From Bryoerythrophyllum caledonicum (Eukaryota > Streptophyta > Bryopsida > Pottiales > Pottiaceae): a stretch of 64,000 nucleotides of DNA. Made by a program: the position numbers and the translations under genes. Of the stretch, positions 1-64,000 are shown one piece after another (positions within the stretch are counted from its first letter, which is position 1; every line of letters starts with the position of its first letter). The notes beneath the pieces are model-generated. The model saw only the letters and a program-made list of their open reading frames with translations, was not told where the DNA came from and did not search any database. The stretch spans positions 19,186,904 to 19,250,903 of the forward strand of contig OZ020517.1 in NCBI GenBank assembly GCA_963971425.1, given 5' to 3'.

Positions 1-2498
1 CTCTGCATACCTTAGAGCATGCATCGCTCTGTCCTCAGAAGAGGTGATCCAAACCCAAACGGTAGGAGTGTTTAGAGTCGGGACCTTTTTCTGGGACAAC
101 AGTGTCTTCAGAAATGCGGAGAAGTATGGTTCCTCTGCAGAGTCGTCCTTGGACGACCACCCAGGGACCTGACGAAGGTCAAGCAGTCCAAGAGGCCACG
201 GTCTGTCCTCCGGCGGTGGCTCAAAATACTCGCCGAATTTCATTTCTTCACCATCAAAGTCCCGAAGCTTGGATGGACCATCATGGTGAGAGAACTGGCT
301 CTTAACGAAGAGAAACTTCGTGAAGAACGGAAGAACGTTGGGGAACTTCTCCACCAAGTGGGAAGCACGCTTTAACTTCCCCGCATTAGTCAACCGCATG
401 GAGAAGAACTCCTTGTCAGGACGACAAAGGAGCATGTTGTAAGTTGCAGAAGACACGCGATGATTTGCCTTCCACGACTTCCACACAACGTCGTCAACAA
501 ATCCGTCTGAAAGTAAAAACTTCAACGACGGGTCAATTGCGATCAACTCCTGCATGACTATGCGCTTCTTCTTCCGGCGGTCAACCCAGTCCTCGTAATG
601 GAAGCAAGAGCCATGAACCACTGCCGTTCTTCGTAGAGTGACTTTAAGGTACCCATACGCTCGATCGCTGTCTACCAGGTAGGTAAACAAATCTCTCAAG
701 TCGTTATCGGTTAGGTGACCTAACCTCTTGAAGAATTCTCGATGGATCGGTGAAACTCTGCTTCCCTTGGCTTCGTTGTATGGAGCCATGGTGTCAGGGT
801 TTATAATCTCACCCCTGCTGTGCAAGTCAAGGAAATCCTCCCACAATTTGAAGATGTCATCAGGAAGTGAGATAACCTTGATCTCATTTGTGAGGTCTGA
901 TGACTTGCTAACCTGCTTCCCTTCCTTTGTTGGATCAATATTCTGGAAGCGGTTTACAATGAGCTTGGAAAACAACTGCAGTAAAAAAACATGTTTTGTC
1001 AGGTCATTTTTAGACTGAAGAATCACACCACTCTAAAAAAATTGAGTCTTAATATTTTTCATACATCGCATTGGATACCAGTATCCTCGACTCGAGGATA
1101 ATCCTGAGGTGGATCACTTACCAGGTACTTCTCAGTGTCGAATACAGCGCCATTCATCCGAGTTGACCCTTCTTCTTGCTGGTAACTTGGACGTCCGGAG
1201 TTAAGCCAAATTCGACGGCAACTAGCTATCTGATTACCCCAGGTAGGTTGCGCATGGTCGAGGTAGTTGGTGTCATTGTAGAACTTTGAGATTCTTTGCA
1301 ACTTTAAAGGATCTCTTGACCAGACCACGTATGCATCCCATCGCTGCAGGTCCCTCTTTCGAGATACTCCGCAATTTTCATTGTCTTGCAGTCTCTTGGA
1401 TGCCTCAACGCTATGTTGTCCGTTAATGAGCATGAACTTGCCATCCTTGATGGAATCCCATGAGATGGGCACAGCCTGAATCGGCTCACCATGCTCATCA
1501 ATTGGACAGATGCAGATCTTCTGACGTTGATTGACGTCGCCAAGTTGCACGAGGAAATCCATCGTGCTTAACACAATGGCTTCCTCCATCCCCCTGATTA
1601 CGAACTGCGCCTTCGCGACAACGCACTGCTGAATTCGCACTGAATACGATGATTCTAATGGAAAGCAGCCTCTGCATTCCTCCCAGAACAGTCTTTGTGA
1701 TTCCGTGATCTTCTGAAAGTCCACCTGCGGGTCATTTCTGGCTTTCTTTGGGGTCGTGGACCTCGTCATTGTGGATGAAGAGCTACCACCGGCTGTTGAC
1801 TTCCGCTTCTTGTTTGAAGGTTCCCCCGGCGTAGTAGGCGCAGTCGAAGGGCGCCTGGGAGGTGCACGACTTGAGGTACGGGGTGCGGTTGAACCTGACG
1901 GATTTCCCTGGGCAGTTGATTTTCCTCGTGCTTGACGACGTGCACTGGCTTCGACTGGAATTGGTCGAGCCTCAAATGTTGACAGAAGTTGGTGAATCCG
2001 CACTAATCGTCTATTTACTTTTTCAGCATCCACGTTCGTCCAGGGCTCATACTTTTCGAACGCCTCCCTTAGTGACCCCTGTCCGTTTCGCGTGACACTT
2101 TCAAGCAATTCGGAGAAGTCGAACTGACCGAGAGTGGGCCCAACTTTGACAACAATGGAGTGGCAATGTGGCAGATCCACTCCAGCTCCATCAAAAGCCT
2201 GAATTCCAAGAACTATGAAGTCTTGTCGTTGCTGCTCAACAAACGTAACTCTCTCTTTTCTGTTGAGTGGGACATAAGGGATTTCATTGTTCACCTTGAT
2301 GGTTATGTGAACAGACTTCCCAAACTTCGAGAATGACCAGCTTTTTACATTATTCTGGAACTCCCATAGAGTCCCATAGTTTTCAACGACATCGTCAATG
2401 AACGGGGTTGGTGCTAGAGGATTCTCAAATCTCTGAATGAATATCTCGGAACCAGAGTAGTCGTAGGAATCCTCTTTTGGCTCAAGTGAAGATGCCAT
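1..2498 (-). CDS. ParB/sulfiredoxin-like domain protein, two exons seen, 3' part outside window
   Basis: Exon 1 runs from the ATG at 2498 down to 1065. A GT-AG intron (1064-976) follows, then exon 2 from 975 to the window edge with 325 open codons in the same phase. A TTG lies 15 bp upstream in frame, but the ATG directly follows a good 3' splice acceptor (CATCTGCAG), so a 5'UTR intron is likely. An N-terminal region of about 185 residues is followed by a Ser/Thr/Pro-rich basic linker with an NLS-like KKRK. Then comes a ParB-like segment ending in the motif INGQHSVEASK (about residues 358-368), equivalent to the 'DGQHRxxA' signature of the ParB-N/Srx fold. Exon 2 resembles no family I can name. 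DNA or nucleotide binding and a nuclear location are inferences. Palindromes lie at its start and inside exon 1. Domain call is by motif only. Confidence 0.68.
976..1064 (-). other. intron 1 of the ParB-like gene (89 bp)
   Basis: The donor GTATGA follows the codons for Gln-Cys-Asp. The acceptor is a T-rich tract ending in ACTGCAG, after which the reading frame stays open for 325 codons to the edge. Without splicing, the frame stops at a TGA at 1059-1061, inside the proposed intron. Both exon ends are phase 0. Confidence 0.65.
1082..1100. promoter_or_regulatory. 19-bp palindrome inside coding exon 1
   Basis: Exact consensus TATCCTCGACTCGAGGATA. It encodes Tyr-Pro-Arg-Val-Glu-Asp near the end of exon 1 and lies 17 bp upstream of the splice donor on the minus strand. 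It is the only copy of the family inside a coding exon. Confidence 0.8.
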
Positions 2499-2545
2499 CT
2501 GCAGATGACACAATTTTGAACTGATTAGTACAATACTTTTACACG

Positions 2546-3035
2546 TATTCTCGAGTCGAGGATAACTGGTATTTTCTTATCTTCTTTATAATTGACCACG
2601 GTTATGTTTTTTATCCTCGAGTCGAAGATAGCTTTCGTTTTGTTGTTAATAGGTTTCAGACTGTAACTAGGAAAAGCAATTATCACATATCGGTATTTGT
2701 AGGATTAAATTAGATGAGGTAGATTGATACCATGACGATGGTTATCGGTTCATGACTGTCAGCTCGACTGGTTAGAAAGTTTTGAATTACGTAAAGTAAA
2801 CTTGACTTGTGCATGATTTGGGATGTTGGACTTGTTAGGTTGTTATTTAGGACTTTTATAGCAGCAAAATTTTCAAACAGACATTTTATCCTCGACTCGA
2901 GGATAAGCTACGACTCTTGTATGGTTGGATAACTCTTGTCCTGACCTTATCATACTTTCAGTAACGGTATAGTGATGTCAGACTTTATAATTTTGCACAC
3001 TATCGTTAAGGGAGTTTATCCTCGACTCGAGGATA
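2546..3035. promoter_or_regulatory. cluster of four 19-bp palindromes upstream of the ParB-like gene
   Basis: Copies at 2546-2564, 2612-2630, 2887-2905 and 3017-3035. The half-sites TATCCTCG and CGAGGATA are separated by three bases. The last two copies are exact consensus; the first two carry one mismatch each in a half-site. The cluster begins 48 bp upstream of the ATG. Dyad symmetry suggests a homodimeric DNA-binding protein, possibly one of the two neighbouring gene products (inference). Confidence 0.8.
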
Positions 3036-3739
3036 AATTGCGCCTGCGGTATGGTTGTATACTGAAAGACACACTTTAATACCCTTGATTCTTATTATTA
3101 ACAATATTAGATGTTCAGCACTGGCCACTGCAAGTAGATTCATGATAGCTGGATTGCTCACCTGTAAATTACCAACAAGTTTGTGGGTATGATATGCAAC
3201 TCAATGAGTTTCGAATCGCCCTGGAAAGCAAGTTGAAGTGGAGAACATCAGTTTCATGAGCAAAACTTAACACAACCAGACGCACACACACAAATGTACA
3301 CATACGTTGGACCACACAAGCGTAAAACATCACATACATACTCATACTTTCAATAAACAATCTCAAAAGCAGAACTTAGTTGAAGTCGATTACTTACTTG
3401 ATGTGTATAGCGAATATCAATCGACAAGCTCCTCCACAGCACAACGACAGTATATGAAATCGGAGTTGAAATTCCTATCACTCGCAGAATCTAGGTACCC
3501 AGAAGCTTTGCAACACTAGAAGCACAATCTCCTGATTTGGTGAGACCTTCTTCAAAACCCTCGCAACACTCTACGCGATCTGCAAACCCTGAAATCTTGT
3601 ACAAAACTCCTTTCAAATCAAACCCTAAGCTTGTACTTACTAATCACCTTCATTCTTACAATTACAACCGTAATCAGACCTCACAAAACCCTGGCGACAC
3701 TCTTTCACACAGTGCTCAACGCAACCACAATTGACAACG
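3036..3739. other. intergenic, nothing recognised
   Basis: AT-rich sequence with stops in all frames. It probably contains 5'UTR or intron sequence of the minus-strand ParB-like gene, but no exon can be supported. Confidence 0.4.
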
Positions 3740-4030
3740 TATGTGTAGCACGCGCGCTCACACACACGCACTCACAAAGCAGCACTCACAAAGCAGCACT
3801 CACTCTCGCGCACTCACAAACATACACTCTCTCTCACGCACTCACAAACAAACGCTTACCCTAACGCACACACACCAACACACGACACACAATGACACAC
3901 ACAAAAACCTAACACACCACCCTCACACAAAAACGAGCCCTCACGCACCCTCACAGCAAAACTCACCCTCATGCACCCTCATACAGAAACTCACCGCACG
4001 CACCCTCATGCACATACAAGCACTCACAGC
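3740..4030. repeat. CACTCACA-type low-complexity tract
   Basis: Degenerate short tandem repeats built from CACTCACA and CACACA, flowing into a short GC-rich purine stretch (about 4030-4100). It translates only into Thr/His/Ser-rich nonsense and is not coding. It may mark the 5' end or promoter side of the ParB-like gene. Confidence 0.7.
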
Positions 4031-4385
4031 TCGAACGAGGAGGAGGAGTGAGAAAGGCGGCGGCGGTTTTAGGTCAGGTTTGCGCCCATGACCGCGCAAT
4101 AGATATCATCCGTCGATCAACGGTTGCGACGGATGGATGACGAATCACATTAAGTTCAGAAGTTTCTTGGAAATGGTGCGTCGGTTTGTTTAACACTTTG
4201 TAATTTTATTTTATATTTTCACCTTTTATCTTCATTGTCTTGCCTTTCCTTACTACTTTAGTTAACACCTATGGTACCGTATTAAGAGTTTGACACCAAT
4301 TCCCTTCAAACTTATTGGATTCTCTTGCTATAAAAAATGAAGGAGACGAAAACTTTTATTTTTAGTTTTGACCGTAGGATCTCAA

Positions 4386-5220
4386 TTAACCCCTAAAGGA
4401 CCACTACCACTTTCGCTCTAATACCAGTCCAAAACTGGCACTGCCAAAATGAGACATGAAAATCACATTTTAAAGTGAATTTCGGATTTTCAACCGTAAG
4501 ATCTTAAAATAGACTCGTACATGAACAAACCATTGAATTTTGGTTGCAATTCACTGCGCGGATTGATAGATTTAGTGTTTAAAGTCAAAACAATTGTTCA
4601 TTTTCTTTGAGTAGATAAGCAGAGTTTTACTTCATTTTGCATCAAATTTTTGCATTGTACAAGGTCTAAATCTTTTACCATTGTCTTAAGCATGATGTTA
4701 TTTCCCATTACACCTTTTTTTAGAGGTAAAAAGCGGTGTAGTATATTCAAAACAAGTGTGCAAGGAGTGGAGGTTCAAAAATTGCTATTTCACGATTTTT
4801 TATTTTTGTGAACTACGTTTGTATTGAATGATAATCCAAACGGTCAAGATGAAGTTTTCACCACATATTGTTGTTGAAAAAATAAAAAGTGAAAAATATG
4901 TAAACCTTTAGGTTTTATGTAGAAAAGATGAATATTTTTTCCCCCCTTCCCCAACAATGTCTGAAAATGTTTGACTTGGAATAAAATGCCTTTTAACACT
5001 AAAGACAATAATTTTATTTAAACAATTCGAAAGAAGGAAATATTCTTTATTTGTGGGAAAAATCTCAATGTCAATAGAAACTTTTGTCAAAAACTTTCGA
5101 AGTGCCGTGGTCCCCAGTTTTTGCTTTAAGTGATACTAACTTTCAAACCACAAATCCAAAAAATAAAATAATAATATCTCCACGAAGCTCTTATCAGAGG
5201 CAATGTAGAATAAGAATTTT
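4386..5220. mobile_element. TTAA-flanked ~940-bp family, truncated copy
   Basis: Starts TTAACCCCTAAAGGACCA, the terminal motif of a family present several times in the window, and matches the reverse orientation of the copy at 27284-28836. Homology is lost near 5220, where unrelated sequence intervenes. It carries no gene of its own. Confidence 0.6.
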
Positions 5221-5308
5221 CTCCACTGTGTTTACTGCAGCTGCACAATTCGAATTCAGTTGGTGTCAAATTTTTGCAGTACACAACGTCTAAATCCATT
5301 ACCATTTG

Positions 5309-6010
5309 TTAACCTCTAAAGGACCAAAGTCTCCTTCTAGGGGATTTTTTAATTTTTGGGCAGGCTCCTAAAATTCGGAAAAAAATCAATTTTCTCTGAA
5401 ATTTTTATTCTAGATTGCCTTTCATAAGAGCTTCGTGGTCATATTTTTATTTTATTTGTTGGATTTGTGGTTTGAAAGTTTGTACCACTTATAGTTTTTG
5501 AGGGAAATTGTCAAGGAACTTTAGGGGTTTAGCATGATGTTAGTTCCTTATACACCGAATTTTAGATGTAGAAGGGGAGTGTAGCATATTCAAAACAATT
5601 CTGCAAGGACTAGAGGTTTAAATTTGGCAAATCCACGCTTTAATCCTTCAAAACTTAAAATGTTAGAGATTGATAATCCAAATGGTCAAAATGAAGGGTT
5701 ACACCACATATTGATTATTATGAAGAAATTAAAAAGTGAAAACTATAAAGATCTCTAGATTTGATGTTGAAAAGAAGAAGTATTTTTTTATATCTCGCCC
5801 GACAATGAGTGACGATGTCTAAAAATGTTTCCCTTAGTTCTACGCTATTTCTCAATCAAGTCGCAATCATTTTTTTGATACAGAGAAGGAAAATAATAGT
5901 ACTTGCGAGTATTGAAATTCTCACATTCACTAGAGTGTCCTACCAAAGGTTTCTCGAGCATGGGGACGGAATTTATAAAATCTCTCCTCCCATATTCTCC
6001 ACTTTCTAAG
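5309..6010. mobile_element. second TTAA-family fragment, rearranged
   Basis: Begins TTAACCTCTAAAGGACCAAA in the orientation opposite to the fragment at 4386. Near 5515-5530 the sequence CTTTAGGGG is followed directly by inner family sequence in inverted orientation, so this is a mosaic of at least two copies rather than one insertion. Confidence 0.5.
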
Positions 6011-8949
6011 AAGCTCATTGTAAGGACTTAGGCTATTTATTAGCTAAATACAAGGACTGCTATCTCATATTTGTGGCACTGGTTGTCATAACCCCTAGAA
6101 ATCTAAGCGTTTTTGGGACCTCCAAATCTAAAAGTTGCCATTTTCTACCACCTTGTAGAATTTGAGGTAAGGTCAAATATGTTTGAATGTTGGATGTTTA
6201 TCATATTATGTAAAATCATAACTTTCAAAGTTGATGCATATTATTTTATAGCTTAGAATATATAGTCTATCTTATATAAATGGAGACTTGATAATTGTTA
6301 CCCCATATATTTTGCTCATATTATATTTCTCTAAGAAGTAGATAAAGTTGAAATTTCACTTGCAAAATTGCAAAACCTCATAGAATTATTTCAACATTCA
6401 TCTAAATTGTTTTATAGAAGAATGTGTAAAATGATTGAATGTAATAAATTTGTGAATAATCTCAAGTTGTCTAATAAAAATGTGTATTGTATAAAATTTT
6501 CACACTATGAACGTCAAAAGCATGGAGGCGAACGTCCTTCCATTTACTGCATTTCCTAGTATGTTGCTGCAATAATGTTTCTTGCAAAGCTATTCATGGC
6601 TCAATGTCCCAATATATTATTCGATTTTTACCTAATCCTGGTATGAAATGTGATTTTAGAAAGTATAATTCTACATAGAAATCTTACCAGACCAATTAAG
6701 AATTTCATTTGTTGCATGAAACCAAAATCAATAAAAATTCGTTTTTGGCAACATCTTGGAATTAATTGATAATATATTTAAACCTTTATCTCTAAAAGAA
6801 GAAGGTGAAATATATTTAAAATTCATTCATTTTTTATGAAAGTGAAATATCATCTTGGGGTATGCACTAGCAAAAGTTGTAGAAATCACGTGTGATTAAA
6901 AGTACGGTCTAATTTATTCCTTACATTGGATAAATATTGTAACAAAAGCACATATTTATGACATTGCTATTTCATTATGAAACATGGTTATAAGCATGAT
7001 AATAGCAAACTTTGATTCAATACTAAGGATTAATGTAATCAATTGTAAAGAAGAAGAAGAAGAAGAAGAACGTCGGTCTCCAAAGGAGGCCGACGTGCAT
7101 AAAGTGTCTGTTGGTTCCACTACTAAGACCATGCCCATCGGATTGGGAATTAGTGATCCACTATACATATTAAATATCATGGAAAATGGGGCATAGGGAG
7201 TGAATGATAGATTCTTATGAATATTGTTTGTCTACATTTCTAGAGCTTGAGCAGCTACATGTATAGTTTTTATGAATGTTGCATGTGTTAGATGCTTTGC
7301 AAATTTGAAATTTTTATACTCCTAGAATACATGCATCTTTGGTTGCACACTTTTCTAAAGTATTTAAGAGAACAATATGCTTTGATTTCTCCCAAAAACT
7401 CGTGGTTCTTGACTACGAAGACTTTTTAGATTCTTGGAATCTGTTTTTTCAACGCAGATTCATGTTTTTGTAGTGTTTGCAATGTGTGGATTTGTTTTAG
7501 CATTCATTATCTTGGCTTTCTTTTTGTTATATTTCTTCAACTTCTATGGACTTGCACTATTACGTTCAAGTGGTAAGAAGATATACATAAACAATAATAG
7601 TTACTTTTTTTATGACCCAATAAAGAAATGATGAATACCTATGTAGTGCAAAACTTCACTATGATAAACAAACTTTATTTTAAAAAACACAATGCTATGT
7701 TATCTTTTCTAGTAGGTAAATAAATAGTCCTCCAACAAGACCGCAGTACTGCAGGTGTATACAAATTTGAAGGAGGAGTGCCCCCCCTCGAGAATATTAT
7801 TTTTTTGGTCTTGTACATAGAAAGACACAAGTGAAAATGTATTTGTAGTTCTTTCAAAAAAATTATCCGTTTTGTAATTTCCATTTCCATTGACAATTTG
7901 TTTGATGATTGTCACTTTCCAAGAGTGGCTTTTGATTTAGACTTTTATTTTATTTTATTATGTTAGTATAAATTTTTAGATAAAGTTAAATAATTTCAAT
8001 TTTAGTTGAATATTTTTTAAAACGTGTGCTCGAACTAGCCATTAAGTAAATTTTGATTTGATATATTTTTAAATATTTGGCTTTTTGGTTTGTAAAAAAA
8101 ATTGCTATTTATATATTTCCCTTGACTGATTTCAATTTAACAAGATTCAGAAGTCTTCCTTCATTTGGCAAATTCTATCGGAAATATATGTGTGAGACAC
8201 AAGAAGTTATTCCCTTCATTAAAGTTCTTTGCATATTCAAGAGTAATTGAAATAGTGAAAATTGTAATGAATTTAAGTAGTTTCTATCTTGAATGAAAAT
8301 TAGATTTTGTTCAATGTTTAATTCACAAAGAATATTAAAACGATTAAATAAGATAAAATCTTCTGAAATTCTAATTACTTCTTATTCAAATTATTTTAAT
8401 TTACATAAAGTCAATTTTAGAGTTAATTCAATATATTTTTTCCCCTAATTTACCAATTTAAGATATGTTTTTAATCGATATTTATATAATCGTTTTTGTT
8501 TATTTTTAATTATTTTTAATTATGAGAATTGATATATTTGCTTTGTATTTTTCTTTTGGAATTTTTATTTAAATAAGAATATTAAAACGAATTAAAAAGT
8601 TATAATGTTTTAAAATTACAATTTTTTGTTATTTAAATTATTTTAAATTACATGAAGACAATTTTAGAATTCATTTAGTTTCTTTAATACTCTAATTTAG
8701 TAATTTTAAAAGTATTTTCTATCGTTATTTTAATAATCGTTATTTTTTTCCAATTTAAAAAAAATTAATTAAGCAAGAGAAGTTTTTCTTTGCTTTATAT
8801 TTTTGTTTTTTTTTTGGAACACAAATGATAAAGATTGGTAGCTAACTTTATTTTGTTTTATTTGGGTTGGTAGCTTTCTAAATTAGTGTGACCCTGATAC
8901 CGAGAAATGCTCTTCGTCAGCTGAAAAGTAGTGACATCAATAAAGTATA
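6011..8949. other. AT-rich intergenic region
   Basis: About 2.9 kb of strongly AT-rich sequence with no convincing exon on either strand. The short open frames here lack conserved motifs. The only structured item is the GAA run with hairpin at 7051-7095. Confidence 0.5.
7051..7095. repeat. GAA microsatellite followed by an 11-bp-stem hairpin
   Basis: Several AAG/GAA units run directly into CGTCGGTCTCC, a three-base AAA loop, and GGAGGCCGACG (7071-7095). The stem pairs over 11 positions with one T-G wobble. The GC-rich hairpin stands out in AT-rich surroundings. Confidence 0.7.
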
Positions 8950-9461
8950 ATTTTTTTCCCTCCAAAAAATGTTGCCGTTGAAAATTTCCTTTCCCGCCCA
9001 CCTCCGGTTTTCATGCACAGCTCCGCTCATGACTTTCATACTCAGTTCAAGAGTGTCATTTCGTACTCTCTCCTCTCTAAACATATCAGCATCACCTCGG
9101 CTCCCTTGTTCGTGCATGAAGCATCTGCTTCTTCGGAGTAAGATACTGTATTTGTCGATATTGTTGACTTAGGGTTTTATGTAGAAGTGTAATTGTGTGC
9201 GACTGTGTTTCTTGTACGTTTGCTAGATTCATATTCTCCTATAGTATGCCATTGTCACACAGAACATTGATCTGTGGGGCGCTTCTTGTGTGCTCTCCTT
9301 GTTGCGGCCGTAGGCATTATGTTTATTACAGTTGTGTTGTCGGACCTCCGTTTATGGTGTGAAGTGCATAGAGAGTGATCTCCTTACAAAATGTTCCGAA
9401 AATTTCGGGAGCACTGTAGCATTGCGATCCTCCGTGATTATTGTGTGTCTGTTGAAATTGT

Positions 9462-10630
9462 TATCTTCGGGTCGAGGATACCAATATTTCACGTGATTGT
9501 ATTAGAGGGTAACGTAACTATCTAGTTAGTAAAATTTTCATCACATATATCCTCGACTCGAGGATGCAACTTGAGTTAAATCATACTTTTCCACACGTGA
9601 ATAATTATGTCATTACTCATAATTGGAAATAAGATCTTTTTAAAACAGGTAAGTTATCCTCGGGTCGAGGATAACTGAATCCAATTTGTTGCTATTCAGA
9701 AATCAAAAATCTAAAAATTTCAGACACACTCATTCTATTCAGAATAATAATGACTGTTTGTAATTTCCTCAAACATATCTGATTGGTAAATTATTTTAAG
9801 TATATTCTCTTGGTGAGGATATAATTTATTGGATGGAACAGATTCCTACACATATACTTCTGTGAATATCCTCGACTCGAGGATAACTGCATTCATTTTT
9901 TGGATTTACGAATTGCATGACGAAAGTATAATATAGATTTATCTTTACTATGGCTACGCTTGTTTGTCGAATTTGATATAATATTTGTGCAGATAATATT
10001 CATCTATTATCCTCGTGTCGAGGATAATTGGAAGTGTCCTAATTGAGAGAAGTATTATGTCATTGATGAGATATTCCAGACCTTTATGTATAAATTGTGA
10101 TGATTTCAGTCAGCTTGTAACTGTCTAGTAAGAAAATATTTCATCAAGTTTATCCTTGACTCGAGGGTAAAACTTTAGTAAAATCATGCTTTACCACACG
10201 TGATAAATGATGTCTACACTGACGATTAGGTGTCAGACTATTGAGTAAACATGTTAGTTATCCTCGACTCGAAGATATCTCTTCTCAACCAATTACCTTT
10301 CAAAAATCTAAATCCAAAATATCACAGACATTCTCATTAAGTCCAATAGAATGATGATTGTTTTATAATCCTTGAATCAATGAGATTGGAATATTATTTT
10401 TGGATTTTCTCATGCCGAAGGTAACTTTATTGGATGTTTTTAGTTTCCTACCGAAATGCTGTTTTGGTTATCCTCGACTCGAGGATAACTGGATTCAACC
10501 TTCTTATCCAATATTGCATGACAAAGGTTTTGATCAGATTTATCTTGACTTTGGTTTTGCAATGGTATTGTCCATTTTGATCGACTCTGTGTGTACACAT
10601 TATTTACAGATTATCCTCGCGTCGAGGATA
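9462..10630. promoter_or_regulatory. cluster of nine 19-bp palindromes upstream of the DDE-like gene
   Basis: Copies start at 9462, 9548, 9655, 9867, 10008, 10151, 10259, 10469 and 10612. The half-sites TATCCTCG/CGAGGATA are well kept while the three central bases vary (ACT, GGT, TGT, CGT). Centre spacings of 107-212-141 are repeated as 108-210-143 because the block is duplicated. The best-conserved bases include two CpGs per site, only one of which is lost (to TpG, at 10151) among the nine. Confidence 0.85.
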
Positions 10631-10735
10631 GTTTAAAGCGTCGTGATTAAGAAGAGAATAATATCATTGATGAGATATTCTAGGCTTTTCTGTGTCTATT
10701 ATGATGTTTGTAGGGAGCAACATTTTTGCGGAAGT
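9530..10735. repeat. diverged ~603-bp tandem duplication containing eight palindromes
   Basis: Unit 1 (about 9530-10132) and unit 2 (about 10133-10735) align in order: a TTTCATCA-type start, palindrome, CCACACGTGA, palindrome, AAAAATCTAAA, a tract with CAGACA and CTCATT, palindrome, palindrome, ATTGATGAGATATTC. Site-to-site offsets between units are 602-604 bp. The surrounding sequence has drifted with many indels. Confidence 0.75.
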
Positions 10736-11002
10736 TGTGATGACCACAATATTTTATGTGTTATATATATTTTGATTGTTTTTTTGGAGAACAATTATAT
10801 GTCTGTTGTTGTCCTAGAGTTGAGTAGGACATAAATGCCGTTGGAACTCATTTGAAGGTACAATTGAACTAGGGTTATTTTTGAGTCATTGGTAATCGGT
10901 ATTTTGTTCTGTGTATTCCCTTTTTCTTCAAACTGTCTTCTGACATCTTTTCATACAACTGGTTAACCATTCCTTGATCCCTTCGAATGTGATCTTTTGT
11001 AG

Positions 11003-13816
11003 ATGGAAGAAGCGTCATTTGATAGCGGTTTTCAAGTGCGACCAACCTTGCCTCCAGGTGTTGTTGCATGTGAGGGTATTCCTCGAGCGTCTTGGTTTTC
11101 AAAGCGCGTTGTCCTTCGAAACTTATCAGGCGCTGATGTTGGAATTGGCCTCTGCCAGAGTGTTGATTCTGGTTTTGTTCCTGAAACTGGAGGTCAACCA
11201 CTTGGAAGTGATCATGTTGCGGTTATGATTGCCGAGTCCTTAAATGAGGATGACATTCCTTTGAATTGGATGTTCGCTCTCCGAGCATGGCCAATTCGAC
11301 ACGTCTTCCTTCGTAATGTGAGTTTGTATGACCAAGAACAAACGAGCATTTACAATGCTGCTCTTAAAGTATTTCGTCGTGGACCAAGAGTTGGTGTTCG
11401 ACAGTATGAAAGCAATCGTCAAAGGGCAGAGCATCATTCCCCATCGCATAAGAAAGTCCTACTCACTACACAGTCGATTAACTCTGTGGCAAGCACCGTC
11501 TGTTGTCTGAGAAACTGTACCCAACGATTTCCACGGTGTACAATTTCGGTACTTCGCTCTCAAATTTACCATGACATTGGAGGTGTTTATTTTCGGAAAC
11601 ATGTTTTGCTTGATGTGCATAGGCAGATGCACATAGATTCCAATGGAAACCGTGTGGTGACGCTTGATGGAATTGATGTTTGCCAAGATGCATGGTGTAC
11701 TATCATGGGGGTTAGCCGAGCTACATTCTACCGGTACAAAAGTGATGCAAAGGATGAAGTTCGAGCAGGGCCTCATGGCAATAGTGGCACAAAGAAGCCC
11801 CGCACTCATACTCTACAGGCAATTGCTACTTTGCACAACATACTTGACGATGCTGCCGATCATAGTCCTAATAAGACTACTACACTTGGCAGTGGGGAGA
11901 AGGTCATCTCAAAACATCTTCCGTCATCCTTTCAGTGGAGTGCAGTGCTACCCAAAGTGAATGCGGTGAATGCTAGGTTTGGCCTCAAACCAGTATCCTT
12001 ATCAGGTCTTAGTCGAATTCAAAGCTCTGAATTTGAACAATTCTCCACTAAGAAGCCTGGTGACAACTTTGCTCGTTGTGGGAGATGCGACCAACTTAAG
12101 CAATTGAAGAAGGCTACTACGCGAGGATCCTCCGCATATCAAATGTGGGAAGTCAAATTACAGTTACATCAAGCCTCTCAACAAACTCATCGTATCCTAT
12201 ATTATGGCAACCGAAAGAACTCAGAGGAAAATCCAGATGAGGTTGTGTGCATCATTCATGATAAAATGGACCACAGCAAAACCGCATCTCCCCATTTTTC
12301 TCATAAGAATAAAGCAACAGAGTCTTTTATGAAACTTCCTGTGGCTGTAACAGGGATGATTGCGCATGGACATGGAGATGTCCGCTATGCACATTATAGT
12401 CTTGACATCTTTCCCACCGACTCGAATCACACAGTTGGATCCATTGCTAAGTTACTTCGGGACTTAGAGAGACCACCCGTGTATTCCTCTCGTCAATTAT
12501 TTGTAGGAGGGAGAGCTTCTCCTCTCTTTGAGGCAGTGCTTGCAGATGCTAATATGTGCTTTGGATCCCTTGCAGTTCAACCAGTTGAACCTATTCCTGC
12601 CAAACAATTGCCGCCAATTCTCCAGATGCAGTTGGATAATGCCACAGGGGACAATAAGAATAGATATTTATTTGCTTTCTTCTCCCTCCTTGTTCATATG
12701 GGTATTTTCCGTGAAGTGTACGTCAACTTCTTGCTTGTTGGTCATACCCACGAAGATATTGATGCAATGTTTGGAAGATGGAGTACCAAACTTAAGTCAA
12801 ATAGCTATCCAACGATCCCACTCTTGATGAAATCATTCATGGATGCTGAGGAGAAGCCAGTTATTCCACACCTCATTGAAGAGGTGCCTGACTTCAAGAG
12901 CTTTTTAGAAGGCTATTTGTGTGTTGGCAAGGAGGCCCTTACAGGTCATACAAAGGGCCAACAATTCAAGTTTTACAAGGACTCCGATGGTTTGCCCAAG
13001 ATGCAGTACAAACTGCTTTGTACAGATAGGGATTGGTTGCCAATAGAGAATGGAGGAATTCAACTATGGAAGGTGGCGGCGGATGGTAGGCCAATATTGC
13101 CTCGTGGAGAGCCACTTCCCCTCATTCCACAACGTCATGAGAATTATGATGAGGTTATAAAGGGCATCTCTGGGTTTCTAAGTCTCTGGGAGTCTATGGC
13201 AAACGAGGATCTCTCAGGTGAATACAGGAGGAAGAATGAACATATTATGTACTATTGGAGGGGTGTTAAGGCTGCTCTCGACGTGCCATTGGAAGAATCG
13301 CCTTCCCTACGAACGGGATTTTGGCCACTATCTAGATACGCACCATCAATGGTGGATGAATTTGAGATTGACGGTACATTGAGAGAGGATTACGCAGAAG
13401 ACCCCCCATTCATTGGACAACGACGTCATTGTCCCCCTCCATCGTTTCGGGTCGGTAGAGATGTGCAGGAGGGCTATTTACTTGCGATACGTCCTGCTGA
13501 TGGAGATTTGCGCCCATTTTGGATTGCCTTAGCATTGACAAATCCGCATCCAGATCGTGAACATTCTCACGAGATTAAAGTGCAATACTACAAACCTGCA
13601 TCCATGCGTCATGTGAGTCCGGACACATACGAAGGGTGGGATTCTAGTCATGGGAATAATTGGGTCGAAGAAACTGAATCTGAACCAACGTGGGTGTATA
13701 CAGATTGTATTATAACTGCGTGGAAACCTAGGTTGCGTGGGAGCTTGAGCTCGTCTAGACCCAAAATTCCAAAATCACAGGTGGACATCATCAAGGCATC
13801 TTTAGCTGATTATTAG
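11003..13816 (+). CDS. 937-aa DDE-type transposase/integrase-like protein (DUF7869-like)
   Basis: Uninterrupted 937-codon frame whose ATG follows a splice acceptor, so the whole coding part is one exon. In the N-terminal part is a Cys-rich segment (about 166-180) followed by a possible DNA-binding stretch, DGIDVCQDAWCTIMGVSRAT (222-241). CxxC occurs at 359-362. A core with RNase-H-like spacing has DKMD at 420-423, LDNATGDNKN at 544-553 and VGHTHEDID at 579-587; these acidic residues are candidate metal ligands. A C-terminal segment (about 825-915) with conserved Trp residues may be a small beta-barrel or BAH/chromo-like module. The motif order matches what I know of DUF7869-type proteins in algae, oomycetes and plants, some of which are suspected transposases; function is not proven. 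No frameshift or stop is seen, so the gene may be recent or active. Nine palindromes lie upstream. Confidence 0.75.
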   Translation: MEEASFDSGFQVRPTLPPGVVACEGIPRASWFSKRVVLRNLSGADVGIGLCQSVDSGFVPETGGQPLGSDHVAVMIAESLNEDDIPLNWMFALRAWPIRHVFLRNVSLYDQEQTSIYNAALKVFRRGPRVGVRQYESNRQRAEHHSPSHKKVLLTTQSINSVASTVCCLRNCTQRFPRCTISVLRSQIYHDIGGVYFRKHVLLDVHRQMHIDSNGNRVVTLDGIDVCQDAWCTIMGVSRATFYRYKSDAKDEVRAGPHGNSGTKKPRTHTLQAIATLHNILDDAADHSPNKTTTLGSGEKVISKHLPSSFQWSAVLPKVNAVNARFGLKPVSLSGLSRIQSSEFEQFSTKKPGDNFARCGRCDQLKQLKKATTRGSSAYQMWEVKLQLHQASQQTHRILYYGNRKNSEENPDEVVCIIHDKMDHSKTASPHFSHKNKATESFMKLPVAVTGMIAHGHGDVRYAHYSLDIFPTDSNHTVGSIAKLLRDLERPPVYSSRQLFVGGRASPLFEAVLADANMCFGSLAVQPVEPIPAKQLPPILQMQLDNATGDNKNRYLFAFFSLLVHMGIFREVYVNFLLVGHTHEDIDAMFGRWSTKLKSNSYPTIPLLMKSFMDAEEKPVIPHLIEEVPDFKSFLEGYLCVGKEALTGHTKGQQFKFYKDSDGLPKMQYKLLCTDRDWLPIENGGIQLWKVAADGRPILPRGEPLPLIPQRHENYDEVIKGISGFLSLWESMANEDLSGEYRRKNEHIMYYWRGVKAALDVPLEESPSLRTGFWPLSRYAPSMVDEFEIDGTLREDYAEDPPFIGQRRHCPPPSFRVGRDVQEGYLLAIRPADGDLRPFWIALALTNPHPDREHSHEIKVQYYKPASMRHVSPDTYEGWDSSHGNNWVEETESEPTWVYTDCIITAWKPRLRGSLSSSRPKIPKSQVDIIKASLADY

Positions 13817-14640
13817 ATTTCAACGGGTTTTTGTGGATTGAAGTTATTCCTGAATATGAAATTGGTGGGAGTACGTGTGGTTATTTGAATTTGTTTTGCC
13901 CTTGGATGGAATATCCTTTTAAGGCTTGTAACAAACTCAATGTATCTAATATGTGATGCAATTGTAGACTCTTGCATGCGTAGCATATTTGCAGACAAAA
14001 TTTAATAACAAGTTGTTGTTTCATCAAGTGATGTATTGTGTTGCTTTCCATAATATAGAACGTTCCTATTATTTTGTTACATTGATGACAAATGAACCTT
14101 GGTCCAGATTGTCACTGCGATTGATTGTGCATTTATCCTTGATGCTTTGATATTTCCTTTTAATAGTAAGTTCTTAATGAATTGCTACAATATATGTTAT
14201 CTTCTCAATGACCATTTTGGCTAGAAGTTGTATAAGCTTTTGAAATTTGAAAATATTTCTCTTCAATATGTGAAGATATGCATTCTAGGTGGTTGGTGAA
14301 TGAGTGTATATGTGTATTTCAGTCCAATTTTGAGTCCAACTAGGGTTCCTAAAATTCATTGTCGCATGTGTTTTCATGAGGTCAAGTTTATTCTTGCTAT
14401 GCAATTTTTTTCATGGTGTATTATTGTTCCTTAAATAATATGCTCCATATCTAAATATATTTTTTGATACTCTACTATCTTTACACACGAAATCATATTA
14501 AATGGCCTACTCAATTAGATACGAAAATTATTCAACAATCTATGATATGTCCGGATTCTTCAAGATTTTGAAAAGAGTTTGAGTCTCAATTTAATACATA
14601 GTCTCAAATTAATGAAATAATGAAATGCCTAAAATTAGGT
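13817..14640. other. 3' flank of the DDE-like gene, nothing else recognised
   Basis: AT-rich sequence with no exon, repeat end or palindrome of the 19-bp family that I can see. No terminal inverted repeat that would mark the right end of a large element was found here. Confidence 0.4.
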
Positions 14641-14652
14641 ACCATGTTAAAA

Positions 14653-14689
14653 TGAGACTCTGAAATGTCTCATTTTAATGAATATGGCG
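14653..14689. mobile_element. fragment of a small MITE (second copy at 60440)
   Basis: TGAGACTCTGAAATGTCTCA followed by TTTAATGAATATGGCG matches the reverse complement of the left arm of the complete copy at 60440-60554. The other arm is degraded. Confidence 0.5.
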
Positions 14690-14883
14690 TTTACAGCATC
14701 CAGAGCCGTTTAGAATACAGAAGTGATATTCAAAATCGTACAATCAGCTTGAATTGCACTTATAAGCTGCATCTGCGTGTAATAGTACCAACTAGTTGTT
14801 TTTACTGGTTGTCTTGTGTTTAGAGAGGCCTCTATTGGTTTGAAGTGGTTTGATTAAATTTTTTGCTTCAACAATCATATGCA

Positions 14884-15843
14884 ATGGTGCATTCCTTTCT
14901 AAAAATCTTTGGATCTGAATTCCACGATCAGGTCCTCCACGCTCACGAACGTCTTCTCGACAAAACCGCCGTTTCGAAACACGACGAAGAATGGTACCCA
15001 CGGCAGAAAAGCATCCGCCCCTCTTTCATAGTACCTCTGAGCCCCATGACCTCTGATTCTGAATTCAGCACCTTGCTAGAGCTGAATGGTGATGCCACGC
15101 CAGCATCTGAGCGAGCCACATGCAGCGACGACGCACATGAGCAACCTGGCCCGGCGCTTCATTCGTGTGTAGTCTGCGACAAGAAATCCACCAAGCTCAA
15201 TATCTGCTCGGTGTGCAAATCGGTGAAGTACTGCTCGCGCAACTGCCAAGTCTCAGACTGGCCATCTCACTAGAAACGGTGCAAGGCTGCCGAGTCCCAA
15301 AAACAAAGCCAACCTTTACCTTCAGGTGCACACTTGACTGATGTGCATACGCTTAAAAGTAGCTATTTTCCTTAGTTACTGGGAGTTCTTCACTATATTG
15401 GCAATCCTCCGAACCTTGGCAAGCCCTCTCTGAACTCATTTTGGCATTGACCTTCGTGTGTGCATGTTTCAGGAGCATCTATACTTCTGGATCCGAAGGG
15501 GAATGGCATGGGCGACAACATCATGGTCTTGATGAACAACCGTGACCCAATTAATTCCAACGCCAATCTCAAGCCTGCTAAAGTGAATCACATGCCCGAT
15601 GATGAGGAGGGCGAAGTCTACGTCGTCAAGGTGCAGTCCAGCCCTCGGGACTTTCTGATCTAAGACCGGCAACGGTCATTCACAACCATGACTTCCGACC
15701 CCCGAGAGCAGGCTGCATTACGGTCTGTAATCGAGTCTGTGAAACACAGAGGCGGAGCCAAAGCCTATCTTTATGCCAGGAACGAGGGCGATCGGTTCCG
15801 TGTGTACCTGGAGGACTTGCCTGAGCAGTATGTGAACTGGTAA
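14884..15843 (+). pseudogene. MYND zinc-finger protein, broken copy
   Basis: The first segment (ATG at 14884, stop TAG at 15271) ends in a MYND finger with Cys-x2-Cys-x9-Cys-x2-Cys-x5-Cys-x3-Cys-x7-His, but the next codon is TAG. The final Cys of the finger lies exactly H-x3-C beyond it (KRC), so one nonsense change in a lysine-type codon cuts the domain. An intron appears to follow, with acceptor TTTCAG near 15471. The next exon reads on until TAA at 15661, and beyond that stop the same frame continues with protein-like sequence to 15843. MYND fingers mediate protein-protein contacts. Two premature stops make a functional product unlikely. Confidence 0.6.
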
Positions 15844-16652
15844 CAGCCTTGTCAGCACCAGGGTTGAGGTCATTTTTCCATCACTGAGGTGAGTTTTCCA
15901 ATCAATGATTACTATGTTTCTCCTCCACATGATAAAATATGTCTTCATTCTTTGTAGAAAATGATGTCTTCATGCTACTGCTAACATACAAAGGCATATT
16001 TTCTTCAAAACCATCTGCATTTCAGTAATATCATGTGATGATATACTCTGCTACTTGGATACGTTTTCATGTGTGCATGGTCCCTGTTAAATTCAGCATC
16101 TGGGTATGATGGTCCGCTGATGAGGCATTGAACAATTCCCCTCTTGCTTGTTGCCGATTTCACAGGCAAAGAGCAAGTTTGCAATATGGCAACAGAATGT
16201 TGTGGCCTAGGGTGAAAGAAAGAAAAATAGTGGAAATTCTTGCTAAACCGGTATTGAAATTTTATGCGTGGTCCTGGACAAGATCCTAATTCAGGAATGG
16301 GAAGCTTTGTCCCCAGGATTCCCGACCAATTTTATTGGCTCCCAGACACTCCTTGTTTTAGTGTAAGAACCCAATTCGGAACCAGAAACCGCACGATCCA
16401 CCCAGAGGCTACTCCTGAAATCATCCAAAATGGTAAATGACTGCCGCTACAATGGTCCTTTCCCTTCCCTCACAAGTTTGCGACTCTGTTTCCGAGCTGC
16501 CTCGTGCATTGTTCAAGGGTTTCACAGCGTCTTTGCAGCGAGCGGATGCCGAGGACTGTCGGTCGGGAGAAAAGTTGAATCACCAGCGGAGCATTTCCAT
16601 TGTCGGTAAGCCCTTCGAGGTTGATGGCCAGGTCGAGATGCTCTTCTCTAGG
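15844..16652. other. intergenic, nothing recognised
   Basis: A mix of AT-rich sequence and a GC-richer stretch (16380-16640). A 111-codon open frame crosses into the dispersed repeat and has no recognisable domain. Confidence 0.35.
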
Positions 16653-17285
16653 TCATTTTATCGATGTCTGCTCCAGGATCGAAGGTTTGCAAGTGGAAGA
16701 CTTTTTTCTTGTCGGGTCCAGGACTGTGATGGAGTGAACACGAATGCTTTGTTTCCAGTTTACAGCTACTAGTAGCATTCCTGTGGTGCTGCTGTTGTTG
16801 CATGGAAATTTGTTGTTTCTTTAGTATTTGACGTATTTGACGTATTTGACCTATCTGACCTGTTTGTTTGGTTAGAGGGAGACTCTACGGAAGCAGAGGG
16901 AGAGACCGCCCTTGTGAGCCACTTCATTTTCACTGGTTTGGTTGAGTTTTCCAAAGTTTATAAACAGATGTGGCACTTGTGAGCTCTCAGGCAACGGATA
17001 GTATTGCTCGTTTGCGAAGGCAGCTGCGAGACTGATTGTAGCTTGGCTTGAATGCATGATCTCTGTGGTTGCAAGCAGGGATTCTCATCTGGAATTTAAA
17101 ATTAGGAGTTCGATCGACATGATTGCTACGCTCTAACCAACTTGTATAATCGTAAGTTGGTGAATGTTCTGATGATGGATGCGGACCACTTCCCTTGCAG
17201 TTGTTGCAAAGCTTAGGTGAATAGTATTGAGGCAAGGAAGTTCGCCACGGCACATGACGGATAGATACTTCTATGTTGTGTTTCT
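16653..17285 (+). repeat. dispersed ~640-bp repeat, copy 1
   Basis: Aligns along its length with 54612-55277. Shared landmarks are AAGGTTTG, GATGGAGTGAACACGAATGC, a TTGCATG, CACTTCATTTTCAC and a common end at TTCTATCTATCA. No protein frame is kept in both copies, so it may be a non-autonomous element or an old 3'UTR-like segment. Confidence 0.65.
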
Positions 17286-17383
17286 ATCTATCACTCTAGG
17301 TCGAAGTCTTTTTATTATATTCGCGTCGTAGTTTCTGTCTATTCTAGTGTAAGCATGTAGTCGTTTTGCTCGCGAGAGCTTTG

Positions 17384-17418
17384 TAGTGCCGCACTTGAGG
17401 GCCGTGGGGCACCAGTCC
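17384..17418 (-). repeat. inverted fragment of the alpha-tubulin pseudogene
   Basis: The minus strand carries GGACTGGTGCCCCACGGCCC and flanks matching 17836-17870 of the tubulin pseudogene on the plus strand, showing local inversion-duplication. Confidence 0.65.
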
Positions 17419-17614
17419 TAAACCTTGGATTATTCCAATAGTGTGTAGTGTGTAGATGAATAAAGAGAGCTCGTGAAGAGCATGCATTCTGGAAACATGA
17501 GAGAATCGAGCTTGTGTGTCTATGGTGTGTCTCAAAGTACTGTGAAAGTTTGAGTTACTTGTGTGATAGAATTCGGCACAGGTGATGCAGGCGCTAACGG
17601 AGTCGCTCCGGTTA

Positions 17615-18166
17615 GATCCTCTTTATGTAGTCCTGGGCGCCGGTGATCTCCGCGGAGAAGGCTCACCATGAGTAGATGATAGTGCCCGAGCGGCGACCAC
17701 GCGCTCGGGCATGATGGCCAAGTGCGACCCGCGCCACGGGAAGTACATGCCTGCTGTGTCGTGTACTGAGGGAAGTCCTTGGACTGGTGCCCCACGTCCA
17801 TCGGCACCATCACGACCAAGCGCATGACAAGTTCTTGGACTGGTGCCCCACGGCCCTCAGGTGCGGCATCAACTAGCAGCTGCTTACGCTGGTGCCCGGC
17901 GGCGACCGCGCGCGTGCGGCGCTCCATGTGTTGCTCTCCAACACCATTAGCGTCGCCAAGGGTCTCTCCAGGTTGGATATTTAATTCAACCTCATGTACT
18001 CCAAGCGCGCCTTCGTGCACTGGTGCGTGGTCAGGGGCATGGAGGAGGGCAAGTTCTCCGAAGAGGACAAGGATCTCGTGGTCCTCGAGAAGGACTTTTC
18101 TGATGGCATCAACGACAAGGCTTCCGTCACCTCTAGCAAGGAAGGCGAGTTGACAGGCTACAACTA
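17615..18166 (+). pseudogene. alpha-tubulin pseudogene, C-terminal half
   Basis: Frame-hopping translation gives unmistakable alpha-tubulin segments in order: [46 protein letters not shown] and [14 protein letters not shown]. It has in-frame stops, a frameshift and a duplicated 'GGACTGGTGCCCCAC' block (about 17780 and 17837). The GC-rich composition differs from the AT-rich flanks. No intron interrupts it, so a retrocopy is possible. The 3' end abuts the Tigger-derived MITE at 18167. Confidence 0.82.
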
Positions 18167-18993
18167 CAGTCTAACCTTGATAATATCCCACCCTCCGTTT
18201 CACCCAAAAATGTGATATTATCAAGGTGTGACAATTTTGATAATATCACGTTTGTCAATTTTAGGCAGAATGTGATATCATCAGAAAAGAAGGCAAAAAA
18301 AAATTCAATAAAATTCAAAAAATTCAATTAAATTACAACTGTCATACACTTGATTTGCCAACCTGTATCAATCACCATCAGATGTTATAAATCACAAAAA
18401 TCAAATAAATGAATTAGTGAAATCTCATACTGAGACTAAACAAATTAGTAAATCCATTGAAACCTAACATATGATTTATCTCACCTCATGTCGAATGGTC
18501 ATTGAGAAATAACACATGACAAGGTGTAACTAGTTCACATTACACATATAGTATCATCAATTAATTGCCATTCCAGCAATGAACTCACCCCAATGACCTG
18601 TATTATACTAAATCTGTAAAGAAACCAATCGCAAGAAAACCGTTGTCCTCTCCTGAGTCTCAATGCTTTTGGAGCTCAGAACCCTCGCTCTTCCCAGAAT
18701 CCTCGTCTTCACCAAAATCTATGATTTGTCCACATTTTTATTTAGGAATCACCCCCAATCGTAGATACAATAAAACATTCTGACAAGATATGCCATCATC
18801 CACACTTATTCATCCATCCATTTTTTATATTGTCACACTTACGCTACAGATTTTGAAAAAAAAAAAGTGATATTATCAAGGGTGATAGTGATATTAACAA
18901 GGTAGTTTTACACTAAGATAATCTGTTTCAAAGTTTTGGGTGACAATATCAAGGTGTTACATTAACAAGTGTGATATTATCAAGGTTAGACTG
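18167..18993. mobile_element. Tigger/pogo-derived non-autonomous element (827 bp, TA duplication)
   Basis: The ends CAGTCTAACCTTGATAATAT (left) and its inverse at 18991-18993 are flanked by TA. Both ends align with the 3.84-kb element at 43905-47747, including the internal GTGATATTATCAAGG sites; the transposase is absent. It is an internal deletion derivative. Confidence 0.82.
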
Positions 18994-18995
18994 TA

Positions 18996-19200
18996 CACAA
19001 AACACTGAATATAGTGCGGATTCATTATTGATGTGGATCACCCACACTAATTTCTATCAATGCATGTGTAATGTGCATGCCAAGTTCTGATTGGGTACTT
19101 GTTATCAAGCAAGTGTGTCAGTCAACAATTGCATGTAAATTTTCAATTAGTGTGGGAGATTTCAAAATAGTCTAGTCTACACTATATTCAGGGAACGGTG
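18996..19200. mobile_element. TA-flanked MITE (205 bp), copy 1
   Basis: The right end, read inward, is CACCGTTCCCTGAATATAGTG. The left end CACAAAACACTGAATATAGTG is a diverged inverse. TA lies on both sides, and the left TA (18994-18995) also serves as the right TA of the Tigger MITE. Related to 22436-23006. Confidence 0.65.
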
Positions 19201-19613
19201 TAGTCGATTCACAAATGTTCATGAGTATCATCAGTGCCTACCAACAGCAGCAACAGCATGCCCTTGAGACAAGATAAACTACGCTCATTTTTTGAACGAT
19301 GAACAAAACACTGATGTCGATCAATTACAACACATTTATTAATCGACTAGATACATATAATGCAAGAAAGTCATGATGCAGCTCTCAGCATTTGGATATG
19401 GGTCCACCTTATTGTATAATATTAAACTGCAGGAGACCAACATGGTCTCCTAGCGTGGATCCAAGTACTGTGACGTCTAATTTGCTAACGGTGTGACAAG
19501 TTTTACTTCTTGGCCATAGACTTGAAACAATATGATTAGAGTGTAGAAACTCATCCATGATACGTGATGTCAATATTAGATTTGCAGTGCGATCATTCCA
19601 AAGAAGGGAGTGT

Positions 19614-20583
19614 TCAACGGACGATCCTGGCATTGGAGTCGTAGCGACGGATGCAGCTGAGCACGGACTCGGCGTCGAAGCCGTAGCCCTCCACACGGAT
19701 GACATCGTTTGTGCGGCAGCCTTGGGGGCGTTCGATCACCGCGTTGACATCTGCCGAGAAAGATAAGTTTGATGTAAGTAAACTAATCCAAGCACGGAAA
19801 TTATTTTGTAGCTACACACATATCAATGAAGATTGAGATATTGGGAACTTTGGCAGCATTTCACATGAATTGGCAAACAACGTGACTATCCACCACGCAT
19901 AGATTTCATAGGTTTCCTAGATACCAAAGTTTGTGAAATACCACGAAAGTTACCAAATATCTCGACAAAGGATTCACTGCTGTAAAATATCATTTACGAA
20001 ACGAACATCAGTATAGCTAGATACTTACTGAAAGATCTGCGTAGATCGTTCTTGCAGCGCTCCAGTTTGCGGGCTCTTGAGAATAGCCCCGGAGCTTGGA
20101 TGTCCACACTTATCTGTTCGTGAAAGGTGAGCATGAGTGAATCAGAACTGTGTGACATGTGAGCAGGTCATTTCGAGAGCATTACTAGACTTGATAACAT
20201 CACTAACTGGATGAAAAACTGGAAAATAATGCTTGAGTTTATATATATTTGTACGTAGTCGGCTGTAGATTCGGGTTGCTCAAGCAGGTCCTCCACGTCT
20301 ATGGCATCGGTTTCCTCGTTCTCAGCCTCCCAATTTGGCTGAATCATGTTCATACATCACATTCGATATTTAGAAAGAATTGCCAACTGAGCAATGCAGG
20401 CAACTGCCTCAATGTTTAAATCAGATTACAATATCATGTACTTGATAGGAGAAAACGAGTCTATACCTGGTCAGCCATGTTGGAGTCCTGATGATCTTCA
20501 GCTGGATCTGGAAGTAACCTGCGCGACCCTGAAGCCACAGGCCCGTCGGCGCTGTTTGTGCTCCTTTTGGCGCGCTTACGCCC
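19614..20583 (-). CDS. small spliced gene of unknown function, four phase-consistent exons
   Basis: Exons at about 20583-20467, 20338-20255, 20113-20029 and 19750-19614 (stop TGA). Each junction is GT-AG. Joined codons keep one frame: MADQ|PNWEAENEETD, then TADY|ISVDIQAPG, then RRSF|(N)VNAVIERP. The protein begins basic (RKRAKRS, NLS-like), is acidic in the middle, and ends with VIRVEGYGFDAESVLSCI. I do not recognise a family. More upstream exons may exist between 20.6 and 21.8 kb, but those candidates contain stops, so either the gene starts in the first exon listed (Met of MADQ) or it is decaying. Confidence 0.45.
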
Positions 20584-22286
20584 CTGTTGACGTGCAACAA
20601 ATCATGTAATTATCCAACATATGACCCATTAGGTTCTAACGAATGCACAGGGCGCCACAGAAATATGCTTACCACGGAAATATTCAATGTGCTGCTAATT
20701 CACCACCCAACCTGCATGCAAAGGGACTGGGAGAACTGTTCCATCACGACCTCTAACGCCACTATTTATGCGTCAAGTTCATGGCAATATTTTATTCAAG
20801 TGAGCCGCTATTTCACTGAAAATAATTGTTATTAACTAACATGACTTAAAAGTAATAAAGTATGTTGGGGTTACCTGAGTATTCATGCTTTAGAAGGTCT
20901 TGACTCTTTAGCGGTTGACGTTTTGATTTCACTTGTTAGAGTTTCTTGATGAATGAATATTTTACCACCAACTTGCTGGCATTCGGAGCCTCAAACACCT
21001 GTGAACTTCACTGAGCTCTGCTTAAACGTCATTCACATCAAAATTCAACAGTCAAATAATTATCAGAGTATTGAATCCCTTAATTCTATCCTACGATTGC
21101 AAACGCGCTGAAACCTGTAAGACATTAGGAGGTGGGCATTCGGGGCAAGGACATTCGGCCTTGACTTTCCTGCTAATGAAATCGTCAAGTCTTCGTACTG
21201 GACCTGCATGTTCAAGACTAAATATGTGCATGTTCAAGACTAAATATGTGCATGCAAAATTCTGCGTCAACCAATAGTGCAGTTTCAGTGGAAGCAGACG
21301 TTTCTCATAGTCCCATGCACCTAAGCATCGAACGCAATTCGGCACCATACACGAGATTCTCATTAATTTTCGGATGTAGGGACAGTGCTTGCATCACTAA
21401 TTCTGTATCACAAGTGATTGAATTCCTATTTTATGAAACTGAATTCCCGAGACATGTTTATCCTCAGTGCCAGTTGCAGTTTATCAGATAAAATCGGCAT
21501 GAGATTTGGCTTACCTCCAAATTAAACCGCCTCGATTGTTAAAGAACTGATCCACCCTTGGTGAAAAAGTGCTTCACGTACATGGTAAGAAGATTCACAC
21601 TCCCATGCTCTTCTTATGTACTACCACGCTCGTCTGGTTCTTCGTCAAAGAATGCTGTCTAGATTCAGACGTCGATCGATGAGAGCTAGCTAGACAGCCA
21701 GACCTATTAATACGATCGATTTTGGAGGATATAGGAGGTGAGGCGGTCCGATCTGGAGCGTGCGAAGACTGCCGCTGCAGGTAATCCTCGTGAGTTGAAA
21801 GGCAGGTGAAACTCGTCTTTCCTGAAAGGTTCATACGAATATCTCATACTGTACTACACATATGAAGGCTTCAACTTGACACGCACATGGGTGTCGGTAA
21901 CAGACTTGTACCCCAAGCGCCTAGGAACTAAGAGAACTGCGAGCTCTCAGAGAGAAAATGATAGACTACGTGACCTTCCTGGCAGATTTTTAGATATAAA
22001 GTTGAATGGGCCCGAACGGTTGGGCAGCCGTAAAAGGCCTGCTTGGCTTGCACTATAGGTAATTAGTTTAATGCACTAATAAATTTCGGACTCCTGGGAT
22101 GGTAGGCTGCAAGGAAGGTCCAAGGAAACTGGCTGAGTCAACCACGCTCCTGGATTTAGCCTGACTCCTGAGGACCACGCTCGTGCATCGACCAGCCTCG
22201 GGGTTCAAAAACTTATTTAAAAAATCCGCCAAAGTTTACCCAGTTACAACCTCTGACAATAAACCTCGACCTCACATTAATGCTCA
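20584..22286. other. upstream region of the spliced gene; possible decayed exons
   Basis: Minus-strand stretches near 21205-21120 (a Cys/Pro-rich CPCPECPPP segment followed by a donor) and 20993-20935 look exon-like. A candidate between 20705 and 20670 has stops in all frames. A 22-bp block (ATGTTCAAGACTAAATATGTGC) is directly repeated at about 21209 and 21231. Confidence 0.3.
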
Positions 22287-22424
22287 GGTGGTGGGGCTAA
22301 CCTGGCCCCTATTTTGTTTTTGGATGGGGCCCTAATTATAGCAACGGTGGAAAAATGACCCCATCCGATTTAGAAGGGGCCCACCTCGGGTAACTCCCAA
22401 CGAGCGGGTCAATTCGCCCTAGGC
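22287..22424. mobile_element. truncated Mutator-like MITE
   Basis: Matches the right part of the intact element at 25941-26219, ending GGTCAATTCGCCCTAGGC. The left terminal repeat is missing. Confidence 0.55.
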
Positions 22425-22435
22425 CACAATTATTA

Positions 22436-23006
22436 CACCGTTCCCTCAATATAGTGTAGACTAGACTATTTGAAATTTCCTACACTAATTTCATTAAATG
22501 CAAATTAAAGTGGTCCACTTCAATTTTCCATCCACATTAAATCATGTCCATTAGAAATAGTGTGGCTTGTTTCAAAATAAAAGACACGGGAATTGATGTG
22601 GATAAGTTTTTACAAGATGTACCCTAAAACCAAAATTATAATATAATAATATAATAATATAATAACATAATAATATTATTTTATAACATAAGAATATAAA
22701 CATAATATTATAATATAATATAACAGAATATAATATTAACATAATAATGTAACATAATAACATAATAATATAATAATAACATAATAATAACATAATAATA
22801 ACATATATGAATAACATAATAACATATATTATAATATTAATATTATATACAATAATAACATATATAATAATAACATATTAATACTATATTAATAACCAAA
22901 ATTGATGTGGTCCACATCAATTTTCATCCAAAACTAGAATTGATGTGGTCCACATCAATTTTCATCCACATTACCTATACCTCCACACTATATTCAGTGA
23001 ACGGTG
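22436..23006. mobile_element. TA-flanked MITE (571 bp), copy 2
   Basis: Left end CACCGTTCCCTCAATATAGTG and right end CACTATATTCAGTGAACGGTG form inverted ends, with TA on both sides. The interior is expanded by a TAATAA-rich microsatellite (about 22640-22900) and by repeats of ATTGATGTGGTCCACATCAA, itself palindromic. Confidence 0.68.
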
Positions 23007-23298
23007 TAGTGGCGAGCCCTCCTCCCAGCTTGCGGGTCCTCCTCCAACCCTCTTTTTTATTTAGGGGCCAACAACACTCTTTTAAAAAAAATTGAGTTTA
23101 TTTTTGGAACTAGAGACCCCCTCAACTGACTGATCATTTTTTTTTTTAAATTTCTCATTATCGATCTAAAAATAGGGGATTTTTGCCCCACCAATGGGTA
23201 CCCGCTTGGGAGCCTGTTTGGGGGCCCGCTTGTCATTAATACGAGGGCGAGGTTTAATATCATCACAGAGATACAACGGCAGCCTGCATTATTAAGCC

Positions 23299-24244
23299 TT
23301 AACCCCTAAAGGACAAGTGTCCAAAATGGGCTTTTTGAAAGTTCAGTTAGATTCCTATGGTGTCAATTTCCAACATTCCTCTTTGAAATTTTTACTATAG
23401 AAAGGCATTACCAAGACCTTAGTGGGAACAATTTTTTGCTAAATTGGACATTTGGTGAAAAAGTTATAGGGTTTTGAATTTCAAATGGGGAGAGCAAGCA
23501 CCTCAGGCACCTCCAATTTTTTTTGCTAAGACACTCTATTGAATGTGAGATTTTCAATATTTGCAAGTAATATTATTTCCCTTCTTGTCGTCAAAAAAAA
23601 ATTCTTGTCTTTAGTGAAAAATAGCATACCAACCCAAGTCAAACATTTTCACACATTGTCACTCATTGTCGGGCAAGGTACCAAAAAAACTTCTTCTTTT
23701 CCACATAAAACCTAGATATTTTTATATTTTTTGCTTTTTTTTTTCCACAACAATATGTGGTGTAATCCTTCTTATTGACCATTTGGATTATCACTCTAAA
23801 ATATATTTAGTTCGCAAAAAATTAAAGTGTGAATTGGCAAATTTCGAACCTCCATTCCTTGCGCAGTTGTTTTGAATATGCTACACCTGTCCTTTACGTC
23901 TAAAAATTGGTGTATAAGGAACTAACATCATGCTTAACAAGATGGTGATGGATTTAGACCTTGTGTAGTGCAATAATTTGTCACTAAGTCAAAGTCTTTT
24001 GACCCCAGTGAACGTAGGGAAGAAAATGAACCATTTGCTTGACTTGAAACACTATAATCTTTCAATCCGTGCGGTCAAAGTTTATGAAATTTGACAAATA
24101 TATATTACTTAACAAGTCATAATTGAGATCCTACGGTCAGAACTAGAAATCAAAGTTTTTGATTCCTCTTTTGTTCATTGCGCTGGAATCCAACAATTTT
24201 GAAGTGTATTTGGTGTAAAACTGTCATGGTACTGTAGGGGTTAA
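23299..24244. mobile_element. TTAA-flanked family, complete copy (946 bp)
   Basis: Starts TTAACCCCTAAAGGAC and ends GTACTGTAGGGGTTAA. The target-like TTAA and C-rich tips are those expected of piggyBac-type elements. No coding capacity. Confidence 0.68.
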
Positions 24245-24533
24245 TTAAAAATGGAAGTGCGCGGAAGCTTGAATGAAAGAGCCAAACATATCCATGGTCG
24301 ACTGCGGAACATGGCATCAATGGCTAATGATCTCGTGTGGATACTGGGCATGGATATCTTGCGTCGATACTCGTGCGTACTGGGCGTGTGGGTGGTGTGC
24401 AAACTGTTGTGGATTCTGTTGCCATGTTACTTGTCGGGCGGATCTGGAGGGACGGAAATGATTTAAACTAAAGCCGTAAGTACAACCACTGATGATGTTC
24501 ATATCCACCATGGTAGAATTTCTGTTAGGAGAT

Positions 24534-24938
24534 CTAAGGTTGGATGACCTATAACCACCAACTTAAGCTTGCTGACCTATTTATAGCATTTGTATACGTG
24601 GTAAGACATTTTTTGGGAATTCACAATAGGATTTCATGAATATTGCAATTGTCGTGACCATTTATTTCTTCATATTGAAATTGCTACAAATTTTCAAAGT
24701 GGATAGTAAGCCGTGACCCATTCCTCGACTTACCAAACTCTCTATTTCCACACTAAGTTGTACTAATAACCACTTCTGCATTGACTAAAAACCGGCAGCT
24801 TTGAACCAATCATGAACTAACACCCAATCATATGTGACTTCCTAAAATTTTGGAAATGGGGTGGGTCTGTGGTGGTTTTAGTCCACTTTACCTTGTCCAT
24901 TATGGGGTTCTTGGTGGTTATAGGTCATCCAACCTTAG
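24534..24938. mobile_element. MITE with ~28-bp perfect terminal inverted repeat (405 bp)
   Basis: The left arm starts CTAAGGTTGGATGACCTATA and continues ACCACCAA; the right arm at 24911-24938 is its exact inverse. No clean target duplication is seen. The perfect arms suggest a young insertion or hairpin-forming repeat. Confidence 0.65.
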
Positions 24939-25049
24939 AGGTCATCATGATACATCCTAAGACGACCTTTATTCTTCATCACATGTTTCCTTATGCCCAC
25001 TATGACGTTGAGTGGAAGCCAAGCAAGTTCATACCGCTGGAGGTAGATA

Positions 25050-25230
25050 GAGATCAGAATATATGAATTGCTTGATTGTTTGGGATTGAGGTGATGCAAC
25101 AGCAAACATCGCAAAGGAAGTGGGTTACACAGAAGTCGGTATCGGTATTACGAAGAAGTAAGCTCCTCACCATGCTAACCTCTCAATTACGGATGGTGTT
25201 ATTGTAAGAGATTTGATTGTAGCATACGTT
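25050..25230 (+). repeat. segment similar to 62851-63000
   Basis: Shared pieces in order: ATATAT.AATTGCTTG, TTCT/GGGATT variation, AACCATGCTAGCCTCTCAA-like, GATG.TGTTATTGTAAGAG, TTTGATTG. It could be a decayed copy of sequence upstream of the right-edge gene. Confidence 0.4.
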
Positions 25231-25274
25231 TTCATCAAGCGTTGGACTCAAAAAATCATACTTCCACGAAGCTT

Positions 25275-25835
25275 TTAGCCCCTACACTGCTTTGACAATC
25301 TCACATCAAAAACACTTCAAAATTGTTGATTCTAGTGCAATGAATAAGGAAACAGAAACAATTATTTTCAGTTTTAACCACAGGATCTCAATCAAAACTT
25401 ATTAAGTAACATATTAAAAAAAATCATAAAGTTTGACTGCATGAATTATAAGATTATAGTGCTTGAAGTAGGGAAAATGGTTCACTTTCTTCCTCCGTTG
25501 AGTGGATTAGCAAACTTTGACTTCACTTGGTGTCAAAGTTTTTCCCTACACAAGGTCTAAATTCATTACCATCATGTTAAACATGATAACAATTCCTTGC
25601 ACAAAAATTTTTAGAGGTGGAGAAGGGGTGTAGCAAAACAATTGTGCAAGGAGTGGAGGTTTTAAATCTGCCAATTTACTTTTTATTTTTTTGTGAACTT
25701 GATATGTCTTAGAATGATAATCCAAATGGTCAATAAGAAGGCATACACCACATATTGCTCTAGAAATAATAAAACAATAAAATCATTTATCTCTAAGTTC
25801 TCTGTCGAAAAGAAGAATTTTACGCCCAAGAAATC
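25275..25835. mobile_element. TTAA family, 3'-truncated copy
   Basis: Starts TTAGCCCCTAC and then aligns with the copy at 28927 (CACTTCAAAATTGTTGATTC). Family sequence ends abruptly near 25835. Confidence 0.55.
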
Positions 25836-25940
25836 CAATACATGCACATGATATAGATAGCAGAGAGTTAGTTAGAAAGGATCAGTTGGTCAGCTGCAGT
25901 TAGAGTAAAGTAAGTTAGTTAGTAACCAGGTGGAAGAGAG

Positions 25941-26219
25941 GCCCAGGGCGAATTGACCCCCTCGTTGGGAGTTACCCAAGGGGGCAAGGAGGTGGTGGGG
26001 CCAAACCTGGCCAGTATTTTGTTTTTGGATGGGGCCCTAATTACAGCAAGGGAGGGTCCTCTTCGATATACAATCCCCGTAGGCCCCAAATTTGTCCCCG
26101 AAAGATCCAAAAAAACCCCTGAACCCCCCAAAATAAGAGGGCCGGAAAAATGATCCCATGCAATTATGGCGGGGCCCACCTCGGATAACTTCCAACGAGG
26201 GGGTCAATTTGCCCTGGGC
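25941..26219. mobile_element. Mutator-like MITE with 9-bp target duplication (279 bp)
   Basis: Left end GCCCAGGGCGAATTGACC and inverse right end GGTCAATTTGCCCTGGGC extend to about 35 bp with few mismatches. GGAAGAGAG lies immediately before (25932-25940) and after (26220-26228), the 9-bp duplication typical of Mutator-like elements. Confidence 0.82.
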
Positions 26220-26394
26220 GGAAGAGAGGGACTCTAGGAGTTACAAAGTAGATGTACATGACGATCCTGTGGGGCTTCATCTCCGAGATATGGTCCCTAA
26301 AAATCAGGGTTGGGCTCCTCATGCCTACACCAGTTTCACGGTAAAATCCGATGTGGTTCCCAATCAAACCATTTAGTTACCCTCTTCTGATTTA

Positions 26395-26560
26395 CCTTTT
26401 TAACCATATTATTACCACAATGTTCCCATCGTGTTCCCAATGAGTTCCCATGTTGTTCTCGAGAGTTCCCCATTGTGTTTTCAAATGTGTTCCCTAGCTT
26501 TCCCCCAATCCCAATGCATTCCCCATGTTCCCAAGGAGTTCCCAATGCGTTAACACCTGG
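26395..26560. repeat. degenerate GTTCCCA minisatellite
   Basis: About ten spaced GTTCCC-type units (for example GTTCCCAATG) in 165 bp, with variable spacers. Not coding. Confidence 0.6.
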
Positions 26561-27283
26561 GAACCAATTTACATATTTAAAATTTGATCCAAATTTACCT
26601 TTCGTTCAATGGGGCCCACCACCAATCGTTGGGGCCCCACTCATGGACACACATGTGTGTGAGCTTACAAAAGGCAGGCAGTCCAGGTGGTGAGAGACGA
26701 GAATCAATGGAGATGTAAAAGGACAGGATTAACATGACTTCAAGAGATATCGACTACATGAGTCGACTACATGACGGCCTCATGAGTCACTGAAGTATGT
26801 GCAAGGAAACCAATTATGTAAGTAATTCTCTGTTCAACAGTGGACCTTAGGTCGTGGCTCTCAGGAATGGACAATTATCTTGGTGATAGAGCACAATCGA
26901 GTTCCATGGAATTATTGCCGTCACAGTACCTTGCCCATAAATGTGTGACACTGCGTGAAAATGTTTGACTTGAGTTAATATGTTGTTTTCCAGTGACGAC
27001 AAGATATGATTTTTGACAATATAAAAGAAAATAATATTACTTGCTAGTATTAAAATTTTCACATGTAATAGGGTATCCTAGCAAAGAATAATGCCCTAAA
27101 ATTGACATAGTACAAACCTGCCCAAACCTTTAAAATTCCCCAAGGGTACTTTTGGGAATTTCGGGGTTAGAAGTGGCCATCAATGGTAAAAACCTCACAG
27201 AAAATTGTTCGAAATTGGCATGATAGAACTTGCCCGAGTTTCAAGAAAGCCCGTTTTGGAACATTGATGTAAACAATAAAAAT
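26561..27283. other. intergenic with a TTAA-family remnant
   Basis: 27000-27200 resembles inner TTAA-family sequence (CTTGCTAGTATTAAAATTTT). Elsewhere nothing is recognised. Confidence 0.4.
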
Positions 27284-27426
27284 TTAACCCCTAAAGGACC
27301 AAACGTCCCCCCGGGGTCATTTTGGATTTTGGACATGTACCTACAATTCGAAAAAAAAACCTTTTTACTTGAAGTTTTTTTTCAAGATAGGATCTGATAA
27401 GAGCTTCGTGAAGATATATATATATA

Positions 27427-28030
27427 TCTCTATATATAATAGGCGACAGTCTGTCTGTCCGCCGCTCCCGGTCACGTGACCTTTGGAATTGTCATTTGAA
27501 TCAAATGTGCCCTTTGAATTGAATGTGAACTTTGAAAGAATCCTCCATATGTGCCCTTTGGAGGAATCCTTTATAGTGCCCTTTGGAAGAATCCTTTATA
27601 GTGCCCTTTAGAGGAATCCTTTATAGTGCCCTTTGGGGGAATCCTTTATAGTGCCCTTTTATTCAAATTTGGCTTATTGAGTTTTAAAATTGAATTATGT
27701 ATCAAAAATAGAAAATAAAACCATAATTTCCAACATATTGAAACTATACAATATACTACCTCGGGTACATAAAATATATGATAGTTACCTAAAGACAATA
27801 ACACGTATATGAAATAAATATTGGGTATTTAAAGTGAATAATAGATATATATATAGTACATAATGCGTATATAATGGGTAAATTTGATTTTTGCATTTAC
27901 ATACGTTTATTTAACTTGGGATTGCCCCGGCCAATTGATGACAATGGGGGATAAAATACAAAACATACAAACGTATATTTAACACACCATCCTCCGCTCT
28001 CTCCGTCGGGACGACGGGTATCAACCCTAG
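27427..28030 (+). mobile_element. non-autonomous Helitron (604 bp)
   Basis: Inserted between A (27426) and T (28031). The 5' end is TCTCTATATATAATAGGCGA. The 3' end has the hairpin CCGTCG-GGA-CGACGG (28003-28017), then nine bases and CTAG. These are the textbook Helitron termini, with no inverted repeats or target duplication. No Rep/helicase gene is present. Confidence 0.82.
27548..27660 (+). repeat. 25-bp minisatellite inside the Helitron
   Basis: About five units of GTGCCCTTTGGAGGAATCCT plus TTATA, with single-base differences at the GGA/GAA positions. Confidence 0.75.
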
Positions 28031-28926
28031 TATATATATATATATATATATTTTTGGATTTGTGGTTTGAAAGTTAGTACCACTTAAAGCCAAAAGTGGG
28101 ACTTCGGGCACCTCCAAAAATTTTGACAAAAGTTTCTATTGACATTGAGATTTTTCACACATATAAAGAATATTTCCTTATTTAGAAATTTTCAAAAAAA
28201 AATCTTGTCTTTAGTGTAAAGGCATTTTATTCCAAGTCAAACATTGTCACACATTGTTGGGCAACGGGGGAAAAAAAAATCATCTTTTCCACATTAAACC
28301 GAGAGATCTTCATATTTTTCACTTTTTATTTTTTCAACAACAATATGTGGTGAAAACCTTCTTATCGACCGTTTATATTATCATTTGGATACATACGTAG
28401 TTCACAAAAAAATAAAACGTGAAATGGCAATTTTTGAACCTCCACTCCTTGCACACTTGTTTTGAATATGCTACACCCCTTTTTTACCTCTAAAAATTGG
28501 TGTGTTGGGAAATAACATCATGCTTAAGACAATGGTAAAATATTTAGACCTTGTACAATGCAAAAATTTGATACAAAATGAAGTCAAAGTCAGCTGATCT
28601 ACTCAACGCAGGGATGAAAATGAACCATTGTTTTGACTTTAAACACTAAAATCTATCAATCCGTGCAGAGGATTACAACCAAAATTTGATGGCATGTTTA
28701 TATGGAAGTCTATTTTAAGATCTTATGGTTGAAAATCCAAAATTCACTTTAAAATGTGATTTTCATGTCTCTTTTTGACAGTGGCAGTTTTGGACTGGTT
28801 TTAGAGCGAAATAGGTCGTGGTCCTTTAGGGGTTAAAGACAAAAAATCAAGGACATAGGTGATGTTGGTCTTTTTGTCACCTGTGTGAGAACATATGGTA
28901 TGGCCAATAATGACTGCTTCTATTTG

Positions 28927-29855
28927 TTGAACCCCTAAAGGATTGTGACAATTTCACACCAAAAACACTTCAAAATTGTTGATTCTAGTGCAATGACTAA
29001 GGAGAGAAACAAAACCTTACATACATAGTTTTGACCGTAGGATCTCAATTAAGACTTATTAATTAACATATTCAAAAAAATTCATAAACTTTGATTGCAC
29101 GGATTGAGAGATTATAGTGTTTGAAGTCAAGAAAGTGGTTCATTTTCTTCCTTGCGTCGAGTAGATCAATAGACTTTGACTTCCCTTAGTATCAAATTTT
29201 TGCACTACACAAGGTCTAAATCTTTTGCCATTGTCTTAAGCATGATGTTAGTTCCCTAAACACCAATTATTAGAGGTAGAGAAGGGGTGTAGCATATTCA
29301 AGACAAATGTGCAAAGAGTGGAGGTTTAAAAATTGTTTATTCACGTTTTATTTTTTTGTGAACTAAATATGTCTTTGAATGATAATCCAAACTGTCAATA
29401 AGAAGGTTCTCACCACATGTTGTTGTAGAAAAAATAAAAAGTGAAAAATATGAAGATCTCTAGGTTTTATGTAGAAAAGAAGAAGTTTTTATCCCCACTT
29501 GCTCGAAATGTAAAAAATGTTTCACTTCAGTTAATATGTTTCTTTACACTAAAGACAAGAATTTTTTTTGACATCTTCAATCAAAGTAATATTCTCTATA
29601 TGTATGAAAAATCTCAATGTCCATAGAAACGTTTAGCAAAATTTCTAGGCTGCCCAGAGTCCCCATTTCTAACTTTGAATGGTACTAACTTTCAAACCAT
29701 GAATCTAAAAATAATAATAATAACATCTTCACGAAGCTCTTATCAGGGAATCTTGTTTTAAAATTTCCAAAAAAAGAAGATTTTGTTTCAAATTTTAGGA
29801 CATGCCCAAAATCAAAATCGTCGCCCTAAGGGACACTTGGTCCTATAGAAGTTAA
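28927..29855. mobile_element. TTAA family, near-complete copy (929 bp)
   Basis: Left TTGAACCCCTAAAGGAT, right GGTCCTATAGAAGTTAA. The interior contains the family landmarks GCATGATGTTAGTTCC, GGTGTAGCATATTCAA and AATGATAATCCAAA. Confidence 0.62.
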
Positions 29856-29901
29856 TATTGAAAAAACAAGAATGAAAAAAATTCCAACTTTGACGATAAT
29901 C

Positions 29902-30449
29902 TAAGATAGAGGTACCCAATTCCGATTGGCCACCCAATTACAAATAGTAGAGTATGTATGGAATGGTGCATAATTATGGTAAATGCACGAAATGGTGCAT
30001 GAAGCGACCCAAAACCATCACTAAAAATCTGAAGACTCCAGTCATTATTGGCATTGGGTCATGAAGTGTGCAATTTTGGATTGCTCCATCTCAATTGAGC
30101 TCTCATTGGTGGCCTTGCCTCAAAAGTCGAACAAGGCCAATCGGCATTGGGTACCTCCATGAGTTGATTCTCCATTGGATGTCTTCTCTCGTTTTACTCA
30201 CTCTCACTTATTGGCATTGGGCAAAGGAGGGCACCAAATCTTACCTACTCTACACTTTGATTATGGGCTCCCGTGGTTTTTGGGCTTCTAAATTCTATAT
30301 CAATTGCAAATCTTTGAGATGAAATTTGAAAAAATATTTGTTGAGTTTCATTCCTAATTCCGCATCTTTCTACATAAATGCTTTTAACATACAATGTCAT
30401 TTGAGTTCCGAACTAGCTTAAGTGATCGGAATTGGGTGCCTCTACCTTA
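29902..30449. mobile_element. MITE with TAAG..AGAGG..ACCCAATTCCGAT ends (548 bp)
   Basis: Left TAAGATAGAGGTACCCAATT and inverse right AATTGGGTGCCTCTACCTTA continue as matching CCGAT. No coding content. Confidence 0.6.
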
Positions 30450-30534
30450 CATAGGTGCCTTGCCTCCTACACAACGCTTCATGGCAACCTCAATTGGCTT
30501 CGAAACGTTCGGTAGCTTTGAGCCTCTTTTATTT

Positions 30535-31375
30535 GTAGGATCTCATCAGAAAATTAATATATAACATACTCACAAAATTCCATCAAATTTGACCGCATGA
30601 AGTGAAAGATTATAGTGTTTGAAGTAGAAAAATGGTTCATTTTCATCCCTGCGTTGAGGATCAACAGACTTTGACTTCACTTGGTGCCTATGTTTTGCAC
30701 TATACAAGGTCTAAATTTTATATCATCATGTTGATCATGATATTAATTCTTTGTACACCAATTTTTAGAGGTAGTGAAGAGGTGTAGAATATTCAAAAAA
30801 ATTGTCAAAGGAGTGGAGTTTCAAAAACTGCCAATTTACATTTTGTTTTTTTTTGGAAACAAAATATGTCTTAGAATGATAATCCAAATGGTCAATAAGA
30901 AGGCCTACACCATGTCTTGTAACAAAAGAAATAAAAAGTGTAAAATATGAAGATCTCCAAGTTTTATGTGGAATAGAAGAAGTTTTTTTGGTTCCTTGCT
31001 CGATAATGTGTGGCAATGTGTAAAAATCTTCTATCTTGGGATAGAATGCATTTTTCACTAGAGATAAGAATTTTTTTGACAATATGAAAGGAAATAATAT
31101 TAATTTCTAGTACTGAAAATCTCAAATTTACTAGAGTGTCATGGCAAAAGTTTTTGGAGTTGTGTGACGTGGCCGCACTCCAGAATTTTTTTCTTTAAGA
31201 TGGTATAACATTTGTTCTATAAATCCAATGAGGATAAAAATTATACTCCCACGTACCTCTTATCTTCTTGCATCTCTGTACAAAATTTTAAGAATTGCAA
31301 ATATAAACTGTAACCATGGGAACATGCCTGAGACTTGTAGAAGCCCACCTTGGGACTTTTTCATTTAGGGGTTAA
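30535..31375. mobile_element. TTAA family, 5'-truncated copy
   Basis: Starts mid-family (GGATCTCATCA) and ends CATTTAGGGGTTAA at 31375. Confidence 0.58.
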
Positions 31376-31754
31376 ACTTGCTAGGAGGCCTTACCGCAAA
31401 CAGTGTCTGCTTTAAGGATGACTTTGCCCAGCGTTGGTGGGTGGCAGTGTCAAGTTTCTGTAGGATCTTCAACACATATTTCTACTTCACCCGTGCTTGC
31501 TCATAGCTCTAGAACCTCTGCATAATGCTTTCTTGCTCACTTGTGTTGCAAACCGTGCATCTGTCATCGACCTCCAGGCAAGCTTGCTTTTGCCACACAT
31601 TTACAGCAATACTAGTTTTATGACACAAAGTCATTTTGATCTATTTCACGTGAGGGATATTGCTACTTCATGTGGTAGGCCCGGGCCTATGCTTCACTGG
31701 CATTGGCGAAGACAAGATGCGGAATAGGTAAGCAGAAGGCATGGTCGTTTGTAC

Positions 31755-32235
31755 TTTTGTTTTGTTTTTGTTTTTTTGGACACAAAAAAGGGAACCTTTA
31801 TTGCAAAGAAAATAAATTACAAAGCAAACCCTACTAGGTCTAGCAAGGCTAGGCAAAAGTCCGGGCCAAGTTGTTATTAGAGTTAGAGTTAGGGATTAGT
31901 GTTGAGACTATTAATATCATAAAGCCGCTAGTGAGGGCGTTCATCCACCCACGAAGCGAGAACCGGCTTGTTGCAGCACCACATATCCTTGGAGCATTTT
32001 GTGGGTTTTTCACTCTCCTTCGGCTTTTAAGCACAATTGAATTGAGTCTTTGACCAAACAATCCAACCATAGTCAATAGGGCCAAGCTAAAGCTTGAAGC
32101 GGTGCTTCTATTTAGACCAACAAATGTAATCAAAAGCAACATCATTGCGTTCTTTTCAAAGGCACCAAAAGCACGGTTGTTTTGGGATAAAATAGGGAGT
32201 AGGTAGAATGTAGTGCGGTCACCAAAATGCACGAG
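31755..32235 (-). mobile_element. L1-type LINE, 3' fragment
   Basis: T-rich tract on the plus strand (poly-A side of a minus-strand element) followed by GGACACAAA and TTGCAAAG, matching the 3' end of the large L1 at 55423. Upstream frames resemble the C-terminal tail of L1 ORF2 (a W..W..R-like pattern) with frameshifts. Confidence 0.5.
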
Positions 32236-32247
32236 CGGAGCTAGAGT

Positions 32248-33264
32248 AAGAGCATCCTCAATCCATGCCCTAAAAAAAGGCCCTCAACATCTATAGGAAG
32301 GGGTAATTAGGGAGTCTAAAAAAATCAAAGGCCACGTGAAGACCATTGCACCTCAAGGGCCAAACTCTAAATTAGCCTCAATCTTGCTCCTTAACTTTTT
32401 GTGCGCCATGTGGCAACACTTTCTCATTAATGGAACAAAGATCGAAAAAATTCATTGAAGTTTGAACCAAAAGTACCTCAATTAATTATCACAAGGGCCA
32501 CTTGAAGGGCTCTCTATATGCTACAAATTTGGTAAGTGGGAGGCATGATCTAAAGAACCCTCACTTCATGGAGCTTTGAGTAAGAGAGCATTGAGGCGGG
32601 TTGACCATTGCATGGCCTCAAGAAGAACTCCCGTCTCCATAGAGGGCCGGAGTGAATAAAGTCTTTGTTTGTTCCACCACTAAATCAATGTCCACCAGAC
32701 ACAGGTTTAGTAGTATGGAACTACTCCCCTCTCTCAAGGGTAGATACTATGTAACCAATACGCATGGCCTCAAACTTTGGGGTTGAAGGCCAAATGTAGG
32801 GTGGATTGAGGAGAATCTAAGAGCATTGCCAACAACTCCCTTGATAGCGCTTTAGAACATGGAGACGCATCGTAGGAGGTCAAAGGTAAAAGAAAAGGCT
32901 CTCTATCAAGGCCCTCAAAGCATGTCCTATAGTATGGAGTTGAGGTCTCTAAATTTGATTTTTAGAGGTGCAGTTTTGGGCCACAGGAAAGTGTTGCATG
33001 TGCTTGCTCCACCAATTATCAAAATCCTACCTTTAACTTGTCTTTGGGCCAATATGCTACATGAACAAGTGAAAAGTGACGTTGAAGGCAAGATGAGGGC
33101 ATTATACAAAAGCCTCCCTATTGAATCACCTCTCTACAAAGACTCACAAAATGTGTAGACTGCTCTAAGGGCGCCGGTGGAGCACGTGTAGAATATCCTC
33201 CTGCTCGCTACAATGGTTGTACGTGTCTCAAAGGACTTTAGTGGGGATTGTAGGCGATGCTCTT
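32248..33264. mobile_element. two adjacent MITE-like units with AGAGCAT ends
   Basis: Unit 1 (about 32248-32815) begins AGAGCATCCTCAATCCATGC and ends with a weaker inverse. Unit 2 (about 32818-33264) begins TAAGAGCATTGCCAACAA and ends TTGTAGGCGATGCTCTTA. Both lack genes. Confidence 0.48.
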
Positions 33265-33271
33265 AGACAAT

Positions 33272-33962
33272 TTAACCCCTAAAGACCCAAGAATCCTCTC
33301 GGGTGACTTTTGAAGGTTTAGGGAGATTCTTCTAGTGACAATTTATAACATTCTTCTTTGAAATTTTTACAGTAGATGGACATTAGAAAAAGCTTTGTGT
33401 GAGTACACTTTTTAAAAATCCAACATTAATTAAAAAAAAATATAGGGTTTTGAATTTCAAGTAGGGAGAATAGGCACGTTGGGCAACTCCAAAAACTTTG
33501 CTAGAATACTTTAGTGCTAAATGAGAGATTTTAAATACTAGCAATTAATATTATTTCCTTTCATATTGACCTTAAAAACATTTCTTGTCTTTAGTGAAAA
33601 ATAGCACATCAACCCAAGTCAAACATTTTCACACATTGTCACACATAGTTGGGCAAGCTACCAACTTCCAAGAAGACTTCTTCTTTTCCACATAAAACAT
33701 AGAGATCTTCATATTTTTTACATTTTACTCTTTCTACTACAAGATGTGGTGTAAACCTTTTTATTGACCATTTGGATTCTCATTCTATAAGCTAAAAAAC
33801 GTGGATCAATATTTTTGTAAACTAATGGCCCATGACGTGGACTAAATACGTTAAATGAACCGTATTCTCTACTTCAAATACTATAATCTTATAATCCATC
33901 TTGTCAAAGCTATGAAATTTTGGGAGGATGTTAATAAATAAGTCTTAATTGAGATCCTACAT
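33272..33962. mobile_element. TTAA family, 3'-truncated copy
   Basis: Starts TTAACCCCTAAAGACCCA, carries the family landmarks, and is lost near 33962 after GAGATCCTAC. Confidence 0.58.
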
Positions 33963-34273
33963 AGGAATGGTATCTTGTGAGCGATGAGTGGTGAGCGGTG
34001 AGCAATGAATTTATGACACTTTTTTGTATGGTTTTTATTATGGAATGAAAAGGACCCCCTATCGCCATGGCAATAGGCAAACTATTTTTACAAATTTATG
34101 AAAAAATTGTAGAAGGACAAGAAAATGTGGACCTCCAACTGCATTATATTTTCTAAAATATATAAGTGGCGCCTATGACCGTCGTTAACATTTAGACTAT
34201 TTGGACCTATTGTTAGTCAAAATGGATTTTACTTTATTGATAACCAACACGAAGAAACAAAATGGAGGAATCA
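33963..34273. other. intergenic, nothing recognised
   Basis: Short AT-rich gap with a GAGCGATGAGTGGTGAGCGG-type purine repeat at about 33980. No gene. Confidence 0.4.
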
Positions 34274-37200
34274 TCATTCCTTTCTAGACAATTCTTTGTT
34301 GCTCGCCTTGTGGATAAACGGTTCACCACTACTTGATCTATTATCGTTTGAATCAATACTAGCCTCCTCTGCCTCTATGTCTAGAAAAACCTTTGCTCCC
34401 GAGTCCAGTCTAACGGTTAGTGGACAACATGGAGGCGACGGTTGCGCTGCGAGTGTGACAACGGCAACCTCTGCATACTTTGGCAATACATGTGGCTGCT
34501 CCGGACTGACAAGCACGCTTGCCATGCGAGCCAACACTTCAACTTGAGGTGTTGATGGAGAAGCCATGAGCAATGGCAAGAACCATCTGCAAACAATTAT
34601 GGTTAGAGATGCAACTTGATAGAATACAAAAAACAAAAATCAATTTCAGAAGAAGAGAACTTACTTACAATTTCACTTTGGCGCAGCCTTGATCTCAGGC
34701 TTGTCATCGCCATCCTCCAACGGCCGCTTGCGAGAAGGCTCCTCGACAAGCTCTGCATTTGCGGACTCTACCTCCACCGTGAGGAAAATAAGAGGTCGGA
34801 ACACCTCGTCAACCAATTCTTGTCTGCCTCCAAGGCAAGGATATGGCGCTTGAGGGCCTTGGAAGCCCTTATGGATGTGCTTGGAAAAGTGTGGAAAACA
34901 TCAGAGGTTACAGTTAGAATTATGGAACCATAAAAATTAATCAAAGAAAGTAAGATACCAAGCCATAGATGCAGCGAGGTCCAACACAATCTCATCCTCC
35001 TTTGTATAAAGATCGATGAGAACTGTCATGATGTTTTGTGACTTCTCTCTCGCACCCCGCCATGGTGTCCCCGTGGAGGCTCTCAATATGACTGAGTCAT
35101 GGGTAATGAAGTAGGTTAAATGACCGTCAGCCGATAACTCAATCTCATGCGCCAAAAGCTCGATTTTGTTGTTGAAGACAAATAGAGTTGGCGGATCGGT
35201 CTTCCTCACAAAGCACTTGACCATGAAGGTCTTGTGCGTACGGCTTGGGTGTCTTTCGGAGAAGAGGGGAAGTCCGTTGATGGCAAACCACTTTGCCTCC
35301 TCTCAAAAATCCGCCCCGGACGCCCAGGAAACCAATTCATTGGAAATGAACCTCAAATCTCGGTAAAAGACAATGATTGCCCCTCCATGGCAAAGGAACT
35401 CCATCGCGAGCTCAAAGCACTTCTGTATCCATGGGGATTCCTTCCTGCCGTTCGTGGTCGGTACTGTGGGAAACATGTTCCACACGGGGACCACAGTACC
35501 ACCTTCGATTCTTGTGACGGGCAAGTCCATTGGGACGTCAAATATAAACAAGTCCGCCAACCCGTTGTTGGATGGATCCCCGTTCAAGTACCGCGTCCTC
35601 AATCCGTTGAGGGCCTTTAGCCACTATGCCATCTCTCTCCAAACTGGTGGAACATCCTTAGAGGATGCAACACTATCAAACTCAGCAAAGATAGAGAAGG
35701 CGTTGTAGCACAGTACTTCAACGCCGATGCTGGACTCGACATGCTCCACCACGGAAATGGAGTAGATCGTCTGTGAAGGCTTTGCAACGTAAGCTGCAGG
35801 CCAACTACTGGTAGATGGAGAAACGCCAAATGTGGTCAACAGTAGTGGCGGCTGCAAAAAACCTCCGAGACCAACCACCGAAAGCAATTTCTCGGGCCCT
35901 TCTTTCACTACTATTGCCGCAAGCTCCTTGTTCCTGAGGATCGTATCCTTCCGCTTCTTCTTCGCTCTCTCTTTTTCCAACCATGCGGCCCCCCGCTCTG
36001 TTGCCTTAGCTCCAATCTTTATTGTACGCTCCGTTGCCCTTGCCTTGGCCTTCTCAGAAAGCTCTAGCTCTTCTATTATTGGATTAGAAGAGCTGACCGC
36101 AATGCCCACTCCAGACTGCAAAGCGAAGGCATTGCTACTCTCCTGATGCTCCACCTCATTTCTCGGAGTTGGAGCAATGTCTCGGAGCTCCAAGTACTAA
36201 GGGCATTGATCTAGGTGATGACAAGTATAGCGCCGCAACAGCGAGTTGGTAAAGATGCAGGCTTTGCGGACAGTAGTATCAATCCACTGCTTAAATCGGA
36301 TGGGCAACGCCCGCGGTTCCAACGCACCATTGTCAACTAGTTCCGTCCAAAAATACCTAAGAACCATCTTTTTTAAGGTCTGCAACGTCTCCGGCTGCTT
36401 CATAAACTCTTCAGACTTCAAGTACTTGGGCTTCACTCCCAAGTGATTTTTGAATGATCTATTCCAGAAAGCCAGAGAATGAGACTCAATCCATGAACCG
36501 ATGTCAAGGATTAGGTTTGGAAGGCCCTCTGTCTTGATGGCGACGTTGTCCTCCTTCAAAATCTTTGCGAACAACTTCTCAGCCTCCTCTTCTAGCTGCA
36601 AATTATAAAATTGTTGTTAGAAACTTATTTTTGTTTACAAAGATTGAAGCATAATAGCAATATTCATCTAGAAAACATACCCCTGCCTAGAAAGAAGCCA
36701 TGTCAAGCCAGGGGCAAAGATTGGTGTCTGAGCACGTAGCCTTCGGGAAGTTGTACTCATCTCTGCTTTCCTTACACAAGTTCCACCACCACATCTAGCA
36801 GCCCTTGAACCTGGCTGCGACCTTGGTGGTGAAGATGATAGATCAACTAGAGCTTCTCCGGCGTGATATCCGTCTTGTTCTGGTATACGTCATAATGGTG
36901 AAAAACTGAATCAAAAGGAAAGAAACATACAAGTAGTAAGCATAAAATCCGGGCTTCATAAAATGGTCACCGCTAACGTTCATAGATTAATATGAATGGA
37001 CATTCATATTAAATTGGAAGATACACATACCTTGTAGAAGAACTCCTTACTATTGTCCGGGTTTGCAACTACGAGTAGGCGGGTGAGCAAGGTACTGCAC
37101 TGAGTCTTCTTCTTTCCCGCTGCTTCAGAGCATTTTGTAACCAATTCAGCCGAGGTGCCAATCTGATCAACTTCAACACCCGTAACAAGCAAGTCCCAAT

Positions 37201-38220
37201 ATGAGCGAATGCAATCCTCTTGTGCGGCAATCAACTCCCGCTATAGAGACTATCAACGATATAGAGTATAGCAAAGTCTTCCATGAATTGATTCAGTGAT
37301 AGATTTAAAATAATCTCAGTTTAGACAATGTGAATGTACCTCGTACAATAACTTAAGGAATGCATCAAAGGTCATATGGTACCATTTCTTTGTCCCTTTC
37401 CGCCCCTACTCCGCTACATTCGCATGGTAGTCCTCCTCACTGATTAACCCCTTCAACTGATCAAAGTCCAATAAACCAAAATGTTGAATTTGCTTTAGCT
37501 CGTGCATAAGCTGTTGAGTCACAAAATCAGAATCCTTCTGCTTGAAAGTCAATGTACATAAATCTCAATAATGTTGACTTTCCTTAGTGACAATAATTCA
37601 GATAGAATTACCGAGCTGGTGCAATGCATTAAGTTGTGGAATTATAAGACTAAGGAACTGACTTTGTTCTAGTCGGTCATAGCGTCCAGGAGGTTGTGTT
37701 GATTCCCCAATGTTGGCTCCAACAACATCGCTTGTACAGGAATGTGTAATGCTACGTCAATCTTGTGCATTGTCGAGATGACCTCCATCCAGGCAAGGTG
37801 ACGGTGATTTCTATCCCACACATAGAAATATTGGTTTGAAAGCTCTTGCACTTCTGACCTGCCTTGAATCATTGCCTCAAACTTCATGTCCTCCTCCTGC
37901 CAGAGCTCTGTCCAACCGGCACGCTCTTATGGAAAAACCTTCCTCTCCACCATAGAGAAATTCTTTAAAGCAACGTAGAAACATGCTGAACCTGACCAGT
38001 ATCCTTTCACAAACTTACCCTTCAACTTCTCAATGTCGGGCTTCATTCAAACACGGACCTCCGTCATGGGCAGCATTCGGCACAGGGAGATGTCAAGCTC
38101 CGGCATTTGAGGGAAGATTGACCATTGGAGAACATCATAGGATGTCCCACGGATGGACCTCCTCAATGCTTGCTCCGTCGACTCCAAGCCTAGATCCACC
38201 CCATCACCGGAGCACGGATT
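34274..38220 (-). pseudogene. ParB-like plus beta-class DNA methyltransferase-like gene, decayed
   Basis: Read 5' to 3' on the minus strand. An exon near 38220-37669 has a ParB-type core with YFYVWDRNHRHLAWMEV (DRNHR at about 37815, cf. DGxHR) and two in-frame stops. Exon-like pieces follow at 37537-37341, 37240-37030 and about 36950-36690. One long frame at 36601-34970 is broken only by stops at 36197, 35624 and 35303. It holds LFIFDVPMDLP (about 35540, motif IV-like) and later LYTKEDEIVLDLAASM (about 34980, motif I-like). After a GT-AG intron, IRASKALKRHILALEAD (about 34880-34820) completes the usual post-motif-I helix. The order IV then I is that of beta-type N4/N6 methyltransferases. The catalytic DPPY and GxG residues are degraded. 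The last exon is about 34586-34274. The assignment is motif-based; the decay is directly visible. Confidence 0.62.
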
Positions 38221-38859
38221 TCTTGATCTCCCATCTATAGCTCCCTACTCAACTCCTCAGTTGGCAAAGGCATGCTGTCAGTGAGCGTGCAATATCCGCA
38301 CCATCGTTGCCAAAGTCCTGAGTCGTCGTGTCAAAGTCATGTGCTGTTGTGACCATTTCCGTTGACGACGTGCCCAAATCCTCCCGAGCCGGGGCTTGAT
38401 CTAAAATGAAGTCCCTCATCTTGATTATCGGAGATACTACGACATCACGGCCATCAGATGACCACCAACATAAATTGGGCCTAAAGCTTGAGCAAGACTA
38501 CCAGGCATTCCAACAACAAACTAGGGCCTTGCTCAACAAGATGCCCATATGAACAGATGCCGGAGCAAATAAAACCGTGAGAAAGCCACAAACACAAGCA
38601 AGATTGTGAACGGTGTTGCATTTGCAGGTCAGTAAATAATATCCTATGAATGAGAAAATATACTCACGGCAATAGTAAGCACATCAACGTGCTACATTCA
38701 AGGGCCGTTCATATAGAAGGTGCCCTTTCGAATACAAGCAGGAGCATCAATAGTATACCATAAGCAAGCGAAGATATCAAGGAAAAACATGCACAATGTT
38801 GGGTTATTACATGCCTTTCCAGCATCAAGGAGTGGCTGAGCAAGCAGGGGTGCTCTATT

Positions 38860-40860
38860 TCTAGGTAAACTCCGAGATAGAGCTCAATATCAACAAACAC
38901 ATGTATGGATACTGAAGAATGAAAAAATCCCAATAACCACTCTTGGTGTGCCTTGGATAAGAGGGCCTCTCAAAGAAGCCATAAGTGTTTTTCAAATTCA
39001 ATTTGCACTGCTCCGTTGGAGCAACTTCAGCTCATGCATTCAATCATCACAACAAGATTGCGCACCTTAAGGTGCTGCATTCCAGGGATGTGCACAGAAA
39101 CTCCCCGAACTCAAGCAGGACCGTACAAAACCAAAACCATGCAACGAAAATAAGAAAAAAAATGCACAAGGACCAGCATTCATAGGCTACAAACCGAGCA
39201 TCAAGACTATTGTGTTCAAGATCAGCAGCTGGATTTACTTACAAGCCCGAGCTGGAGCCCAGTATCAACGCACAAGTTGTTTGAATTTGAAGAATGTAAA
39301 AGTACAAATGACTCCTCCAAGTGAACCTCGGATCCAAGGGCCTCTCACAAGAGACTCAAGTGTTATATACAATACAACTTGTGAGTACTACGTGGGCAAC
39401 ATCAGCTCATACAAGGAAACATCAAGACGTAAACATGCATAAAATTTGGAGAAAAAATAGTACATGTGACCCCTCTTCGTGTGCCTTGGATCCGAAGGCC
39501 TCTCACGGGGGACTCATGTGTTTCTTAAAATCAACAATTTGAGTGCAACGTAGGAAATTATAGCTCATGAAATCAAACATCACGTCGCGAACAAACATGG
39601 ATTTTGAAGAATAAAAAAGTACAAGTGACCCCTCTAAATGAGCCTCAGATCCAAGGGCCTCTCATTGGGGACTCAAGTGTTTTTAATATTTCAGTTTGGT
39701 GTGAGCAACTTGGCAAATTTACCTCATGCAAGCAAACATTTTGACGAAAACATGCATGGATTCTTGAGAATGAAAGAGTACTTGTGACCCCTCTAGGTGT
39801 GCCTCGGATTTGAAGGCCTCTCATAGGGAACACCAGTGTTTTGAAATTTTCAATTTGGTGATAGCAACTTGGGTTACTTCAGCTCATGCAAGCAATCATC
39901 ATGACGTAAGCATGCATAAATTTTTGAGAATGAAAAAGTACATGTGACTCCTCTAGGTGTGCCTCGAATCCAAGGGCCTCTTTCAGGGGACTTAAGTGTT
40001 TTGAAATTTTATACTTCAAGAAGGAATCATGGGCATTTTCAGCCCGAACACTCAAACATCACTGAGCAAATCAACTAATTAGGATGTTGCATTCCAGAGC
40101 CACGCTTAGTCAAGGAACAAAAGCTATACTTTGTAGTACCATTTCAAGCCACAAATTCAATTACAAGCAGGCAAGAGGTTACATAGGTAGCAATCAAACG
40201 ACTTTGCGCTTGCACGGCTACTGCATTACAATGTCAAGCTAGGAAGAGTCCAATTTCAGTGCACATGTGCATGGATTTTGAAGAATCGTATGTTAACATG
40301 TGATCCCTCCAGGTGTGTCTCGGATCCAAGGGCCTCTCACAGAGGTCACATTTGTTTTGAAAATTTCAACTTGTACACTAAAGAAGCGGTATTTTCAGCC
40401 TGTGCACACTATCATCACCACGACATTGTCCACACCAAGGTGCGCATTCCAAGGCCGTGCACAATTGATGATGATGTACTGCGTCTAATAGCATGAGCAA
40501 CCAACGTTATGAAGTAAGTGCATGCACTAATGGCAGCATTCACGCAATGTTCTACGACTAACACGGCGGTTTCATGCGATCACAACTGTAGCAGTTCACC
40601 ATTCAAGCCAAACCAGGTGGTCCAAACCATTGCACATAAGCATGGATATCTTAGAATTAAAAAGTACCAGAGACTCCTTGAGGTGTGCCTTGGATTCGAG
40701 GGCCTCTCATAGGGGTCACATGTTTTTGAAATTTTCAACTTGCCCACCAAAAAAGCGGTATTTTCAGCCCATGCACACAATCATCACCACATCACTGCTT
40801 ACACCAAGGTGCAAATTCCTGAGCCGTGATGTTAATCCGAGGTCCAATTAATCAATATCA
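38860..40860. repeat. tandem repeat array, ~158-bp and ~365-bp units
   Basis: The marker GTGTGCCTCGGATCCAAGGG followed by CCTCTCA recurs at about 38949, 39324, 39480, 39640, 39797, 39957, 40312 and 40682. Spacing is 156-160 bp in the centre and 355-375 bp at both sides. Units share TTCAGCTCATGCA, ATCATCAC and GTACA-GTGAC segments. Longer units contain an extra ~200-bp block with AACCGACGTTATGA-like sequence. Confidence 0.78.
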
Positions 40861-41059
40861 ATAGCGTATGATAGCATTAGTAAGTTGCAACCGACGTTAT
40901 GACGCACGCATTCACAGATGGCATTAGTCACGCAATGCTCTACAAGGAACACAACAATTTGTAGCAATCAAGGTTTTGCCATTCACAAGTCAAGCCAGAT
41001 AAAGTGCCGAATATCATTGCGCAATAGGGATCATTGGTATCTTTCAAATCATGCCATCC

Positions 41060-43904
41060 AATGTTGAGTCTCGACGGGCAAATGATTACTCACCTTGGAT
41101 CGTACTCCTCAACTAGATCAGCCTCGATTCCCACACGTCATGCCGCAAGTTGGTTAGCAAAGTCTCCACCTTTAGGCACCTGACCATGGCTAGGCCACAA
41201 GTTAAGCACACTGCAACATATACAGAAATTTTACACAAGAAGAGTCGTTCTATTAAACGCATGATTGTATATACGGAGAAAGAAACATTGTGTAGCAAGT
41301 TATGAAAAAAAAAAAAAACTTGTTGAACAGCCTGTAACTACAGGAGCCAACTCTCTAGTCAAGCGTGGTGGGATAAGCCACGTGATGGATACATACCCGG
41401 CACTAGCACCTGGAGGTTGCCACGACAATATATACCCGTATCACACGCTTACTAGACCACCAAGGCCTGCTAGATGAAGGTCTGGGGTTAGCTAGCCTAT
41501 ATATTGTGAGCCGTAGGGGCCTTACCAAACGATATGGGACAAATGCAGGTCCTAGTATGGAGAAAAAGTAAAAACTCCACTTACTGTTTCGATTATCCGA
41601 AGAGATAAGTACAACATATTTTCATATTCTGAAGCACAATGAAGCATAGTCATGAACAAAGGAGTATAAGGAACTTAGGGAAGAAATGGAAAAGAAAAAT
41701 TGATTTTTAGGAGTCTGTGACTTACGAAAAAATGAGGAAAACCTATCAAAACAAACAGAGCTCTGTCTGTATGTGGTTAAGAATAAACTCGGGAAGAAAC
41801 AACCAAGATGAAAGACTACATAAATTTCCTACTTAAAACCAATACATAGTAAGTTTACACTTTAAAGTAAAACTCCTTAAGTTCAAAATTTTAGAGAAGA
41901 TCTCTTTAAGTATAAATTTGTAAGATTATTTAAAACATTGCTTTGAGTGAGATCATCTCTTCCTGTGAATTTAAAGTAATGAAAGTTTAAGTCACATCCT
42001 TGAGCAGACTAGAACCTTAAGAACCAGACGAGCAAGAGGAATTTAGTTCCTTTAAGAAAAGAACAAATAGGTTAGATCCTTATTTTCCTTAAGTAAGTCA
42101 GTTCTTAAAAAACTTGTTATGAGTCAGTTTTCTTAAGAACAAAATCAAAGTTAATTACATTTCAGATAAAACAAATTTTTAAGACTTAGATGCAGTATGA
42201 GAGTTTTTAAGAATATATGGAGGGATAGTGTCTTAACGAAAGAGCAAATTGAATTGAACCTTGTGAAAAAAAAACAAAACAACATAAACAACAAAACATA
42301 ATAAAAAATAAAATAAAATAAAATAAAAATAGGCATATAGATGAAAGGAAAAATAAGAGAGAACATGATAATTCTAAGGAGAGAGTATCATGAGAGGAAA
42401 AAAATAAGAGAGAGCATGATAATATTGAGAAATGAAGCAAAGAGGCTATGAAAACAATGTGAGTGATGTAGATAACACAATTAGTGGTGAGGAAATACAC
42501 ACACTACATAAATTGTATGATTGGATAGCTCACATAAGTTAGAAGAAATAGAAAAGTGTGAAAAGAAAATTAGTAATCTAGGATTAGTAATTAGTTGCAC
42601 GACTAATTTACTAATCAAGAGATGTGAGGACTAATAAGTGCTAATTTTCTAAACTTAAAAAAAAAAATATATATATATATATAAAAAAAAAATATATATA
42701 TATAAAATATATATATATATATAAAATATATATATATATAATATATATATATATAAAATATATATATATATAATATATATATATAAAATATATATATATA
42801 TATATAAAATATATATATATATATGATTGCAAGTGAAGTGTAGAGGAAGATATAGAAGAAAAATGAAATTGGAGAGAAAAATTTGAAAAGCAATGAAAAT
42901 AAAAAATGAAGATCTAAAATAGAATGGAAAATTCAAAGCTAAAAAAAAATAAAAAAATTGGAATACTTAACAAAAAGAGTTAAGTTAAAAGGAGAAACTT
43001 GAAGCCAAGTATGTATGAGACATACTTATTAAAGAGGAGAACAATGGAAAGTGAATAAAGACAATCAACAATTCTTAGAGAAGAAAGACAAGTAAGAAGA
43101 AATGCTATATGGAGCATAAGGAGACTAAAAGAAAATGATTAAAAAGGAAAATGAAAAAGGGAGATGAAGTGCAAAAGATCAAATTCAAGGACAAAGGTTG
43201 TTGAAGTCGACGAGGACGTCTCTAAGCTAAGAGGAGGGCTATGTAGAGCCAAAATAACAAAAATAGCTTTTTCCCGAAAATTAAGTATAAAAGGGGTTGT
43301 AGATATATGAAGAATTAAATAATTAATGATTAAGTTTACACTAAGCAATTAATTAATTGGAAAGTACCTATTTATATCCAAAAATTAGGAAATAATGGAA
43401 AACGGGTTGAACTCGCACCCTTTGGGTAGGGTGTACATTTTCATGAATAGATATGAAGAGATGTGAAGATTTAGTGGAATTAATCCTAATGGTTAATACT
43501 AGGGAAAATCTCTTGCCAAGAGGTGTACCTCTTGGATGTTGAGTAGAATGACTAGCTTGAATTTTTAGCATTCTTGGCCATTACCATAGAAATTCCTTGG
43601 AGGAAGATTGGAGTGAGTCCTAGCTTTAGGTGAAAAAGCTAGTTGATGACTCTTAATGTTGTAAGAATATTTAATTTTATATATGAATATATAATTATTA
43701 TTGAATTTGCATATGTAGAGTCTTGTGTGTGACTTGAGTCATATGTATAATTGCAATAATATGTGATCTTCATTGATTAAATTTGACATTGTGTTGTATA
43801 AATGCAATTGCATGCATTAGGTATTAATTGTGGATAAAATTCCTATGCATGAATGCATTGTATATTTATTCTTCATGAAATAAGTTAGGGAAATATCCTA
43901 ACTA
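41060..43904. other. AT-rich region left of the Tigger insertion
   Basis: Purine-rich on the plus strand with some TTAAG motifs (four exact CTTAAG at about 41877-42140). A short exon-like minus-strand segment near 41100-41215 could be an upstream remnant of the ParB-methyltransferase pseudogene. No gene is supported. Confidence 0.35.
42659..42822. repeat. (TA)n microsatellite with regular A-runs
   Basis: TA tracts of about 10-20 bp are punctuated by AAAA at intervals. The reverse frames give only Tyr/Ile strings. Confidence 0.85.
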
Positions 43905-46900
43905 CAGTCCAACTTTGATAATATCACACCCTCCGTTTCACCCAAAAGTGTGATATTATCAAGGTGTGACAATTTTGATAATATCACATTTGGCAATTTT
44001 AGGCAAAATGTGATATTATAAAAAAAAATCCAAAAAAAATCCAAAAAAATTTCAGAAAATTAAATAAAACAACAAACTATCATACACTTGATTTTCCAAC
44101 TTGAATCAATCACAAATACATGCCATAACTCACAAAAACCAAAGAAATGAATCACTTTTAGTTAGTGACATCCATATTAGGACATAACAAGCTAGTAAAT
44201 TCATTGAGACCTGACATAAATGATTTATCTCACCTCATGTGAAATAATCATTGAGACATAGCACGTGACAAGGTGTAACGTATATAAATTATGAATAAAA
44301 AATCTTCAATAGCAAAGAATAGACTTGAATGATTCAAAATAAATAAATAAATCAAATACTAAAATAACAATAAGAAACATTATAATGTTTCATTGAGATC
44401 AAACAAAGACCTCTCACTAGACACTAAAAAACTTCTAATGTCGCATTGCTTTGTTGATGTTGATGTTAGATGTGCAACACCTATTTTAATGAGTTTGTCG
44501 TGAGTTCTTTCCATTGCTATCAACTCTTCCGTACTAAAGAATTTAGAACCTTGACTAGCCATAAAATTGAAGACATCTTTTGCACACATTTGTGCATCAC
44601 CTAATTTTATAACTTTAGGCTCAACATCATCAATGTCAAGAACAATCTCTTCTTCTATGACATCACTTAATATTTCTTGTTCATTTTGTACCAATTGAAC
44701 AAGATCTTGAGTGGAGTATTCCACCTCAAATTCATCCTCCCCCTCCATGTTGACATATTCCGTTGGAGAAAGTTTCTCCAACGGTTGGCCATGAACGTCG
44801 GAGCCCAAGTTCAAAGCTCCAATTAAAGTTCCCAACTCTAAAACCGCCTCCTCTATCCTTGTCTTCACACGTTCATCAAGATTTTGAATATCTGCATTCC
44901 AATGTGCAGGTAGAATAGAGGATTTTCTCCAACAATTTCTAATAGTCTGATCATCTAACTCATGCCATGCCGCCACACACCATAACATAGCTTGAAAGAG
45001 ATTAACATTTAACTTCCCCAAATCCTGAACTGAGTTGCTATCAAACTGCTGTAAAGTCCAACTAACAAGCTTTCACTTGTAGCACATATTAAAAGCAGCA
45101 ATCACTCCCTGATCTAAAGGCTGAACAATGGAAGTGACATTGGGAGGAAGGAATAAAATAGTGATGTGCGAAAGTATAAATGCATTAAAACCATCAATCA
45201 CTCTTTTTATCTCCCCATGAATGTCGTGGCTTCCCGCATTGTCCATGATAATGCAAATCTTCCTCCCATTCAATGCCATCCGCCGGTTTTCACCTTTCAC
45301 CCAATGGGTAAAGATATCACCGTTCATCCATGCTGTACTATTAGAGTAATAGTGCACAACATTGTTTGGATCAAACTGACGAGGAAAACACCTTGGACGC
45401 GTTGACTTGTGAATAAAGACAATCTTCAACCGCTCTTTGCCTGAGATATTAGTGCAAAGACCTAGAGTGACATGATCTTTTTTCTTCTTATTTCCTTTAA
45501 CTTTTCCAATGTTCAATGTGTTGCAAGGAGGGGCTCTATAGTACAAACCTGTCTCATCAAAGTTGAAGACATCCTCGGGATCATAATCCTTCAAAATAGA
45601 GGGCATCTTTGCCATAGCTAGTGTCACTCCAGCTGCATCCGCATCTCCAGACTCGTCATGTAAATAATGACAGGCAATTCCATGCCGAGCTTTAAAGTTT
45701 TGCAACCATCCATGAGAAATCTTAAAGTCGTTGTCAGAAATCCCAAATGATTCTCTCAACTTATCAGCCTTACGAACAACCACATCATATGTAACCAATC
45801 CCCTCCGCGCTCGTACCTGGCCAAACCATAACACCAAAGCCTTCTCAAGCTGTGGCCATTTTCCATCTCGAGCCCGCCGTACACTGCCTTCACGTACACC
45901 CGCACCTAAATTCAGCCACTTCTCTTCGGCACGTAAAATCTTTGTGATTGTTGTACGATCCACAAGCTTGAATCCATGTTGACTCACCATGTATTGAGCA
46001 AGTTCTTCATGTTTCAAAGCCGGTTGAGCTTTGTGAACTTCACAAATCTTCTTTTTGTCAGCAGCTGATAAATCCACCCGTTGTCGTTTACTTGCCATTG
46101 CAAGAACCTCCTTCTGTTTAACCATTCAATAAAATCTTAAACCCTAAACTCAACAATTCTCACAAAATTGAAGGGTAATTTTGAACAAGATACAATTCAC
46201 TAGAGAACATTCACAAGCGTCCTACCTGGATGAGAGTGGCCGCACTACAGTACCAGCTGCAATTGATATTCCCCGCAAATACTGACAACATCCTGCAACG
46301 TGTAGAACTTCTACAACCTCGTTGAAAGCCCTGCGACCTGTCGTCGCGACCTGCTACTGCCGCCTGAAAGTCCTTCAAAGCAGTTAGGAACAAACTCGAG
46401 ATCTGCTTTCGCATTTATTTGTTAAGAAAAAAATAATGGCGAATCAAATATCATTGGACACCTTCCTGGTACTCCAGCAAAGAGCACACCTCAGCATAGA
46501 GCACACACTCCAGCAAAGGCCACACCTCAAAGCATTGCTTGTACCAGGATTTAATTCGTAGTTAGCTAAGGAATTTACATGTAGAATGAGAAGGATGATT
46601 TCTTGCCTCAGGTTTAGCACTCGCTCCTCCAGCAAGTCTTAATTATTAAAATATGGTACACTCTGGAAGGAGCGGCTTCTTCTTCATCTGAATTTTTGTT
46701 TGTTAAAACTCTGTAGGAAATTCCGGATCAGAGCCTAAGCCAACAACGCATATAATTCTTCATGGTGATCCACCGCTCAGGCCCATTTCTACCTCAAAGG
46801 CCTTCATAGCAATCCACAATCACAACCCGAGCTAATCAATCCACCACTGCAGTACTGTACCACCCTAAAGATCACACATGATTCCTACACCTAGTAACAA

Positions 46901-47747
46901 TTTGTTAGCAATTTACAAATTCAAGGGCCGTTGTAGTACCAGGAAAAAATCGCTACTCCCACATGAGCTGAATTGTAACTCAAGTCGTTGGGGTGTGCAG
47001 CAGGTCGCTGCAGCAAATGGGTCGCTGTTTTGTTTCGGGAAATCAACAACCGATTTGCAGTGATCCAGGGGCTTTACAACTAAGGCACCTCGGAAACCAG
47101 ACGAAAGAAGGTTCTGGATTCTCTGAAGAAAGACATGTTCTGCAGGTCCCATAACGACATTGAGATTTACTCTGATTGCTACACGTTGCCAGAAGCCATG
47201 ATTGAGATGATGATTCAACCCAACGACTTGCGACCTGCGACCCAACGACTTGATCGCATCCTCCACACTCCAACGACCTGCGACCCAACCTGCGGACTTA
47301 TCACGACCCCACCTTTACAATCCAGCACAGCTTGTAGAAACCCTCGGGACAATGCCACCACAAGAAAACTCTCAGGAAAAAGGCCGCCGCAAGGAAATCC
47401 TCATATTCTCCAGAGTCATGCTAGTTCGAGCTCGAAACCCTCGCACTTCCCTAACTCTCGTCCTCAGCAATATCAATGATTTGCCCACATTCTTCATCCA
47501 CAAATCACCCTCACTTGTATATACAGTACAACATTCCGACGAGATATGACATCATCTATGCTTATTCATCCATCCATTTTTTATATTGTCACACTACACT
47601 ACAGATTTTGAAAAAAAAATGTGATATTATCAAGGGTGATAGTGATATTAACAAGGGAGTTTTACACTACCTAAATCCGTTTCAAGGTTTTGGGTGACAA
47701 TATCAAGGTGTTCTATTAACAAGTGTGATATTATCAAGGTTAGGCTG
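43905..47747 (-). mobile_element. Tigger/pogo-type DNA transposon (3843 bp, TA duplication)
   Basis: Left end CAGTCCAACTTTGATAATAT and right end ATATTATCAAGGTTAGGCTG are inverse, and TA flanks both sides (43903-43904, 47748-47749). Several GTGATATTATCAAGG sites lie in both ends, in both orientations, as likely transposase-binding subterminal repeats. It encodes a minus-strand transposase and has a deletion derivative at 18167. Confidence 0.88.
44380..46125 (-). pseudogene. Tigger/jerky-type transposase with one in-frame stop
   Basis: First part 46125-45073 (350 codons), then TGA, then an open frame in the same phase to 44380: about 581 codons in all. Met10 (MASKRQR) may be the true start. 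Domains: psq-type HTH (about 15-75), Tc5/CENPB-type HTH (about 83-150), and DDE_1 with Asp190 (NFDET), Asp295 (IIMDNAGSH) and Asp338 (PLDQG), so the DDD triad is intact. The stop lies about 13 codons past the last Asp, in a CpG-type position (TGA where CGA would be natural). The acidic C-terminal tail continues unbroken. A truncated product would lack the end of the catalytic fold, so this copy is probably inactive, though only by one change. Confidence 0.85.
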
Positions 47748-49020
47748 TATTAAGGTTGTGTGTGTGACCTTGTGTGTGTGCTGGAGCATTAATCATAAGT
47801 GTGAAGATTAATGGAGATGATACGAAATTAAGTCTCTTAATGCATAAGGAGTGAGGTGCATAAGTTCTTAATAAGAATCTCAAGTGTGAGTGAGCATAAC
47901 TTGAGTATCTTGAGAATAAGAGTAGAGTTCTTATTCATGTTAATGCAATTTATGCAATAATCATCAAGAGTGGCATACCTTGATGCATGGCAAGAGTATC
48001 ATATTATGCGTACAAATAATTAGCATTAAGTCTAGCCTTAAAAGAAGGGATTCTTTAAGGTAGACTAATTTGTGAGTATTTAAAGAATCTATCATAAGAG
48101 AGTAAGTAAGGAATAAATCCTTAAGAAAGACTTAAGAAAGGAACATAGAAACTTAAAGAATCTTAAGTCCAAGTTTGGATAACATAAGCTTACGAAGATT
48201 AAGACCTTAAGTACCAGGAGACCCTTAAGTTTAAGGGCTTGGACTTAAATGTGTGTATGGATGAGAACATGGAACATCATTTGCATTCAGCGAGATGCAC
48301 TCCCTGTTTTGGTAGTCTTAAGACGGAAACTTAAGAACACTGTAAGGCTGATTTGGTCTAGACTGTGCAGGTTCTTAAGGGATTAGTCCTAAGTAAGTGT
48401 GTGAGTGCTTAAGAACTAAGGACCAGAGGCTGTGTCCTTAAGAACAAGGAATCGAACAAGAGTGAAGTCTTAAGAAACAGTCAGATATCTTAAAGACTAA
48501 GTGGTAAGGTTTATGAAAGATAAGAGTAAGTGTAGAACACCGTTAGTCTTAAAGAGTTAAACATGGATGAACGAACTTAAGTGAAGACTTAAGAGGTGAA
48601 TTCCTTAAGACTTAAGCTAACTTGTATGTGTGATTTTTTGAGATACACCTTTGAATTAAGAATGTGATCACGTGGACCGAGTGGACGAACGTGAGAAGTG
48701 GAACGATTTGCATGAGGTAAGACTTTGAATTCTTAAAGGCTGTAATTAAGGAACCAATGCAATGAGACTTAATGGAATCTTCCATTAGCCCAGTGTGGCA
48801 TATGTTTAAGAATTAGTGGCATAAGCACAATTTTAAAAGGACTAATGTTCCTTCTTAAGGCACGAGAGATCCTTTGGGGGTTATACTTTGTAAATGGACC
48901 CCTTGAGAGTGATGCTAACAACCCTATTTTCCTAAAATCTAGATAGATAACCTTAAGAATTAACCGAGAAGATAGCTTTAACTACACAATTAAGCTTTAA
49001 TTACTTAAAACTAGGCGTAT
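47748..49020. other. CTTAAG-dense region right of the Tigger insertion
   Basis: Seventeen exact CTTAAG hexamers lie between 48118 and 48960, many as CCTTAAGAAC or ACTTAAGAA. No ORF. Before the Tigger insertion this was continuous with the AT-rich block ending at 43904, which holds four more. Confidence 0.7.
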
Positions 49021-50964
49021 GATCATCCCCGTAACAAATCCTATGAGGTGTGGGTATACTTGGGTGTTTTATTAGAGTGGTGAAAAATCACTCTACAGCT
49101 TTGTTTAAGATCTGCCCAACATTTTGGTGATCCCAAACTCATAGCAGAAGCTTTCAGAAGTTTCCCAGGGGCGGAAAATCTTTTCACAAAGATGGGTGGG
49201 CTTGAAGGGGTGGAGATTTTTGGGTCTACCAAACACAAGCTTGACATGCCACCCGGATCGAGTCACAACTCCCATCGGTCCAATACAGTGAACTATTCAA
49301 TTCCACGAGATGGCACAAGAATGACTCAAGTACGGATTGAAGAGGCCCTAAGTGGACAAGACTTTGGAGTCCCACACACAACATCAGTGTTGATATCCGA
49401 CTGTGATCCGTCAAAGTGACATATTGCTCGCCTCTCAGAGTCCTCTTATAAAAAATGCCAGGCATTGTAGGCTAACACTAGTGAGAAGTGTGACGCTAGA
49501 GTTGGGTGTAGGAGCCATGGTACAAGAGCTCCAACATATGCTGGCATGAAGAAGGAATTCAGATCACCTCGAAATATTTCCATTAAGTTTTGATTTTTTG
49601 CTGATGATATTGGTCGCTGTGTGAAGGGCTCAAAGAAAGTATTTGTGGTAGATTGTCTATCAATTCCAATGACATGGCCAGTGAAGCTTGGCACTAATTT
49701 GACAATGCAAGAGGTTTTATTACTGGAAGAAGCAGGTTTTTAGTTAGAGCAATGTGGAGCTTTATCACCTCGAAGACAATTTTAGATGTTTTTGAACATG
49801 CCTCTCCTGCGGTCCCACTTTCCCATTTCATAGAATCCGGATTCATACCATACCTTCCGCAACAGCTACCAAATTTGTAGAACACTGGATGCGCCGTCGG
49901 TTGAGCACCGGAACAAGTGGTCAGGCGCCGCGCTTTTGAATATTTGTTATGTCTTCAATCTCTATGCCATATCATATCCAAGATAGGGATGCATTATCAC
50001 TCTTGACACCGGGAAGGAGCAGCCCTGTTGCATCACCTTCAGAGATCTCCCAGAATGTTGAAGCCCTGATTTTTTGAAGATGCAATCAGAGGCGTTGGGG
50101 AAGAAGGGGCAATGGAAATGTTGTAAGCAAGTGTATTACATCTTACGTTACTTATGTAAGATGGACTACAACTTACAAGGACTTATTCATGCATGCCCCA
50201 AGCTATAGCTATAACGAAGTTGTGCGCATATTGGAGTTTGCTAAATTGCAGAGCAAGCATGAGAAATGCAAGGAAATCTTATTCCTCATCAGTATTTCTA
50301 TCTCTAGACAGCTTATATTCAAACATGTTGAATCAGTATTGCATCTCGTGGTGTGGCTCATGAAACATCAATGTTTGCCTCATTCCTATTTATCTATATT
50401 TTTTTCCCAGTTTTTTTTTGTTCTACCGTGCACGAGGTGCTATGTTGAAAACTGGCGGCAGTTCTGTCAGATGGAGATAGCATATCATAGCCAGGATTTG
50501 AACCCACAACCACTCTATTTGGAGAAACTGGGTATCTCCCACCATCACCTGGTAGTTTCGGGTCATCTCGGACCGTTGATATATCAGTAAAAATAGATTG
50601 TCATATTACTTTGACAAATAAAATATCTTACTCCATATCTGCCACTTTAGCACTTTGTTTGCATTCTAAGTTTTTACATTTCGATTTTGTATATACATGA
50701 TGCCCTTATAAATGCTATCTTTTAGAGGAAATAAATTAAAAAAATTCATGATTACAATTTGAATCTGAGAGTGAAGAAAGGGAAAAAAAACTCTCAATGG
50801 TTAATGTATCCATGGCTATAGGATATTTTCTTAATTTAGAGAATTTTCCAAATTTTTTTGTCAAAATTTATAGTTATACCATTAATTTCCTTCAAAATTC
50901 AATTTTTTTAAAACCGCGTTTTTTTCCCATTAGAGGTCTACTCCATATGAATGCTTTAAATATG
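49021..50964. other. intergenic; possible decayed coding fragments
   Basis: Stretches at 49100-49930 look protein-like in shifting frames but match no family I know. Near 50494-50504 the minus strand has GGTTCAAATCC, a perfect RNA polymerase III B-box, without a convincing A-box; it may be a SINE remnant. Confidence 0.3.
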
Positions 50965-51650
50965 GGTGCCCTTGTTCTTGCCTCCAACGTCACTTTTCAC
51001 TCGTTCTTGAGTCTTATCGGCCCAAAGAGAAGTTGAAGGCGAGATTTTGAGGACTAGTGGGGCAAGCAGTTGCAACTCCCTCCGGCAGCCCAAAAACAAC
51101 CCCTCCAAAATCTAACTTAAGGGCCTCAAATTTGCAATTCCTAGGCCTGCTCTTTATGCATCACCAATAGCTCCCTCAATCGAGCTCTAAAACATTACAA
51201 AGGGCCGGAGATTAAGGAAATAACGCTCCTCCAATGCCCTGAAATCTTTAAACTTTTTGTGAGTCCCTCAAAATTAGGGGTCCACTTTACAGGGAGGCTT
51301 TTGTAGAGTGCCCTTGTTCTTGCCTCCAATGATACTATTCATTGTCACTTTTTAGTCATTTTACAGAGAATTTGGTATGACATGGCCTAATTGGAATTTC
51401 AAGGGCGGCGGGTATCAAAGGCTAGTGGGGCGACCACCTGGGACTTCTTTCCGCACACCAAGAATGGCCCCTCTAAATGGCTTCTTTAATGGCCATGAAC
51501 TCTAAATTATTGGGCATCCCTAAGTGATGCGGCGCACGGGCTTCTAGGAACCCAATGAGCTTTACACCAAGGCACAAGCTTGGGAGTCGGGAAGGAGGTT
51601 GGGGAGTCCGTACCAAACATGCCCTATTTTCATGTTGGTGGGTTTTATTA
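50965..51650. repeat. diverged ~343-bp tandem duplication
   Basis: GCCCTTGTTCTTGCCTCCAA occurs at about 50968 and 51311. A later block with CTAGTGGGGC and CCCTCCAAAA-like sequence is also repeated at the same offset. Confidence 0.5.
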
Positions 51651-51672
51651 AAAATAAAAAATCCCAATGGTG

Positions 51673-51967
51673 TTAACTCTTTAAGGACAAGAGGTCCATT
51701 TTTGTGGTGGTCATTTTTGAAGCAATCTACGTATAGAAAATCTGGTAGTTCATCGCAGCCTAATCCAAGAACTAAGATAATTTGCATGGATTTGTGCTCT
51801 TCTGACAAATGCCGTGAGATTGTGTGCGGAAGTCTGTCAGAGAAATTATAGTGATTTTCGTGAAGTGGGGTCGTGATAAAATGTACTCTCTATATAGATG
51901 TTCTATATGATCTATTACACTCAATGGTTCTCACAGGCCTCCTAAGCTTGTTGGCCTTAAGGGTTAA
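51673..51967. mobile_element. short TTAA-flanked MITE (295 bp)
   Basis: Starts TTAACTCTTTAAGGAC and ends GGCCTTAAGGGTTAA. The interior is unlike the 940-bp family. Confidence 0.42.
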
Positions 51968-52123
51968 ATTATTGTGGTGGGCCTTTGTAAATATTATTGG
52001 GTTGTTGGTGCCAAATCTAGCAAAAAAATTGCCAACAAGAGCCCAAAATAAGCGGACAAGAAAAATGAGCCGGACTAGCGATTTAAAATTAGTACAAATG
52101 CTACAACCTGCACTTTGAAGTAG

Positions 52124-53063
52124 TTTACCCCTAGAGGCCCAAAAGTCCCTTTGGGGGATTCTTGAAGGTTTGGATAGGTCCCCATGGTGTCAATTTATAA
52201 CATTCTTTTTTGAAATTTCTACTCTACATGGACATTGCTAATAGCATTGTGCGAGTCCAATTTTTTTCCTGAATCCAACATTTTATGAAAAGTTATAGGG
52301 TTTTGAATTTCAAATGAGGAGACCGGGCACTACAAAAACTTTTGCAAAGACAATCTACTCAATGTGAGATTTTCAATACTAGCAAATAATATGAATTCCT
52401 TTCATATTGTCAAAAAAAGTCTCTTGTCTTAAGTAAAAAGTAGCATAATATTCTAAGTCAAACATTTTCATACATTGTCACACTTTGTCGGGCAAGGTAC
52501 CAAAGAACTTCTTCTTTTCCACATAAAACTTAGAGATCTTCATATTTCTTATATTTTTTTTTTGCTACAAGATGTGGTGTAAACCTTTTTGATGACCATT
52601 TGGATTATCATTCTAAAATATATTTAGTTCACAAAAAAATAAAACGTGAATTGGCAATTTTTAAACCTCCACTCCTTGCACATTTGTTTTGAATATGTTA
52701 CATTCCTACTCTACCTCTAAAAATTGGGGTACAAGGAAACAACATCACGATTGACATGATGGTAATGTTTTCAGACCTTGTGTATTGCAAAAATTTGACA
52801 CCAAGTGTAGTCAAAGTTTGTTGATCCACTCAAAGCAAGGAAGAAAAAGAACGGTTTTCTCTACTTCAAACACTATAATCTTTCAATCCGTTTGGTCAAA
52901 GTTTATGAAATTTTGTGACGACATTAATGAATAAGTCTTTATTTAGATCTTATGGTTAGATATAGAAGAAAAATGTCTTGATTACCTCATTACTCATTGC
53001 ACTAGAATGAGCAGTTTTTAAAGTGCTTTTGGTGTGAAGATGCATTGGGCCTTTAAGTGTTAA
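52124..53063. mobile_element. TTAA family, complete copy (940 bp)
   Basis: Starts TTTACCCCTAGAGGCCCA and ends TGGGCCTTTAAGTGTTAA. Same order of inner landmarks as the other copies. Confidence 0.62.
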
Positions 53064-53195
53064 GTAAGCTATTCAAGCACATAGTGTGTGGAGATACCTA
53101 GGCCATGTCTTGAAATATCCGCCATACACCTATATGATATTCATGATATACCTATGTCATACCCATGGATATCATGTCAAAAGGTGGCTAAATAC

Positions 53196-54611
53196 TTAAC
53201 CTCAAAAGGACCATTTGTACCTGCAGGGTACAAATCGGTTTGGGCAGGTTCCTAAAAATCTATTTTTAAAGATATCTTCTTGAAATTTCTGGTGAAAATA
53301 GGAATATAGATTATCTTTGCAAAGAGATTTTTCTTTCTTTTTTTGGACTTGTAGGAAAAAAATTATGGTGCTTCAAACATACAAAACATGTTTCTTTTGG
53401 TAGCTCGGCAGAGTACTATAGAGATGAATAGTGCTACTGTAGTACAAGACTGAATCACAACACTAAGAAGAATGAAAGAGAATGTTCTAAAATACCAATA
53501 CCCGTCATGATTTTAAAACACACCAAATACACCATTATGTAATGGAAAAATTAAAGCAATACTTGCTAAAAACTAAAAAAAACACCTAATATGTCGCAAC
53601 AGTATAATAATTGTCAGGATTTAATAAACACCTGAAACGTCACGAAACAAAGGAAAAAATTAGGCAATACCCCTCACGTCCTAAAAACAAGCACATAAAA
53701 CGTCTCAGGAAAAGTCTGTGGCAACATACTAGTATCCATCACGACGTAAATTAGGGAGCTAAATATGTCATAGCTAATGGTTGTGACAAGTCTACAATGT
53801 CCGTCACGATTCCCAAAAATATGTCACTAACTTGAAATCCATCACTCTTTCTCCACTTTCTCACAAAAAAATTCACTCACAATATGTCACATCATGCATT
53901 GTAGAACAATTACAAAGCTCTTATCACTAACTAAATTGGTAAAGAAAGATAAAAACCACTACTCTTGTAAAACCCCAATACCTGAAAACCACAATATATT
54001 GCAAAATAAAGTAACTTACATTGCATGCCTCCCTCAAGCATACCTAAATATAGTTCTTATCTGCCATTGCAATACCTACATACAATTCCTATCTTCCATT
54101 CGCAAGAGGCAATTCTTCGTCATGGGCATTTCGTAGAGAAATGTGTCACGACGGGCCGGGGTGTACATAGGCAGGCGAGAGGAGCGCACGGGCGAGGGCA
54201 TGTGCTGGGAGGGGAGGAGGATTTGTGTGCCAGCCGGCTAGGATTTGACCACCTAGTTGGCTGGAAGGAATGATACCTCTAGAGCTGCAACTGGCCCCTT
54301 CATCCCACAAAGGAGAACAAGGGGGTCACCTTACAGTGGGCTTTACTATGTTGGTTAGCATTCTGGCTAAATCTCATTATTCTTTTCAAATTTTAAGAGT
54401 GTATTATTAGCAGCCCGATTTTGCATGTAGCATCTCTACTAAAATTAGCCAGTTTAAGAATCGCTGAGCCGGATGGCACTCGCCATGACATGCAGGACCC
54501 ACTCAAGGCTACGGATGGTCCTTGGAGGTTAATAGGTAGAGGATCTAGCCATTCGGGTCAGGCGCACTGGGTTGTGCAGCCGCCGCAGCGTGGGAGGAGA
54601 GTTCGCTGGAG
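53196..54611. other. TTAA-family remnant and unassigned sequence
   Basis: 53196-53350 is a left-end remnant (TTAACCTCAAAAGGACCA). 53440-53880 has repeated GTCACGA/CATCACGAC motifs as found at some CACTA or MITE ends, too weak to call. 54140-54240 is GC-rich without a gene. Confidence 0.35.
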
Positions 54612-55277
54612 GCCATTTTATTGTTATCTTCTCCATGATCAAAGGTTTGTATGTGGAAGACTCTCTCTTGTAGGATTCAGGAGTGTGATGGAGTGAACAC
54701 GAATGCTTTGTTTCCAGTTTACAGCCTCTAGTAGCAGTCCTGTGGTGCTGCTATTGTTGCATGAAAGTTTGGTGTTTCTTTAGTACTTGACGAATTTCAC
54801 CTATCTCACCTGTTGTTTTGGATTGTTGTGTTATTGGTGGTTCTAGTGACTTTTGTGCGGATCAGAGACTCTACGGAGGCGGAGGAAGAGACCACCGTTG
54901 TGAGTCACTTCATTTTCACAGGTCAAGTTGAGTTTTCCAAAGATCATAAACAGATAAATGGTACTTTTAAGCTCTCAGGCATCGGATAGTATTGATTGTT
55001 TGAGAAGGCTGCTGCGAGATTGATTGTAGCTAGGCTTGAATGCATGGTTTCTGTGGTTGCAAGCACGAATTTTCATCTGGAATTTAGAACCAGAAGTTGA
55101 TTAGACATGATTGCTACGCTTTAACTTCAATGTGTAATCGTAAGTTGGTGAGGTTCTCGTGATGGATGCGGACAAACTGCACTTGCAGTTGTTGCATGAG
55201 GTGAATAGTATTGAGGCAAGGCAGTATGCTACGGCACAAGACGGATGAATAATTCTATGTTGTTTCTATCTATCAGA
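54612..55277 (+). repeat. dispersed ~640-bp repeat, copy 2
   Basis: Aligns with 16653-17285 with small indels, including GTGATGGAGTGAACACGAAT and the terminal TTCTATCTATCA. It contains one ~40-bp insertion (TTGGATTGTTGTGTTATTGG region) relative to copy 1. Confidence 0.65.
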
Positions 55278-55379
55278 AAAGTCCCCTAGTTCTTACTTAT
55301 CTCCGTGATCAACCACAGAACATAGCATTAGAGGACATTGAACTCAATTTTTTGTCTGCATGCAGCGGCTCATATACTG

Positions 55380-58300
55380 GTCTGGTGGATCTCGCGGGAC
55401 CGAAATGAAGACGGAAATTGTCTTTTTTTTTTTTTTTTTTTTTTGGCACAAAGACAAAACGAATTTTGAATTGCAAAGTAAACAGTGACCAACAAAGAAA
55501 AGACAAGCGCGCCATGACCGGGAGCGCAAATCCACACCGCCCGGTTGTCCGATCTCGTACACAAAGCCTTGTTGCAGCCCCACTTGGAGTCAAAATTAAT
55601 CGCAGCTTTGAACGTGTTCATCTCTGAGTTGGCCGTATGGATCCTGTCCCACGCAATCCTACTATAATCAGTGAGGCCTTGCCAAATCACATTTTTAATC
55701 GTGTAGGGAGTCCAACGGTGTTGATTGAACACCGAGTCGTTGCGAACAATCCAAAGAGTCCAAATGGTGATGCCACGGAGCAACAACCAGAACCTGCTAA
55801 GTTTCTAGAATTTCCGAGGAGGGCGGGCAACAAAAAGGGCTTGTTGGAGGGTGGAGAGCCCCAATCTCTGTGTGGGGGAGTTGCTAATGTGTTGAAGGAC
55901 CTTAACCACGTAAATCCATGTGGAGCGGGCTTGCGGGCAAGGCCAGAATCTATGCACAATGCTCTCTGTCTCCCCTTGGTCACAGACCTTGTAGCTAGCA
56001 TCAATGTTATGGGAAACACGGCTTTCTCCATTGGTTGACAACAATGACCTTGTGCCAGAGTTGCCCGATTAAGCCAACTTCCTTCCCAACTCTCTTAGAG
56101 TCCCAAACATTCCTCCACTTGAGCTTGAAGCTCGAGGAAAGAATCCCATTCCACTTTGTAGTGACAACATTAGGGAGTGGGCGCCTGGCGCGGAGAAGCT
56201 GCTTGCCGAACTTCGTGGTATAGGAGAGCAGAGGTTCTCCATTTTTCCAAATAACCCTATCCGGAACCCAAGTGAGCAAACTGGTCATCCCGTAGAAGAG
56301 AAAGACACCTTGTTTGCGTTCCCTTTTGAGCATGATAACTCACACTCTTTCAAGTCGCCCATGGATGGTGATGGTGCTAGGGTAACCATTGATCGGTCTC
56401 CTCAGAAGGATTCGTGCTTGGGCGTCGACCGTAGAGAGCCCTCCATGTTTCCTCATTGACCAAGTATCTTGTTTGCCAATTTCCCGCCTCCCAATGAGGG
56501 CGTCCCTAGTGAACGCACACCTAGGTGTGTGATTGTTCATGGTATCAAAGATACCAAGCCATTTGTTGCTCTTAGCCGGGTGAGTACCAACCGTAACCCA
56601 ATAGTTTTGGATTAGTCTAAGTCTTTCTTCAAGTCTCTCCCAGGATTCAAATTCAGCTCCTTCAAGGCCATAACAAGGAGCTGCCTCCTCGAATTTCAGG
56701 ATCATATTCTCCTCAGAGGACCAAAGGTCTCTAGTGAATTGAAGCCCCACCGTGCCAATTGGGCAACTCGTTTATTTGGAAACTCAAAACCCATCTGTAG
56801 CGCTCCAGATTCAATCCAGAGTGGAGTACTCAAGCATTCCTCAATGGTTTTAGCTCCGGTGATGGTTAATTCACTCTCCAAAGCTCGCCATGCTGACTTA
56901 GTCTTGTTTAAGAGACGATTTCCGTTGGGGCCTTAAAAACCTCTTTTGAAACCCCACCACATACTCAGTGGCCATTTCAGCCCCCGCTCGGGTTAACAAT
57001 GTGATAAACGAAAGCGGAATAGTGAACTAAAGTTTGACCTGCTCGGCATACAAGCAGCAATAATCCATTTGCACATAAGTGCTGTCATAGCTTCCATATG
57101 TCCACCACATTAAGTCCCTCTTCCTCTCTCTATTGGCAGATGGCGTTCCACGCCACTCTGGCTCTGGTAGGATTGGAGGATCCTGCCCACATCTAGTTCC
57201 GGATTTTGCCAGGAACCCGTTTATTCCCGTGGAGCTCCCTTCCTACAATGCCAAGTAGAAAAGAGTTGTTGACACTAGGACACTGTTGCAATAATGATTC
57301 TAGCGGTACTATTTGCTTTAACTGTTGACCACTACTCTAGTTTCTTGTCGATATTTCTTCCAAAAAAACCATCAATATCCGCAGTATTTAAATCTAAACC
57401 AAACACCGTGCCTAGAAGTTTGGAGATCTCTCTCTCTCTTGGATCCATTTGAAATGGAGATTGTCAAGCTACGCAGGTCGAGGTTGCCCAACACCCCCCC
57501 AGTAATATGCAGTTGACTTGTCAGGATTCATTATTAAATATGATGCATCGCTGAAAGTCCCTAGTATTGCAAGGGTATTGAGGATTATATGTTCATCTAC
57601 AGCTAATGTGAGGAATCTGCCGTCAGCATATTGAGTTAGTACTTGGGTGTCTTCAGTTCTTGGGATGCTTATCCCTTTTATCCTTCCTCTCATAACTTCC
57701 TTCTTAAGGCAGGAGTTCAAGATTTCTCCTACTATTGGGAAAAGATATGGGGCAAGTGGACATCCTTGTCTGAATCCTTGCTCAATATTGAAAGACTCCG
57801 TGGTTCGTCTGTTGACGTTGACTCGGGCTTTTGCTCTTTCAAATAATTGGGAGATCATGTTTAGAAATTCTTTTGGAAATTCCATCTTAATCAAGGCTTT
57901 GAACAGGAAGTTAATATCTACCCGATCATAGGCTTTGGAGAAATCCAGCTTCAGGAATATAAGAGGTTGATTAGACACTTTAGCATGGTGGATAGTTTTG
58001 TGTGTTAAGAAGATATTGTCTAAGATAAACCTCATAGGTAGGAAGGGTGATTGGTCAGGGCTAATAATGTCGACTAGGATGGACTCGAGTCGTACCTGAA
58101 GGACTTTGGCAAAAATCTTTTAGGACACATTCAGGAGAGTGATGGGGTGCCAGTTGTTTAGAGTGTCGCGATCTCCTCCTTTGTAAATTAGTGCTATAAG
58201 TCCTTGACTACGCTCCTCTAGAAACTCCCTCTTGTTAATGCCTCTTTCAATATCACGAGATATTCTTTTCCAATGTTAGGCCACATCAGTTTGTAGAATT

Positions 58301-59772
58301 CTGTGACTATTCCATCTAGTCCTAGAGACTTTCTTGTGGCAAGGTGTTCAGAGTTCTACTGCATAGGTCAGCTCTAGAAGGGTGATATCCAGCTTTAATA
58401 TTTCTTGCATGGTTGGAGAGAGTTTGGAGCTTGGTCCTCTTAGGAAGACTTCTTGGGCATTTATAATCTCCACATATTGTGCCCTTCTAGAGTACATGTT
58501 GGAGTAGAAGTTAAAGCACTCATTCTCGAGGTCTAGTTGCTTGGTGTGGCGGACTCCATCTTCATCTAGTAGTTCTATTAAGCTCAAGTGTGAGGGTCTT
58601 TGCCTATAAGTGCTAAAGAACTCCTTTGTTTGTTTTTCCCCTACCCTCTTCCATTTTGTCCTTCCTCGGGTTTGTTGTCCTGCCAATTTCCAGTCCTCAC
58701 ATTGAGTGAGGGCTTCCCTAGCCTGATTCTCTGCCTCCTGGGCACCTTGGTCATCTAGGCACTGGTAAAGGTTGTTCCTGGCTCTCTCTAGGTTCTCCCT
58801 TGCCTCTTCTTCCTTTTCTCGTTGTTCCTTTGCTTTCTCAATGCAGAAAGTTTTGTACCACTTAAGCACCCCTCTAATTTTTCCAAAGAATTTAAATTGA
58901 GGGGGGCAAGCTTGCCATCTCTCCTTCAATTCCTTCTCCACCTGTTCGTCCTATAGGTAGAACGCGTTCATCTTATATTTGGCACCTCGGGGGGGGCGTG
59001 GTCTAGTTCTATATGGAAGATAACTAGTAGGTGGTCAGAATATCCATTGTTTCTCATAATCTTATATTTCTTAATGTGTTCTTCCTGGTTGCTTCCTGGG
59101 CCTAAAAAGGTGTAAAACCTGTCCAAATATTCAAGGACTCTTTCCTTTCCACTGCGTCTATTGTCCGATGTGAAGGTTACAACTTACTGGTTGATTGTGG
59201 TTAAAACAATCTTGAACCCCAAAGAAAACTTTAAATAAATTAAAGCCATGTAATTCCCTGTTGGGGATTTGCCTCCCTGAGGCCGATGATTTGTCTCTTG
59301 GGTTTTCCACAAAATTCCAATCTCCTCCAATAATCCATTTAAGGTTGGGATTTAAATTTTCCATCAACTCTTGCCATAGCATTGATCTTTGTAGGGGAGA
59401 GTGCGGTGCATACATGTTGAGGATATCAAGGTCTCCACTAGAGGCTCCTCTAAGAACGACCCATTGTGCCGTTTTACCGTTGGAGGAGCCTTCTTCTATT
59501 ACTAGGTGTTTGATTTTAGAGGAGACCATAATGCTTAGTCCCCCATATCCTGCTAGTGCTTGATTTCCTTCCACAGTTGCACAATTGAAGGCCTTAGACT
59601 GCCTCCATAATCTAAAAGCAAGAGTGTCTAGAGTTGGGCCTCTTAATTTGTGTTCTTGTATGCATAAGATGTCCAAACTACGGAGGTAGGGTCTAAGGTA
59701 ATTTCCTAGTTTTGCCACATTGTCCGGGTTATTAAGCCCTTGTACATTTTGGGTTAAGACCTTCACATTCAT
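55380..59772 (-). pseudogene. L1 ORF2 (endonuclease, reverse transcriptase, zf-RVT), broken
   Basis: The apurinic-endonuclease domain (59772-59158) shows NVQGLN, IQEHKL and GGDWNF, followed by a frameshift into LDRFYTF. A linker is at 58941-58348. The RT (58035-57469) has FLKLDFSKAYDRVD and GFRQGCPLAPYLF, but the catalytic box reads QYADG instead of the usual YADD, so the second Asp is lost. The region 56750-55800 carries thumb-like sequence and a zf-RVT motif (CDQGETESIVHRFWPC). The product would nick DNA and reverse-transcribe its own RNA; here it is dead. Confidence 0.82.
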
Positions 59773-60439
59773 GACTACTAAGGGGGAGGAAGTGGCTTGA
59801 GGGAGGTCAATGTTTCCCTGATAATAACTATCATTTCCTCCCTTAAGGGGGTTGGACCAGCTCTAGTGTCCAAATGTCTTCGGGTTCTAGGAGTCCCTGT
59901 CTGGTAAGGTTTTTGTGTTGCCTTCCATCTCCTACCCCCAATCACTCTTTTTCTTCCATGCCTCTTTATTAGGCACGTAGGTGCAAAGAAAGGTGGAATG
60001 AGTCCTACGTCATTCCTATTTACCCGGGGGTGGTGTGGCCATCTAGGGGTGGAGAAGTGCGGGGCCCTCTCCCCTTGCTTGTTCACTGATACTTCTGCAT
60101 TCTTGCTCTCCGTTGATCTCTTCGAGAGGAATGTTCAGGTTGGGAGCTCCTTCCTGACTAGTGCTTGGATTATTCTCTGAGCTCTATACTTGCCATGCCC
60201 TTGCTTGGCTAGAGCTGCCTATCATCAAATATCCCACAATCTGGCTTCATCTACAATTTGCAGTTGTACATTACTCACCTCTTGATGTTCGTTGGGCGTG
60301 CCTCTTTCCTGCCCTTGCTGGATTAGGTCTCCTTCGTTTACCCTTAAGAATGTTGGTACTGTAAACCTTCCTTGAAAAAGACCATTTGGAATGTAATGAG
60401 TTGGCTACTTAAATCCTTGTGTAGTTCTTCTTGCTCAAC

Positions 60440-60554
60440 GCCATATTCATTAAATTGAGACATTTCAGAGTCTCAAATGAGTGACTTTGAACTTGACAGA
60501 AGTAGGGATCGAGGTCTCAAACTTTGTGAAATGTCTCAATTTAACGAATATGGC
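60440..60554. mobile_element. 115-bp MITE nested in L1 ORF1
   Basis: Left end GCCATATTCATTAAATTGAG and inverse right end CTCAATTTAACGAATATGGC, both followed inward by the ACATTTC/GAAATGT pair. It interrupts the ORF1 linker. A fragment of the same family is at 14653. Confidence 0.65.
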
Positions 60555-60579
60555 CATGAGCCTCTTGTTCTTTGTCTGG

Positions 60580-62355
60580 TCTTGGTGTTCGTTCTCGTGT
60601 TGATCGTTGTCCTCCCTAGTGTTGTTGCTCTTGTTTTCTCCTCGAGTGTATATCTGTTGAATTTTGAGTTGTCAAGAGTAGCTGTCTCTACCCCATCTCG
60701 TTCTTCAGCGAGAGGGCTGCCGCTCTGTCTTGTTCCCGTCTGGTCTTGAGGGTCCGCCATCTCCTCGTCTACTCCCCCTCTATCACTTGGTTTGTGTTCC
60801 TCGTATCCAGTCCCCGTCGTTCCTCCAAACCCTGTTACCCTTGTTCGTTCATTTCTGCCTCCGCCGTTTTTCCAAGCCTAGTTGCCCTCGTACGCTCCTC
60901 TTCCTCCCGTTCTTGTGTTTGTTGGTGGTCTGTTGGCGTAGCGGTTCCTAAGTTTTCTACCTCTTTTTATGTGTGCTCCTCCTCCTCTACCGTTTGAGTA
61001 TGCTCCTTTCCCTCGGCCGCCAGTACGTTCTCCTTTTCCTTCGCCTCTGCTTGCTTCAATATTGATCCCCTCGTTTGCTCTTCCTACGCTGTTTTTTGGC
61101 TTTCGTTCTTCTTCTCCTCAAGCGTCGTCTTTTGCTTCCTTTCCTTCGACATTGTTTCTGCCCTGCCCGTTCTCTCCTGTTGCTCGTTCTTTTGTTCTCC
61201 TTTCTCCTTTTGATCATTTGTTTCCATGTTGAATTCCTCTCTGACTGGTTGTTGGTTGTCCTCCAGGGCCTTGACTCCACCTTGCTTTCGTTAGAATACT
61301 CCTGATGGATTTCTGGAAGCTCCCTCTTGGTTCCGCCGCTCTCTTGCTATTCGCTCCTACGCCGCAGGTGCCTTGTCTCTTCTTCGATTGGGTGGTCTCT
61401 GAACCTAGAAGCCTTCTTCATCTAGCTGAGGTTCCCGAGGTAAGACTCTATTTTGTATTCCATCTCGTTCTTCTGTTGGTGCAATTTCATAGTTTCTCCT
61501 TGATGTTTTCCTAATTTGTACGGTTGCACCTGGCAGTCTTTCATGTTGTGATCTGTTTCTAAGCAGTAGCGACATCATGTGGGCAGGAAGTTATAGTCTA
61601 TCAAGATGATGTGGCGCGTAACCTGATTCTTTGTTAACCACCACAACTGAGGATTCCCATGCTTCTCTAGAGTCCATCGCAATACAGAAGCGGTGATCAC
61701 CACTTTTGTCAGTGCTGCGAGCTTCTCCTAGGACTTCTCCAATTTCCAATGCAATATCCTGGATGATGCCGCTGAAGTCCTCTGGTACGTGTCTGAGCGT
61801 CACCCATATAGATAGTTTCATTCTCCTTGAGAATCCTTGATTGGAGGTGGTGTTCCTTTGGCCGGCATCCCAGGAAGAAGGCTATGGAGCTGAATTTTTG
61901 TAGGTGCTGTGACTCTTAACGGACTGTTTCTTGATTGACGAAAATTTCTCTCTTGAGGTCTTTGATGAGAAAGCCTACATAGCTTCGTTTGTATCCGGTC
62001 AGTAGCTCTTCCCCTGGAGTAGCTTTCGTGAGGTGTAGTCCTGTGATGATGGTGCGTTGGTCATTTAGTATTTGCTCCATTGACTCCTCTGGCATTGTCT
62101 CCATAGGGGCTGGTATTTGATGGATTTGAATTCCTGATTCTTCTAGTATGTTGGCGGCCTTCCTCAGATTGTTAGGATACTTGAGGCCATCTTGGCGGTA
62201 TGGTCCTTTTGTTTCTGTGGTTAGGGTCTAACTTACACGGAAGGTGTAGTCAAACTCTAGAAGGTGTGGTTTCACACCAGTAAAGACTGCGTCCCACAGC
62301 CATTTTTTTGTATTCCGCCTATCTATTATGTTCGTGCGTTTACTTGCAATCATGA
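60580..62355 (-). pseudogene. L1 ORF1 (DUF4283-like, basic/glutamate-rich linker), broken
   Basis: Begins near 62352 (MIASKRTNIIDRRN) with a stop after about 40 codons. The next frames (62104-61591) carry FRVS, LKYPNNLRKAANIL and IWVTLRHVPEDF..IALEIGEVLG, as in plant L1 ORF1 DUF4283 domains. From 61260 to 60580 it is rich in E, K, R and Q. Several stops and frameshifts. The end of the ORF may extend to 59778. Confidence 0.6.
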
Positions 62356-63477
62356 AGGTGTACTAAAGCAAAAGAGTGCATTAAGGTCTGCATAGGGCCA
62401 CCAACATACCTGCTCTGAGTGGACCGTCAACTTTCTTCTCGCTTGAAGGTCGAGGAAGAGCTGCAAGGTCTCTTTTCAGCTGCAGCTGAATCTCCGTGAT
62501 CCTACCTCCGTGCTCCTCTCGCCGTGTGGATCTTGCCTTGCTCGTCCAGATCCCTTGCTTCTTTACTCGTTGTTGATCCGAGGTAGTGGAGTTCCTCCTC
62601 TCCCCACCTTTGTTCTTTACCTGCGCCTCTCCAGCACATCACTTTAACCTAGGGAGTGAGTAATCGCTATAGTAATCCTTGTCTCTAGATCTGATTTCGG
62701 AAGCTCCTCCTAACCCTAGGTGATTAGATCGGAGAGTTTCCTTCTGAAAACTCAACTTCCTACTTCGAGAATAGTAGCCGATTTTTTATTTTTCCATCAA
62801 ATCGGAGCCAGGCAACTTCAAATCGGAGGTGGACGTGGAAGGTGCTAGCGTGATCAAGATATATCAATTGCTTGGTTCTTCGGCACTCGGGTGGCGCATT
62901 AGCAAACCAGGAAAGGATTTAGAGTTAGAGGGAAGCTGTAAGTTTCTAACCATGCTAGCCTCTCAAATACTGATGATGTTGTTGTAAGAGTTTGATTGCC
63001 ATTAAGGTTGTAGTACTCTTCAATTGGACCTATAATAACGTGATATTAATTTCTTCTAAAATTTATGAATAATCATCCTGGATATTCATATAATGATTTT
63101 TACCAAAGGTAGTGGATGGTTGACATATTTTTGTTCTCCAGACTTGCAATGTTTATGATTATTAGTTTTGGTATTGCCTATCTTGAGTCCAATGTTGAAT
63201 AGTCAAGTGATCTTTGTTGTTTTCTTAATTTGTGTAATGGAACAAATTATAATTTTCGGCCGGGAAGAGTGGCCTCCAGGGAGCAAGTGAGCAAGCATCA
63301 TAATTTTCTACTGTTAGAGTTGTCCCTAATTCAGAATATTATCATGACAGTGTAGTGTAGTTGGCCGAGGAAATTTGCTTATCAATTACAGCTCATGGCT
63401 GCATTGTTGCTCAATTTGCCTACGCTTTCACCATTCATTTTGAAGTTCACTAATTATATTTGGCTGTTTTGATGTAG

Positions 63478-63777
63478 GAATTGGCTGATTTTAATGCTTT
63501 GAAAGAAGATGTGTTCCCAAGAATGAAATTGATTGACGCTACCCACACGAGATTGGGGAAGCTTAAGAATCAAGTGAAGATTTGCCCTGCCCAATGCAAG
63601 AATCTTGTCCAAGCATGCTTGCAGGGTCTCAAGCACATGAAAGAGACCTATGACACGGTGATTGAAACATTAGAGAAGTTTTGGGGTCTCCAGAAGGCCC
63701 CCGACGGGCAGCTGCTCCCCTCTCAAATTACACTCCACGTAGGAGTTGGTGACATAGTCACCAATGGTGCCATCTAA
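63478..63777 (+). CDS. terminal exon of an unidentified gene
   Basis: Acceptor TTTTGATGTAG precedes 63478. The open frame starts Glu-Leu-Ala-Asp and runs 99 codons to TAA at 63775. The peptide is mostly helical in appearance (KLKNQVKICP, LVQACLQGLKHMKETYDTVI) and ends DIVTNGAI. I do not recognise it. Upstream exons lie in the interval 62.9-63.4 kb or are disrupted by the L1 insertion. Confidence 0.45.
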   Translation, partial: ELADFNALKEDVFPRMKLIDATHTRLGKLKNQVKICPAQCKNLVQACLQGLKHMKETYDTVIETLEKFWGLQKAPDGQLLPSQITLHVGVGDIVTNGAI

Positions 63778-63905
63778 GATTCAGGGTATGCCATGGTGGA
63801 TGTACCAAAGCTGAAAGAAAATCAGCGGCCGGTTGCGTGCGTGACATGGCCTGGTCACGGTTTTGTCCTTCCTATAAAAATTTGTAAAATATTCTGTTTG
63901 AGGGG

Positions 63906-63911
63906 AATAAA
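63906..63911 (+). terminator. poly(A) signal of the right-edge gene
   Basis: AATAAA 129 bp after the TAA stop of the terminal exon, in a T/A-rich 3'UTR-like context. Confidence 0.4.
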
Positions 63912-64000
63912 ATATATTGAGCCCGTCTTTCACCATCGAATAAAATATGTATGCTCATGCGGATCATAGTGCTGAGTGGGTCCTTATATTAGAATATATT

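Follow-up and report, generated by a model that had tools for sequence, protein, structure and literature searches.

Palindromes in predicted introns of a divergent moss gene pair look like a subfamily-specific self-recognition code

The window, which is the whole 64,000-base stretch of moss DNA analysed here, carries two divergent genes near one edge, gene 1 on the minus strand and gene 2, encoding a DUF7869 protein, on the plus strand. Short palindromes are clustered within the predicted introns of both. The features of the locus are given below; intron calls are predictions from splice sites and homology, and a slash marks the splice junction.

1..975, minus: gene 1, second coding exon, continuing past the window edge
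976..1121, minus: predicted gene 1 intron between its two coding exons
1082..1100, minus: palindrome, perfect arms, 21 nt past the donor of this predicted intron
1122..2498, minus: gene 1, first coding exon; weakly predicted PH-like barrel at the N terminus, then a predicted ParB/sulfiredoxin-fold domain bearing the INGQHS motif
2499..3161, minus: predicted gene 1 leader intron, donor CAG/GTGAGC, acceptor CTGCAG/ATG, four palindromes
2546..2564, minus: palindrome, one arm mismatch, predicted gene 1 leader intron
2612..2630, minus: palindrome, one arm mismatch, predicted gene 1 leader intron
2887..2905, minus: palindrome, perfect arms, predicted gene 1 leader intron
3017..3035, minus: palindrome, perfect arms, predicted gene 1 leader intron
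9138..11002, plus: predicted DUF7869 leader intron, donor GGA/GTAAGA, acceptor TTGTAG/ATG, nine palindromes
9462..9480, plus: palindrome, one arm mismatch, predicted DUF7869 leader intron
9490..10705, plus: old tandem duplication of about 604 bp, four palindromes per copy
9548..9566, plus: palindrome, one arm mismatch, duplication copy 1
9655..9673, plus: palindrome, perfect arms, duplication copy 1
9803..9821, plus: degenerate palindrome, three mismatches, possible decayed site
9867..9885, plus: palindrome, perfect arms, duplication copy 1
10008..10026, plus: palindrome, perfect arms, duplication copy 1
10151..10169, plus: palindrome, two arm mismatches, duplication copy 2
10259..10277, plus: palindrome, one arm mismatch, duplication copy 2
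10469..10487, plus: palindrome, perfect arms, duplication copy 2
10612..10630, plus: palindrome, perfect arms, duplication copy 2
11003..13816, plus: gene 2, 937-aa DUF7869 protein, transposase-like by motif

A scan of both strands of the entire window for TATCCTCG-N3-CGAGGATA, allowing up to three mismatches, located 15 places; shuffled sequences gave a mean of 0.05 and a maximum of 1, and none of 100 shuffles reached 15. Fourteen of these places have zero to two mismatches, the remaining one, at 9803, is weaker with three, and at this threshold no palindrome lies outside 1082-10630 on either strand. The scan thus confirms the first-pass annotation, which had listed fourteen copies with at most two half-site mismatches and none elsewhere in the window. 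Its placement of the sites just upstream of both genes needs correction: the site at 1082 is inside gene 1, in a predicted intron, and the other 13 are inside the predicted leader introns rather than in a shared promoter region. All 14 palindromes are therefore contained in predicted introns (one internal, 13 leader), and the 6-kb stretch that separates the two leader introns has none. Many of the centres read A-C/G-T, so that such sites are odd palindromes of the form 9-1-9.

Comparison by VIA-align matched the modelled first exon of gene 1 to the ParB/sulfiredoxin fold, in agreement with the ParB-like identity originally proposed for the minus-strand gene, and the conserved motif in the ParB-exon alignment A1 (all 17 homologues plus the window) is NGQHS or DGQHS. 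The second exon was modelled on the paralogous exon of L003, a related locus described below, whose predicted structure matches the beta-class amino-DNA-methyltransferase fold, with the bdelloid rotifer N4CMT structures 8s9m, 8s9n and 8s9o among those compared. Alignment A2 combined 26 of the 88 homologues with three loci; the catalytic [DNS]PP[YFW] motif occurs in none of 29 aligned rows, some of which are fragments, so the gene 1 protein is probably not an active methylase. Gene 1 is probably the descendant of a ParB-methylase. Sequence searches returned no convincing solved-structure relative of gene 1, and NCBIfam gave no match for either gene. The gene 1 paralogue continues with more open frames, one with an NIF/FCP1-like phosphatase domain.

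Gene 2 matches DUF7869 by sequence (E 4.8e-46), and Transposase_21, the tnp2-type family, was not among its sequence matches up to E 1. Residues D420, D423, D545 and D587 are invariant in 23 DUF7869 sequences (alignment A3, in which the window joins 22 of 99 homologues), and the protein, transposase-like by motif, is probably a DDE-type nuclease. Sequence comparison found no solved transposase or other convincing solved structure, and a literature search found no paper on DUF7869 by that name.

Genes of the gene 1/DUF7869 family also lie on four contigs of a second, moss-like sample (L002, L003, L004 and C71), which had been binned in the cyanobacterial MAG AVDCRST_MAG81. A bacterial origin of these contigs was rejected in view of their spliceosomal-type introns and of named relatives that are moss proteins. 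DUF7869 was present in one of 386 genomes sampled from that cyanobacterial phylum, AVDCRST_MAG81 itself, and in an earlier 29-genome sample of the phylum it was again confined to AVDCRST_MAG81. Given the introns, the moss relatives and the rarity of DUF7869 in the phylum, we read these contigs as moss DNA in the bin. A viral or phage origin was likewise rejected, as IMG/VR scans yielded relatives of neither gene; in the same database the TATCC pattern occurred on one contig with one site, and TYAGCTCG-N3-CGAGCTRA on 11 contigs with one site each, which we read as chance.

Palindromes are present on all four contigs of the second sample. Five perfect copies occur in L002, the gene 1 orthologue (76% identical): its predicted leader intron contains four, and the fifth follows the same donor as in the window by 21 nt. 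Some palindromes of this sample may not be intronic: that at L003:6592 falls in an open frame, and that at about 490 on C71 is situated past the 3' end of the DUF7869 frame.

The arms vary by subfamily, with TATCCTCG, TCAGCTCG and TTAGCTCG found in DNA and TATCGTCG read back from protein tails. The distant paralogues L003 and L004 carry TCAGCTCG-N3-CGAGCTGA in place of the window pattern, as perfect 8-3-8 palindromes in seven of eight and six of six cases, respectively, and TTTAGCTCG-N3-CGAGCTAAA precedes the start of another DUF7869 gene. Predicted proteins that read into the next intron also encode the palindrome: 24 matches were found in 19 of 105 gene 1 proteins, all within the last 60 residues, compared to two for 45 scrambled arms, and four of the 24 are in the proteins of L002-L004 themselves. 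The tails of P0107, where it occurs two times in a single tail, and of P0109 reveal a change of both arms from TATCC to TATCG. Arm types, mostly read back from protein tails, were placed on two trees. The exon-2 tree, built from all 88 homologues and two loci, requires three changes versus 6.9 when shuffled, and the ParB-exon tree, which combines 17 homologues and four loci with residues 1-420 of P0194, requires two versus 3.7; P0123, P0128 and P0157 fit TCAACTCG equally well as TCAGCTCG. On the exon-2 tree TCAG and TTAG take two changes apiece, so the arm code is not one-to-one with clades.

Plant enhancers often reside in first introns, and a host transcription factor that merely regulates a conserved host gene pair could occupy such sites. 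We regard this as improbable, as subfamily-specific arms are unexplained by a shared host factor, and as every exact match of the two palindrome patterns in the 4.8-Mb bin, which is too small for more than a minor fraction of a moss genome, is on the four contigs of this gene family (15 and 5 matches, all 20); backward-read control patterns gave 2 and 0.

Across the window and its relatives, the first palindrome lies 21-26 nt past the donor in six predicted internal introns, a position kept between genes about 25% identical; the site at 1082 has its counterpart at the same place in L002 and in the read-through tail of P0100. This spacing and the confinement of all 14 window sites to predicted introns favour the main rival, in which the sites are RNA hairpins in the pre-mRNA, with 8-bp stems and a 3-nt loop, that control splicing or retention of the introns and are perhaps bound by the unit's protein. 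The spacing fits hairpins better than a plain operator, as does pairing of the site flanks beyond the core (2.08 pairs versus 1.16 in shuffled flanks, 0 of 5,000 shuffles). Six introns were folded: predicted folds are strong in three (z of -6.2 for L003 A, -6.4 for L003 B and -4.0 for L004 B) but weak in the window intron (-1.2, folded with borders a few bases off), L004 A (-1.6) and L002 (-2.2), and although five of seven arm changes in the window alone leave a G-U pair on the transcript, the other two being broken, all 40 sites together give seven G-U against nine broken pairs, with no clear preference for RNA pairing. Moreover, many A..T centres extend the DNA palindrome where a 1-nt RNA loop is impossible, and A-C-T and A-G-T centres both occur on the transcript strand. 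We consider the hairpin explanation unlikely.

The tandem duplication in the DUF7869 leader intron, compared as 9490-10100 versus 10093-10705, shows that the palindromes are held more constant than the surrounding sequence: arms are identical at 60 of 64 positions (94%) between copies and the ungapped rest at 347 of 531 (65%; Fisher p 3e-7). The arms keep their sequence and not merely their pairing, a further point against hairpins. Neutral palindromes, perfected by hairpin-templated mutation or by gene conversion between copies, would fit the flank pairing past the core and, through conversion, the like arms within one locus. This origin is very improbable, given the contrast between arms and rest, the recurrence of the same arms at unrelated positions in divergent flanks, and the conserved post-donor position.

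The palindromes thus go with this gene pair, in the window they are in predicted introns, and their arms differ between subfamilies. We favour, with somewhat better than even confidence, the explanation that the two-gene unit itself encodes a factor, most likely dimeric, that recognises the palindromes by sequence. The gene 1 protein, with its predicted ParB and methyltransferase-like folds, would bind the palindromes as DNA. Occupancy of the leader introns would let the unit control its two divergent transcripts itself, as has been reported for Spm, whose TNPA can block transcription and regulate its own element (PMC2613891). Bound palindromes would also identify the unit as self to the DUF7869 protein, and introns would offer a place for many sites inside genes without damage to the coding sequence. 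The first-pass view of an element with its own recognition protein and operator array is partly supported. The unit may be a mobile element that brings along an operator code, or a domesticated descendant of one.

A broader reading, which we advance tentatively and with less than even confidence, is that these loci represent a kind of moss unit, mobile or domesticated, that has not been described before. In it, a captured ParB-methylase without the usual catalytic motif would read the palindrome of its subfamily within the introns of the unit's two genes, so that each subfamily would have a private code for self-recognition, evolving together with the protein. Literature searches on moss intronic palindromes or transposons and on ParB-like plus transposase genes in moss gave nothing relevant by title among the matches listed, and none was found on a new DDE transposase superfamily in Physcomitrella. 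A plant nuclear gene for a ParB and methylase-like protein beside a transposase-like gene, with three arm types in DNA and one more deduced from protein tails, supplies a natural set of candidate protein-site pairs for studying how recognition of DNA can shift although all copies of a site remain similar. Should the proteins bind, they would provide a lead on the DUF7869 family.

Bacterial ParB-parS and Noc-NBS systems use clustered palindromic sites similar in size to those of the moss, and ParB CTPases, which bind parS, carry a CTP-binding GERR-type motif and a ParB HTH. Gene 1 resembles ParB in its predicted fold, but NGQHS or DGQHS replaces the GERR-type motif, the gene is eukaryotic with introns, and there is no sign of a partition role here. 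ParB-methylase fusions of bacteria and phages, for example Bce_0392 (PMC5512222), share the combination of a ParB-fold domain with an amino-DNA-methyltransferase fold predicted for gene 1, whereas in the moss these domains are split over exons of a nuclear gene and [DNS]PP[YFW] is absent from all 29 aligned rows. The bdelloid rotifer N4CMT is likewise a bacterial-type amino-methyltransferase captured by a eukaryote, comparable in fold to the moss model; 4mC is reported as a mark in bdelloids (PMC8885841), so that N4CMT is taken as active, whereas the moss protein lacks the usual catalytic motif. In contrast to CACTA (En/Spm) elements, the sites here form palindromes, those of the window fall within predicted introns of the two genes, and the proteins are DUF7869 and ParB/methyltransferase-like rather than tnp2 and TNPA. 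Nevertheless, CACTA elements with TNPA and TNPD (PMC2613891) share with this unit the encoding of both a transposase and a DNA-binding protein by the element (both putative here), together with arrays of short repeats whose sequence diverges between subfamilies, probably along with the binding protein.

Fourteen copies of the 19-bp palindrome TATCCTCG-N3-CGAGGATA had been listed in the first-pass annotation, and all were verified in the window with 0-2 mismatches each. The accompanying claim that the window holds no others stands at up to three mismatches, save for a weaker copy at 9803; at this threshold 0.05 sites are expected in a shuffled window. Their placement upstream of two genes requires revision, as thirteen sites lie in predicted leader introns before the start codons and one lies within gene 1. 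The protein relatives assigned to a named organism come from two mosses, Physcomitrium patens and Ceratodon purpureus, which suggests that the window is DNA of a moss or a closely related bryophyte. Gene 1 (ParB-like) and gene 2 (encoding a DUF7869 protein) are organized as follows.

2498-1122, minus strand: first coding exon of gene 1
1121-976, minus strand: predicted internal intron of gene 1
From 975, minus strand: next exon of gene 1, continuing past the window edge
Donor at 3161: predicted leader intron of gene 1, 663 bp
Donor at 9138: predicted leader intron of gene 2, 1,865 bp
11003-13816, plus strand: single coding exon of gene 2

Predicted introns hold 14 of 14 sites (gene 1 has one in its internal and four in its leader intron, and the gene 2 leader has nine), and in both genes the splice acceptor abuts the start codon (CTGCAG before ATG in gene 1, TTGTAG before ATG in gene 2). 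Directly downstream of gene 2 is a MYND zinc-finger frame (14863-15273, plus strand; E 3e-11). Elsewhere the window, part of a 437-Mb genome, carries a stretch that looks like a MITE (18165-18995; 27-bp inverted repeats, 96% complementary and 777 bp apart, enclosing TGATATTATCAAGG repeats), a pogo/Tc5-like transposase fragment (45073-46125, minus strand; DDE_1 E 5e-25, Tc5 DNA-binding domain E 2e-13) and pieces of a LINE-type element (57469-59772, minus strand; reverse transcriptase E 2e-17, endonuclease/phosphatase family E 4e-10).

An alignment scan of genome contigs with gene 1 matched three contigs, L002, L003 and L004, all from a single cyanobacterial MAG, AVDCRST_MAG81, under whose name public databases list the proteins P0101 and P0118. 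These contigs look like moss DNA despite their bin, given their introns, their moss relatives and the restriction of DUF7869 to 1 of 386 sampled genomes of the MAG's phylum, namely AVDCRST_MAG81 itself. L002 carries a gene 1 orthologue (76% identical) with its acceptor likewise directly at the start codon (TTGCAG before ATG) and five perfect palindromes, four of them in a predicted leader intron; the fifth lies 21 nt past a donor shared with the window. In the paralogues on L003 and L004 (~25% identical) the palindrome is instead TCAGCTCG-N3-CGAGCTGA, with seven perfect copies on L003 and six on L004. Sites beside checked donors lie in predicted introns and most others lie between exons judged by eye; one, at L003:6592, falls within a putative 217-aa open frame. 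Downstream of the methyltransferase-like exons of L003, a NIF/FCP1-type phosphatase domain (5224-6024; E 2e-14) may be an additional exon of the paralogue; its first motif is DLNG, and in such phosphatases this motif is usually DxDx. A second DUF7869 gene, on contig C71 of this MAG, has an acceptor before its start codon, offset by one base, and is preceded by one perfect and two one-mismatch TTAGCTCG-type copies, which the flanks lengthen to TTTAGCTCG-N3-CGAGCTAAA; an extra site at ~490, past the 3' end of the frame, has two mismatches to the full 19-mer.

Throughout the 4.8-Mb bin, exact matches were sought to AGCTCG-N3-CGAGCT and to the TATCC type, giving 15 and 5 sites versus 2 and 0 for backward-read controls. 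A protein search placed the second exon of gene 1 on three contigs and DUF7869 on one; all 20 sites are confined to these four contigs, each of which has them. The association of palindrome and genes is more than a peculiarity of one locus. Additionally, matches of both gene types occur on contigs of identical size in four cases (46,150; 224,779; 19,989; 1,184,779 bases), each presumably one contig; such pairing is absent for most matches of the two types.

Many database protein predictions continue past the end of an exon, and their final residues are therefore a translation of the intron that follows, from which the DNA arms of homologues can putatively be deduced. Among gene 1 proteins, 19 of 105 gave 24 read-back matches to one or other of the three arm types found at the DNA level (four from the L002-L004 proteins themselves), all within the final 60 residues, whereas 45 scrambled arms gave two. 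The 99 DUF7869 proteins yielded one, which lies in P0046 close to its N-terminus. A type altered in both arms, TATCGTCG...CGACGATA, fits P0107 at two sites and also P0109. Leaving the outer arms free also yields scattered matches within protein bodies, which we read as chance. The arm types group on trees and differ between subfamilies, taking 3 changes on the exon 2 tree versus 6.9 when shuffled, and 2 versus 3.7 on the ParB exon tree; TCAG and TTAG require two changes each, and types have therefore switched or reverted.

Sequence comparison indicates that the sites are under constraint. A segment of ~604 bp in the gene 2 leader intron was long ago duplicated in tandem, and each copy has four sites; between the copies the arms are identical at 60/64 positions versus 347/531 in the ungapped remainder (Fisher p 3e-7). 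Furthermore, the first site of internal introns starts 21 nt past the donor in the window and in L002, 26 and 25 nt in L003, and 25 and 24 nt in L004. The main rival to a DNA site, a function as intronic RNA hairpins, draws on flank pairing beyond the core (2.08 versus 1.16 in shuffled flanks, 0/5,000 shuffles; p 0.006, 0.0004 and 0.14 by palindrome type), strong predicted folding in three of six introns and a G-U pair retained in five of seven arm changes in the window. Across all 40 sites, however, arm changes give 7 G-U versus 9 broken pairs, and DNA symmetry is preserved at many palindrome centres; we consider the hairpin reading unlikely. We moderately favor the palindromes as DNA recognition sites of the unit's own factor, and the constant core, (C/G)TCG-N3-CGA(C/G), with variable outer arms fits a DNA-binding family with drifting specificity.

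A dimeric factor encoded by the gene 1/gene 2 unit would bind the palindrome, and the leader-intron sites could then stop or adjust transcription of both genes; the palindromes might also label the unit for its DUF7869 partner protein. Near-identical DUF7869 proteins form large clusters of up to 647 member sequences, which may mix assemblies, and these sequences suggest that the gene 2 type is present in many copies. We propose that the unit is a transposon. TNPA of Spm is reported to block transcription and to regulate its own element (PMC2613891), and the proposed control of both genes through leader-intron sites resembles this.
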